A stretch of DNA of 64,000 bases from Dipteronia dyeriana (lineage: Eukaryota > Streptophyta > Magnoliopsida > Sapindales > Sapindaceae). Of this stretch, positions 1-64,000 are shown one piece after another; position 1 is the first letter of the stretch; every line of letters begins with the position of its first letter. Under the pieces are notes generated by a model. The model did not search any database, had not been told where the DNA came from, and saw nothing but the letters and a program-made list of their open reading frames with translations. The DNA lies in NCBI GenBank assembly GCA_032871835.1, contig CM065299.1:5055001-5119000 (forward strand). The letters are read 5' to 3'. A program made the position numbers and the translations under genes.

Positions 1-1315
1 TTACCCTATCCGGTAAGTCTACAAGATCCCAGACTGAGTTAGAGTACATGGACTCCATCTCGAGATTCATGACTTTAAGTCATTCCTCTTTATCAGAATC
101 TTTCATTGCATTCTTAAATGTCAATGGATCACCCATACTATCAGCAAAGACAAAACCTTGTCCCTCACATATACCTAAATAGCGTTCAGGTTATCTCACA
201 ACCCTTTCAATAAGTCTAGGTGGTAGTGTATCCTAATCATGAACCATCTAACTCTCAGATGTTTTTGGATCAACAACTCTTGTTGATGAAGCACTAGTCT
301 CACCAGGCTCCAACTCATTCAATACAATCTTAGAACAAGGTTTATGGTCACCAATATAATTGTCCTTAAGAAACGTTGCATTTATCGATACAAATACTTT
401 GTTATCTTTGGGACTATAGAAGTGTCCACCTCTGGTCTCTTTGGAGTATCCTACAAACAGACAGACCACATACTTGGATTCTAGCTTTCCAGTTCTGTTC
501 TTCAGCACGTGTGCTGGACACCCCCATATGCGAAAATGTCACAAACTAGCTTTACGGCCATTCCACAACTATAGGGGAGTCTTAGGAACATATTTGTATG
601 GCACCACATTCAAAATGTATGCCGCTGTTTGTAACGCATATCCCCATAAGGAATTTGGTAATGATGATAAACTAATCATAGATCTCACCATTTCCATTAG
701 GGTTCTATTTCTCCTATCCGCTACACCATTTTGCTAAGGTGTACCGAGAGCTGTGAGTTAGGAAACTATCCCATGCTCGACCATAAAGTCTTCAAACTCT
801 TGGTCAAGGTACTCACCTCCACGATCCGATAGTAGTGACTTGATAGTCCTACATAATTGATTCTCAACTTCAGCTCGAAATTCTTTGAACATTTCAAATA
901 TTTCTGACTTCCGTTGCATTAGGTAGACGTATCTGTATCTTGAGTAGTCATCTATAAAGATGACATAATATTCATAACCACCCCTAGCTTTAACATTCAT
1001 CGGTTCGTAGACGTCTATATGTATAAGCTCTAGCGGTTCTTTAGCTCTAAGCCCTTTTCCAATAAAAGGTCTCTTAGTCATTTTACCTTCCAAACAAGAT
1101 TCACAGACAGGTAAGGTATAAACCTTTAACTCACTTAAAGGTCCAATTTTTACTAGTCTGTCTATCCGGTCAAGGTTGATATGACCAAGCCTTAAATGCC
1201 AGAGATACGTGTCATTATCTGGAGAAATCTTATGTCGTTTAGTTTTTGGTTTTTCAACCTTAAATATTTCAGTGTTACGCAGTGTAGTATGTATTAACGG
1301 TATTAACACATACAA
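1..1315 (-). pseudogene. Copia integrase and start of reverse transcriptase, broken
   Basis: The segment 1315-758 encodes the GAG-pre-integrase zinc region (WHLRLGH followed by C-E-S-C) and the integrase core with the first two acidic positions (IHIDVYEP and SDRGGEY). A stop near 757 and frame changes follow. The frame reopens at 508-248 with the conserved post-integrase segment (VGYSKETRGG, FYSPKDNKVF). The last 60 bases at the left edge carry the start of the RT domain (a W-D-L-V region). The element needs this to insert its cDNA into the genome; the stops make it inactive. Confidence 0.85.
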
Positions 1316-1591
1316 ATTATTTTCATTAATTTCTGATCAAATATTCAGATCATTCTTTCCAATAATGACAGATTTATTATTAAAAAAAAATAGAATATTT
1401 TTGTTCTAACAACTTAGAAACAGAAATCAAATTCCATGTAAATCCAGAAATATAAAATACATCGTCCAACAATATATAACTATTACAGAACATAATCTAA
1501 TTACGCTTAGTGATCGTGCCGACACGACATCCTCTGACCCCACACGCATAGAGAATGCTCCCTCCTTTAGTTGTGTCCAAGAATCATTTTA

Positions 1592-2435
1592 TTACAAAGA
1601 AGAACAAACATGGTTAGTGGCCCTCGAATCAACTATCCAGGGTGAAGAATCATCTTCCATTAAACATGACTCAAGAACAAGTAAATCATATTTACCTTTC
1701 TTGGACTTCTTCTTGTTTTGGGCTTTCTTGGGTTTGGGCTTACCCTTCGCCTTCCCAACAGACCTCTCCCTCTTCTTATTATTGGAGAAAGATGATTCGA
1801 CAACACTTACCTCACCGGTCTTGCCCTTGTTGTCCTTAGTCAAGGACTCAAAGGTAGTGAGCTCATTGAGCAATTGTGAGAGACTGAACCTTAACTTGTT
1901 CATCCCTTAATTGCTTTTAAATTGATCGAAACTCTTTGGAAGAGTCGTCAGTATGATGCTCACTTGACTGGGTTTATCAATGGCCCTGTCATTGACTTTT
2001 GATGTGTTGAAGTATGATATCATGCTTAGGACATGTTCCCGAATTGATGTACCATCCTTCATGTAGGGAGCATAGCGGAACGAACAGTATCGTGTCGCTT
2101 TTGCTTGGAGAGCTGCCCAGACATAGCTTGCAATGACTCCATGATTTTGAATGCTGAAGTCATTGCTTCGTGCTTTGTGACAAGCACGTCTGTCATTAAA
2201 GCCAATAGATATGTTCGAGCCTTCTCATCAGATGGGACCCATCGCTCATATGCTTCATGAACAGCTCACGAACAATTCGTGTGGCATTGGCAGCATGCGC
2301 TGGAGGATATTCCTCCGTAAGCACAAACTTGAGGTTTTTGGTGACCAATATTGCATTAATGTTAAGTTTCCACTTATTGTAGTTATCACAAGTTAATCTG
2401 TCGTTTGCGAGGATTTGAAGTAATGCAAAAGACAT
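1592..2435 (-). pseudogene. Copia gag and start of protease, broken
   Basis: The minus-strand reading opens at 2435 with a Copia gag N-terminus (an ILANDRLTCDNYNKWK region, typical of the family start) and resumes at 1903-1592 with a lysine-rich gag tail running into the protease motif WIVDSRATNHVC. Copia proteases carry D-S-G-A at this point; here the glycine is arginine, so the active site is altered. Several stops and frame changes between 2196 and 1903 break the frame. Gag would form the particle and protease would mature the polyprotein. The copy is judged non-functional. Confidence 0.8.
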
Positions 2436-3095
2436 TATTGGTTAAAAAATAAAACATTTATTCATTCATTTATTTAAAACAAGTGCAAATGCTTTGGTAT
2501 AAATTTAAACATGATGCATGAATATGTTTAATGAACTATAACTATCATAAAACGAGTTACTATAACACGACAATCCAACATATCACAAAGAAGTGCCTTC
2601 TTAAGGTCGGTCAAGTCTTTGCATGTTGGACCGAGACATTCTCAATCAAATGATATTCTAGAATAACTCTTAGTCCATATCATTCAACAATCGTTTATTC
2701 AGTCAGGTTTTTAATTAACAAACTTAATCAAAACCTTCGTGAGTGTAACCCACCATTTCAGATCTCATGAGCTTAACTCGAGAATTGCCGCCTTAGGGTC
2801 GGTCAATCCCGAAATACCCTCAGAAATCTTATCCGTTAGGAAGTCAACCTTGGTATTGATTTTTATGGAAACCCTCCTTAGGGAGGACGAAAGCAAAGCC
2901 TTCACGATGCCCTACTCGGATCTCACGGTGTTGAACTAATGATGGAGACTGCGGGATATATGACATGGATATATATGTCATATATCCCTTTCCCACTCAC
3001 TATTTTAAAATTATGGTTTCCTATTAACCGTTAATGCACCTAGACTATACAGGATTAAACGACCGACTTTAATCAAGTTATCTAGCGTATTAACT

Positions 3096-3199
3096 AATTA
3101 TAAACAAATTCTAATTAACTAATTATAAACAAATTCTAATTAACTAATTAGAAACAAATTCTAATTAACTAATTAGAAACAAATTCTAATTAACTAATA
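3096..3199. repeat. 25-bp AT-rich tandem repeat
   Basis: About four copies of a 25-bp unit built on TCTAATTAACTAATTA plus A-rich sequence. The first two copies read ATTATAAAC and the next two ATTAGAAAC, so copies differ by a single base. It is part of the Copia leader. Confidence 0.85.
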
Positions 3200-3857
3200 A
3201 ATTATTAATGGTTTTTAACAATTAAAAATCTAATCTATTAGTGAATAATCTAAACCTTTATAAACTGTTTATTAAGGACAAATTATTTTGATAGTGTTTA
3301 TCAAGTTTTAACTATTAAAACTGTAACACTTTATTCAGTTAATTTATTATTAGGTTAATAATCATATTAATAATAATTACAATAAATGATCATATTAATC
3401 AAACTTATTAAACTCTTTAATAACTAGATTAATATTAATGAGAATTACCAAGTTTTTTAACCATTAAAAAACTAATCTCAATATTCATAGCCATTTATGT
3501 ATATTGCCCATTTTAATCACATTAAAAATACATAAAAAATCAGGCTATGATGCATGTATGACATATCAAATATATTTGTGTAGGCACATATAATATAAAT
3601 GACATACGTATGCATGACAATGCTTTTATCATCATATAATATAAAGCATACATGAATTGACCGAGTACTGTGATTATTTAACCTAAAAATTTGGAATCTA
3701 AAATTACAAAAAATTCCCCAAGGAATTCCTCTATCTTCTTGTAACTTCAGAAATCTTCCAGGCTCTCCAGGTCACTCTGATTCATCTCATGAATCCGAAA
3801 CGGGAACTCTACAAGAAACGCATTAGGCAACACTTACCAACGGAACCGTGCTAGATA

Positions 3858-4036
3858 TGAACAGTACCGTATGAACAATGTTCGATAAATAATACCCCTC
3901 GGTGAACAGTGTCCATGAATAGTACCCTCGGTGACACGGTACCGGCGGTGAACAGTGTCTATGAACAGTACCACAGTGTGAACAGTACCCCCGTGTGAAC
4001 AGTACCCCCATGAACAGTGTTCGGTGAATAGTAGCA
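3858..4036. repeat. Clustered TGAACAGT / ACTGTTCA repeats
   Basis: The octamer TGAACAGT or one-base variants (TGAATAGT, TGAACAAT) occurs about ten times in 180 bp, often followed by ACC or GTC and separated by GC-rich spacers such as CCCCCGTG. The spacing is irregular, so this is a cluster and not a clean minisatellite. On the element's own strand it reads ACTGTTCA. It is in the leader between primer site and gag. Confidence 0.75.
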
Positions 4037-4295
4037 CCGTCGCACTCATTTCCAGTTATTCATTTACAGGTTACAATTTTTTTTATTTATAATACAATAA
4101 CAGTAAAAATAAATAAAATAAAATAAAATTATACAGCCCATAAACCCTAAATCCATAGTACCATAGAAAATTACGATCAACCATGTTTAAATTAAACAAT
4201 TTAATTATAAATATCCATACAATCATAAAGATGGTGCCTACACAATCATACATACAGGAGCATCGAAAATAATTTTCTGTTTCGAAAAATAAATT

Positions 4296-4308
4296 GGCTC
4301 TGATACCA
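4296..4308 (-). other. Primer binding site of the Copia element (initiator Met tRNA)
   Basis: The minus strand reads TGGTATCAGAGCC, the standard plant LTR-element site complementary to the 3' end of initiator methionine tRNA. It lies two bases inside the LTR edge, which fixes the element's orientation. Confidence 0.9.
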
Positions 4309-4310
4309 AT

Positions 4311-5483
4311 TGTTGGAACCCCGTTCACCGGTTACGTAACGGAACTAGGTTTTAAATTTTTTAATACAGATCATAATCTGTATCTGGGACCAGTGAACTT
4401 AGGATCGTAATTATTTTTCAGAACTAATACATACAATATATAAATATAAGAAATTGAAATCGATATAATCAAAAGAAGAAAATCATACCAACGTTTGGAG
4501 GCTCATTCACTTTATAATATGCTCATGTCTGAACCACTCGATCTTCCTCGATATCTGTTGGGATTTGTAACTACGTGTGGGCACGTCACATACTCAAAAA
4601 CATAAATGGAAGATGTAGAGAGAATATTTGAAAAAACTCTTTCTTTAATATCAGGACACATCACTTGGACACAAATTCTTCTCTCTTTCAACACACGTAT
4701 AAACTTGCACCAAAATTGCATTGATGCATTTTGATTTGTGTTTTGCGTTGATACCAGGTACACACAAACTTTGTCAACACAGGCACACCACTTGCATGCA
4801 CTGTGTGTTTTTTTTTCTCACGCACTATTGCATCTCATGTAATAATGCACCCAATTTTTGTCCTTTTGTGATTTAATGTGTATCTCAGGTTTTGTGTTGT
4901 AAAATATATCAAACTCTTTTATTGATATATTTTGTTTTATTTAAATATATATAACATATATATCATATATATATCAATAAAACTCATCGATTTAAATCTT
5001 CTAAGATATTTTATATATTTAAAGATATTAATCAATTTGTTTTGAATTCAAACTCCTTAAATTCAAAAATAAATATCTAATCTAATAAAAATAAAATAAT
5101 CAAATTATCTTATCTTTAAAAATTAAATATCAATCAACACCCTCCAATTAATGATTAATAAAACAATTAAATAATCTAATTATTTAATTAGCATAATCAT
5201 TAATATTCATTAATTAAATAATCTCATTATTCAATTAATTCATGAATAAAGTACCCAGCTTTATTTGCTATTTATGGACTCTTTAAATTTCACGTCTCTT
5301 ACTGTATCCATATATATATGCCACTCATATACACCGTTCGAGATTACATCCGGCAATCTTGGATGTTAAATATATACACAAGTTATAAAATAAACAACAC
5401 AACAAGAATGAATTGAACTTTTCTTTTTTATTTATTTCATAAATCTATTTACAAATTACATCTTTAGGGCATAAACCCCATCA
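4311..5483 (-). repeat. Copia 5' LTR
   Basis: About 1173 bp. On the plus strand it begins TGTTGG at 4311 and ends CCATCA at 5483, so on the minus strand it starts TGATGGGG and ends CCAACA, the usual TG...CA termini. It lies directly next to the primer binding site at 4296-4308. The interior is AT-rich (4900-5260) and holds no gene. Boundaries rest on the termini, the adjacent primer site and the Tat reading frame restarting at 5484. Confidence 0.8.
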
Positions 5484-5666
5484 GTTTTGAGGAGAGTGAC
5501 GTTAAATACAAAGGATAAGTCCGCATGCTCGTTAGCTGACAAATGAGAAGGACCATACCAAGTGGTCGGGATAGCAATACATGAAGTATATCGACTTTCC
5601 CGACCAGAGGGAACCGAGCTTCCCAGGCCATGCAATGCACAGTATTTAAAGACCTTTTACCCATGA
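5484..5666 (+). pseudogene. Tat-lineage pol C-terminus (end of integrase)
   Basis: A plus-strand frame from the first base after the Copia LTR reads VLRRVTLNTKDK, then one in-frame TGA, then EGPYQVVG and a C-terminal PRPCNAQYLKTFYP before the stop at 5664-5666. This matches the chromodomain-less integrase end of Tat/Ogre-type Gypsy elements, where W-E-G-P-Y and P-R-P-W-N are conserved; the TGA sits at the W of W-E-G-P-Y and a C replaces the W of P-W-N. The frame starting exactly at the LTR edge is good evidence for the nested insertion. Confidence 0.75.
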
Positions 5667-6650
5667 GAAGATTCGTATGTTTGTTTTTATTATTTATTTC
5701 TATAGTGTAAGCTTTAAATTATTATTATTTGTTAATTGCCTTTTATCTTTTAAGAAATCAATAAAAAAATTCAGGGGGAGCGATTATAAATATCAAGAAC
5801 AGTTTTCGAAACCAAGAATTCACTCATAAGAGCATTTACAGGATACCTCAGATGATCGTTCAAGACCGATAGGGATCCCGAGGGGACCGGTGAGGTGGCC
5901 GAAAGCATTAGTTGTCAAGTTAATGTACACTCACCGAAACTAACTAGGTGCATATGAAGCACTATTAGGGCACCTTCTGGTATATAAACCCGATGGGATG
6001 TGCTGAGAGTTGGATAAGATGGGAATCCTACCTATAAGATAAGGTAGACACATCCATAGATGCTTATAAAGATGGTGGGACAAGTTACACCTTAGCACAA
6101 CGAATCTTGATCAACAGACTGTCGGAAGACGTCTCAACGATCTAGTTGATTGATAAAAGACGAAAGTTTATAAATATAAGCTACACAATTGGTTTACAAA
6201 CAAACACTGCTTAACGGAAGGATATGCAGCAAATGATCGGGAGCAACCATAACCCAAGCAAGAAAATGCAATATATCTGCCTGAGGAAAAATTGAAATCG
6301 TCGCAGAGCACAGTTCAGTTCCCTAAGGGTGGTTGATCACCAAGAATAAGGCAAATAAGTCGATCATTACATAACGACGTAGGCTCAAAAAATTAGGCTA
6401 TCGATCCAAAATGATCGGTATACAAGTGGTTTAGCTTAGCCTAACCCGTAATCATCAACTTGGCATGGGTCAACATGCATAGTTCGGGTTGAGATAAAAT
6501 ATGAAAGAATGCAAGCATTAGAAACCACACACCAAAAATGGTAAACATCTCGAAGATGTGCGAAAAATATACATTAACTGTCATGATCGGTCAAGTGTTA
6601 CAAGTGTAAATACACATAAAAAATTAATAAAAAAAAGAGCCACAAAAGCA
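5667..6650. other. Tat element region between pol end and antisense ORF
   Basis: About 1 kb without a supportable gene. A short purine-rich stretch (TTCAGGGGGAGCG, 5770-5782) resembles a polypurine tract, but no LTR start follows it. The rest is non-coding element sequence. Confidence 0.5.
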
Positions 6651-6658
6651 GAGATGCA

Positions 6659-8839
6659 TCAACTGTTCCCAGTAACGGATGAACCCCCTAAACCAGAGGG
6701 AGGAACATTATCATCTTCATTGAAATCTCTAAAATCTGGCCAGGAAATGTTGTCATCAGGATCAGCAGATACAAAGGGTGAATAATCTACATCGGGTGAA
6801 GGACCAACGTCTACCCTTTTGGTCAAGGTGCCACTATCCTGATTGGCATGAAAGACACAAGGGATACCTTCGAAGGGAGTTCGAGATGCACGGGGAGGGG
6901 ATCCTTTCCGATAGATCTGCAATAGGCATTCCACCGAACCTGTTGATTCTTGATCGCTTCTAGGGACTCTCTCTGGTGCTTAGATATTGTTCAGTCCCAT
7001 TTCAAGCGGGCCTCTTTTGAAGACCTCTGATTTGCACTAAAGAACGTCCTAGCAGTTGCCAGACCTCTCTCAAACTCCCTTAGTAGCGTAGCTTCGAAAG
7101 TAGGGGACCTCTTGCACCGGTCAACATTTTGAACTTCGAGGTCTAACCTGACTTCGTGCGAAAGAACTTCCATACTGACTTGCTGTTGCTCCAAGTCTTT
7201 GGTGAGATGCTCATAGTGAAGCCTAGCCTCCTCGAACGCCTGCTGCACCTCCAACATCTTCTGTTGGGCCATGGCAATGGCATCCTGGGTAACCTGAGTT
7301 TCTTTTTGAGCCTTATTCGCTGATGTTTCAGCCATTATAGCCCTTGATTCGAGTTCAGTGCTCCGTAGCTCAGCCTTATCAACTCTATTCTCTAGCCCAA
7401 CATTCTTTATAGTGAGTTCCCTAAGAGCTTCATCAGATGCAACGGCTCTATTCTTAACATTCATGAGTGTTTTTCTCAAAGCCATCTTGGTTGCTGTATG
7501 TGCCTTCAGCTTCTCTGCGTACTGGCTAGCTTTGAAAGCACTGGTAGCAGAAGTCTTTAAAGCCTCATCTTTCTCAACGAGTGCCAGCTTCAGCTAAGAG
7601 ATCTCAACAGCCTGATTATTTTTCTCAAAAATTGCCCGAGTTAACGCTTCCACCGCCTACAAAAGATCAACGAAAGGCAGGTAAGATAGACAGAATAATC
7701 GGAATAAAAATAACAAAGATGGTGGAGAGACATACAAAAACACCATTATTAAATATCATGCAGATCCGCTCAAAGTCTGCAACATCTAGGGCATCCTTCT
7801 AGTACCTTTCGCCAATATATCCGACCCCAGATGACATTGAACGAAGCATGGAAAGGGGGTCAGTCTGAGAACTACTGGATGGCGGGAAGTGAGAAAGCTT
7901 AGCAGCAGAAACAGCGGGAGCAGATTGATTCTGAAGAGAGGAGGGAATAGTATGATCAGTAGGGGTTGGAGTCTTCGAGATCCCAACGTCTTTCCTAGGA
8001 AGATTATCAGGTGTGGAAACCCAGGGGCCTTTGCCCTCAGAAATTTGACCTTTAACAGCACCCTCGGGATGAAGAGATCCAACAGGCATAATGGAAGACG
8101 CACCAATAGGCTCGCTTATCCTAGTATCCCCCTCAGACTGCGTAGCTGCTACTTTCCTTGGTCCCAAAAAAGAATGGATGACTTGATCCTCAGACAGATC
8201 AAATAAGCTTTTATTAGCCATCTGCTTTCCTTCGTCGGGACCACCATCATCATCTTCAGAATCAGTGAAAACGATTTGACGCCTTACAGTAAACTGCATA
8301 GAAGTATCCTTAGGGTAGCAGAGGTAGCATAGCCAAAACCTCGGGAGACTCATTCGGGGGGAGCGTCTGGTCTGTAATCTTGATTGATTCGAATGGAGTG
8401 GAAGACATATTTAATATACCCCGACCACTCCTTCTCTTGGATCGCAATTCTCGTGACATAAGATCAGAAACCGTCTCTTGGTCCTCCTCTTCCTCATCCT
8501 CCTCCTCATCTAAGATGATTGGATCGACCACCGGAGTAGACAATGCAGGATCAACCTCAGATGCAAGACTTGCTCTCATGTGAAGAGCATCGGGAGCATA
8601 TGACCCTTCAGCGGTCTTAGCAACCTTATAGCTCGGAGCCTTCACCGTCACGTTTACTTCATGTGACTTCTCCCTTTGTAAATCTTCCCTTCCCCGACGC
8701 TCCTTTTCAGACCTGTCTTGATCACATCTTCCACGATCAGATGCTTCAGAACTATATCTAACTTGATCGACCCTTTCTTTGAAACATCTTCGACGGTCAC
8801 TTTAAGATCGGGGAGGATGGTGATCGCTCGTACCAACAT
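6659..8839 (-). pseudogene. Antisense open region of the Tat element, acidic and coiled-coil, broken
   Basis: Four long minus-strand open segments follow in order: 8839-8654 and 8651-8310 (with an acidic run DEEEDEEEEDQ), 8353-7799 (Ser/Pro-rich with an acidic patch TDSEDDDGG), 7485-6991 (164 aa rich in A, E, K, Q, L with heptad-like spacing, a probable long coiled coil) and 6934-6659 (acidic C-terminus ending near GGSSVTGNS). They look like one decayed protein of roughly 600-700 residues running opposite to pol. I recognise no catalytic domain. Extra ORFs of unknown function in this position are known in Tat elements. A captured host gene is the main alternative. Confidence 0.5.
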
Positions 8840-9655
8840 GTTCAGAGGGGATCACAGAAGAATAACGATCAGATTCATACACATGCTCTATCAGATCATG
8901 TTCAGGTGGAGCAATTCCCTGAGCAACTTGATCGGTTGCGGTCTTTCTACTGACCTGATCGATATGCATGGCCTACTTAGCCTGATCACCAGCGACGATG
9001 TCAACGTCGAATACTAAAAGGAAAAAATGCCACATGATAATTAACAGTCAGTGTAAGGAAAAGTACACATGACGTTTGACGCTAAAAAAATAATAATAAA
9101 TAATAATAAAGCAAGGAGGACTCACATCGTCTACGACGGGCAAAAATCACCAGAAAAAGCCGTGCCTTGATTAAAGCTGCCTAAACATAAAGAACACGGT
9201 GATCCCTCTCTTCCCAAGAAGTCTCAACCGTCTTGACAACCATGTTGGCCTGGCTCTTTATCCGAGAGGGGGGGGGGGGGGGGGGGGGAGTTTTGCTCCA
9301 GTGCTCTGGGTTACAAAGGTGCCTTGGAACTCTATTCCATATCAACCCTTATGTGGGGTCAGCAACAACTATTTCACCCCAATCACCTTCAACGAGGAAC
9401 CAACTGTTCTTCAAGTATTTGTTTGAGGAGGGGAACCCCCAGATAAATCCCTTGTGATCTTTATCCGAAGGGGGGTACATGTTTCCCCTTATGCCCATGA
9501 GGAATCCACAGGCTTTGAGGTGTGGATTAAAGGTAAAAAGTACATCTACTATCAGATCGGTTCAACATATAAAAGATGCGGATCTCTTGAGGGGTCAAGG
9601 GTTGTTTTGCTCCAAGCTTTTTCCATAGATGCCTAAAACTGACTAGCACCCGGTA
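8840..9655. other. Tat element region between antisense ORF and polypurine tract
   Basis: About 0.8 kb with no supportable gene. It contains the 21-G run and a second G-rich stretch near 9468 (TTTATCCGAAGGGGGG) that resembles the flank of the 21-G run, suggesting a diverged local duplication. Confidence 0.5.
9268..9288. repeat. Uninterrupted run of 21 guanines
   Basis: A homopolymer of 21 G on the plus strand, between GAGA and AGTTTTGC. It lies in non-coding Tat sequence upstream of the polypurine tract. Such a run could form G-quadruplexes and is prone to length error in sequencing. Confidence 0.95.
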
Positions 9656-9670
9656 AGAATTGGGGGCCAG
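9656..9670 (+). other. Polypurine tract of the Tat element
   Basis: AGAATTGGGGGCCAG immediately upstream of the proposed 3' LTR. It is purine-rich on the plus strand and of the AATTGGGGG type common before plant Gypsy LTRs, giving the element plus orientation. Confidence 0.6.
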
Positions 9671-10602
9671 TTAGACATGAGCAATACCAGCCTCCAGAAA
9701 AATCCCACATGCCGTTTGAATTTAAAAAAAACGATGCGCAATGATTCCATCAGTCGAAATTTATGTGGTAAGTAACTGTAGCGCATTAAAAAGGTATTTA
9801 TGGACTACAAGACAAAAATGATAGGGTAAATTAAACAACGAAGCCGAATGCATCCTACTCGTGACAATCATTTATCCGACCTCGTATGTTTAAGGGGGTG
9901 TTGTTATTGGTAAAATCTAAATAATGGTGTGTCAGCATAATTACCTGAATATACGGGAATTGTAGATACCACATCACCAAGAGTTAACCTTCCCAAGCTG
10001 ACCAAAGATGGTTTCATAACACCCGGTCATGGCTATCAAGATGGCAGGGATAAAGCCCCTGGTCAGGACTGAATCATTGGTTGGGATGGGTAAGGTTTTG
10101 TCGGGTTTTAGTAAATGGTCAGCAGATCGACATGTGGATATTATCAAATACATACAGGATTGAGTCTTACACCAATAAGGTGTCTCGAAACACACTTTGA
10201 CAAGGAAGTGAATTTCCTTATTGATGTTAGAGTCCAAATTAGGCAAGAAGTCCAATACATGAAACATGAAAGAAGGATAAAATGACTCAAACACGTCAAT
10301 TCCACTTACTTGTATAGCACAAATTAGGGTTCTATGCATGTATAAATAGACCCTAATAGCACCGACAAAAGGTTAAAGATAAAAAGAGAGAGAGCCTAAG
10401 AGACTGAACGTGTAATCCATTATTCATTGTGAAATTCTTTCTTCACCGATTTTCGACAACCGTGGATGTTTCCCCACCTTGGGGTTTTACAACGTAAACT
10501 CTTTGTGTTCACTTTAATTCTTTAATTTTTCATAATTAGTAATTGTGTGATCTCATATATACTCTGTTCGACGTGTGATCGATCCAAAAATCACCGTCAA
10601 CA
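9671..10602 (+). repeat. Tat 3' LTR (proposed)
   Basis: About 930 bp from the polypurine tract to ACCGTCAACA at 10602. The left terminus reads TTAGACATG and not the expected TG, so the start may be mutated or off by a few bases. Near the right end is a run typical of LTR R/U5 regions (CCCCACCTTGGGGTTTTACA, 10475-10494). No gene is seen inside. Confidence 0.5.
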
Positions 10603-10825
10603 ATTGTGATCGTAGTTGTTGTGTTGATAATATTTTGTTTTAGTAATTTTAGTGTTAAAATCTGGACATCTTTTTATTAATTGTTCAAATAGTATATAAG
10701 CCTATAAAATCCAGTAATCAAACCTTTGGTCCCTGTGTGAACGATCCCTACTTCGCAACTATACTAAATTTCAATCTCGTACTATTACGAGAGTCACACT
10801 TTGTGTAGTTTGACGCGATCAATTT

Positions 10826-10843
10826 TTAGAGCTGTTGTCGGAG
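10826..10843 (+). other. Degenerate primer binding site of the Athila element
   Basis: TAGAGCTGTTGTCGGAGA resembles the TGGCGCCGTTGCCGGGGA site of Athila-type elements with five base differences, all G to A or C to T. It follows a tail (GGTCCCTGTGTGAACGATCC, 10729-10748) typical of Athila LTR ends. Confidence 0.6.
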
Positions 10844-11159
10844 ACCAAGAGGACATTGATATTGGAAATTCTTTGTTTTTACTAGTTTGGACGTATTACT
10901 TTCGTTTTGTTGTTTTATTTTTTAGGCAGAGTGCTCTTGTATGCACCAACATACAAGGAGTAACTGACCACCAAACTTGCAATTCAATCCGGATATTGAA
11001 GGAACCGCATGGAGAAATTGCTAAAATCGAAGAAGGGCTAGAGTTATGAAGGGTTAAAATCAGAATCCTAATCAGAATCCACCTCCGATGGAAGTTCCAG
11101 AACAAGGGCAAGACGGTGCCAAAGTGGCAATTAAGTGAACTCTACAAGATTATCTCATG

Positions 11160-12484
11160 CCAATGGTAGATCAAAATCTACCTACCATTCAAAGACCTAT
11201 CGCCAATGCAAATAATTTTGAAATCAAGCCGGCCAATGATTCAAATGATAGTGTCTACGGTGCAATTTGGGAGCTTGCCTAGTGAGGATCCAAATGTCCA
11301 CTTACAGAGGTTCAACGACATTTGTGACACTTTCAAATTCAACGGGGTTACTGAAAACTTCATAAAGCTGAAGTTGTTTCCATTCTCACTCCGAGACCGA
11401 GCTAAGGTGTGGTTAAATTCAATGTCTCCGGATTCTATTCTCATGTTCGATCAATTGGCTCAAGAGTTCCTCAACAAGTACTTTCTACAAGAGCTGCTCA
11501 TCTTAGGAATGATACTTGAGAGTGAGAGCCTCTATGAATCTTGGGTAAGGCTCAAGGAGCTTGTGAGAAAATACCCACACCATGGTCTAATGAAGTGGCA
11601 ACTTGTGGAGTCCTTCTACACCGATATCACAAATGCAACAAGAACATTGATTGATGCAATGGCTGGAGGATCTTTAATGAAGAAGTCAAAATATGAAGCT
11701 TACAATGTCTTGGAGGAGTTATCTTCCACGAATAGCCAATAGGGGAGTGTTTGAGTCGAAATGAGCGCCCCGAGTGTCATTGAAGTTGATGAAGTCACAT
11801 CCTTAAAGGCTCAAATTGAAGCTTTAACCAAACAAGTGAACAAGATGGGTTGTTCCTCAAATCAAGCCAATGTGTCATGTTGTGAGCTATGCTTTGGACC
11901 ATATGGAAGTGTATAATGTGAATTTGCAACCCCATCAACAATTGAACAAACAACCCTTGTAAACTACAGCCGAAACTTTGCCAACCAAAACCAAAATCAA
12001 AACCAAGACTCATAAAATAACTTGTTCTCTAATACCTACAACTCAGGATGGAGAAATCATCCCAACTTCTTTTAGAAAGACAACTCATAACAATAAAACT
12101 CAAACCAAAAACATCCCCCGGTTTCTAAAGCCTACAACAACCCCAAGCTTATAACCGCCAAAAACCTAGATTCTAAAACCAATATGTGAACAATCAAGCG
12201 AAAAAGAAACCAGCTCTTGAAGATCTATTTTCCAAGTATATTTTGAAGATGGATATGCAAGATGAAACATTGAAGAAGCTTGACTAAAAAATGGATCAAA
12301 TTTCCCAACAAAGTCAAACGGCCATTCAAAACCTTGAAGTGCAAGTTGGCCAACTAGCAAGAGGTGTCCAAGTAAGACAACAAGGGACTTTACCTAGTGA
12401 CACAATCATCAATCCAAAGGAGTATTGCAAGGCCATCACTTTGAGAAGCGGTAAAGAAGTTGAGCTACCAAAGAATTTTGGGTG
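11160..12484 (+). pseudogene. Athila gag, broken
   Basis: The longest open part (11206-11742) has the retrotransposon gag domain: FGSLPSEDPNVHLQRFNDIC, FKFNGV, then LFPFSLRDRAKVWLNS and DQLAQEFLNKYF. Further open pieces to 12484 include a segment on bases 12291-12484 ending EYCKAITLRSGKEVELPKNF, which in Athila links gag to protease. Stops between 11742 and 12291 and at 12483 interrupt it. It would build the particle core; this copy cannot be translated as one chain. Confidence 0.8.
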
Positions 12485-13345
12485 AGAAATGAAACTATGA
12501 TAGATGGGGGTGAGAAGACCATAGAGAATGAAGAAGAGGATGATGAAAGAAGAGGTGATGAGGAGAAGAAGAATGAAGAAGAGGTACTAGAGAAGGGTGA
12601 AGATCAAGCTACCAACCCACTAACAACATCTTGTGAAGAGCTACCACCTCTAAAAGAGAAAGCCTATGTTCCACTGATCCCATGTCCGTAAAGGTTGAAG
12701 AAACATAAAGATGCTCAAAAGTTTGAAATGTTCTTAGAGGTTTTCTAGAAATTGCATATCAATATACCATTTATGGAAGCTTTAGCTCAAATGCCTACCT
12801 ATGTGAAGTTTTTGAATAGTCTTCTATCTAATAAAATGAAGCTATAAGAGTTCGAAATGTTGTCTTTAACGGAAGAATGTAGTGCAATCTTACCAAACAA
12901 GCTTCCACCCAAGCTAAAAAATATAGGGAAGTTCACAATTTCTTGTACCATTGACACTTCAAATTTCAGCTAGGCACTTACTGATTATGGAGCTAACCGG
13001 GTGGGAGAATTGAAGCCCACTAGTGTGACCCTTCAACTTGCGGATAGATCTATCAAACACCCAAGAGGAGTCATGGAGGATGTTCTTGTAAAAGTGGAGA
13101 ATCTATACTTCCCGATTGACTTTGTGATCCTTGAAATGGAGGAAGATGTAGAGATTCCACTCCTTTTGGGAAGACCATTTTTGGAAACTGTATGGGCACT
13201 AATTGATGTGAATGAGGATAAAATGAATTTAAGGGTTGGTGATGAGCAAGTTGTCTTTCACATGTCCTAAGCTACTAAGAAGTCGATAGATGTAGGAAAT
13301 TGTATGGGGGTGGAGGTAATTGAGCCTGTAGTGGAATAATTTTTC
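12485..13345 (+). pseudogene. Athila protease region, broken
   Basis: A charged Glu/Lys/Asp-rich linker (12482-12691) precedes the protease region. The best part is 13001-13270, with QLADRSIKHPRGVMEDVLVK and EMEEDVEIPLLLGRPFLE, conserved downstream of the aspartic protease active site in Athila. Stops at 12847, 12971, 13268 and 13337 break the frame. The active-site segment itself falls in a stop-containing stretch (about 12950-13000). Confidence 0.7.
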
Positions 13346-13369
13346 AAAAAGACAAGTTCCAAGGAACCC

Positions 13370-14629
13370 TTGCAAGCTTACATTAGTGATAGTGCAACCA
13401 AAGAGGATGAAGATAATGAAGTGGTCGAGTATGCTTTGCACTTGGATGCAATTCCACCATTAAATTTTAAAAGAAGATGGCACTTTGAAGAGTTCAATGT
13501 AAGTAAACCAAGACTTTCACCTTCCTTGGAGAAGCCTCCGACTTTGGAGTTGAAGCAATTACCCACTCATTTACGATATGCATGTCTAGAGAAGAGATCA
13601 TCTCTTCCAGTTATCATCTCATCTTTCTTGTCTAAGCTTGATGAAGAAAAGTTGGTGAGAGTGTTGATAAAGCATATAAAAGTCATTGAGTGGACCATTT
13701 TAGATATTAAAGGTCTAAGCCAATCCATTTGCATGCACAAGATACTCATGGAGGACGATTGCAAGCCTTCAATTGAACATCAAAGAAGACTTGTCCCGAA
13801 TATGAATGAAGTGGTAAGAGCTGAAGTTTTGAAGTTGCTTGATGCAAGCAGTATTTATCCGATTTTGGATAGTTCATGGGTGAGCTCTATTCAATGTGTT
13901 TCAAAGAAGGGTGTGATAACCGTTGCCCCAAATGCAAACAATGAGCTCATTCCGACAAGGACGGTGATTGGTTAGAGAGTGTGTATTGATTATAGAAAGC
14001 TCAATGTCGCTACAAGGAATGAACACTTTCCACTGTCATTCATTGACCAAATGTTATAGCGCCTAGTGGGACACAACTAATATTGCTTCCTAGATGGGTA
14101 CACTATAACAAAATTACTATAGATCTAGAGGACCAAGAGAAGACAAAATTCACATGCCCATATGGAACATTTGCTTATAGAAGAATGCCATTTGGATTAT
14201 GCAATACACCGACAACATTTCAAAGATGCATGATGGCTATCTTTTCCGACATGGTTGAAAAGATTATAGAGGTATTCATGGATGATTTCTCCATGTTTGG
14301 ACCTTCGTTTGATGGTTTTTTGCAGAATTTGAGTTTGGTTTGTCAAAGATGTGAAGACACGAATTTGGTGCTGAATTATGTGAAATGTCACGTTATGGTA
14401 AATGAAGGTATTGCACTAGGCCACAGAATTTCTGAGAAGGGAATAGAAGTTGACAAGGCCAAGATTGAAGTCATAGAGAAGCTTCCACCTCCAAGTTTGG
14501 TTAGAGGAGTAAGAAGTTTCCTTAGGCATGTGGAGTTCTATAGGAGGTTCATTAATGATTTCTCCAAGATTACGAAACCTCTTTGTTCGTTGCTTATGAA
14601 AGAGGTTCCTTTTGTGTTTGATGATGAGT
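13370..14629 (+). pseudogene. Athila reverse transcriptase, truncated and broken
   Basis: Two open blocks (13370-13975 and 14083-14629) cover the RT. After a TAG at 13973 the sequence reads RVCIDYRKLN, then MPFGLCNTPTTFQRCM and VFMDDFS, where the two catalytic aspartates are kept. The thumb region follows (EKLPPPSLVRGVRSFL, FYRRFI). Nonsense codons at 13973, 14057 and 14078 break it. The frame stops matching RT at about 14629, where GATGAGTG runs straight into LTR-like TTTTTGTTATTTAATG. Confidence 0.82.
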
Positions 14630-15680
14630 GTTTTTGTTATTTAATGTGTTTTGTGAGCTTTATATAGGTACTCATCCATAAATAAGGTGTTAGAACTTAA
14701 CTGAAGAGATTTGGAGGTTAAAAGAGCTGAAAAGGGTAACGGTTTGTGCAAAATATTAAACTTTAGGGGTCATATCTCTCTCCTCAGATCGGCCTGAAAT
14801 TCGTGCTACATATATTCGGAAAGCCCCTGATGTGTAGTTTCTAGCGGTTTTTACAGATTGTAATTCTGAGTTTTCTCAAAGGAGTTATGTCCATTTCCGA
14901 ATTAATTAGTTTTTTTTTTTAATGTTTTGACTTATTTTTTAAACTTACCGGATAATGATTTTTATGCCATGCCAACACATCGTGCGGGAAGCAAACTGAT
15001 ATATTTAATTCTATATGTTTGGATTGGTTTCAGGGTTTGCAAAATCTGGACTAAGATCTGAAACAAAATCGAAACCCTGCACCAGACCCTGCACCAGACC
15101 CTTTGTAACAATAGCTGTACAGTTATAATTCCAACTTATAGGAACCAATCCTTTTTGCCAATCCAAATTGGTTTTCTTGGTAAAAAGCTAATATAATGAT
15201 TGCATTTAAAAGGTATAATTAGAATTTTGAAGGTTGTACAAAGTAAATTTTGATTTTTAAAATATAAAAGATGGGTTGATTAAGTATATGGGTACACAGA
15301 GAAATATTATTGATGGCAATATAACCACCGTATATAAAAGGAGAGTTGATGATATATAATTATTTTTGAGGAAATTTACCTAATATTTTTTAAATTATCT
15401 TTCTATTTTTAACCTTTATTTTAAATGTACAATATGTATTCAATAAACTATGATTATTTTCAATTTTATTTATTATATAAATATATTTTTCAAAACTATT
15501 TAATATTAACATGTTTTTCTAAATTTGTTCTAAAATATATTTATTTATCATTACCGTTTATAAAAATGATTAAAAGCTTTTATTACATATGGATTCTTTC
15601 TTTGGTCAAAAGAATTTTACATTACCAAAAAAAACAATTTATTCTTTTTTAGAAAACAATTAAAAATAATTGACTCCCAC
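14630..15680 (+). repeat. LTR-like sequence upstream of peptide gene copy 1
   Basis: This 1.05-kb stretch is related to the sequence upstream of every peptide gene copy (22880-24080, 28200-29410, 35570-36509, 47970-49126, 53485-54639, 58995-60151). In the complete copies it is preceded by a GCTCGAGGACAAGCAAAATA motif and AGGTTTGATGGTATTTGATA, which resembles an Athila/Tat 3' polypurine tract and LTR start. In copy 1 that upstream part is missing, and the LTR-like part is fused to Athila RT. No gene inside. The 3' limit of the LTR part is not clear. Confidence 0.6.
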
Positions 15681-15681
15681 C

Positions 15682-15691
15682 CTATAAATAG
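15682..15691 (+). promoter_or_regulatory. TATA box, peptide gene copy 1
   Basis: CTATAAATAG 75 bp before the ATG, inside a block (TTGACTCCCACCCTATAAAT) shared by all copies. TTGACT just upstream fits a W-box core. The 5' leader here is 10 bases longer than in the other copies. Confidence 0.7.
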
Positions 15692-15756
15692 ACATGAAAT
15701 CTTCATTTCTTACACACAATTTAGAATTGTCTTAAAATCATTAGCAAGATAGGAAA

Positions 15757-16208
15757 ATGGTGACAATGAAGTACTTGATTGCTTTCTTCATCACAGTGAT
15801 GGCCATTGTTGCCAATTTGGACAAAGTCCAAGCTCGACCCGAACTCTTGATGGCAAAGCCTACGAGGATGGTTCCACATGGGCCAAACCCAGCAACTAGC
15901 CCAGAATCTTCACCTGCTGCACTAGTGATAAAACCTACAAGGAGGGTTCCACATGGGCCAAACCCAGCAATTAGCCCGAAATCTCCGCCTACTGCATTGG
16001 TGGCAAAGTCTACGAGGAGGGTTCCACATGGCCCTAACCCAACAACTAGCCCGGAATCTCCAACTTCTGCACTAGTGGTACCCTCCTCGTAGGCCAAACC
16101 CAACAATTAGGTTGGAATCTGCCTGCTGGACTACTGGTAAAGCCTACGAGGAGGGTTTCACGTGGGCCAACCCCAACAACTAGTCCGGAATCTCCTCCAT
16201 CTGTCTAA
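15757..16208 (+). pseudogene. Multi-repeat CLE-like secreted peptide precursor, copy 1, truncated
   Basis: The frame opens with a signal peptide (MVTMKYLIAFFITVMAIV, cleavage likely after KVQA), then three 25-residue repeats with cores RMVPHGPNP, RRVPHGPNP and RRVPHGPNP, and stops at 16092 (111 aa). The stop arises where 13 bases (16081-16093) are the exact reverse complement of the sequence expected at a repeat start, with flanking bases lost. Beyond it one partial repeat and one full repeat (KPTRRVSRGPTPTTS) continue to the stop at 16206-16208, which is shared with the other copies. The short frame might still release three peptide units, so pseudogene is my preferred call, not a certainty. 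Confidence 0.65.
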
Positions 16209-16530
16209 TGTAGACAAAGCCCAGTCTCGTCCGTGAGGAGTTGCACCTTCGGGTTCCATCGATGTTGTGATCATGGGTTGAAAGATTTGTGATGTTTTTG
16301 GTGACTTCAGCTCTGTTTTACATTATGTAACTAATGTGTGTTACTTTCATTTTTATCATTTCGAATAAACATCCAATTAATTTGGATCTCATCCGGTTTT
16401 TTTATTTTATTTTTATTCCTTCAGTTTTTCTGTTGGTTTAACATTATCCAAATTGAATCTAGCCATAATAACCAATTTCTAATGATATCGATTTGTAATC
16501 TTTAAATAGAAAGGAAGAGAGAGAATAATA

Positions 16531-16568
<38 letters not shown>

Positions 16569-16615
16569 ATTTTTCACCGTATACTCAAAAACTCATTTGA
16601 CTAATATTTTTAGAC

Positions 16616-16657
<42 letters not shown>

Positions 16658-17876
16658 CTCAAATATGACTGATGTTTTTATGAATCATATATTATATATA
16701 ATATATCATCATAATAGTAATAGACTTTTTCTCTTCTTTTGATGTGTTTGTGACACGTGACAATCATAAATAGTTTTTTAAAAACTTTTTTTTTTAATAT
16801 ATCATATACGTAATCAAGATGTAATCACGTAATTAATGGAATAAATTCTCTTGACCAATCTCTTATTTTTAATTATTAAGTATTTTTTTTAAGTATTACA
16901 TTATTTGGTAAGTTTAAAAGACATGCCACATTTTTTTTTCCTAACAAGTCATAGATTCGTATTAATTTTTTTTAAAAAGTATTGTTAATTGGTTATAATA
17001 TTTCAAACAAAAGATTGTTAATTAGTTATTAGTTATCTATATAATTTATAATTAATTGTAATATCTTTTAGTAATATAATTTTTTTTTCTGAAATAAATA
17101 AAATTTATAGGTAATCGTGAGGCAATCACATAATTAATGGGATAGTGAATAAATTCTCATAACCAATCTTATACTTGATTTTTAATTACTATGTTATTAA
17201 TTTATAAAATAAATTTCCATTTATATTATTTATATTTTCAAGTTTATCGGATTTTCACTTAGGTAATATCAATTATGTATTAATATAAGAAGAATAAGAA
17301 TAATTAATGGATTAATAGGAGAAAACCGAAATTATGCATTCAATGTTATTAATTTCTTAAAATTATTTTCCATTTATATTTCCAAGTTCAATGGATTTGA
17401 CTTGGAAATATAGTAATCGATCAATACTAGAATAATACAAGAAAACCAAAATTAACAAGTAGTGTAAAAATGTACCAAGTTCAATGGTTTTTGATTTAAT
17501 TAGAATCAGTAACTAATTAATATAAAAAGAATAAGAAGAATTAAGAATAAGAAGAATTAATGGATCTATATGAGAAAATTGAAATTATCCATTCATTGTG
17601 AGGAATGTACAAAGTTCAGGATTTGTTTTTGCATTTTTTCAGATATTTTTTAATTTGTTCATGTCATATATAGTAATGTAATAATAGATTTTTTTCTATT
17701 TTTGATGTGGTTAGTACACGTGGCAATCATAAATGTTATTTATTTATTTTTATTTTTTAAAATCATATATCCATATAATATATACAAACCAACCCTCACA
17801 ACACCACATGTGTGGATTTAAATGCATTCATTTATTTCTTTTTTTAAAAAATATATGTATTCATTTTCTCTCTCTC
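16209..17876. other. 3' flank of copy 1, AT-rich
   Basis: Contains the 3' UTR with AATAAA at 16364-16369 and then very AT-rich sequence shared with the flanks of the other copies up to about 17480 (AAAAATGTACCA). There the other units carry a LINE relic, which is absent here. TA microsatellites lie at about 16537-16564 and 16620-16653. No gene is seen. Confidence 0.7.
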
Positions 17877-17935
17877 TCTCTATATTAATAATGCAAAATG
17901 AATAGACAATTCGATTAAAATTAATATATTCATTT

Positions 17936-17983
<48 letters not shown>

Positions 17984-17986
<3 letters not shown>

Positions 17987-18355
17987 TGGTTCTCCAATAA
18001 GAGATCTCTTATTTTAATTTCGGTAAGGATCACATGAAATCACATCCATTTATATGAATTTTGATCTGAATTTTTTTGTGCATGATATTTTCAGTGAAAT
18101 CTATCTATGAATAAAATTTTAGAATTTTTCAAGTACCATAATTATTTATTCCGATTTTGTTAAATATACAGGCATCGGAAAACAGGTGAAATATAGGAAA
18201 ATTCAAAAAAAAAAATGTTGTAGTGCCAGAAAAATACTCAAAATTTATTCATATGTAGATTTCATTGAACATATCATCCACACAAAAATTCATATCAAAA
18301 ATCGTAAAAATAGATGTGATTTTACGGTGGTCCTTACAAAATAAAAAAAGAAACT
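17984..18355. mobile_element. Foldback (inverted-repeat) MITE in a TA microsatellite
   Basis: The left arm (about 18020-18120) and right arm (about 18241-18340) are long imperfect inverted repeats: TAAGGATCACATGAAATCAC on the left pairs with the reverse complement of the right arm, TAAGGACCACCGTAAAATCA. The match continues through ATGAATTTTGAT and GAAATCTA to the middle. The element is flanked on both sides by TA repeats (17939-17983 and 18356-18375). It has no coding capacity. Confidence 0.75.
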
Positions 18356-18567
18356 ATATATATATATATATATATTAATAAGGAAAGATGAATAGACAAT
18401 TTGATTACAATTATGAAACAATATAACAATTATTTAAACTCTTCCTACATCTTTTTTTTTTAAATAAAAACATTCATAGAAGTCTTTTTTTAAAGAAAAA
18501 AAACCCAAAAACCAACCATATTCTTCTTTTGAATAGACTTTAAGTTTATTCAATGAAACCACGTAAT

Positions 18568-19140
18568 CTTTTTTTTTTTTTTTTTAGAAAAGTTAGTTTA
18601 TTATAAGATGCCATAAGGCGAAAAAGGCAAAAAAGGTCCGATACACCTGAAGTCCAAAGCCCCTTAAAGACAGAGTAAGCAACAAAAGTTGAACCCATTG
18701 GATCACACCCATCATCGACTAAACTTATTACACCAAACCACCCAAGCTGAGGCTCATACACCAAACCACCCAAGCTGAGGCTCATATGAGGAAAACAGGG
18801 AAGAACATGATATTCAGGAAATCACAACTTTAAGCGAAAGCTTGCAGAACAAAATTCACCACACCTTAAGCGCCTCACTCCAGCCTTTCGCAGATCGAAC
18901 TAGCTCTATCTTTTGCCAATGTGTCAGCCAATGCGTTTGATCCTCTAGGCGTGTACTTGACTGAAATAAAATTCATAAAATTCCTAGATAGTATGCACTG
19001 TTTGATGTCGTAAATCCACTTTACATAATTTATATTTCCGAAAACCTTTTCCATTAATCCATGAGACCACCATTTTCGAGTCGCTTAAAATTGTGATCCC
19101 TCTGTCCGGAGAAAACTGACTAAAAAAGACCAAACGTACA
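18568..19140 (-). mobile_element. 5'-truncated LINE: RNase H end and poly(A) tail
   Basis: On the minus strand about 19100-18890 reads KVFGNINYVKWIYDIKQC, FMNFISVKYTPRGSNALAD and TLAKDRASSICERLE before a stop. This is the C-terminal RNase H domain of plant L1-type LINEs (N-A-L-A-D-x-L-A-K). The plus-strand poly-T near 18568-18586 is its poly(A) tail. A 28-bp unit (CACCCAAGCTGAGGCTCAT plus flank) is tandemly duplicated at 18731-18786 in the 3' UTR. Target-site copies are not clear. Confidence 0.75.
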
Positions 19141-20300
19141 AGCTCTATGTATGACAAGAATTTTGGCCAAGGTGGAATCAGCTACATAATCATAATAACT
19201 AAAATCCATCTCATCTTCCTTGATATTCTCTATAAAAACCACCTAAAATCTCATACAAACGTTGGGGAATTCCAGGTATTGGGAGGTGAGAGCAATTTCT
19301 ACCGATTTTTTTTTAATATTTGGTTGAATATTTTTTAATTTATTAGTTTTTTTTTTGTTATGATGATTGTCAAATGCCTCTTGCAAAAAACCTTACATCA
19401 TTCTCATGTATCATTTTTTTATATTGTTTTTAACTATTGCATTCAATTTAATTGATTCTTTTCCTAAATATATGAAACTCACTCATTATTTTTTATAAAC
19501 GGTAATGAATAATTTTTTTTGTACAATAATAAATAAAAATAAATACACTACTATTTACATCTCAATAAAAGGTTTCATCTTTTTTATTTTTGTATGGAAT
19601 CATATATGAGATGATGTGTGAAAAATAAATAAAAGATTTCTATATATTTAAACTTAAAAGATTATTCCGATTGTGTCAAATTATATTGACATATATACCT
19701 TTTGTTTTTTATATGTTTATATGTTTCTTTTCGTTTTTAACTTATTATTATTATTATATATACTGGTATGTTGTTTGTATAAAACTATGAGGATTTTGTT
19801 CCCCGGACTTCCTCAACATGCAGATTATTTCATCGTACCAGGTCTCAATAAGGTTTGTGGTATTGCTTTTGAACATGATGTCTTATTTATCTAAGTTAAT
19901 CGATGTTTGTTGATGTAACAGGTTATTGCAGAGTAAGAGATTCTGATAGTGATATCTGTTATATCTAAAGCAAGTGATTTCAAGGCTCCGAGATACATTT
20001 TGGTGATCTTTTTCTTGAGGTGGGGGTGAATACTGTTGTAGTGTTGTGGATCATAAAGAGTCTTTATCTTTGCTCTTGGACTGGCTTTTAAGACCACAAC
20101 GCATCTTTTATGAAATTTCCTAGGAATTGGATATTGCAGCGACGGTTGATCAAGATTCTCGACAAATATGGACATATGAGGAGTTTGTCCCACTTGGATT
20201 GATCTATATGAGTTTATGTTGTCAAAAAACTTTTGAGCTTTTTATCTTGAAGACAAGCGTAATCTATTTTGAGAAAACCCGTGTTACTATTTTGAGAAAA
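19141..20300. other. Helitron interior without recognised gene
   Basis: AT-rich, no supportable coding sequence. A higher-GC stretch near 19790-20190 includes intron/exon-like punctuation (ATTGCAGAGTAAG at 19925) and could be captured host sequence, but I cannot identify it. Confidence 0.4.
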
Positions 20301-20388
20301 CCGTGCATAGCACGGGTTCACACACTAGTATTATATATAATTGTATTCTTCCACTAATTTTATCTTCCTATTCCTCTCTCTTCAATGG

Positions 20389-20690
20389 TTTTTTTTTTAA
20401 CAGCTAATTTATATTAATATGCCAAGCAAGGCAACAGCAAAACAAACACAAAGGCCAAATGCAGCAAACAAGCTAAAACCCAAGAAACAGAGCAGACACA
20501 CCAAATGAAACCCACGCCTGATTAAAAGACCACAAAACAAACCGAAACTAACAAAAAGAAAAACAGAGCAGCAATAACCATTACCAACACAGTAGACACC
20601 CCAACATTGCCATCTTGTTGCCCTCGAACCACTCGGTCCGCCACCACTAAAAGGAACCTCGAACCCCACTTCGAGTCTTCATTGTATTGA
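20389..20690 (-). mobile_element. Possible LINE 3' tail fragment
   Basis: A plus-strand T9 run at 20390 followed by about 290 bp of higher-GC sequence, read on the minus strand as a short hydrophobic open stretch, looks like the 3' end of another LINE with poly(A) tail. The flanks TCTTCAATG (left) and TCTTCATTG (right) may be a 9-bp target duplication with one mismatch. No catalytic motif is visible. Confidence 0.4.
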
Positions 20691-20691
20691 T

Positions 20692-21245
20692 TAAAGAGTT
20701 CATATAAATTCATTATTTGGTTATTCTACACAATAATATATTTTTTCCAGGCATATGTAATTGATGGATACAAAACCCTTTTTAATAGGTAAAAATCACC
20801 TATCACTCTTTCTATTAAATTATGTTTATGCTTTTGATTTTTATGTGTTTTAGTTTTTGGTTTTATAATTATATCATTTCAAACTAATCAAGATTGTAAC
20901 AACAGCTAGAAGTGTATTTGTTGGTGTATAATTCAAAACCTTAAAACTATGATCTTTAACTCTCTCTCTCCAATAGTTGATTAAAGAGTTTATATCAATT
21001 TATTATTTGGTCGTTCTACACAATGATGATTTTTTTTCCAGGTACAAGCAAACGATGGATTCAAAACCCATTTGAATAGGTAAAAATCATCTATTGCTCT
21101 TTCTATTAAATTATGCTTATGCTCTTTGATTTTTATTTGTTTTAGAATTTTTTTTATAGGTATATCATTTCAAACGATGGTAACAACAACTAGAATTGTG
21201 TTTGTTGGGGTATCATTCAAAACCTTAAAACTATGATCTTCATTA
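20692..21245 (+). repeat. Tandem duplication of about 283 bp with exon-like edges
   Basis: Two diverged copies (about 20692-20963 and 20978-21245) share GATTAAAGAGTT, TTCTACACAAT, a TTTTTTCCAG followed by an exon-like stretch (GATGGAT, CAAAACCC), then AGGTAAAAATC, and end in TCAAAACCTTAAAACTATGA. The T-rich CCAG and AGGTAAAA flanks look like 3' and 5' splice sites around a mini-exon of about 40 bp. No host gene is recognised. Confidence 0.6.
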
Positions 21246-22174
21246 GTTTTTAAATATGATTTTGATTTGTTTTTCTATATATTTATCTCTGATAACAATC
21301 TTTTTCTACCGATTACAGGTTGTTACAATCAAGTCTTCCATTGTATAGAACTATTAGCCTATGCCTCAAAGAGTCAATCAGTCTTGCCTTTAGGTTTGCA
21401 TTATCAATGTTTCATTACGTCCACTAAGCATGTATTTTCAATCATTAGTGTTCTAATACATTATTCCCTGTTAAATATATATATTGATTGCCTTAGAACA
21501 TTTACTTGTGGACTGTTTGTTGAGATTTGTATTCCCTTGCTATATGGACTTTTAAAAATGATTTTGGACAAACATTTGTGTATAATTACTAAAATAACCT
21601 AAACACTTCCATATCCTTGTATGTGCGATTTCATTGCTAAAATTGAGGCTAAACACTTGAACCAAACACTAAACCTACCAACATCACCCACATAAACCAA
21701 ACACTTAATCATTCCCTAGTTATTGATCATGTTTAGGTGTGTAGCTTAATAAAAGTTATTTAAAGCTCTAAATTGTTTGAAAACGTGTACATAGGCAAAT
21801 GTATGTAAATTAGGTAAGGGAAAAGTCTTTCAAAAGAAAAAATGTTAAATCTAAAACACTTAAATCCTTCAATTTCTTCAATTGTAAAGTTAGTCAAAAG
21901 ATATGAGTGCAGATGTTAGCACAATTGTGAAGTTTAAAGTTTATAACATAGATGTTTGATTTGTAATGTGTAAAGTACATAGAGCTTATTTTGTTGTAAA
22001 CAGTATGTTGAAATACCTTAACATTGTTAGAAGCTTTACCTATTCCATTCCTATTATACCCTCCATACACCACAAAAATCACCCTTGGCCCCAATATAAT
22101 TAGGAAAAGCCCATTTGATTTCTTAGAAAGTCTATCTTAGGAATGTAAGTTGATGAATGCTCTTTCTATGTTCA
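21246..22174. other. AT-rich region without recognised gene
   Basis: I see no supportable gene, RNA or repeat array. A T-rich stretch ending in ATTACAG at 21313-21319 resembles a splice acceptor and may continue the degraded gene fragment to its left. Confidence 0.4.
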
Positions 22175-24085
22175 TGGCATTTCAATTCCTTCATGAGATC
22201 TATTTCTAGAAAATGTGTTTTGTTAAAAAATATTTATATGCGATATGTATTTGATTCCAATACATAAACTCATTCGCATATATTTAATTAAGAATGCGCC
22301 TAAGTTCTAAGTGAATATTTGAGCTGTCTCTTGTGAGAAGTAAAAGTCAATGTGAATTCTATCTTAGGCATTCGTGTATGAAATTCTATCTTAGGCATTC
22401 GTGTATGGGAGTTTTGTAAACTGAAAACATCCTAAGAATTGACATACATGCAAGGCGAAATATATTGATTTATATGGCATAATTTTAGTCTTAACATAGA
22501 GATTTTAGCATGCATGTAGTCTTTGCTGGTATGTGTGAAGTTGCATCTCAATATTTTAGCTTCGCATAGTTACGTTTGTGGATATCGTAGATATAAACTC
22601 TCACGAGACTTCACTCGTCATCTAGGGATCGTCTAGAGGTTTAAAAGGCATGTGGCACACGTAAAGTGTCATCGTGTTCCCTAGAAAGTTGCCTAGTATA
22701 AATGTATTGCTTTTAGTTTTTGTTTATGTTTGTTTAGTTAGTTTTTTATTTTATTTTTTGTGTTTGTTTTGGTATTGCTCCAGGACGAGTAAAATATAGG
22801 TTTGAGGGTATTTTATAGTAAATATTTCTACAATTGGTGTAACCCTCATTTCCTATTGTTTCACTCGTTTCTTGGGCATTTTTGTTATTTAAATTGTTTT
22901 GTGAGCTTTGTGTAGGAAATCATCTAGAAATAAGGTGTCAGAGCTTCATTGAAGAGATTTGGAGGTTAAAATAGCTGAAAGGGTAACGGTATGTGTAAAA
23001 TACCTAACTTTCGGGAGTCATATCTCTCTTCTCAGACTGACTTGGAATTCATGCTACATATATTCGGAAAGCCCCTGATGGGTGTAGTTTTTGGTAATTT
23101 TTACAGATTGCAATTCTGAGTTTTCTCGAGGGAGCTATGCCCATTTTCGAATTATTTAGTTTTATTTTAATGTTGTGACTTATCTTTTAAACTTACCGGA
23201 TAATGATTCTTATACCATGCCAGCACATCATGTGGGAAGCAAATTGATATATTTAATTGTATATGTTTAGATTAGTTTCAAGGTTTGCAAAAGCTAGACT
23301 AAGACCTGAAACGAAATCGAAACCAGAATTAGACCCGCACCAAACCATTTAAAATAATAACATGTGCGGGTATAATTCCAACCTACATGAACCAGTCTTT
23401 TATTTTGCCAATCCGAATTGGTTTTCTTGGTAAAAAGCTAAATATAATGGTTGCATTCAAAAGATATAATTAGAATTCTGAAGGTTGTACAAAGTAAATT
23501 TTTTTAAATGGGTTGATTGAGTAAACAAGTACATGGAGAAATATTATAGAAGGCAATATAACCACCCAAGATAAAAGGAGCGTTGCTGAGAAGATTTTTA
23601 TGGAGATGTAAATTGTTGTGGAGTTTTTTTTTCTTCGATATTATTTTAAAAATATTCATTTATTACCATTTATAAATAAATTAAGAGTGAATTTCATCGC
23701 AATAATTAATGATTTTAATGTGTTACCGTTAATATTTTATGTAAAAGGTAATAAGTAAATATTTTTATTTTTGAGGAAATTTACCAAATATTTTTTAAAT
23801 TATCTTTCTATTTTTTAATTTTATTTTAAATGTACAATATGTATTCAATACACTATGATTATTTTCAAATTTAATAAATAAATAAATATATTTTTCAAAA
23901 CAAATTAATATTAACATTTTTTTCTAAATTTGTTTTAAAAATTATTTATTTATCATTATCGTTTATAAAAAAAGTAAAAGCCTTTATTACATAGGGATTC
24001 TTTCCTCGGTCAAAAGAATTTTATATCACCAAAAAAAATAATTAATTCTTTTTCAGAAAACAATTAAAAATAATTGACTCCCACC
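22175..24085 (+). repeat. Unit 2: LINE tip, Athila-like 3' end and LTR-like upstream sequence
   Basis: Begins with the last bases of the LINE relic (GGCATTTCAATTCC through GTTAAAAAATATTTATATGC), then the segment TGCGATATGTATTTG to GCTCCAGGACGAGTAAAATA, a PPT-like TATAGGTTTGAGGG and the LTR-like part leading to the gene. A 29-bp unit around ATTCTATCTTAGGCATTCGT is tandemly duplicated at 22350-22407, only in this unit. No gene inside. Confidence 0.65.
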
Positions 24086-24095
24086 CTATAAATAG
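24086..24095 (+). promoter_or_regulatory. TATA box, peptide gene copy 2
   Basis: CTATAAATAG 65 bp before the ATG, preceded by TTGACTCCCACC as in the other copies. Confidence 0.7.
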
Positions 24096-24150
24096 ACATA
24101 AAACCTTCATTTCTTACACACAATCTTAAAGTTATTAGAAGGATAAGAAA

Positions 24151-24768
24151 ATGGTGACAATGAACTACTTGATTGCTTACTTCATCGCAGTGTTGGCCAC
24201 TATTGCTAATTTGGACAAATTGCAAGCTCGACCCGAACTCTCGATGGCAAAGCCTACGAGGAGGGTCCCACGTGGGCCAAACCCAACAACTAGCCCAGAA
24301 TCTCCGCCTGCTGCACTAGTGATAGAGGCTACGAGGAGGGTTCCACGTGGGCCAAACACAGCAACTAGTCCGGAATCTCTGCCTGCTGCACTGGTGGCAA
24401 AGCCTACGAGGAAGGTTCCATGTGGGCCAAACCCAACAACTAGCCCGAAATCTCCGCCTTCTACACTAGTGGTAAAGCTTATGAGGAAAGTTCCACGTGG
24501 GCCAAACCCAGCAACTAGCCCGGAATCTCTGCCTGCTGCACTGGTGGCAAAGCCTATGATGAGGGTTTAACGTGGGCTAAACCCAACAACTAGCCCGAAA
24601 TCTCCTCCAGCTGCACTGGTGGCAAGGCCTACGAGGAGGGTTCCACACGAGCCAAACCCAACAACTAGCCCAGAATATCCGCCTTCTGCACTAGTGGTAA
24701 AGCCTATGATGAGGGTTCCACGTGGGTCAAACCCAACAACTAGCCTGAAATCTCCTCCCTCTGTCTAA
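24151..24768 (+). pseudogene. Multi-repeat CLE-like secreted peptide precursor, copy 2, nonsense-truncated
   Basis: Starts with the family signal peptide (MVTMNYLIAYFIAVLATI, cleavage likely after KLQA). Four repeats with cores RRVPRGPNP, RRVPRGPNT, RKVPCGPNP and RKVPRGPNP follow before a TAA at 24568-24570, where the other copies have the CCA of V-P-R (139 aa). Three more repeats stay in the same frame to the shared stop at 24766-24768, so the break is a point lesion and not decay by indels. The first 139 residues could still be made. Confidence 0.7.
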
Positions 24769-25094
24769 TGTAGACAAAGCCCAGTCTTGTCGATGAGGAG
24801 TTGCACCTTCGGGTTCCATCGGTTTTGTGATCATGGGTTGAAAGATTTGTGATGTTTTAGGTTACTTCAGCTATGTTTTACATTATGTAACTAATGTTTG
24901 TTACTTTCATTTCTATCATTTGAAATAAACATCTGATTAATTTGGATTACATCCGAGTTTCATTATTAATTTTTATTCTTTCAGTTTTTCCGTTAATTTA
25001 ACATTATCCAAATTGAATCTAGCCATAATATCCAATTTCTAGTGACAACAGTTTGTAATCTTTAAATAGAAAGGAAGAGAGAGAATAATAATAA

Positions 25095-25146
<52 letters not shown>

Positions 25147-26040
25147 GTTTTTCACCGTATACTCAAAAACTCATTTGACTAATACTTTTAGATAATTATA
25201 TATATATATATAATTCTCAAATATGGATAATGTTTTTATGAATCATATATTATATATCATACATCATCATATAATAGTAATAGACTTTTTCTCTACTTTT
25301 GATGTGTTTCTGACACGTGACAATCATAACTTTTATTATTTTTAACCATTTTTTTTAAATATATCATATATGTAATCAAGAAGCAATCACGTAATTAATG
25401 GAATAAATTCTCTTAATCAATCTCTGATTTTTAATATTAAGTATTTTTTTTATGTATTACATTATTTGGTTAGTTTAAAAGACACGCCATAATTCTTTTT
25501 TCTAACAAGCAATAGATTCGTATTAATTTATTTTAAGTATTGTTAATTAGTTATAATATTTCAAACAAAATATTGTTAATTAGTTATTAGTTATCTATAT
25601 AATATACAATTAATTGTAATAATTTTTAATAATACAATTCTCTTTTCCGAAATCAAAAATCTATATCACATAATTAATGGGATAGTGAATAAATTCTCAT
25701 AACCAATCTTATACTTGATTTTTAACTATTAAGTTATTAGTTTATAAATTAAATTTCCATTTATATTATTTATATTTCCAAGTTTATCGGATTTTGACTT
25801 AATTAAAATCAATAATTGATTAAAATAGGAAGAATAAGAAGAATTAACGGATTAGTATGAGAATATGCATTCAATGTTATTAATTTATTTAAAATATTTT
25901 CTATTTATAAAATTTATATTTCCAAGTTCAATGGATTTGACTCTGAAATATGATAATTGATAAGTATAAGAATAATACAAATAATTAATTGATTAACACA
26001 AGAAAACCAAGATTATACATTTAATGTAAGAATGTACCAC
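24769..26040. other. 3' flank of copy 2, AT-rich
   Basis: 3' UTR-like sequence with an AATAAA near 24925, then AT-rich flank shared with the other units. A TA microsatellite lies at about 25097-25143. No gene. Confidence 0.7.
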
Positions 26041-27632
26041 AGAGAGAAAAGGCGGAGGGTGCAACATGGTTTCGATCCGGAATTTCAATTCTTTCAATTT
26101 ACATGCCAAGGTAATTTACATTCCACTTCACGGAATTCTTTTTACGTGGTCCAATCATAGAGTGAAGGAGTCGTGGGATTGGATTGATCGGTTCTTAATT
26201 TCTCCTTTGATTTTGTCATGGTTTCCCAATCTCTCGTAATGGGGGCTACCAGGATCGATTTCAGATCATAATGTTATCATGATCTGTGAAACGCACGTCG
26301 ATTGGGGTTCTTGCCCTTTTAGATTTTACAATGGCTGGTTGGGTGACAGAAGATTAGCAAAAGAAGCAATTAAAGGCTAGATTGATTGCAAGGTGGCAGA
26401 CTCTTATGGATTTATTCTTTTCTCCATGGTAAGAGGTGTTATGATTTACACTAAACAATGGTTGCTGGCAAACAATAAGGATCCTAATCATATCAAAGGC
26501 ATTTAGGATCGACTTGGGGAAATTGAGTGGAGGGCCAATAATGAGGGATGGACGAATGATATTAGAAAGGAAAGGCTTAAGTGTTTAGAGGATTTATGGA
26601 CGGTAAGAACAAATGTGGAGGTAAAAATTGAGATTGAAATGGGTGAAAGAAGGGGATAAGAACTCTAAATTCTTCCACTTGATGGCTAGTGAGTAGAAGA
26701 GAGGAAATTGCATCGGGGATATGGATTTGATGGTGTGAAGTGCATAAAACGCACTAATGTTCTTAGAGGTGTTTTACAACACTTCAAGGATCCTTTCAAG
26801 AAAGTGGAGCGACAAAAGCCTAAACTTGGAGGACTGAATTTCAATTTGCTGTCGATAGAAGAAAGGGAGGGTCTTGAAACTGAATTTAGTATAGAAGAAG
26901 TGTGGAGCACATAGTGTAGTTGTGATGGTAACAAAGCCCCGGGTCTGGATGGATTGACTCTAAGTTTTATTCAAGTTAATTGAGAGGTGACGGGTGACGA
27001 TTTTATTAAGTTCTTATCCGAATTCCATAAGAACAACATTGTAGTTAAAGAGATAAATAAAACTTTCATTTCTCTAGTGCCAAAATGTTGGAAACCGAAT
27101 TTGATGAAGGGTTTTAGGCCGAATAGCTTTGTGGGGTGCATGTACAATGTGTTGGCAAAGGTTCTAGCCAATTGAGTTAAGTGATTTATGAACACTATTA
27201 TTGGTGATTATCAAATGGCTTTTGTCAAGGATAGCCGAATCCTTGATAGTCTAGTGATTGCAGAAGAAATTGTCCATAAGTAAAAAAGAGTCTAGATGGA
27301 GGGGAATTCTACTAAAGCTAGATTTTGAAATAGCATACAACATTGTAGACCATAATTTTTTGTTGGACATGATGACTGGAATAGGTTTTAGGGATATGTG
27401 GAAAAGATGGATGAGAGATGTTATCTAAACATCGGCTTTATTGGTCTTGATATATGGAAGTCCTACGTCGCAATTCAAAAAAGAAAGAGGTCTTCGTTAA
27501 GGGGATCCGTTCTCCCTTTTCCTTTTCAATAGGGTGGTAGAAGGTTTGAGCTTATTATTGGTGAAAGCTCACGATTTGAATATGATCAAAGGAGTTTCAT
27601 TCGGTGATAACATTATAACATGGCATTTCAAT
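26041..27632 (+). pseudogene. LINE endonuclease/RT relic, unit 2
   Basis: Plus-strand relic of a plant L1-type LINE. It covers the C-terminal endonuclease (IPFTW-like, then SNHRVKESW, RIDRFLISP and ISDHNVIM in related units), the linker (WLKEGDKNSKFFHLMA), the RT start (KAPGLDGLT, FISLVPKC, ANxVK, AFVKD) and RT around FEIAYNIVDHNFLLDMM. The F-A-D-D catalytic block is not present; the relic ends near CATTTCAATTCC. Many stops and frameshifts make it dead. Compared with other units, about 45 bp are deleted at its 3' end. Confidence 0.8.
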
Positions 27633-29413
27633 TCCTATATGCGATATGTATTTGTTTCCAATCCATAAACTCATTCGCATGTATTTGATTAAGAGTAGGA
27701 CTAAGTTCTGAGTGAATATTTGAGCCACCTATTGTGAGAAGTAGATGGCAAAGTGAATTCTATCTTGGGCATTCGAGTATGGGTGTTTTGTAAACCGAAA
27801 GCATCCTAAATATGGGCATACATGAATGACGTGGTATATTGATTTATATGGCATTATTTAGCTTGCATGTAGTCTTTGCTGGTATGTGTGAGGTGACATC
27901 TCAACATTTTGGCTTTGTAGAGTTATGTTTATGAGTATCGTAGCTGTAAACCCTCACGAGACTTCACTCGTCCTCTAAGGAACGTCTAATGGTTTAAAAA
28001 GCATGTGGCACACACAAAGTGACATCGTCGTCCCTATAAAGTTGCCTAGTATAGATGTTATGCTTTTAGTTTTTGTATATATTTTTTTAGTTGGTTTTCT
28101 TGTTTTTGCTCGAGGACAAACAAAATATAGGTTTGATGGTAATTGATAGTATCTATTTCTACAATTGGTGTAACCCTAATTTCCTATTGTTTTCGTGGGT
28201 TCCTTGGGAATTTTTGTTATTTAATGTGTTTTGTGAGCTTTGTATAGGTAATCATCCAAAAATAATATGCTAGAACGTAACTGAAGAGATTTGGAGGTTA
28301 AAAGAGCTGAAAGGGTAACGATTTGTGCAAAATACCAAACTTTCGAGGGTCATATCTTTCTCCTTAGATAGACCTGGAATTCGTGCTACATATATTTTGA
28401 AAGCCCCTGATGTGTAGTTTCTAGCGATTTTTATAGATTAAAATTCTGATTTTTTTCGAGGGAGTTATGTCCGTTTCCGAATTAATTAGTTTTTTTTTAG
28501 TGTTGTGACTTATTTTTTAAGCTTTCTAGATAAGGAATTTTATACCATGCCAGCACATCGTCCGGGAAGCAAACTAATATATTTAATTGCATATGTTTGG
28601 ATTGGTTTCAGGGTTCACAAAATTTGGACTCATACCTGAAACAAAATCGAAACCGAAACTAAACACACGCCAGACCTTTTGAAATAATAACATGTGCAGG
28701 TATAGTTCCATCCTACAGGAACCGGTCCTTTTTTCCAATCTGAATTGGTTTTCCTGGTAAAAAGCTAATATAATGGTTGCATTTAAAAGATATAATTAGA
28801 ATTTTGAAGGCTGTACAAAGAAAATTTGATTTTTTTTAATTTTAAAGATGGGTTGATTGAGTAATCGGTACACGGGGAAATATTATGGATGGAATAGAAC
28901 CACCCAAGACAAAAGGAGAGTTGTTGAGAAGATTTTTATGGAGTTGTAAATTGTTGTGGAGTATTTTTTTCTTCGGTATTATTTTAAAAATATTCATTGA
29001 TTACCATTTATAAATAAATTAAGAGTGAATTTCATCGCAATAATTAATGTTTTTAATGTGTTACCGTTAATATTTTATGTAAAAGGTAATAAGTATATAT
29101 ATATATATTTTGAGGAAATTTACCTAATATTTTTTAAATTATCTTTCTATTTTTAACCTCTATTTTAAATGTATTCAATACACTATGATTATTTTTAATT
29201 TTATTTATTTTAAAAATATATTTTTCAAAACAATTTAGTATTAACATGTTTTTCTAAATTTGTTCTAAAATATATTTATTTATCATGACCGTTTATAAAA
29301 ATAATTAAAAGCTTTTATTACATATGGATTCTTTTTTCGGTCAAAAGAATTTTACATCACCAAAAAAAAAATATTCTTTTTTGGAAAACAATTAAAAATA
29401 ATTGACTCCCACC
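27633..29413 (+). repeat. Unit 3: Athila-like 3' end and LTR-like upstream sequence
   Basis: Same structure as the other units: TGCGATATGTATTTG, GCTCGAGGACAAACAAAATA, then TTTGATGGTAATTGATAG and the LTR-like part. It is nearly identical to 34993-36130 over about 1.1 kb and less similar beyond that. No gene. Confidence 0.7.
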
Positions 29414-29423
29414 CTATAAATAG
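29414..29423 (+). promoter_or_regulatory. TATA box, peptide gene copy 3
   Basis: CTATAAATAG 65 bp before the ATG, in the conserved TTGACTCCCACC context. Confidence 0.65.
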
Positions 29424-29478
29424 ACATGAAATATTCATTTCTTACACACAATCTTAAAGTTATTAGCAGGATAAGAAA

Positions 29479-32006
29479 ATGGTGAAAATGAAGTACTTGA
29501 TTGCTTTCTTCATCGTAGTGTTAGCCACTGTTGCCAGTTTGGACAAAGTACAAGCCTGAACCGAACTCTCGATGGCAAAGCCTACAAGGAGGGTCCCACA
29601 TGGGCCAAACCCAGCAACTAGCCTGGAATCTCCGCCTTCGACACTAGTGGTAAAGCCTACGAGGAAGGTTCCGCGTGGGCCAAACCCAGCAACTAGCCCG
29701 GAATCTCTGCCTTTGTACGTTCCTCAGTTTTTGATTGACTTATTTCGTTGACATCCACATTTGGGGATTGTTGTGTAAGGGTAGTTTAGGCCATCATTGC
29801 TCAAGACCTAGCTAAAGCTTCAAAAGTTAAATCACTTGCTTAACCTTGTTTGAAGAGTTTTAATGCATACACACACTCTCATGCATGTTTTTGATCATCT
29901 TGCATGAATGCTTAATTGTCATAATTGTGTGCCTTTTTACCATAACTCTTGCTTGGGTGTTTGATGCATTTTGTTTTCTCTTAGAAGAGTTTTTTCCCCT
30001 TGACCGCGGTCGGGACCGCTCCCTGTGTATTACCTCCACCGCGGTATGCACAACAGTGTTCTCCAGGCGTTGCACACTGCTGCTAATACGGCCTGTGCAT
30101 GTTGCATGCACAACGGTCTCCCAAACGGAGTTTCTCAGTGATGCACCGCTGGCTCTACCGTGGTCTGGACATTGCCTGTACCGCAGTCCAGACAGCGGAG
30201 ATTCCCAGACGATGCACCGCTCACGATACCATGGTCTGGACACTTGCCTAGGTCGCGGCACACACAGCGGTCATGACGGGAATCAGTTACCTTTTGTCCA
30301 AAACGATGCCGTTTCGTGTAGGGCACATTATATATATGTTCTTTTCTCTTCTCTTTAGCCTTGTGAGTCCAAGAAGCCATTTTTACCCACCAAGCTTTTC
30401 TTGAGAGAGAAATTGACTCCAAGAGAGAGAGAGCTCCCAAGAACCCATATTGACTCAACAAAACTCCAATCCATAAGCATCTAGCTTCTTCTTGCATCTT
30501 CCAAGCATGGATTGTTCTTGTTTTCATTGACTAGGTAATCTCTACATGACCTGGAATTAATTGTTTCATTACTAGGCTATGTTTACCTAGAAAAAGCATT
30601 AATTACTTATTAATTGTATGCTTTTAAGCTTTATTGCATTTATAACATGCTTGTGTTGTTGCTTGTTGGTTGAGATGTATTTTTTATGATAGCTAGGGTT
30701 TGTGACCATTTTTCCCTTCTAGCTAAATCTCTATGCTTTGCATTTAGATATTGTTTAGGACTCATTGATTGCATTTTGTGATTGCATTGTAGTCCTTGTC
30801 ATGTTTAATGACAACTTATGTTGAAATGACTTTGTTTGATAACTAGGATATATTGTTGCATAACTATATCTAGTTAAGTCTTTATGAACATTCATTTAGA
30901 CATTGATATTTAGGAATTGTACTTAGTGACATTCTTAAATTCCTAGATAAGAATTTAGTGTTGCCTAGCATTACTTGCATGTCTGAATATTTTATCATAT
31001 TCACTTAGGTTGTGTTTGACTCTTCATTGAGGTTAAGTCTTGTGGCTTCGGTGTGAAGTTGCACAAGCAAGGGAAGTCTTACAACCAAGGATGGGTTGAC
31101 AAACAATTGGTCGGGTGCCACTGTAAAAGGCCCAAGGGGGTAGAGTATGAGGCGTTCACGCCAAGAGTAGTGTATCATAGGATATCACTAGGGACTGAAC
31201 CAAGAGTGGTGAGTGGTGAGTGGCGAGTGGCGGTGTCCATAGCCTGAGGTTATTGAGTGTGAGAGTCCGAGAATCACTTGAGGGTGTAACCTTTTATTCA
31301 TATAGTGGATTTGTGTGACTGAGTGTGGCACACTTAATAGCCTGTGGTTTTTCCCATTCGGAGGGTTTCCACGTAAACATCAAGTGTTATTTATATTTCC
31401 GCAATTTATACTTGATGTTGTATGTTTGTTTTATTGGGTGAATTTTGAATATTGACTAAACAAGAAAAATTAGTAATTAACTTGATTAAAACCTATTCAC
31501 CCCCCCTCTACGTTTAGTCATACACGTTTTTAGGGAACTTTCAGCCTTCTACACTAGTGGTAAAGCCTACAAGGAAGGTTCCACATGAGCCAAACCCAGC
31601 AACTAGTCTAGAATCTCCGCCTAATGCATTTTTGGCAAAGCCTACGAGGAAGGTTCCACGTGGGCCAAACTCAGCAACTAGTCCGGAATCTTCGCCTGCT
31701 GCACTAGTGGTAAAGCCTACGAGAAAGGTTCCATGTGGGCCAAACCCAACAATTAGCCAAAAATCTCCGCCTGTTTCACCGGTGGAAAAGCCATTGAGGA
31801 AGGTTCCACGTGGGCCAAACCCAGCAACTAGCCCGGAATCTCCGCCTTCTACGCTAGTGGTAAAGTCGACGAGAAAGGTTCCCCGTGGGCCAAACCCAGC
31901 AACTAGCCCGGAATCTCCGCCTACTGCACTGGTAGCAAAGCCTACGAGGAAGGTTCCACGTGGGCCAAACCCAGTAACTAGCTCGGAATCTCCACCCTCT
32001 GTCTAA
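29479..32006 (+). pseudogene. Multi-repeat CLE-like secreted peptide precursor, copy 3, nonsense codon and LTR insertion
   Basis: The signal peptide MVKMKYLIAFFIVVLATVAS is followed at 29557-29559 by a TGA (residue 27, where intact copies have AGA), right at the predicted cleavage site. Two repeats follow in frame up to 29713, where a 1830-bp solo LTR (29714-31543) with a 5-bp target duplication interrupts the second repeat's spacer. Six more repeats continue in the same frame from 31544 to the stop at 32004-32006. About eight repeats existed before the insertion. The copy is dead. Confidence 0.85.
29714..31543 (+). mobile_element. Solo LTR of a Copia (SIRE-like) element
   Basis: 1830 bp starting TGTACGTT and ending AACTTTCA, flanked by GCCTT on both sides (29709-29713 and 31544-31548). 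Removing it plus one GCCTT gives a peptide repeat matching the other copies, so the boundaries are exact. The 3' part carries TTCACCCCCCCTCTACG, common near the end of SIRE/Maximus-type Copia LTRs. At 30000-30270 is a cluster of CCGCGGT and ACCGCT motifs in loose direct and inverted order. There is no internal region, so it is a recombination product. Orientation is inferred from the CCCCCC tract. Confidence 0.85.
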
Positions 32007-32311
32007 TGTAGACAAAGCCTAGTCTCGTCCATGACGAGTTGTGATCATGGGTTGAAAGATATGTGATGTTTTGGGTTACTTCAGCTCTGTTTTACATTAT
32101 GTAACTAATGTTAGTTACTTTGCTTTCTATCATTTCGAATAAACATCCGATTAATTTGGATTTCATCCGGGTTTTTTATTTTAATTTTTAATCCTTCAGT
32201 TTTTTCGTTAATTTAACATTATCCAAATTGAATCTAGCCATAATATCCAATTTCTAGTGACAACAGTTTGTAATCTTTAAATAGAAAGGAACAGAGAGAA
32301 TAATAATAAGA

Positions 32312-32357
<46 letters not shown>

Positions 32358-32418
32358 TTATTTATTTAAAAACTTTTTTCACCGTATACTTCAAAACTCA
32401 CATGACTAATATTTTTAG

Positions 32419-32498
<80 letters not shown>

Positions 32499-33360
32499 CA
32501 CCATATACTTCAAAACTCATTTGACTAATATTTTTAGTTATATATATATAATTCTCAAATATGGATAATGTTTTTATGAATAATATATTATATATCATAT
32601 ATCATCATATAATAGTAATAGACTTGTTTCTCTACTTTTGATGTGTTCGTGACATGGGACAATCATAAATTTTATTATTTTTAACCTTTTTGTAATATAT
32701 CATATATGTAATCAATAGAAAATCACGTAATTAATGGAATAAATTCTCTTAACCAATCTCCGATTTGTAATTATTATGTATTTGTTTAAGTATTACACTA
32801 TTTGCTTAGTTTAAAAGACACACCATAATTCTTTTTTCCTAACAAGCCATATATTCGTATTAATTTTTTAAGTATTGTTAATTGGTTATAATATTTCAAA
32901 CAAAATATTGTTAATTAGTTTTTAGATATCTATATAATATACAATTAATTGCAATATTTTTTCCGAAATAAAAAATCTATATCTTATAATTAATGGGATA
33001 GTGAATAAATTCTCATAACCAATCTTATACTTGATTTTTAATTATTAAGTTATTAATATATAAATTAAATTTCCATTTATATTATTTATATTTCCAAGTT
33101 TATCGGATTTTGACTTAATTAATATCAATAATTGATTCAAATAGGAGGAATAAGAAGAATTAATTAGTATGAGAAAACCGAAATTATGCATTCAATGTTA
33201 TTAATTTTATTAAAATATTTTCCAATTATATCATTTATATTTCCAAGCTCAATGGATTTGACTCTGAAATATAATAATTGACCAGTATAAGAATAATACA
33301 AATAATTAATGGATTAACACAAGAAAACCAAGATTATACATTTAATGTAAGAATGTACCC
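32007..33360. other. 3' flank of copy 3, AT-rich
   Basis: 3' UTR-like sequence with AATAAA near 32147, then AT-rich flank. Long TA microsatellites lie at about 32318-32352 and 32418-32494, and the segment between and after them (TTCACC...TATACTTCAAAACTCA) is duplicated. No gene. Confidence 0.7.
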
Positions 33361-34992
33361 CGGAGAGAAAATGCGGAGGGTGCAACATGGTTTCGATCCA
33401 GAATTTCAATTCTTTCAATTTACGTGCCAAGGTGATTGACATTCTGCTTCGGGGAATTCTATTTACGTGGCCCAATCATAGAGTGAAGGAGTCATAGGCT
33501 CGGATTGATCGGTTCTTAATTTCTCCTTTGATGTTGTCATGGTTTCCCAATCTCTCGTAAAGGGGGCTACCAGGATCGATTACAGATCATAATAATATCA
33601 TGATCTGTTGAACGCACGTCGATTGGGGTTCTTGCCCTTTTAGATTTTACAATGGCTGGTTGGATGACAGAAGATTAGCAAAAGAAGCAATTAAAGGCGA
33701 GACTGATTGCAAAGTGGAGGACTCTTTTGGATTTATTCTTTTCTCCTGAGTGAAAGCTGTTACGATTTACACTAAACAGTGGTTGCGGGCAAACAATAAG
33801 TATCCTAATCATATCAAGGGCATTAAGGATCGACTTGGGGAAACTGAGTGGAGAGCCAATAATGAGGGATGGACGAATGATATTAGAAAGGAAAGGCTTA
33901 AGTGTTTAGAGGATTATTGGCAGGTTCTTAGACGGGAAGAACTAATGTGGAGGTAAAAATTGAGAGTGAAATGGTTGAAAGAAAGGGATAAGAAATCCAA
34001 ATTCTTCCACTTAATGGCTAGTGAACGGAAGAGAGAAAATTACATCAGGGATATGGATTTTGATGGTGTGAAGTTGACAAAATGCACTAATCTTCGCAAA
34101 GTTGTTTTACAACTATTCTAGGATCTTTTCAAGAAAGTGGAATGGCAAAAGCCTAGACTTAGAGGACTGTATTTCAATTTGTTGTCAATAGAAGAAAAGG
34201 AAAGTCGTGAAACTGAATTTAGTATAGAAGAAATGTGGAGCACGGAGTGTAGTTGTGATGGCAACATAGCCCAAGTCTGGATGGATTGACTCTAAGTTTT
34301 ATTCAAGTTAATTGAGAGGCGATCCGCGACGATTTTATTAGGTTCTTATCCGAATTCCATGAGAACATCACTATAGTTGAAGAGATAAATAAAACTTTCA
34401 TTTCTCTAGTGCCAAAATGTAGGAAACCGGAATTGATGAAGGATTTTTGAGCCGAATTGTTTGGCGGAGTGCATGTACAAAGTGTTGGCAAAGGTTCTAG
34501 CCAACAAAGTTAAGAGAGTTATGAACACTATTATTGGTGATAATCAAATGACTTTCGTCAAGGATCACCAAATACCTGATAGTCTAGTGATTACAGAAGA
34601 AATTGTCCATAAGTGAAAAAGAGTCAAGATGGAGGGGAATTCATACAACATTGTAGACCATAATTTTTTGTTGGACATGATGACAGGAATGGGTTTTGGG
34701 GATCTATGGAAAAGATGGATGAGAGATGTTGTCTAAACATCGGCTTTATCTGTCTTGATAAATGAGAGTCCTACTTCGGAATTCAGAATAAAAAGAGGTC
34801 TTCATTAAGGGGATCCGCTCTCCCCTTTCCTTTTCAATAGGGTGGTAGAAGGTTTGAGCTTATTATTGGTGAAAGCTCACGATTTGGATATGCTCAAAGG
34901 AGTTTCATTCGGTGATAACATTATAACACGGCATTTCAATTCCTTTATGAGATCTATTTTTATAAAATGTGCTTTTTAAAAAAAAAAAAATT
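33361..34992 (+). pseudogene. LINE endonuclease/RT relic, unit 3
   Basis: Same relic as in unit 2, with a better preserved endonuclease-RT linker (33750-33956: KDRLGETEWRANNEGW, ERLKCLEDYW). RT pieces follow (FISLVPKC, VLAKVLAN near 34483-34510). About 30 bp are missing around 34640 relative to the other units. It ends with an A-rich run near 34977-34992. Stops and frameshifts throughout. Confidence 0.8.
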
Positions 34993-36509
34993 ATGCGATA
35001 TGTATTTGTTTCCAATCCATAAACTCATTCGCATGTATTTGATTAAGAGTAGGACTAAGTTCTGAGTGAATATTTGAGCCACCTATTGTGAGAAGTAGAT
35101 GGCAAAGTGAATTCTATCTTGGGCATTCTAGTATGGGTGTTTTGTAAATCGAAAGCATCATAAATATGGGCATACATGAATGATGTGGTATATTGATTTA
35201 TATGGCATTATTTTAGCTTGCATGTAGTCTTTGCTGGTATGTGTGAGGTGACATCTCAACATTTTGGCTTTGTAGAGTTATGTTTATGAGTATCGTAGCT
35301 GTAAACCCTCACGAGACTTCACTCGTCCTCTAAGGAACGTCTAATGGTTTAAAAAGCATGTGGCACACACAAAGTGACATCGTCGTCCCTATAAAGTTGC
35401 CTAGTATAGATGTTATGCTTTTAGTTTTTGTATATATTTTTTTAGTTGGTTTTCTTGTTTTTGCTCGAGGACAAACAAAATATAGGTTTGATGGTAATTG
35501 ATAGTATCTATTTCTACAATTGGTGTAACCCTAATTTCCTATTGTTTTCGTGGGTTCCTTGGGAATTTTTGTTATTTAATGTGTTTTGTGAGCTTTGTAT
35601 AGGTAATCATCCAAAAATAATATGCTAGAACGTAACTGAAGAGATTTGGAGGTTAAAAGAGCTGAAAGGGTAACGATTTGTGCAAAATACCAAACTTTCG
35701 AGGGTCATATCTTTCTCCTTAGATAGACCTGGAATTCGTGCTACATATATTTTGAAAGCCCCTGATGTGTAGTTTCTAGCGATTTTTATAGATTAAAATT
35801 CTGATTTTTTTCGAGGGAGTTATGTCCGTTTCCGAATTAATTAGTTTTTTTTTAGTGTTGTGACTTATTTTTTAAGCTTTCTAGATAAGGAATTTTATAC
35901 CATGCCAGCACATCGTCCGGGAAGCAAACTAATATATTTAATTGCATATGTTTGGATTGGTTTCAGGGTTCACAAAATTTGGACTCATACCTGAAACAAA
36001 ATCGAAACCGAAACTAAACACACGCCAGACCTTTTGAAATAATAACATGTGCAGGTATAGTTCCATCCTACAGGAACCGGTCCTTTTTTCCAATCTGAAT
36101 TGGTTTTCCTGGTAAAAAGCTAATATAATGGTTTCATTAAAATGATTTAATTAGAATTTTGAAGGCTGTACAATGAAATTTTGATTATTTAAATTTTAAA
36201 GATGGGTTGATTGAGTAATCAGTACACGGGGAAATATTATGGATGGAATAGAACCACCCAAGACAAAAGGAGAATTGCTGAGAAGATTTTTATGGAGTTG
36301 TAAATTGTTGTGGAGTATTTTTTTTTCTTCGGTATTATTTTAAAAATATTCATTGATTATAATTTATAAATAAATTAAGAGTGAATTTCATCGCAATAAT
36401 TAATGTTTTTAATGTGCTACCGTTAATATTTTATGTAAAAGGTAACAAGTATATATATATTTTTGTGGAAATTTACCTAATATTTTTTAAATTATCTTTC
36501 TATTTTTAA
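34993..36509 (+). repeat. Unit 4: Athila-like 3' end and LTR-like upstream sequence, gene lost
   Basis: Near-identical to unit 3 from 27633 for about 1.1 kb, then similar up to TATCTTTCTATTTTTAA at 36509, which in other units lies about 300 bp before the peptide gene. A Tekay-type element starts at 36510. The promoter, gene and proximal 3' flank expected next are absent. Confidence 0.7.
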
Positions 36510-38243
36510 TGTAACACCCAATGTCTTTCAAGCACAATTGAAAGGCCCAATTTGAAAAAAAAAAAAGGATAAGCGTGAAACAGAAAAGGTATCAGGTGAG
36601 TAAGTCAAGTGAGATGCATGGCTGACAGGCAGCTGTGAGCTTGGTTAATTAGCTCACAACTTCAGCTGTGTCCTTCCATGAGTATATATATATGAGGATA
36701 AATGTTGTGAGAGCTAGAAAGCAGTAGAATCAAGCGGAAGAAAGGAAAGAGAAGAAAAGAGAAAAGCCAGTGAAGCTCTCGTGATTACAGATTTCAGTTG
36801 ATTCTTCTTTGATGTCCAGTTTCTAATTGGATCTTGTGATTGATAGGGAAAGAAGACGAAGGGAACCTAGCATACTCAGTCTAAGATAAGCTTGACGTCT
36901 AAGTTGTGAGTGAATTAAGTTTCTGTTTTGTTTTTAATTCAAAAGTTTCCAGTTTTATGCTTAAGATAAATTGTTGCAAATCATTTAAGCTTTTTATTGC
37001 TTTTTATGATTGATGATGATGGTACAGAGAACTGAAAGTATATGTTTTATGCTTATATTAGCATTCATAATCAGATATATTATTTTTATGAATTATCAAG
37101 AAGAGATTGTGATTTCTATAAAAGCACCATGTACCCTTCCCCAGTTATGATTATGGTTGGCTTTTGGGGCCGTTCTACACATGTGTATGTCATGAGTCGC
37201 TCTGCATGTGCATGACTAGAGAAAGAGTAATAGAGTCGCCCTGCACTTGTATGACCAGAGAGTCGCTATGCCCGAGCATGACCAGAGAAAGAGTAATCGA
37301 GTCGCTCTGTTCGGGTATGACCAGAAGTTATTCATGACTCGGCGTTTGCCCGAAGTAGTTCGGCTTACGTTTGGAGGATATCCCTGGTACTAATTTGGTG
37401 CAGATTAAGATTTTATAAAGCATTTATTCTTATTCAGCAAAGAGAAGCATTCGGTTTGTTCAGTTTATTCAGCACGAAAGTAGATATATCATCTTATACC
37501 ATGTATTACTGAATGCTTATTGTAAAGTGGTTTAGAAAAATGTTTTTAAAAGTTTTCATTCACTCACTGGGCGTTAGCGCTCATCCTTTCACTCTTAAAT
37601 ATTTATTCAGGTAGCTGCTCGGTTGTGCGGACTCAGAAGTTTTGAGGTGGGCCACTCGATGACATCATGAAGCATAAAAGTCATGCATTTTAAATTTTCA
37701 TGTACATATTTAAAAATATGAGGTCGGCATGGTCGGGACGGTAGGCATGGTCGGGACAGTAGGCATGGTCGGGATGGTAGGCATGGTCGGGATGGTAGGC
37801 ATGGTCAGAACGTGGTCGGATTTCTACTTGGTCTGTTCGGCCTACTCTGCCCACTTGACCTACTCGGCCCACATGGCCTATTCGGTCTATTCGGCCTACT
37901 CGGTTTTCTTACTCGGCCTGTTCAGTTTCCTCATTCGGGATGGACTGGTTACTTAGTTTGTATAGTGGTCGGTTTTGGTCCGATCGGTCAATTTTGACAC
38001 TTTTTGTAAAGAACGAAAATATATATAAAGAAATTGAAATTATGTACATTTTGTACTCTCCTCACATTTTATTTTATTTGATTCAAACAAGTTTTTCCGA
38101 ATGGAGATTTCAACAGAAAGTCATTTTATTATGCTAGAGAATGTAGAGCCCATAGGGTTTCCCTTGTACTCAAGAGAGGAGTCGGGGCAGCCCATATGGC
38201 CTCCTTCGTACTCAAGAGAGAGGAGTCGGGGTGGGTCCTGTCA
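36510..38243 (+). repeat. Tekay-like 5' LTR
   Basis: 1734 bp from TGTAACACCCAATG to GGTCCTGTCA, followed by the primer site. A TATA-like run (ATATATATATGAGG, 36684) may be the promoter. An 18-bp unit (GGCATGGTCGGGACGGTA) repeats about five times at 37727-37810. A GAGTCGGG-ending segment (GTACTCAAGAGAGGAGTCGG) is duplicated at 38168-38230. A close relative occurs as a solo LTR at 44596-46327. Confidence 0.85.
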
Positions 38244-38246
38244 ACT

Positions 38247-38258
38247 TGGTATCAGAGC
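38247..38258 (+). other. Primer binding site of the Tekay-like element
   Basis: TGGTATCAGAGC, complementary to initiator methionine tRNA, three bases after the LTR end. Confidence 0.9.
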
Positions 38259-38344
38259 ATGGTTTATAATTCCTTAAAGCACAGAGTAATTATTTGCATT
38301 TAGTTTCATGCATTTAAGCATAACTTTGATTTTGTAACAACATC

Positions 38345-39490
38345 ATGTGTCGAGTTGGCCGCCTACGCACAAGACCGGTAGCTGACCTTGGAGAAAGGAG
38401 TGGTAACCAAGGTGAAAACGAGATAGAATCACACCCTCAACCACCTATAGCTCAACCTCATGTACCAGAAAATAGGGAGGAACCAATGGATAGAATTGCA
38501 GAACTATTAACTGCGATGGTTCAGCACCAAACGTGAGTGCCAGGGAATTCAATTGAGCGTGTACGAAAGTTGGGAGCTACGAATTTTGATGGAACAGGAG
38601 ATCCAGATAGTGCTAGTTCTTGGTTGAATGAACTAGAACGGGTATTTGAAGTGATGAGGTGCACAGATGAGCAAAAGGTCTCTTTTGCTACGTTTTTGCT
38701 AAAAGAGAAAGCATATGATTGGTGGGCCTCAGTTCAACAAAGAACTCCCGAAGGAATTACTTGGGAGGATTTTAAGAAACAATTTAATGATCATTATTAT
38801 CCCCGTTTCTATCAAGATTTAAAAAGAGCTGAATTTTTCAAACTAGTATAGGGATTTATGACAGTAGAAGAGTATGAGAAGAAATTTATAGAACTTTCGA
38901 GGGTTGCTCATGTAGTCGCTGATGAAGAAAAGAAGTGTAGAAAATTTGAGGATGGATTTACATCGGAAATTAAGACAATAGTGACTACTTCTGGACATGT
39001 TGAGTTTGGTAAGTTGTTTGAAGCTGCATTGAGAGTGGAGAGAGGCCTTAATGACTCTCGCAGATTTGAACAACAGAAGCAAAAGCGCAGTAACTGGTCA
39101 GTAGAAGGCTCTTATAACAAAATGCCTAAGGCAATAGGCAGTTTTTCATGTCAGACTAGTAATTATCAACAGATTCGTGGACCTGGTTCTAGCCAAGCCT
39201 CAGTCCAGCAGCCAATGGGTAGTCGGCAACCGAGTGTTAGTATGGGAAGAAGTTGGCATCCTCTATGTTCGACTTGTGGAAAGTACCATGATGGTGAGTG
39301 TCATTTGGGGAGATCAGATTGTTATCAATGTGGGCAATCTGGACATTTAAAAAGAAATTGCCCCGAGTTAGTTCAGACAGGCAATGAAGAGAGGAAGATA
39401 GGTTTTCAACCAATGCAAAGTGGCGCTAGTCAGATGCAAGAACAAAGAGGATCCCAAGTAGGAGGATCTACAACTACAGGGAAAACCTAA
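38345..39490 (+). pseudogene. Tekay-like gag, with nonsense codons
   Basis: Three open blocks in one frame path. The first (38345-38536) ends at a TGA. The second (38537-38851) carries the gag domain (WLNELERVFEVM, FATFLLKEKAYDWWAS, FKKQFNDHYYP). The third (38858-39490) has EEYEKKFIELSR, EDGF and the zinc knuckle CYQCGQSGHLKRNC. The stops at 38534, 38849 and 39488 each fit a single C-to-T change of CGA, CAG and CAA. It would form the capsid; this copy is dead. Confidence 0.82.
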
Positions 39491-40556
39491 GTTAGTACAG
39501 TAGGGGTTGGAGGCAACCAACAGAGAGGTCAGTCGGGTAGACCTTGTACTCAGGCAAGGGTTTTTGCTATGACTCAGCAAGATACCGAGACCACTCCAGA
39601 TGTCGTTACAGGTATGTTAACAATTTTTGGCCACGATGCTCATGTTCTCATTGATCCTGGATCTACTCATTCATTTGTGTCTCGATCTTTTATGGTGTAT
39701 GCGGATGTAGAATTAAGACCATTAGATTCTAGTATGGTAGTGGCTACACCTACTGGTGAATCTTTATTGGCTGAGAATATATATAGAAACAGTAAGGTTA
39801 TAGTCTGTAAACATGAGCTATATGTTGATTTAATTCCGCTTGATATACATGATTTTGATGTTATCTTGGGAATGGATTGGCTGGCTATACACCGTGCTAA
39901 TCTGCTATTACTGTCAGACGGTTGCTCAAGAAACAATGTTCAGCTTATCTGGCTTATGTAATTGATACTCGGGATAGTGAGGTAAAACTAGAAGATATAT
40001 CGGTGGTAAGGAAATTTCCAGATGTATTTTCTAAAGATATTCATGGATTACCACCAGATAGAGACATTGAGTTTGTGATAGATTTGGTCCCAGACACAAC
40101 TCCAATTTCTACTCCACCTTATAGAATGGCTCCAACCGAATTGAAAGAGTTGAAGATTCAATTAGAAGAATTGGTGAACAAGAATTTTATTAAACCTAGT
40201 GTGTCACCATGGGGAGCCCCAGTTCAGTTTGTTAAGAAGAAAGATGGAACATTTCGTTTAAGCATCGATTACCGGCAATTGAATAAAGCAATGGTGTGTA
40301 ATAGATACCCCCTTCCACTTATTGATGACTTATTCGATCAACTTCAGGGAGCAAAGGTATTCTCCAAAATAGATTTGCGAACAGGTTATCACCAATTGAG
40401 GATTAGAAACTGTGATATACCAAAGACCGCTTTCAGAACTCGTTATGGGCATTATGAGTTTCTAGTTATGCCTTTTGGATTAACAAATGCTCCAGCAGTT
40501 TTTATGGATTTTATGAATAGGGTATTTCATCCTTATCTAGACAAATTTCTTATCGT
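39491..40556 (+). pseudogene. Tekay-like protease and partial reverse transcriptase
   Basis: The first block (39569-39961) holds the aspartic protease: VLIDPGSTHSFVS, with D-P-G in place of the usual D-S-G, and DVILGMDWL. A frameshift near 39920 leads to the RT block (39922-40556): [66 protein letters not shown] and [13 protein letters not shown]. It ends at DKFLIV, one step before the Y-x-D-D catalytic motif. RNase H and integrase are absent. Confidence 0.85.
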
Positions 40557-40630
40557 GTTGCCGACTACCCATTGGCTGCTGGACTGAGGCTTGGCTAGAA
40601 CCAGGTCCACGACTCTGTTGATAATTACTA
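40557..40630 (-). repeat. Inverted 74-bp copy of gag at the element breakpoint
   Basis: Reverse complement of 39157-39230 with one mismatch (GACTCTG here, GAATCTG expected). It joins the broken RT to unit 4 flank at TATGAGAAA. Confidence 0.92.
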
Positions 40631-40817
40631 TGAGAAAGCCGAAATTATGCATTCAATGTTATTAATTATTTTAAATTATTTTCCAATTATATAATTTATA
40701 TTTCCAAGTTCAATGGATTTGACTCTGAAATATATTTATTGACAAGTATAAGAATAATACAAATAATTAATGGATTAACACAAGAAAACCAAGATTATAC
40801 ATTTAATGTAAGAATGT
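40631..40817. other. Unit 4: distal 3' flank after the gene loss
   Basis: Resumes the unit at GAGAAAGCCGAAATTATGC, a point about 1.1 kb downstream of the gene in other units (compare 33173), and runs to the LINE start. Confidence 0.7.
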
Positions 40818-42470
40818 ACCACGGAGAGAAAAGGCGGCAACATGGTTTCGATCCGGAATTTCAATTCTTTCAATTTACGTGCCAATGTGATTGAAATTCC
40901 GCATCAGGTATTTCCTTTTACGTGGTCCAATCATAGAGTGAAGAAATCGTGGGCTCGGATTGATCGGTTCTTAATTTCTCCTTTGATGTTGTCATGGTTT
41001 CCCAATCTCTCGTAAAGTGGGCTACCAGGATCGATTTCAGATCATAATGTTATCATGATCTGTGAAACGCACGTCGATTGGGGTTCTTGGCCTTTTAGAT
41101 TTTACAATGGCTGGTTGGATGACAGAAGATTAGCAAAAGAAGCAATTAAAGGCGAGACTGATTGCAAAGTGGAGGACTCTTATGGATTTATTCTTTTCTC
41201 CTGAGTGAAAGCTGTTAAGATTTACACTAAACAGTGGTTGCGGGCAAACAATAAGGGTCCTAATCATATCAAGGGCATTTAGGATCGACTTGGGGAAATT
41301 GAGTGGAGAGCCAATAATGAGGGATGGACGAATGATATTAGAAAGGAAAGGCTTAAGTGTTTAGAGGATTATTGGCAGGTTCTTAGACGGGAAGAACAAA
41401 TGTGGAGGTAAAAATTGAGAGTGAAATGGTTGAAAGAGGGGGATAAGAACTCCAAATTCTTCCACTTAATGGCTAGTGGACGGAAGAGAGGAAATTACAT
41501 CGGGGATATGGATTTTGATGGTGTGAAGTGCACAAAACGCACTGATGTTCGCAAACTTGTTTTACAACACTTCTAGGATCTTTTCAAGAAAGTGGAATGG
41601 CAAAAGCCTAGACTTGGAGGACTGAATTTCAATTTGTTGTCGATAGAAGAATGGGAGGGTCATGAAATTGAATTTAGTATAGAAGAAGTGTGGAGCACAG
41701 AGTGTAGTTGTGACGGCAACAAAGCCCGAGTCTGGATGGATTGACTCTAAGTTTTATTCAAGTTAATTGAGAGGCAATTCGTGACAATTTTATTAGGTTC
41801 TTATCTGAATTCCATAAGAACAGCACTACAGTTAAAGAGATAAATAAAACTTTCATTTCTCTAGAGCCAAAATGTAGGAAACTAGAATTGATGAAGGATT
41901 TTTGGGCTGAATAGTTTGGTGGGGTGCATGTACAAAGTGTTGGCAAAGGTTCTAGCCAACCAAGTTAAGAGAGTTATGAACACTATTATTGGTGATTATC
42001 AAACGGCTTTCGTCAAGGATCGCCAAATCCTTGATAGTCTAGTGATTGCAGAAGAAATTATCCATAAGTAAAAAAGAGTCCAGATAGAGGGGAATTCTAC
42101 CGAAGCTAGATTTCGAAATAGCATACAACATTGTAAACCATAATTTTTTGTTGGACATGATGACGGGAATGATTTTTGGGGATATATGTAAAAGATGAAT
42201 GAGAGATGTTCTCTAAACATCAGCTTTATCGGTCTTGATAAATGGGAGTCGTACGTCAGAATTCAGAATAAAAAGAGGTCTTCGTTAATGGGATCCGCTC
42301 TCCCTTTTCCTTTTCAATAGGGTGGTCGAAGGTTTGAGCTTATTATTGGTGAAAGCTCACGATTTGGATATGATCAAAGGAGTTTCATTCGGTGATAACA
42401 TTATAACATGGCATTTCAATTCCTTTATGAGATCTAATTTTATAAAATGTGCTTTGTTAAAAAATATTTA
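40818..42470 (+). pseudogene. LINE endonuclease/RT relic, unit 4
   Basis: Same relic with endonuclease, linker and RT pieces. Near-identical to the relics of units 5-7 over long stretches, for example 40921-41600 against 51361-52040, so it is closer to these than to units 2 and 3. Multiple stops. Confidence 0.8.
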
Positions 42471-43340
42471 TATGCGATATGTATTTGTTTCCAATCCATA
42501 AACTCATTCGCATGTATTTGATTAAGAGTACAACTAAGTTCTGAGTGAATATTTGAGCCACCTCTTGTGAGAAGTAGATGTCAAATCGAATTCTATCTTG
42601 GGCATTCGAGTATGGGTGTTTTGTAAACCGAAAGCATCCAAAGTATTAGCATACATGAATGGCGTGGTATATTGATTTATAGGGCATAATTTTAGCTTGC
42701 ATGTAGTCTTTGTTTGTATGTGTGAGGTTACATCTCAACATTTTGGCTTTGTAGAGTTATGTTTATGAGTATCATAGCTGTAAACCCTCACGAGACTTCA
42801 CTCGTCCTCTAAGGATCGTCTAAAGGTTTAAAAGGCATGTCGCACACGCAAAGTGCCATCGTGGTCCCTAGAAAGTTGCCTAGTATAGATGTTATGCTTT
42901 TAGTTTTTTACATGTTTTTTTAGTTAGGTATTTCTTTTTTGATTATGTGAGTTTGTTTTGGTTTTGCTCGAGGACAAGCAAAATATAGGTTTGATGGTAT
43001 TTGATAGTATCTATTTCTACAATTGGTGTAACCCTAATTTCCTATTGTTTTCGTTCGTTCCTTGGGAATTTTTGTTATTTAATGTGTTTTGTGAGCTTTG
43101 TATCGGTAATCATCCAAAAATAAGTATCTAGAACTTAACTGAAGAGTTTGGAGGTTAAAAGAGCTGTAAGGGTAATGGTTTGTGCAAAATACTAACTTTT
43201 GAGGGTCATATCTTTCTCATTAGCGACCTGGAATTCGTGCTACATATATTCGGAAAGCCCCTGATGTGTAGTTTCTAGTTGTTTTTTTAGATTTCAATTC
43301 CGAGTTTTCTAGAGGGAGTTATGTACGTTTCCGAATTAAT
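42471..43340 (+). repeat. Athila-like 3' end and LTR-like sequence, cut by a foreign block
   Basis: Same upstream segment as other units (TGCGATATGTATTTG, GCTCGAGGACAAGCAAAATA), but it breaks at TCCGAATTAATT (43340), where a T-run and unrelated sequence start. No peptide gene follows here; the next unit restarts at 47467. Confidence 0.7.
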
Positions 43341-44595
43341 TTTTTTTTTTTGTTTTATTGAAAACTAATCCATTTAGGAGGCTCAAGTCAATAACTAAAC
43401 TCTTTTTGAAAAAATTGCAAAACTAACTCATTTTTTATGTGTAAGTACAACTATACCCTTACTTACTCACTTTTACATTTAACTTAACCTATCCAATATT
43501 TATACATATTATCCCACCACAACACCATTCTTTTCCTCTTATTTCCTCCTCTCTCTCCACTACAACACCCAATTTCGTTTCCTCCCATTCTCCTCTCCAA
43601 TTTTTTTTTTTTGTTCTCTCTTCCTTCATTTCGAATTTTAGTAATTATTTACATTCTCCATCTTTGAACAACTCAAAAATATTCATCCACAACAAGGGTA
43701 CCTTTGTATTCAAGCTTTTAGGTGAGTATTTTTTTTTAAAAAAAAAAATTATTGTTGAATCTCAGATTTTATTGTATTTGTGTTAATTTGTTGTTGAAAT
43801 AGTTTATATTTACATTATAAACCATGGGTCTTGTGTCAATTTGATGTTGTTGTGATCAATTTAAATTTTAAACATAAATACAAAGTATATTTCTATTTTT
43901 CATCTCTTTTTTACTTTCCTTTGTGCATTAGGATTGCTTATTTTTGTGAAAATTGTTTTCATCAATATAATATAGCATGGGTCTTCTACTTTTAAACAAT
44001 ATTTGCATTACACAGAGATGTGGTTTGCAGTAGGTAGGAAGACATTTTGTACAAACTGTGCAGATTTGTTATTGCACTACACAACATGGATTTTGTATAA
44101 ACTGTGCAGATTTGTTATTGCACTACACAACATGTATTTTGTACACAGCCAAGTAACATAATGTGCAGATTTTGCCTAAAAAGTTGATTTTTGTATAAAT
44201 TGTGCAGATTTTGTCCAGAACATCTATAAATTCCAAAATGTTAACATTTCACAACTTAGGTAACTTTACATAAATTCCATGATAAATCCATTTAGAATTA
44301 CACACAAAATATAATAATATAATAGTGTATCTAAACAATCCAATACTGTCAACATTGTACAAAACTTCAAGCAAATATAGACAAAATCACTACATCATGT
44401 CTTCCAACATTATTGTGTTTTCCAGGTACCTACAAATAAACACACAACATTATTAGATAAAAAATGATAGATACATTTTTAAAAATGGTTACTAATTTCA
44501 ACAGCGTTAGGAAAACTGGACTGAACATGTTTTCAAAAAAAAATGCTACCAATTGTAAAGATTCAATCCAATAATGGAAAATTAACCACACCAAC
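43341..44595. other. Foreign block, left part
   Basis: Sequence unrelated to the 5.5-kb units. It starts with a T-run and AAAACTAATCCATTTAGGAG. At 43540-43640 it is CT-rich like a plant 5' UTR, and CTTTTAGGTGAGTATTTTT (43708-43726) looks like a 5' splice site. A 45-bp unit (AAACTGTGCAGATTTGTTAT plus flank) is tandemly duplicated at about 44052-44142. No coding sequence is recognised; a captured 5' exon in a transposon is possible. Confidence 0.4.
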
Positions 44596-46327
44596 TATAA
44601 CACCCAATGTCTTTCAGGCCCAATTGAAATGCCCAATTTTAAAAAAAATAGGATAAGCCTGAAGCAGAAAAGGCATCAGGTGAGTAAGCCTAAGTAAATT
44701 TTATGGCTGACAGGCAGCTGTGAGCTTGGTTAATTAGCTCACAACTTCAGCTGTGTCCTTTCATAAGTATATATATTAGAGGATAAACGTTGTGAGAGCT
44801 AGAAAGCAGTAGAATACAGCGAAAGAAAGGAAAGAGAAGAAAGGAAAGAGAAGAAGTCAGTGAAGCTCTCTCTCGTGATTATAGATTTCAGTTGATTCTT
44901 CTTTGATATCGAGTTTCTAATTGGATCTTGTGATTGTTAGGGAAAGAAGACGAAGGGAACCTAGCATACTCAGTCTGAATTAAGCTTGACGTCTAAGTTG
45001 TGAGTGAAATTAAGTTTCAGTTTTGTTTTAACTTAAGTTTACAGTTTTATGCTTTAATTGCTGCAAATCATTTTAAGCTTTTTACTGCTTTTTATGATTG
45101 ATGGTGATGGTACAGAGAACCGAAAGTATAATATTTTATGCTTATATTAGCATTCAGAATCAGTATATTATTTTTATGAATTATCCAGAAGAGATTATGA
45201 TTTTTACAAAAGCACCATGTATGTACCTTTCCCCAGTTATGATTATGGTTGGCTTTTGGGGCCGTTCTACACGTATATGTCATGAGTCGCTCTGCAAGTG
45301 CATGACCAGAGAAAGAGAAATAGAGTCGCTCTGCACTTGTATGACCAGAGAGTCGCTCTGCCCGAGCATGACCAGAGAAAGAGTAATTGAGTCGCTCTGC
45401 CCGGGTATGACCAGAAGTTATTCATAACTCTGCGTTTGCTCGAAGTAATTCGGCTTACGTATTGAGGATATCCCTGGGTACGAATTTGGTGTAGATTAAG
45501 ATTTTATAAAGTATTTAATTCTTGTTCAGTAAAGAGAAGCATTCAGCTTATTCAATTTATTAAGTACGAAGGTAGATATATTATATTATACCATGTATTA
45601 CTGAATGCTTATTGTAAAGTGGTTTAGAAAAGTGTTTTTAAGAGTTTTCATTCACTCACTGGGCGTTAGCGCTCATCCTTTCACTCTTAAATATTTATCC
45701 AGGTAGCTGCTCGGTTGTGCGGACTCAGAAGTTTTGAGGTGGGCCACTCGATGACATCATGAAGCATAAAAGTCATGCATTTTAAATTTTCATGTACATA
45801 TTTAGAAATATGAGGTCGGCATGGTCGGGACGGTAGGCATGGTCAGGACGGTAGGCATGGGACAGTAGGCATGGTCGGGACAGTAGGCATGGTCGGGACG
45901 GTAGGCATGGTCGGGATAGTAGGTATGGTCAGAACGTGGTCGGATTTCTACTCGGTCTGTTCGGCCTACTCGGCCCATTTGACCTACTCGGCTTATATGG
46001 CCTATTCGGTCTACTTGGCCTACTCGGGTTTCTTACTCGGCCTACTCAGATTTCTGGTCGGGACGGACTGATGTGTTAGATTTTAAAGTGGTCAGTTCTT
46101 GGTCCGATCGGTCATTTTTGACAAACTTTTGTAACTAACGAAAATATGAAAAGAAATTACAATTATGTACATTTTTCACTCTCCAATATTATTCTTGCAT
46201 TTTGTTTGTTTAATAGCAAGTATTTCCTATGGAAATCTTAATAGAAAGTTCTTTTATCATGCTAGTAAAAGTTCAGTCCACAGGGTCTCCCTCGTACTCA
46301 AGAGAGGAGTCGGGATGGGTCTTGTCA
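44596..46327 (+). mobile_element. Tekay-like solo LTR
   Basis: 1732 bp related throughout to the LTR at 36510-38243. It starts TATAACACCC (first TG mutated to TA), ends GGTCTTGTCA, and is flanked by CCAAC on both sides (44591-44595 and 46328-46332). It contains the 18-bp GGCATGGTCGGGACGGTA repeats (45817-45935) and the stretch of AGAGTCGCTCTGC motifs (45283-45410). No internal region follows. Confidence 0.9.
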
Positions 46328-47466
46328 CCAACATCAAATTCACACAATACTCATGCTCTGATACATTCATATCAACTATTTTGACAAACATAAGCAACTC
46401 TGATGGATAAATTAAACTAAAAAACTTATTCAAACAAGAAAAAATCATTAAATTCATGTATAAAATTAAAATTGATCACACCAACATCAAATTCAACCAA
46501 GATCCATGCTCTATTATATTGATGGAAGCTATTTTAACAAAAATTAGCAACCCTAATGCACAAAGAAAGGTAAATAAGAGATTAAAAAAAAAACTTTAGA
46601 TTTATGTTTAAACTATAAATTGATCACAACAACATCAATGTATTATAGTTTAAATAATACCATATATGATGTCTTCTAACGATTCATACGAGGTTTCCCT
46701 TAAAATTGAAATTAAACTTGCCTTTCCAGATTGATACTTTAACTTACCACCACTTTCAATCCTTTCCCCATCGTATAAAACAACGAACCGAACTTTATCC
46801 ATGATACCTTTCAAATGAATAAGAAATCCATGATTAAATTCCTAAACAAATATTCTATACTTATGGTACAGTGAATTTATAAAACATTCTAAATCCAAAC
46901 TAAGTTAAAATCTTGATGCCGTAAGAATTCCCAACACAGTTAGGAATTCCCAACATCGTAAGGAATTCCCAACATCGTTAGGAATTCCCAACATCGTTAG
47001 GAATTCCCAACATCGTTAGGAATTCCAAACAAAGTTGGGAATTTCTAACGCAGTTAGGAATGCCCAACAACGTTGGGAATTCCCAATGCAGTTAGGAATT
47101 CCTAACTCTGTTTGGAATTCCTAGAATTCCTAACTCTGTTGGGAATTCCTAGAATTCCTAACTCTGTTGGGAATTCCTAGAATTCCTAATTCTGTTGGGA
47201 ATTCCCAACGCTGTTAAGAAAAACTGGGCTAGACAATTTTTTTTTTTTTAAAAAAAAAACTACCAATTGTGTAAATTCAATCCAACAATCAAAAATTAAC
47301 CACATCAACATAAAATTCACACAAGACCCATGCTCTATTACATTCATGTCAACTATTTTCATAAAAATAAGCAACCCTAATGCACAAATTAAACAAAAAA
47401 AAAATTCAAACATTAAATAAACTATAAATTTATGTATAAAATTAAAATTGACCACACCAACATCAA
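46328..47466. other. Foreign block, right part
   Basis: AT-rich sequence with diverged copies of one motif (ACACCAACATCAAATTCA, CCATGCTCTATTA, CTATTTT, AGCAACCCTAATGCACA) at about 46328, 46475 and 47300, so it is built from an internal repeat of roughly 150 bp or more. The palindromic minisatellite at 46920-47216 lies within. No gene is recognised. Confidence 0.5.
46920..47216. repeat. GGAATTCC minisatellite with inverted halves
   Basis: The left half (46920-47033) has about six copies of a 19-20 bp unit GTTAGGAATTCCCAACATC. The right half (about 47102-47216) has the inverse orientation (AACTCTGTTGGGAATTCCT). Each unit has a GGAATTCC palindrome. The two halves can pair as a long imperfect hairpin. 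Confidence 0.85.
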
Positions 47467-49059
47467 GCAACCTCTTGTGAGAAGTAGATATCAAAGCGAA
47501 TTCTATCTTGGGCATTCGAGTATGGGTGTTTTGTAAACCGAAAGCATCCTAAGTATTGGCATACATGAATGGCATGGTATATTGATTTACAGGGTATAAT
47601 TTTAGCCTGCATGTAGTCTTTACTGGTATGTACGAGGTTACATCTCAACATTTTGGCTTTGTAGAGTTATGTTTATGAGTATCGTAGCTGTAAACCCTCA
47701 CGAGACTTCACTCGTCCTCTAAGGATCGTCCAATGGTTTAAAAGGTATGTGGCACACGCAAAGAGCCATCGTGGTCACTAGAAAGTTGCCTAGTATAGAT
47801 GTTTGCTTTTAATTTTTGTTTATGTATTTTTAGTTAGGTTTTTTTTTATTACGTGTGTTCGTTTTGGTTTTGCTCGAGGACATGAAAAATATAGGTTTGA
47901 TGGTATTTGATAGTATCTATTTCTACAATTGGTGTAACCATAATTTCCTATTGTTTTCGTTCGTTCCTTGGGAAATTTATTGATTCAATGTGTTTTGTGA
48001 GCTTTGCATAGGTAATCATCCAAAAATAAGGTGCTCGAACTTAACTGAAGAGATTTGGAGGTTAAGATAGTTGTAAGGGTAACGGTTTGTGCAAAATACA
48101 AAACTTTTAAGGGTCAATCTTTCTCCTTTGATCAACCTGGAATTCGTGCTACGTATATTCGGAAAGCCCCTGATGTGTACTTTCTAGAGGTTTTTTTAGA
48201 TTGCAATTCTGAGTTTTTTAGAGGGAGTTATGTACGTTTTCGAATTAATTAGTTTTTCTTTAATGTTATGACTTGTTTTTTTAACTTACCGTATAATGAT
48301 TCTTATACCATGCTAGCACATCGTGTGGGAAGCAAACTGATATATTTAATTATATATGTTTGGATTGGTTTCAAGGTTTAGAAAAGCTAGACTAAGACTA
48401 AGACCTAAAACGAAATCGAAACCGGAACTAGACCCGCACCAGACCCTTTAAAATAATAGCATGTGCGGGTATAGTTCCAACCTATAGGAACCTGTCCTTT
48501 TTGCCAATCCGCATTGGTTTTCTAGGTAAAAAGCTAATATAATGGTTGCATTTAAAAGATATAATTAGAATTTTGAAGGCTGTAGAAAGTAAATTTTGAT
48601 TTTTAAAATTTTAAAGATGGGTTGATTGAGTAAACGGTGCACTGGGAAATATTATGGACGGCAATAGAACCATCCAAGACAAAAGGAGAGTTGTTGAGAA
48701 GATTTTTATGGAGTTGTAAATTATTATGGAGTATTTTTTTTCCTTTAGTATTATTTTAAAAATATTCATTGATTACCAAATATAAATAAATTAAGAGTGA
48801 AAGTCAACGCAATAATTAATATTTTTAATATGTTACCGTTAATAATTTTTAAATTATCTTTCTATTTTTAACCTTTATTTTAAATGTACAATATGTATTC
48901 GATACACTACGATTATTTTCAATTTTATTTATTTTATAAATATATTTTTCGAAACAATTTAATATTACCATGTTTTTCTAAATTTGTTCTAAAATATATT
49001 TATTTATCATGACCGTTTATAAAAATATTTAAAAGCTTTTATTACATATGGATTCTTTT

Positions 49060-49136
49060 TTCGGTCAAAAGAATTTTACATCACCAAAAAAATATATTCT
49101 TTTTTAGAAAATAATTGACTCCCACCCTATAAATAG
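49060..49136 (+). promoter_or_regulatory. Core promoter, peptide gene copy 5
   Basis: CTATAAATAG (49127-49136) lies 65 bp before the ATG. TTGACT (49115-49120) directly upstream and GGTCAA (49063-49068, TTGACC on the other strand) both fit the W-box core bound by WRKY factors. The block is conserved in all copies. The transcription start is probably near TTCATTTCTTACACTC (49149-49164), giving a leader of about 35-40 nt. Confidence 0.6.
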
Positions 49137-49191
49137 ACATGAAATCTTCATTTCTTACACTCAATCTAAAAGTTATTAGCAGGATAAGAAA

Positions 49192-50028
49192 ATGGTGAAA
49201 ATGAAGTACTTGATTGCTTTCTTCATCGCAGTGTTGGCCACTGTTGCCAGTTTGGACAAAGTGCAAGCCAGAACCGAACTCTCGATGGCAAATCCTACGA
49301 GGAGGGTCCCACATGGGCCAAACCCATCAACTAGCCCGGAATCTCCGCCTGCTGCACTGGTGGAAAAGCCTACGAGGAAGGTTCCACGTGGGCCAAACCC
49401 AGCAACTAGCCCGGAATCTCCGCCTTCTACATTAGTGGTAAAGCCTACGAGGAAGGTTCCACGTGGGCCAAACCCAGCAACCAGTCCAGAATCTCCGCCT
49501 GCTGCACTTTTGGCAAAGCCTACGAGGAAGGTTCCACGTGGGCCAAACCCAGCAACTAGCCCGGGATCTCCGCCTGCTGCACTGGTGGAAAAGCCTACGA
49601 GGAAGGTTCCCCGTGGGCCAAACCCAGCAACTAGCCCGGGATCTCCGCCTGCTGCACTGGTGGAAAAGCCTACGAGGAAGGTTCCACGTGGGCCAAACCC
49701 AGCAACCAGTCCAGAATCTCCGCCTGCTGCACTTTTGGCAAAGCCTACGAGGAAGGTTCCACGTGGGCCAAACCCAGCAACTAGCCCGGAATCTCCGCCT
49801 GCTGCACTGGTGGAAAAGCCTACGAGGAAGGTTCCCCGTGGGCCAAACCCAGCAACTAGCCCGGGATCTCCGCCTGCTGCACTGGTGGAAAAGCCTACGA
49901 GGAAGGTTCCCCGTGGGCCAAACCCAGCAACTAGCCCGGGATCTCCTCCTGCTGCACTGAAACCTACGAGGAAGGTTCCACGTGGGCCAAACCCAGCAAC
50001 TAGCCCGGAATCTCCTCCCTCTGTCTAA
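49192..50028 (+). CDS. Multi-repeat CLE-like secreted peptide precursor, copy 5 (intact, 278 aa)
   Basis: Intronless. Residues 1-26 form a signal peptide (MVKMKYLIAFFIAVLATVAS core, cleavage likely after KVQA), so the product should enter the secretory pathway. A 10-residue linker is followed by ten repeats, eight of 25 residues, one of 23 and a final 19. Each has the core RKVPRGPNPATS (first copy RRVPHGPNPSTS) and a spacer P-E/G-S-P-P-A-A-L-V-E-K-P-T. Positions 1-9 of the core match the CLE hormone consensus R-x-V-P-x-G-P-N/D-P, close to Arabidopsis CLE26 as I recall it; positions 10-12 do not (A-T-S for the usual I/L-H-N). Basic residues before each core could serve as cleavage sites. The second in-frame ATG at codon 4 could also start. 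A proline-rich cell-wall protein is the main alternative. The coding part is much richer in GC than its flanks. Confidence 0.7.
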   Translation: MVKMKYLIAFFIAVLATVASLDKVQARTELSMANPTRRVPHGPNPSTSPESPPAALVEKPTRKVPRGPNPATSPESPPSTLVVKPTRKVPRGPNPATSPESPPAALLAKPTRKVPRGPNPATSPGSPPAALVEKPTRKVPRGPNPATSPGSPPAALVEKPTRKVPRGPNPATSPESPPAALLAKPTRKVPRGPNPATSPESPPAALVEKPTRKVPRGPNPATSPGSPPAALVEKPTRKVPRGPNPATSPGSPPAALKPTRKVPRGPNPATSPESPPSV

Positions 50029-51252
50029 TGTAGACAAATCCCAGTCTCGTCCATGACGAGTTATGATCATGGGTTGAAAGATATGTGATATTTTGGGTTA
50101 CTTCAGCTCTGTTTTACATTATGTAACTAATGTTAGTTACTTTGCTTTCTATCATTTCGAATAAACATCCGATTAATTTGGATCTCGTCCTAGATTTTTT
50201 TTTTTAATTTTTAATCATTTAGTTTTTCCGTTAATTTAACATTATCTAAAATGAATCTAGCCAAAATATCCAATTTCTAGTGACAACAGTTTGTAATCTT
50301 TAAATAGAAAGGAAAAGAGAGAATAATATTAAATATATATATTTAAAAACATTTTTCACCGTATGCTCGAAAACTCATTTGACTAATATTTTTAGATAAT
50401 ATGATATATATATATATAATTCTCAAATGTGGTTAATGTTTTTATAAATCATATATTATATATCATATATCATCATATAATAGTGATAGATTTTTTCACT
50501 ACTTTTGATGTGTTTGTGACACATCACAATCATAAATTTAATTATTTTTAACCTTTTTTTTTAATTTATCATATATGTAATCAAGAGGAAATCACGTAAT
50601 TAATGGAATAAATTCTCTTAACCAATCTCCGATTTGTAATTATTAAGTATTTTTTTTTTAAAGTATTACATTATTTGGTTAGTTTAAAGGACACGCCATA
50701 ATTCTTTTTTCCTAACAAGCCATAGAATCGTATTATTTTTTTTAAGTATTGTTTATTGGTTATAATATTTCAAACAAAATATTGTTAATTAGTATTAGTT
50801 ATCTATATAATATACAATTAATTGTAATATTTTTTAATAATACAATATATTTTCCGAAATCAAAAATCAATATCACATAATTAATGGGATAGTGAATAAA
50901 TTCTCATAACCAATCTTATACTTGATTTTTAATTATTAAGTTATTAGTTTATAAATTAAATTTCCATTTCTATTATTTATATTTCCAAGTTTATCGGATT
51001 TTGACTTAATTAATATCAATAATTGATTCAAATAGGAGGAATATGAAGAATTATCGGATTAGTATGAGAAAACCGAAATTATGCATTCAATGTTAATAAT
51101 TTTATTAAATTATTTTCCAATTATATAATTTATATTTCCAAGTTCAATTGATTTGACTCTGAAATATAATAATTGACCGGTATAAGAATAATACAAATAA
51201 TTAATGGATTAACACAAGAAAACCACGGTCATACATTTATTGTAAGAATGTA
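50029..51252. other. 3' UTR and AT-rich flank of copy 5
   Basis: 3' UTR followed by AT-rich sequence up to AAGAATGTACCA, where the LINE relic starts. The TA microsatellites are much shorter here than in units 1-3. No gene. Confidence 0.7.
50160..50165 (+). terminator. Poly(A) signal, peptide gene copy 5
   Basis: AATAAA 132 bp after the stop, in TTTCGAATAAACATCC, kept in the other copies. Confidence 0.6.
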
Positions 51253-52892
51253 CCACGGAGAGAAAAGGCGGAGGGTGCAACATGGTTTCGATCCGGAATT
51301 TCAATTCTTTCAATTTACGTGCCAAGGTGATTGACATTCCGCTTCGGGGAATTCCTTTTACGTGGTCCAATCATAGAGTGTAGGAGTCGTGGGCTCGGAT
51401 TGATCGGTTCTTAATTTCTCCTTTGATGTTGTCATGGTTTCCCAATCTCTCTTAAAGGGGGCTACCAGGATCGATTTCAGATCATAATGTTATCATGATC
51501 TGTGAAACGCACGTCGATTGGGGTTCTTGGCCTTTTAGATTTTACAATGGCTGGTTGGATGACAGAAGATTAGCAAAAGAAGCAATTAAAGGCGAGACTG
51601 ATTGCAAAGTGGAGGACTCTTATGGATTTATTCTTTTCTCCTGAGTGAAAGCTGTTAAGATTTACACTAAACAGTGGTTGCGGGCAAACAATAAGGGTCC
51701 TAGTCATATCAAGGGCATTTAGGATCGACTTGGGGAAATTGAGTGGAGAGCCAATAATGAGGGATGGACGAATGATATTAGAAAGGAAAGGCTTAAGTGT
51801 TTAGAGGATTATTGGCAGGTTCTTAGACGGGAAGAACAAATGTGGAGGTAAAAATTGAGAGTGAAATGGTTGAAAGAGGGGGATAAGAACTCCAAATTCT
51901 TCCACTTAATGGCTAGTGGACGGAAGAGAGGAAATTACATCGGGGATATGGATTTTGATGGTGTGAAGTGCACAAAACGCACTGATGTTCGCAAACTTGT
52001 TTTACAACACTTCTAGGATCTTTTCAAGAAAGTGGAATGGCAAAAGCCTAGACTTGGAGGACTGGATTTAAATTTGTTGTCGATAGAAGAATGGGAGGGT
52101 CTTGAAACTGAATTTAGTATAGAAGAAGTGTGGAGCACGGAGTGTAGTTGTGATGGCAACAAAGCCCGGGTCTGGATGGATTGACTCTAGGTTTTATTCA
52201 AGTTAATTGTGAGGCGATTCGTGACGGTTTTATTAGGTTCTTATATGAATTCAACAAGAACAGCACTATAGTTAAAAAGATAAATAAAACTTTCATTTCT
52301 CTAGTGCCAAAATGTAGGAAACCGGAATTGATGAAGGATTTTGGGTCGAATAGTTTGGCGGGGTGCATGTACAAAGTGTTGGCAAAGGTTCTAGCCAACC
52401 AAGTTAAGAGAGTTATGAACATTATTATTGGTGATTATCAAATGGCTTTTGTCAAGGATCGCCAAATCCTTGATAGTCTATTGATTGAAGAAGAAATTGT
52501 CCATAAGTGAAAAAGAGTCCAGATGAAGGGGAATCCTACTGAAGCTATATTTCGAAATAGCATACAATATTGTAGACCATGATGACGGGTATGGGTTTTG
52601 GGGATATGTGGAAAAGATGGATGAGGGATGTTATCTAAACATCGGCTTTATCGGTCTTGATAAATTGGAGTCCTACGTCGGAATTCAAAATAAAAAGAGG
52701 TCTTCGTTAAGGGGATCCGCTCCCCCCTTCCCTTTTCAATATGTATGTAGAAGGTTTGAGCTTATTATTGGTGAAAGCTCACGATTTGGATATGATCAAA
52801 GGAGTTTCATTCGGTGATAACATTATAACATGGCATTTCAATTCCTTTATGAGATCTATTTTTATAAAATGTGCTTTGTTAAAAAATATTTA
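51253..52892 (+). pseudogene. LINE endonuclease/RT relic, unit 5
   Basis: Endonuclease C-terminus (51300-51560), linker with VKWLKEGDKNSKFFHLM (51861-51911) and the RT start. An open block at 52181-52510 reads FISLVPKCRKPELMKDF, AGCMYKVLAKVLANQVKR and GDYQMAFVKDRQILDSLLI, typical of plant L1 RT. After it, about 30 bp are missing at GTAGACCATGATGACGG compared with unit 4. The RT catalytic block is absent, so the relic is inert and travels as part of the tandem unit. Confidence 0.85.
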
Positions 52893-54572
52893 TATGCGAT
52901 ATGTATTTGTTTCCAATCCATAAACTCATTCGCATGTGTTTGATTAAGAGTACGAATAAGTTCTGAGTGAATATTCGAGCAACCTCTTGTGAGAAGTAGA
53001 TATCAAAGCGAATTCTATCTTGGGCATTCGAGTATGAGTGTTTTGTAAACCGAAAGCATCCTAAGTATTGGCATACATGAATGGCGTGGTATGTTGATTT
53101 ACAGGGCATAATTTTAGCCTGCATGTAGTCTTTGCTGGTATGTACGAGGTTACATCTCAACATTTTGGCTTTGTAGAGTTATGTTTATGAGTATCGTAGC
53201 TGTAAACCCTCACGAGACTTCACTCGTCCTCTAAGGATCGTCCAATGGTTTAAAAGGTATGTGGCACACGCAAAGAGCCATCGTGGTCACTAGAAAGTTG
53301 CCTAGTATAGATGTTTGCTTTTAATTTTTGTTTATGTATTTTTAGTTAGGTTTTTTTTTTATTACGTGTGTTCGTTTTGGTTTTGCTCGAGGACAAGAAA
53401 AATATAGGTTTGATGGTATTTGATAGTATCTATTTCTACAATTGGTGTAACCCTAATTTCCTATTGTTTTCGTTCGTTCCTTGGGAAATTTAGTGATTCA
53501 ATGTGTTTTGTGAGCTTTGCATAGGTAATCATCCAAAAATAAGGTGCTCGAACTTAACTGAAGAGATTTGGAGGTTAAGATAGTTGTAAGGGTAACGGTT
53601 TGTGCAAAATACCAAACTTTTAAGGGTCAATCTTTCTCCTTTGATCAACCTGGAATTCGTGCTACGTATATTCGGAAAGCCCCTGATGTGTAGTTTCTAG
53701 CGGTTTTTTTAGATTGCAATTCTGAGTTTTTTAGAGGGAGTTATGTACGTTTTCGAATTAATTAGTTTTTCTTTAATGTTATGACTTGTTTTTTTAACTT
53801 ACCGGATAATGATTCTTATACCATGCTAGCACATCGTGTGGGAAGCAAACTGATATATTTAATTATATATGTTTGGATTGGTTTCAAGGTTTAGAAAAGC
53901 TAGACTAAGACTAAGACCTAAAACGAAATCGAAACCGGAACTAGACCCGCACCAGACCCTTTAAAATAATAGCATGTGCGGGTATAGTTCCAACCTATAG
54001 GAACCTGTCCTTTTTGCCAATCCGCATTGGTTTTCTAGGTAAAAAGCTAATATAATGGTTGCATTTAAAAGATATAATTAGAATTTTGAAGGCTGTAGAA
54101 AGTAAATTTTGATTTTTAAAATTTTAAAGATGGGTTGATTGAGTAAACGGTGCACTGGGAAATATTATGGACGGCAATAGAACCATCCAAGACAAAAGGA
54201 GAGTTGTTGAGAAGATTTTTATGGAGTTGTAAATTATTATGGAGTATTTTTTTTCCTTTAGTATTATTTTAAAAATATTCATTGATTACCAAATATAAAT
54301 AAATTAAGAGTGAAAGTCAACGCAATAATTAATATTTTTAATATGTTACCGTTAATAATTTTTAAATTATCTTTCTATTTTTAACCTTTATTTTAAATGT
54401 ACAATATGTATTCGATACACTACGATTATTTTCAATTTTATTTATTTTATAAATATATTTTTCGAAACAATTTAATATTACCATGTTTTTCTAAATTTGT
54501 TCTAAAATATATTTATTTATCATGACCGTTTATAAAAATATTTAAAAGCTTTTATTACATATGGATTCTTTT

Positions 54573-54649
54573 TTCGGTCAAAAGAATTTTACATCACCAA
54601 AAAAATATATTCTTTTTTAGAAAATAATTGACTCCCACCCTATAAATAG
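54573..54649 (+). promoter_or_regulatory. Core promoter, peptide gene copy 6
   Basis: Same block as copy 5 with CTATAAATAG at 54640-54649, 65 bp before the ATG, and the same two W-box-like cores. Confidence 0.6.
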
Positions 54650-54704
54650 ACATGAAATCTTCATTTCTTACACTCAATCTAAAAGTTATTAGCAGGATAA
54701 GAAA

Positions 54705-55541
54705 ATGGTGAAAATGAAGTACTTGATTGCTTTCTTCATCGCAGTGTTGGCCACTGTTGCCAGTTTGGACAAAGTGCAAGCCAGAACCGAACTCTCGATG
54801 GCAAATCCTACGAGGAGGGTCCCACATGGGCCAAACCCATCAACTAGCCCGGAATCTCCGCCTGCTGCACTGGTGGAAAAGCCTACGAGGAAGGTTCCAC
54901 GTGGGCCAAACCCAGCAACTAGCCCGGAATCTCCGCCTTCTACATTAGTGGTAAAGCCTACGAGGAAGGTTCCACGTGGGCCAAACCCAGCAACCAGTCC
55001 AGAATCTCCGCCTGCTGCACTTTTGGCAAAGCCTACGAGGAAGGTTCCACGTGGGCCAAACCCAGCAACTAGCCCGGGATCTCCGCCTGCTGCACTGGTG
55101 GAAAAGCCTACGAGGAAGGTTCCCCGTGGGCCAAACCCAGCAACTAGCCCGGGATCTCCGCCTGCTGCACTGGTGGAAAAGCCTACGAGGAAGGTTCCAC
55201 GTGGGCCAAACCCAGCAACCAGTCCAGAATCTCCGCCTACTGCACTTTTGGCAAAGCCTACGAGGAAGGTTCCACGTGGGCCAAACCCAGCAACTAGCCC
55301 GGAATCTCCGCCTGCTGCACTGGTGGAAAAGCCTACGAGGAAGGTTCCCCGTGGGCCAAACCCAGCAACTAGCCCGGGATCTCCGCCTGCTGCACTGGTG
55401 GAAAAGCCTACGAGGAAGGTTCCCCGTGGGCCAAACCCAGCAACTAGCCCGGGATCTCCTCCTGCTGCACTGAAACCTACGAGGAAGGTTCCACGTGGGC
55501 CAAACCCAGCAACTAGCCCGGAATCTCCTCCCTCTGTCTAA
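54705..55541 (+). CDS. Multi-repeat CLE-like secreted peptide precursor, copy 6 (intact, 278 aa)
   Basis: Same architecture as copy 5: signal peptide, linker and ten repeats. The only protein difference is a threonine for alanine in the spacer of repeat 6 (PPTALLA against PPAALLA), from a single G-to-A change near 55239. All ten cores are identical to copy 5, so the two genes would release the same peptides. The shared promoter suggests the same expression, and the extra copies would raise dosage. Confidence 0.7.
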   Translation: MVKMKYLIAFFIAVLATVASLDKVQARTELSMANPTRRVPHGPNPSTSPESPPAALVEKPTRKVPRGPNPATSPESPPSTLVVKPTRKVPRGPNPATSPESPPAALLAKPTRKVPRGPNPATSPGSPPAALVEKPTRKVPRGPNPATSPGSPPAALVEKPTRKVPRGPNPATSPESPPTALLAKPTRKVPRGPNPATSPESPPAALVEKPTRKVPRGPNPATSPGSPPAALVEKPTRKVPRGPNPATSPGSPPAALKPTRKVPRGPNPATSPESPPSV

Positions 55542-56765
55542 TGTAGACAAATCCCAGTCTCGTCCATGACGAGTTATGATCATGGGTTGAAAGATATGTG
55601 ATATTTTGGGTTACTTCAGCTCTGTTTTACATTATGTAACTAATGTTAGTTACTTTGCTTTCTATCATTTCGAATAAACATCCGATTAATTTGGATCTCG
55701 TCCTAGATTTTTTTTTTTAATTTTTAATCATTTAGTTTTTCCGTTAATTTAACATTATCTAAAATGAATCTAGCCAAAATATCCAATTTCTAGTGACAAC
55801 AGTTTGTAATCTTTAAATAGAAAGGAAAAGAGAGAATAATATTAAATATATATATTTAAAAACATTTTTCACCGTATGCTCGAAAACTCATTTGACTAAT
55901 ATTTTTAGATAATATGATATATATATATATAATTCTCAAATGTGGTTAATGTTTTTATAAATCATATATTATATATCATATATCATCATATAATAGTGAT
56001 AGATTTTTTCACTACTTTTGATGTGTTTGTGACACATCACAATCATAAATTTAATTATTTTTAACCTTTTTTTTTAATTTATCATATATGTAATCAAGAG
56101 GAAATCACGTAATTAATGGAATAAATTCTCTTAACCAATCTCCGATTTGTAATTATTAAGTATTTTTTTTTTAAAGTATTACATTATTTGGTTAGTTTAA
56201 AGGACACGCCATAATTCTTTTTTCCTAACAAGCCATAGAATCGTATTATTTTTTTTAAGTATTGTTTATTGGTTATAATATTTCAAACAAAATATTGTTA
56301 ATTAGTATTAGTTATCTATATAATATACAATTAATTGTAATATTTTTTAATAATACAATATATTTTCCGAAATCAAAAATCAATATCACATAATTAATGG
56401 GATAGTGAATAAATTCTCATAACCAATCTTATACTTGATTTTTAATTATTAAGTTATTAGTTTATAAATTAAATTTCCATTTCTATTATTTATATTTCCA
56501 AGTTTATCGGATTTTGACTTAATTAATATCAATAATTGATTCAAATAGGAGGAATATGAAGAATTATCGGATTAGTATGAGAAAACCGAAATTATGCATT
56601 CAATGTTAATAATTTTATTAAATTATTTTCCAATTATATAATTTATATTTCCAAGTTCAATTGATTTGACTCTGAAATATAATAATTGACCGGTATAAGA
56701 ATAATACAAATAATTAATGGATTAACACAAGAAAACCACGGTCATACATTTATTGTAAGAATGTA
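55542..56765. other. 3' UTR and AT-rich flank of copy 6
   Basis: Counterpart of 50029-51252, nearly identical; no gene. Confidence 0.7.
55673..55678 (+). terminator. Poly(A) signal, peptide gene copy 6
   Basis: AATAAA 132 bp after the stop, as in copy 5. Confidence 0.6.
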
Positions 56766-58406
56766 CCACGGAGAGAAAAGGCGGAGGGTGCAACATGGTT
56801 TCGATCCGGAATTTCAATTCTTTCAATTTACGTGCCAAGGTGATTGACATTCCGCTTCGGGGAATTCCTTTTACGTGGTCCAATCATAGAGTGTAGGAGT
56901 CGTGGGCTCGGATTGATCGGTTCTTAATTTCTCCTTTGATGTTGTCATGGTTTCCCAATCTCTCTTAAAGGGGGCTACCAGGATCGATTTCAGATCATAA
57001 TGTTATCATGATCTGTGAAACGCACGTCGATTGGGGTTCTTGGCCTTTTAGATTTTACAATGGCTGGTTGGATGACAGAAGATTAGCAAAAGAAGCAATT
57101 AAAGGCGAGACTGATTGCAAAGTGGAGGACTCTTATGGATTTATTCTTTTCTCCTGAGTGAAAGCTGTTAAGATTTACACTAAACAGTGGTTGCGGGCAA
57201 ACAATAAGGGTCCTAGTCATATCAAGGGCATTTAGGATCGACTTGGGGAAATTGAGTGGAGAGCCAATAATGAGGGATGGACGAATGATATTAGAAAGGA
57301 AAGGCTTAAGTGTTTAGAGGATTATTGGCAGGTTCTTAGACGGGAAGAACAAATGTGGAGGTAAAAATTGAGAGTGAAATGGTTGAAAGAGGGGGATAAG
57401 AACTCCAAATTCTTCCACTTAATGGCTAGTGGACGGAAGAGAGGAAATTACATCGGGGATATGGATTTTGATGGTGTGAAGTGCACAAAACGCACTGATG
57501 TTCGCAAACTTGTTTTACAACACTTCTAGGATCTTTTCAAGAAAGTGGAATGGCAAAAGCCTAGACTTGGAGGACTGGATTTAAATTTGTTGTCGATAGA
57601 AGAATGGGAGGGTCTTGAAACTGAATTTAGTATAGAAGAAGTGTGGAGCACGGAGTGTAGTTGTGATGGCAACAAAGCCCGGGTCTGGATGGATTGACTC
57701 TAGGTTTTATTCAAGTTAATTGTGAGGCGATTCGTGACGGTTTTATTAGGTTCTTATATGAATTCAACAAGAACAGCACTATAGTTAAAAAGATAAATAA
57801 AACTTTCATTTCTCTAGTGCCAAAATGTAGGAAACCGGAATTGATGAAGGATTTTGGGTCGAATAGTTTGGCGGGGTGCATGTACAAAGTGTTGGCAAAG
57901 GTTCTAGCCAACCAAGTTAAGAGAGTTATGAACATTATTATTGGTGATTATCAAATGGCTTTTGTCAAGGATCGCCAAATCCTTGATAGTCTATTGATTG
58001 AAGAAGAAATTGTCCATAAGTGAAAAAGAGTCCAGATGAAGGGGAATCCTACTGAAGCTAGATTTCGAAATAGCATACAATATTGTAGACCATGATGACG
58101 GGTATGGGTTTTGGGGATATGTGGAAAAGATGGATGAGGGATGTTATCTAAACATCGGCTTTATCGGTCTTGATAAATTGGAGTCCTACGTCGGAATTCA
58201 AAATAAAAAGAGGTCTTCGTTAAGGGGATCCGCTCCCCCCTTCCCTTTTCAATATGTCTGTAGAAGGTTTGAGCTTATTATTGGTGAAAGCTCACGATTT
58301 GGATATGATCAAAGGAGTTTCATTCGGTGATAACATTATAACATGGCATTTCAATTCCTTTATGAGATCTATTTTTATAAAATGTGCTTTGTTAAAAAAT
58401 ATTTAT
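56766..58406 (+). pseudogene. LINE endonuclease/RT relic, unit 6
   Basis: Copy of the unit 5 relic with the same stops and the same open RT block (57694-58023). It differs at single bases, for example AATATGTCTGTAG at 58251 where units 5 and 7 have AATATGTATGTAG. Confidence 0.85.
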
Positions 58407-60084
58407 ATGCGATATGTATTTGTTTCCAATCCATAAACTCATTCGCATGTGTTTGATTAAGAGTACGAATAAGTTCTGAGTGAATATTCGAGCAACCTCT
58501 TGTGAGAAGTAGATATCAAAGCGAATTCTATCTTGGGCATTCGAGTATGAGTGTTTTGTAAACCGAAAGCATCCTAAGTATTGGCATACATGAATGGCGT
58601 GGTATATTGATTTACAGGGCATAATTTTAGCCTGCATGTAGTCTTTGCTGGTATGTACGAGGTTACATCTCAACATTTTGGCTTTGTAGAGTTATGTTTA
58701 TGAGTATCGTAGCTGTAAACCCTCACGAGACTTCACTCGTCCTCTAAGGATCGTCCAATGGTTTAAAAGGTATGTGGCACACGCAAAGAGCCATCGTGGT
58801 CACTAGAAAGTTGCCTAGTATAGATGTTTGCTTTTAATTTTTGTTTATGTATTTTTAGTTAGGTTTTTTTTTATTACGTGTGTTCGTTTTGGTTTTGCTC
58901 GAGGACAAGAAAAATATAGGTTTGATGGTATTTGATAGTATCTATTTCTACAATTGGTGTAACCCTAATTTCCTATTGTTTTCGTTCGTTCCTTGGGAAA
59001 TTTAGTGATTCAATGTGTTTTGTGAGCTTTGCATAGGTAATCATCCAAAAATAAGGTGCTCGAACTTAACTGAAGAGATTTGGAGGTTAAGATAGTTGTA
59101 AGGGTAACGGTTTGTGCAAAATACCAAACTTTTAAGGGTCAATCTTTCTCCTTTGATCAACCTGGAATTCGTGCTACGTATATTCGGAAAGCCCCTGATG
59201 TGTAGTTTCTAGCGGTTTTTTTAGATTGCAATTCTGAGTTTTTTAGAGGGAGTTATGTACGTTTTCGAATTAATTAGTTTTTCTTTAATGTTATGACTTG
59301 TTTTTTTAACTTACCGGATAATGATTCTTATACCATGCTAGCACATCGTGTGGGAAGCAAACTGATATATTTAATTATATATGTTTGGATTGGTTTCAAG
59401 GTTTAGAAAAGCTAGACTAAGACTAAGACCTAAAACGAAATCGAAACCGGAACTAGACCCGCACCAGACCCTTTAAAATAATAGCATGTGCGGGTATAGT
59501 TCCAACCTATAGGAACCTGTCCTTTTTGCCAATCCGCATTGGTTTTCTAGGTAAAAAGCTAATATAATGGTTGCATTTAAAAGATATAATTAGAATTTTG
59601 AAGGCTGTAGAAAGTAAATTTTGATTTTTAAAATTTTAAAGATGGGTTGATTGAGTAAACGGTGCACTGGGAAATATTATGGACGGCAATAGAACCATCC
59701 AAGACAAAAGGAGAGTTGTTGAGAAGATTTTTATGGAGTTGTAAATTATTATGGAGTATTTTTTTTCCTTTAGTATTATTTTAAAAATATTCATTGATTA
59801 CCAAATATAAATAAATTAAGAGTGAAAGTCAACGCAATAATTAATATTTTTAATATGTTACCGTTAATAATTTTTAAATTATCTTTCTATTTTTAACCTT
59901 TATTTTAAATGTACAATATGTATTCGATACACTACGATTATTTTCAATTTTATTTATTTTATAAATATATTTTTCGAAACAATTTAATATTACCATGTTT
60001 TTCTAAATTTGTTCTAAAATATATTTATTTATCATGACCGTTTATAAAAATATTTAAAAGCTTTTATTACATATGGATTCTTTT

Positions 60085-60161
60085 TTCGGTCAAAAGAATT
60101 TTACATCACCAAAAAAATATATTCTTTTTTAGAAAATAATTGACTCCCACCCTATAAATAG
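60085..60161 (+). promoter_or_regulatory. Core promoter, peptide gene copy 7
   Basis: CTATAAATAG at 60152-60161, 65 bp before the ATG, in the same block as copies 5 and 6. Confidence 0.6.
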
Positions 60162-60216
60162 ACATGAAATCTTCATTTCTTACACTCAATCTAAAAGTTA
60201 TTAGCAGGATAAGAAA

Positions 60217-61053
60217 ATGGTGAAAATGAAGTACTTGATTGCTTTCTTCATCGCAGTGTTGGCCACTGTTGCCAGTTTGGACAAAGTGCAAGCCAGAACC
60301 GAACTCTCTATGGCAAATCCTACGAGGAGGGTCCCACATGGGCCAAACCCATCAACTAGCCCGGAATCTCCGCCTGCTGCACTGGTGGAAAAGCCTACGA
60401 GGAAGGTTCCACGTGGGCCAAACCCAGCAACTAGCCCGGAATCTCCGCCTTCTACATTAGTGGTAAAGCCTACGAGGAAGGTTCCACGTGGGCCAAACCC
60501 AGCAACCAGTCCAGAATCTCCGCCTGCTGCACTTTTGGCAAAGCCTACGAGGAAGGTTCCACGTGGGCCAAACCCAGCAACTAGCCCGGGATCTCCGCCT
60601 GCTGCACTGGTGGAAAAGCCTACGAGGAAGGTTCCCCGTGGGCCAAACCCAGCAACTAGCCCGGGATCTCCGCCTGCTGCACTGGTGGAAAAGCCTACGA
60701 GGAAGGTTCCACGTGGGCCAAACCCAGCAACCAGTCCAGAATCTCCGCCTGCTGCACTTTTGGCAAAGCCTACGAGGAAGGTTCCACGTGGGCCAAACCC
60801 AGCAACTAGCCCGGAATCTCCGCCTGCTGCACTGGTGGAAAAGCCTACGAGGAAGGTTCCCCGTGGGCCAAACCCAGCAACTAGCCCGGGATCTCCGCCT
60901 GCTGCACTGGTGGAAAAGCCTACGAGGAAGGTTCCCCGTGGGCCAAACCCAGCAACTAGCCCGGGATCTCCTCCTGCTGCACTGAAACCTACGAGGAAGG
61001 TTCCACGTGGGCCAAACCCAGCAACTAGCCCGGAATCTCCTCCCTCTGTCTAA
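60217..61053 (+). CDS. Multi-repeat CLE-like secreted peptide precursor, copy 7 (intact, 278 aa)
   Basis: The protein is identical to copy 5 along its full length. A silent change (CTCTCTATGGC for CTCTCGATGGC near 60309) distinguishes the DNA. Ten repeats, same order of spacer types (VE, VV, LA, VE, VE, LA, VE, VE, K, end). Intactness alone does not prove function, because the non-coding parts of these units are just as similar; the copies are simply recent. Confidence 0.7.
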   Translation: MVKMKYLIAFFIAVLATVASLDKVQARTELSMANPTRRVPHGPNPSTSPESPPAALVEKPTRKVPRGPNPATSPESPPSTLVVKPTRKVPRGPNPATSPESPPAALLAKPTRKVPRGPNPATSPGSPPAALVEKPTRKVPRGPNPATSPGSPPAALVEKPTRKVPRGPNPATSPESPPAALLAKPTRKVPRGPNPATSPESPPAALVEKPTRKVPRGPNPATSPGSPPAALVEKPTRKVPRGPNPATSPGSPPAALKPTRKVPRGPNPATSPESPPSV

Positions 61054-62280
61054 TGTAGACAAATCCCAGTCTCGTCCATGACGAGTTATGATCATGGGTT
61101 GAAAGATATGTGATATTTTGGGTTACTTCAGCTCTGTTTTACATTATGTAACTAATGTTAGTTACTTTGCTTTCTATCATTTCGAATAAACATCCAATTA
61201 ATTTGGATCTCGTCCTAGATTTTTTTTTTTAATTTTTAATCATTTAGTTTTTCCGTTAATTTAACATTATCTAAAATGAATCTAGCCAAAATATCCAATT
61301 TCTAGTGACAACAGTTTGTAATCTTTAAATAGAAAGGAAAAGAGAGAATAATATTAAATATATATATTTAAAAACATTTTTCACCGTATGCTCGAAAACT
61401 CATTTGACTAATATTTTTAGATAATATGATATATATATATATATATAATTCTCAAATGTGGTTAATGTTTTTATAAATCATATATTATATATCATATATC
61501 ATCATATAATAGTGATAGATTTTTTCACTACTTTTGATGTGTTTGTGACACATCACAATCATAAATTTATTTATTTTTAACCTTTTTTTTTAATTTATCA
61601 TATATGTAATCAAGAGGAAATCACGTAATTAATGGAATAAATTCTCTTAACCAATCTCCGATTTGTAATTATTAAGTATTTTTTTTTTAAAGTATTACAT
61701 TATTTGGTTAGTTTAAAGGACACGCCATAATTCTTTTTTCCTAACAAGCCATAGAATCGTATTATTTTTTTTAAGTATTGTTTATTGGTTATAATATTTC
61801 AAACAAAATATTGTTAATTAGTATTAGTTATCTATATAATATACAATTAATTGTAATATTTTTTAATAATACAATATATTTTCCGAAATCAAAAATCAAT
61901 ATCACATAATTAATGGGATAGTGAATAAATTCTCATAACCAATCTTATACTTGATTTTTAATTATTAAGTTATTAGTTTATAAATTAAATTTCCATTTCT
62001 ATTATTTATATTTCCAAGTTTATCGGATTTTGACTTAATTAATATCAATAATTGATTCAAATAGGAGGAATATGAAGAATTATCGGATTAGTATGAGAAA
62101 ACCGAAATTATGCATTCAATGTTAATAATTTTATTAAATTATTTTCCAATTATATAATTTATATTTCCAAGTTCAATTGATTTGACTCTGAAATATAATA
62201 ATTGACCGGTATAAGAATAATACAAATAATTAATGGATTAACACAAGAAAACCACGGTCATACATTTATTGTAAGAATGT
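61054..62280. other. 3' UTR and AT-rich flank of copy 7
   Basis: Counterpart of 50029-51252. The TA run near 61429-61446 is four bases longer than in units 5 and 6. No gene. Confidence 0.7.
61185..61190 (+). terminator. Poly(A) signal, peptide gene copy 7
   Basis: AATAAA 132 bp after the stop, as in copies 5 and 6. Confidence 0.6.
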
Positions 62281-63922
62281 ACCACGGAGAGAAAAGGCGG
62301 AGGGTGCAACATGGTTTCGATCCGGAATTTCAATTCTTTCAATTTACGTGCCAAGGTGATTGACATTCCGCTTCGGGGAATTCCTTTTACGTGGTCCAAT
62401 CATAGAGTGTAGGAGTCGTGGGCTCGGATTGATCGGTTCTTAATTTCTCCTTTGATGTTGTCATGGTTTCCCAATCTCTCTTAAAGGGGGCTACCAGGAT
62501 CGATTTCAGATCATAATGTTATCATGATCTGTGAAACGCACGTCGATTGGGGTTCTTGGCCTTTTAGATTTTACAATGGCTGGTTGGATGACAGAAGATT
62601 AGCAAAAGAAGCAATTAAAGGCGAGACTGATTGCAAAGTGGAGGACTCTTATGGATTTATTCTTTTCTCCTGAGTGAAAGCTGTTAAGATTTACACTAAA
62701 CAGTGGTTGCGGGCAAACAATAAGGGTCCTAGTCATATCAAGGGCATTTAGGATCGACTTGGGGAAATTGAGTGGAGAGCCAATAATGAGGGATGGACGA
62801 ATGATATTAGAAAGGAAAGGCTTAAGTGTTTAGAGGATTATTGGCAGGTTCTTAGACGGGAAGAACAAATGTGGAGGTAAAAATTGAGAGTGAAATGGTT
62901 GAAAGAGGGGGATAAGAACTCCAAATTCTTCCACTTAATGGCTAGTGGACGGAAGAGAGGAAATTACATCGGGGATATGGATTTTGATGGTGTGAAGTGC
63001 ACAAAACGCACTGATGTTCGCAAACTTGTTTTACAACACTTCTAGGATCTTTTCAAGAAAGTGGAATGGCAAAAGCCTAGACTTGGAGGACTGGATTTAA
63101 ATTTGTTGTCGATAGAAGAATGGGAGGGTCTTGAAACTGAATTTAGTATAGAAGAAGTGTGGAGCACGGAGTGTAGTTGTGATGGCAACAAAGCCCGGGT
63201 CTGGATGGATTGACACTAGGTTTTATTCAAGTTAATTGTGAGGCGATTCGTGACGGTTTTATTAGGTTCTTATATGAATTCAACAAGAACAGCACTATAG
63301 TTAAAAAGATAAATAAAACTTTCATTTCTCTAGTGCCAAAATGTAGGAAACCGGAATTGATGAAGGATTTTGGGTCGAATAGTTTGGCGGGGTGCATGTA
63401 CAAAGTGTTGGCAAAGGTTCTAGCCAACCAAGTTAAGAGAGTTATGAACATTATTATTGGTGATTATCAAATGGCTTTTGTCAAGGATCGCCAAATCCTT
63501 GATAGTCTATTGATTGAAGAAGAAATTGTCCATAAGTGAAAAAGAGTCCAGATGAAGGGGAATCCTACTGAAGCTAGATTTCGAAATAGCATACAATATT
63601 GTAGACCATGATGACGGGTATGGGTTTTGGGGATATGTGGAAAAGATGGATGAGGGATGTTATCTAAACATCGGCTTTATCGGTCTTGATAAATTGGAGT
63701 CCTACGTCGGAATTCAAAATAAAAAGAGGTCTTCGTTAAGGGGATCCGCTCCCCCCTTCCTTTTTCAATATGTATGTAGAAGGTTTGAGCTTATTATTGG
63801 TGAAAGCTCACGATTTGGATATGATCAAAGGAGTTTCATTCGGTGATAACATTATAACATGGCATTTCAATTCCTTTATGAGATCTATTTTTATAAAATG
63901 TGCTTTGTTAAAAAATATTTAT
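62281..63922 (+). pseudogene. LINE endonuclease/RT relic, unit 7
   Basis: Copy of the unit 5 relic with the same defects; open RT block at 63210-63539. It differs at single bases, for example GATTGACACTAGG at 63208 where units 5 and 6 have GATTGACTCTAGG. Confidence 0.85.
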
Positions 63923-64000
63923 ATGCGATATGTATTTGTTTCCAATCCATAAACTCATTCGCATGTGTTTGATTAAGAGTACGAATAAGTTCTGAGTGAA

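Follow-up and report, generated by a model that had tools for sequence, protein, structure and literature searches.

Tandem genes in Dipteronia dyeriana with the likely character of multi-domain CLE-type peptide hormone precursors

The question raised by this locus is what its highly repetitive genes encode: precursors of CLE-type peptide hormones, as a first, sequence-only reading proposed, some other proline-rich product, or nothing that the plant still uses. The window, that is the whole stretch of 64,000 nucleotides of Dipteronia dyeriana DNA that was analysed, contains three intact genes, all on the + strand, D1 (49192..50028), D2 (54705..55541) and D3 (60217..61053), each an intronless open reading frame (ORF) of 278 residues with a hydrophobic N-terminus followed by ten CLE-like units, D2 having the architecture of D1. 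The protein of D2 differs from that of D1 by a single residue (Ala to Thr, in a linker), and the protein of D3 is identical to that of D1, with one synonymous change in the DNA. The repeat family of the sequence-only reading is thus present, its 75-bp repeat arrays, of 9.8 copies each, extending over 49286-50015, 54799-55528 and 60311-61040; the unit arrays (+ strand) occupy 49291..50025 in D1 (ten units) and, as placed by the 75-bp repeats and the core positions, 54804..55538 in D2 and 60316..61050 in D3. Nine of the ten D1 units read RKVPRGPNPATS, and unit 1 reads RRVPHGPNPSTS. The core RKVPRGPNP, earlier ascribed to all units, accordingly holds for nine of them, but unit 1 has RRVPHGPNP, and the 25-residue unit holds as the general spacing, but unit 9 has 23 residues (two codons fewer) and unit 10 finishes with SPPSV-stop. 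The inter-unit indel consists of whole codons, and a higher-order repeat of 225 bp relates units 3-5 to units 6-8. A likely signal peptide (49192..49269, +; residues 1-26, hydrophobic core YLIAFFIAVLATV) was called in D1 from hydropathy, which peaks at 2.67 (15-residue) over residues 7-21, with cleavage after VQA placed by eye; such an N-terminus is found in each of D1-D3, and secretion, which had been claimed, is probable.

The family had been placed at 49192..61053, where D1-D3 do lie, but further copies are found at 15757, 24151 and 29479-32006, and the claim of clustering is borne out by six gene copies in the window, three of them in a tandem 5.5-kb array. Copy A (15757..16092, +) is a 111-aa ORF with a signal peptide and three units, after which the frame is lost, one more unit remnant reaching about 16208. 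Copy B (24151..24570, +) is a 139-aa ORF with a signal peptide and four complete units, ending at a stop in unit 5, and its units 5-7 continue past this ORF to 24769. Copy C (29479..32006, +) is broken: a stop codon interrupts it at residue 27, and within unit 2 lies an inserted element (29714..31543; 1830 bp, TG...CA ends and a 5-bp target-site duplication, GCCTT) that looks like a solo LTR. In D1, a TATA box (TATAAATA, 49128..49135, +) stands 64 bp upstream of the ATG and an AATAAA (50160..50165, +) 131 bases downstream of the stop, and each of the six copies has both elements at comparable distances (TATA box at 64 bp in B, C and D1-D3 and 74 bp in A; AATAAA at 131 in C and D1-D3, 155 in A and 154 in B). 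The sense frame was chosen because of the signal-like N-terminus, the TATA box and the CLE match, and not because of pN/pS, which among the D1 units is 0.22 and in one antisense frame is similar (0.24); antisense and shifted ORFs across the arrays were set aside as by-products of the 75-bp repeat.

D1-D3 belong to a tandem array of three 5.51-kb modules (47463..64000, starting at 47463, 52975 and 58488) with pairwise identities of 99.6-99.7%, which, along with repeat growth within the gene, agrees with the view of an expanding family. As the array reaches the end of the window, further copies may follow. Real duplication fits these near-identical modules better than an assembly artefact, because the differences between them are module-specific and unevenly placed. 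Older module sequence (32467..36432) lies downstream of copy C and leads into a module without its gene region, the interval from 36433 to 40623 holding other DNA. The next segment (40624..43351) we divide, by inference, into the downstream remainder of this module, to 42552, and another 0.8 kb, to 43351, with which a further module begins, again with its gene region absent. Besides the six gene copies, there are two modules from which the gene has seemingly been lost.

As to the likeness to CLE peptides, the unit 12-mer scores 18.1 bits (18.08) on a matrix derived from 50 CLE motifs of poplar, all from single-motif genes. Among the 60,936 stop-free 12-mers in the six frames of the window, 46 exceed 8 bits on this matrix, and 46 of 46 are units of the family, supporting the earlier designation of the repeats as CLE-like. 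Not one of 20,000 shuffles of the unit reaches its real score; when the whole mature protein is shuffled 2000 times, at least one shuffle exceeds it (maximum 19.43 versus 18.08), and composition alone can therefore occasionally mimic one motif. The score of the unit is also lower than that of any poplar CLE in leave-one-out on this single-motif matrix (minimum 21.2), and the rice TS-type units score higher too (24.1-24.6 bits). The match claimed over the first nine CLE positions is seen, followed by ATS at positions 10-12, without the usual His-11. The CLE residues R1, P4, G6, P7 and P9 are present in 10 of 10 D1 units and each in 26-27 of the 28 units of A, B, C and D1. Prolines 4 and 7 are the modified ones in known CLEs (P7 also in the literature), and their retention, part of the original proposal, is confirmed in 27 and 26 of the 28 units, respectively; position 11 is Thr in 26 of these and Ile in two. 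In the legume surveys as available, His-11 belongs to the best conserved residues of CLE peptides, at 87% in Medicago and 91% in Lotus (PMC5570945, PMC4526924). This residue is not strictly defining, since its place is taken by Ser in TDIF and by Thr in rice CLE76.

Comparison with 19 reference peptides, seven CLE and 12 from other families, points the same way: the seven CLE peptides align in the expected register with z of 3.6 to 7.3, 0-5 of 2000 shuffles equalling them, the best being a rice CLE76 unit (9/12 identical, z 7.3), versus z of at most 1.3 for the 12 non-CLE peptides. The 278-aa protein has no Pfam match, and neither has the control AtCLE41, so that Pfam does not decide between CLE and a wall-protein family, the profile test suggested with the sequence-only reading. 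Rfam, tRNA and PDB sequence searches found nothing, and scans of prokaryote and viral contigs returned no relative, as expected for a plant gene; tblastn matched two Bacillus plasmids at 27-30% identity, which was put down to low-complexity, proline-rich sequence. In a literature text search the cores RKVPRGPNP and RRVPRGPNP and longer forms did not occur, and for variants such as GPNPATS, GPNPTTS and GPDPITS the only match was the source describing rice CLE76 (PMC2254619).

Multi-domain CLE precursors are indeed a minority of CLE genes, as had been stated, 59 such proteins from 27 species being counted by Goad et al. (2017), as cited; the suggestion that the kind might be undescribed fails, because multi-domain precursors, the largest with nine domains, have been described from rice, legumes, radish and Brassica. 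One example is rice, with six domains in CLE75 and four in CLE76 (Oelkers et al., 2008; PMC2254619). As described there, the CLE76 units, RKVPTGPDPITS or REVPSGPDPITS, lie 25-29 residues apart in a single exon, and RKVPTGPDPITS, identical to RKVPRGPNPATS at 9 of 12 residues, is the closest of the literature sequences compared, sharing with it T11-S12 as an unusual ending, and also a tail rich in proline, whereas the D1 units differ in Arg-5, Asn-8 and Ala-10 (PMC2254619). The four units of CLE76 begin at residue 65, the ten of D1 at residue 37, and the first core of the five multi-CLE proteins described by Oelkers et al. lies at 51-75; a core as early as residue 37 leaves no variable domain. 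Another example is presented by radish RsCLEm1 and RsCLEm2 (eight domains) and Brassica BnCLEm3 (five), likened to D1 by description, with tandem CLE domains and short spacers, the domains near-identical in BnCLEm3; unlike for D1-D3, the available account of them reports no module array (PMC11172632). The legume set, again likened by description (LjCLE32/33/46/47, MtCLE14/22/26/27 and GmCLE37a/b), has three to nine domains each, five of the ten having at least seven: eight and nine in Lotus LjCLE32/33, seven in Medicago MtCLE14 and six in soybean GmCLE37a/b, with units 24-35 residues long in precursors of 116-347 aa in Lotus and Medicago, and with domains that often differ within one precursor, four being identical in MtCLE14 (PMC5570945, PMC4526924). 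The ten motifs of D1, spaced by 25 residues (one by 23), agree with the regular spacing of such precursors, 24-37 residues in most of those known. At 278 aa the protein falls outside the CLE criterion of a 60-120 aa precursor with a single motif near the C-terminus (PMC2254619), as do known multi-CLE members. Multi-copy CLE precursors are thus known already, this exact core is matched by nothing in the literature text search, and with ten units D1 would surpass every precursor in the literature compared.

We therefore regard D1-D3 as probable multi-domain CLE-type hormone genes, each precursor carrying many near-identical peptides, and the locus seems to represent the known multi-copy CLE genes in an unusually long and freshly duplicated form. 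A single precursor would be translated and directed by its signal peptide into the secretory pathway, where P4 and P7 of every unit would be hydroxylated and P7 perhaps arabinosylated. A protease may then cut near the Arg that opens each RKVPRGPNPATS, the proline-rich spacer being trimmed, to yield up to nine identical peptides and one variant, RRVPHGPNPSTS, per precursor, and these could bind a leucine-rich repeat receptor kinase of the CLV1/BAM/PXY type. Two papers state that little is known of how multi-domain CLE precursors are processed.

How far are the units maintained by selection? Conservation was assessed on 28 units, those of A, B and C (18 units) plus D1. At the six published conserved CLE positions (1, 4, 6, 7, 9 and 11, as listed in PMC5570945 and PMC4526924) the mean minor-residue frequency is 0.065 versus 0.193 elsewhere, a level equalled by 4574 of 177,100 six-column sets (about 2.6%), or by 4.6% of sets if only the units of A, B and C (n=18) are used; these positions rank second of 25 rotations, one other being better, and conservation there is only moderate. 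A set picked post hoc where the units match CLE (R1 V3 P4 G6 P7 N8 P9) is equalled by 662 of 480,700 sets and is the best of 25 rotations. The evidence for selection is thin. Adding unit 1 to the D1 comparison gives 7 synonymous and 5 non-synonymous variants (P 0.02-0.04), the sense frame of the decayed copies has a pN/pS of 0.72, some other frames being lower (0.41, 0.53), and the signal-peptide region pooled over four copies has 0.73. An alternative is a non-functional coding minisatellite, in which a once-functional CLE family would be carried passively in a transposon-rich 5.5-kb module, its frames open only because the duplication is recent. Of the six gene copies, three are shortened or broken, and the gene seems to be missing from two modules, C-to-T and G-to-A changes dominate the decayed copies relative to the D1 consensus (13/18, 25/42 and 25/33, direction assumed), and selection between D1, D2 and D3 is undetectable, as they are too alike. 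We nevertheless consider passive carriage unlikely: the variants among units 2-10 of D1 (codons 1-19) are synonymous in 6 cases and non-synonymous in 1 (P 0.002-0.004), the core protein is constant in nine of ten D1 units and often changed in the decayed copies, and the TATA box and start region are retained.

Another alternative, raised by the proline-rich composition, is a wall protein, either hydroxyproline-rich and structural or of arabinogalactan type; its chain would stay intact and O-glycosylated in the wall, and the likeness of its repeat to CLE would be due to chance. Arabinogalactan proteins are recognized by a mature sequence more than half Pro, Ala, Ser and Thr, and extensins by SPPPP blocks and Tyr cross-link motifs. 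The mature protein has 70 Pro among 252 residues, 144 of 252 being Pro, Ala, Ser or Thr, above half in what is a composition screen only, and carries 10 SPP and 20 [AST]P motifs, yet it contains no SPPP, no Tyr and no VYK or YVY. The two kinds of protein are easily confused: radish multi-CLE genes were formerly named as actin-binding and proline-rich proteins, one of the two as a proline-rich receptor-like kinase (PMC11172632). Against a wall protein, variation within the unit is greatest at the spacer end (minor-residue frequency 0.43, 0.22 and 0.65 at positions 21, 22 and 25) and the core aligns with CLE peptides far above shuffles, making this alternative improbable. A secreted hydroxyproline-rich signal of another class (like HypSys, or forming its own family), with the spacer or the full 25-mer as the mature peptide, is very improbable, for while the SPxSPP stretch is also well kept (S18 27/28, P20 23/24) and the core is not directly followed by a basic residue, HypSys I, HypSys II and systemin fail to outscore shuffles in alignment (z -0.9 to -1.0), and the variability of the spacer end speaks against it too.

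If the units of these CLE-type genes are processed, the locus is a good one in which to ask why some plants pack many peptide copies into one precursor, its ORFs of three, four and ten units and its near-identical tandem genes being natural variants for relating dose to unit number. Such genes can escape annotation, as the radish names and the absent Pfam match of AtCLE41 illustrate. Peptide dose could rise both through repeat expansion within the gene and through tandem duplication of the 5.5-kb module, and a more far-reaching, tentative and rather doubtful reading is that of a dose-amplifying hormone locus, representing a distinct CLE subclass that ends in T-S and not in H-N or H-H, with unit and gene copy numbers expanding together very recently, which could give tens of copies of one signal, and possibly with a lineage-specific receptor or a role in defence or symbiosis. 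A related case is switchgrass PvTDIFL3, cloned and expressed with two or three TDIF-like motifs and so multi-motif like D1, though of the TDIF-like class, unlike the D1 units (PMC8496505). As reported there, multi-motif genes in Arabidopsis had no amplified effect, acting more subtly than the single-motif gene (PMC8496505), which disfavours a simple dose effect in that case.

On sequence grounds, we place D1, D2 and D3, the three intact plus-strand genes (49192-50028, 54705-55541 and 60217-61053), with the multi-domain CLE precursors, because of their matches to a CLE matrix, their register against CLE peptides, their position-specific conservation and their TS ending, with the caveats that they lack His-11, a score in the range of known CLEs and a variable domain. 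On the matrix, built on 50 published poplar motifs, a D1-type unit (a CLE-like 12-residue core plus a proline-rich spacer) scores 18.1 bits, and of the 60,936 six-frame 12-mers in the window 46 exceed 8 bits, all 46 within this family, including its older decayed copies A, B and C. Poplar motifs in a leave-one-out analysis (at least 21.2 bits) and rice CLE76 units (24.1-24.6 bits) score higher, a shortfall attributed to the C-terminal residues ATS. Of 19 reference peptides, the seven CLEs align with the unit in one common register (z 3.6-7.3), versus z of at most 1.3 for the 12 non-CLE peptides. Across 28 units (A, B, C and D1), variation at the CLE-conserved positions 1, 4, 6, 7, 9 and 11 is 0.065 versus 0.193 elsewhere, a moderate excess of conservation: in permutation, 4574 of 177,100 column sets are equally conserved, and one of the 24 other rotations is better. 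With V3 and N8 in place of position 11, a set picked after viewing the units, the numbers are 662 of 480,700, and the rotation is the best. Positions 2, 5 and 10 are variable, as among CLEs; T11 is found in 26 and S12 in all 28 units, the same TS ending as in rice CLE76 (PMC2254619, accessible text).

The intact genes were recovered in an ORF search of the window as single exons of 278 codons, each starting with MVKMKYLIAFFIAVLATVASLDKVQA, likely a secretion signal judging by its hydropathy, followed by ten residues and then the first of ten cores. In D1 these start at residues 37, 62, 87, 112, 137, 162, 187, 212, 237 and 260, a spacing of 25 residues, the last being 23, with two codons absent; nine of the ten read RKVPRGPNPATS and unit 1 reads RRVPHGPNPSTS. 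Thus, of the ten 25-residue repeats with one core proposed in the sequence-only reading, the ten units stand, but neither the uniform spacing nor the single core does. The D1 and D3 proteins are identical, and D2 differs by one residue. Units 3-5 and 6-8 of D1 form a 225-bp higher-order repeat (identity of 96.3% at offset three versus 89.3-92.3% at offsets 1, 2, 4 and 5), so the gene has expanded internally as well. The ATG is preceded by a TATAAATA box, at a distance of 64 bp in B, C and D1-D3 and of 74 bp in A. In all six copies, AATAAA lies 131-155 bases past the stop.

Copies A, B and C were matched by BLAST with the gene and its flanks as query and extend the family beyond 49192-61053, where it had been placed, though intact copies do lie there. 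Copy A (from 15757) loses its frame after an intact signal peptide and three units, copy B (from 24151) has four complete units ahead of a stop codon, and copy C (from 29479) is interrupted by a stop codon at residue 27 and carries a 1830-bp insertion (29714-31543) with TG...CA ends and a 5-bp target-site duplication, GCCTT. The longest stop-free frame in this insertion is at most 164 codons, and it is probably a solo LTR. In the unit regions (15848-16203, 24245-24769 and 29573-32006, respectively), C-to-T and G-to-A changes, with direction assumed, make up 13 of 18, 25 of 42 and 25 of 33 differences from the D1 consensus, as expected of methylated repeats.

Variant ratios lend modest support to D1 as a coding gene. 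In the first 19 codons of units 2-10, six of seven codon variants are synonymous versus approximately 27-30% expected (P 0.002-0.004); adding unit 1 makes it 7 of 12 (P 0.02-0.04). The pN/pS is 0.22 across the ten D1 units and 0.72 for the decayed copies A, B and C (18 units). The support is modest because variants are few, one antisense frame of D1 gives a similar ratio (0.24), and in the decayed copies some other frames (0.41 and 0.53) fall below the sense frame.

The suggestion that this kind of gene may be undescribed does not hold, as multi-domain CLE precursors are already described, D1-D3 being a probable addition to them. In the accessible texts, Lotus LjCLE33, with nine domains, has the largest count among the precursors surveyed here (PMC5570945, PMC4526924), followed by radish with eight (PMC11172632) and soybean with six (PMC5570945, PMC4526924), and 59 multi-CLE proteins are counted in 27 species (Goad et al. 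2017, as cited by PMC8496505); further papers were also consulted (PMC12677920, PMC6747155, PMC7552357, PMC10904329, PMC11756074, PMC4776436). The exact core of the D1 units was absent from the literature searched, which covered few subscription journals and excluded figure text. D1-D3 stand out for their ten near-identical units, their lack of a variable domain, their TS ending and the youth of their gene array.

We infer the steps after translation as follows. The precursor would be secreted by its signal peptide, and P4 and P7 may be hydroxylated and arabinosylated, modifications that known CLEs carry. A cut before R1, for which subtilase-type proteases are the suggested enzymes, and trimming after S12 would release up to ten peptides per precursor, which may be perceived by an LRR receptor kinase. 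Peptide amplification by multi-CLE proteins was put forward by Oelkers et al. (PMC2254619); from the available text, it was not seen with switchgrass TDIF-like genes in Arabidopsis (PMC8496505), and the authors of a wheat study raised the possibility that TaCLE26 acts through its first domain alone.

The gene sits inside a repeated module of approximately 5.5 kb, of which we infer at least eight copies in the window, counting two (after 36432 and after 43351) that miss the gene region. The last three, the young array, are head-to-tail: an 11,027-bp alignment of modules one and two versus two and three has 24 mismatches, and module one versus three has 18 in 5513 bp. The array extends to the window end, three modules thus being a lower bound. 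Each carries a LINE-like reverse-transcriptase fragment (52154-52507, 57667-58020 and 63183-63536); the first, the one covered by the profile scan, matches PF00078 weakly (E 0.018, under the curated cut-off). The window appears to be plant DNA; its G+C is low (0.25-0.45 in 2-kb steps), and retroelement matches comprise gag-pre-integrase, integrase, retrotransposon gag, zinc knuckle and two reverse-transcriptase matches. A 1.7-kb segment containing short tandem repeats of the GGTAGGCAT type occurs in duplicate, at 36512-38186 and 44598-46314 (87.5% identity), both being stretches where the gene-less modules end abruptly. GAATTCC-type arrays with 19- and 28-bp units occupy 46925-47205, left of the young array, which starts approximately 260 bp beyond.
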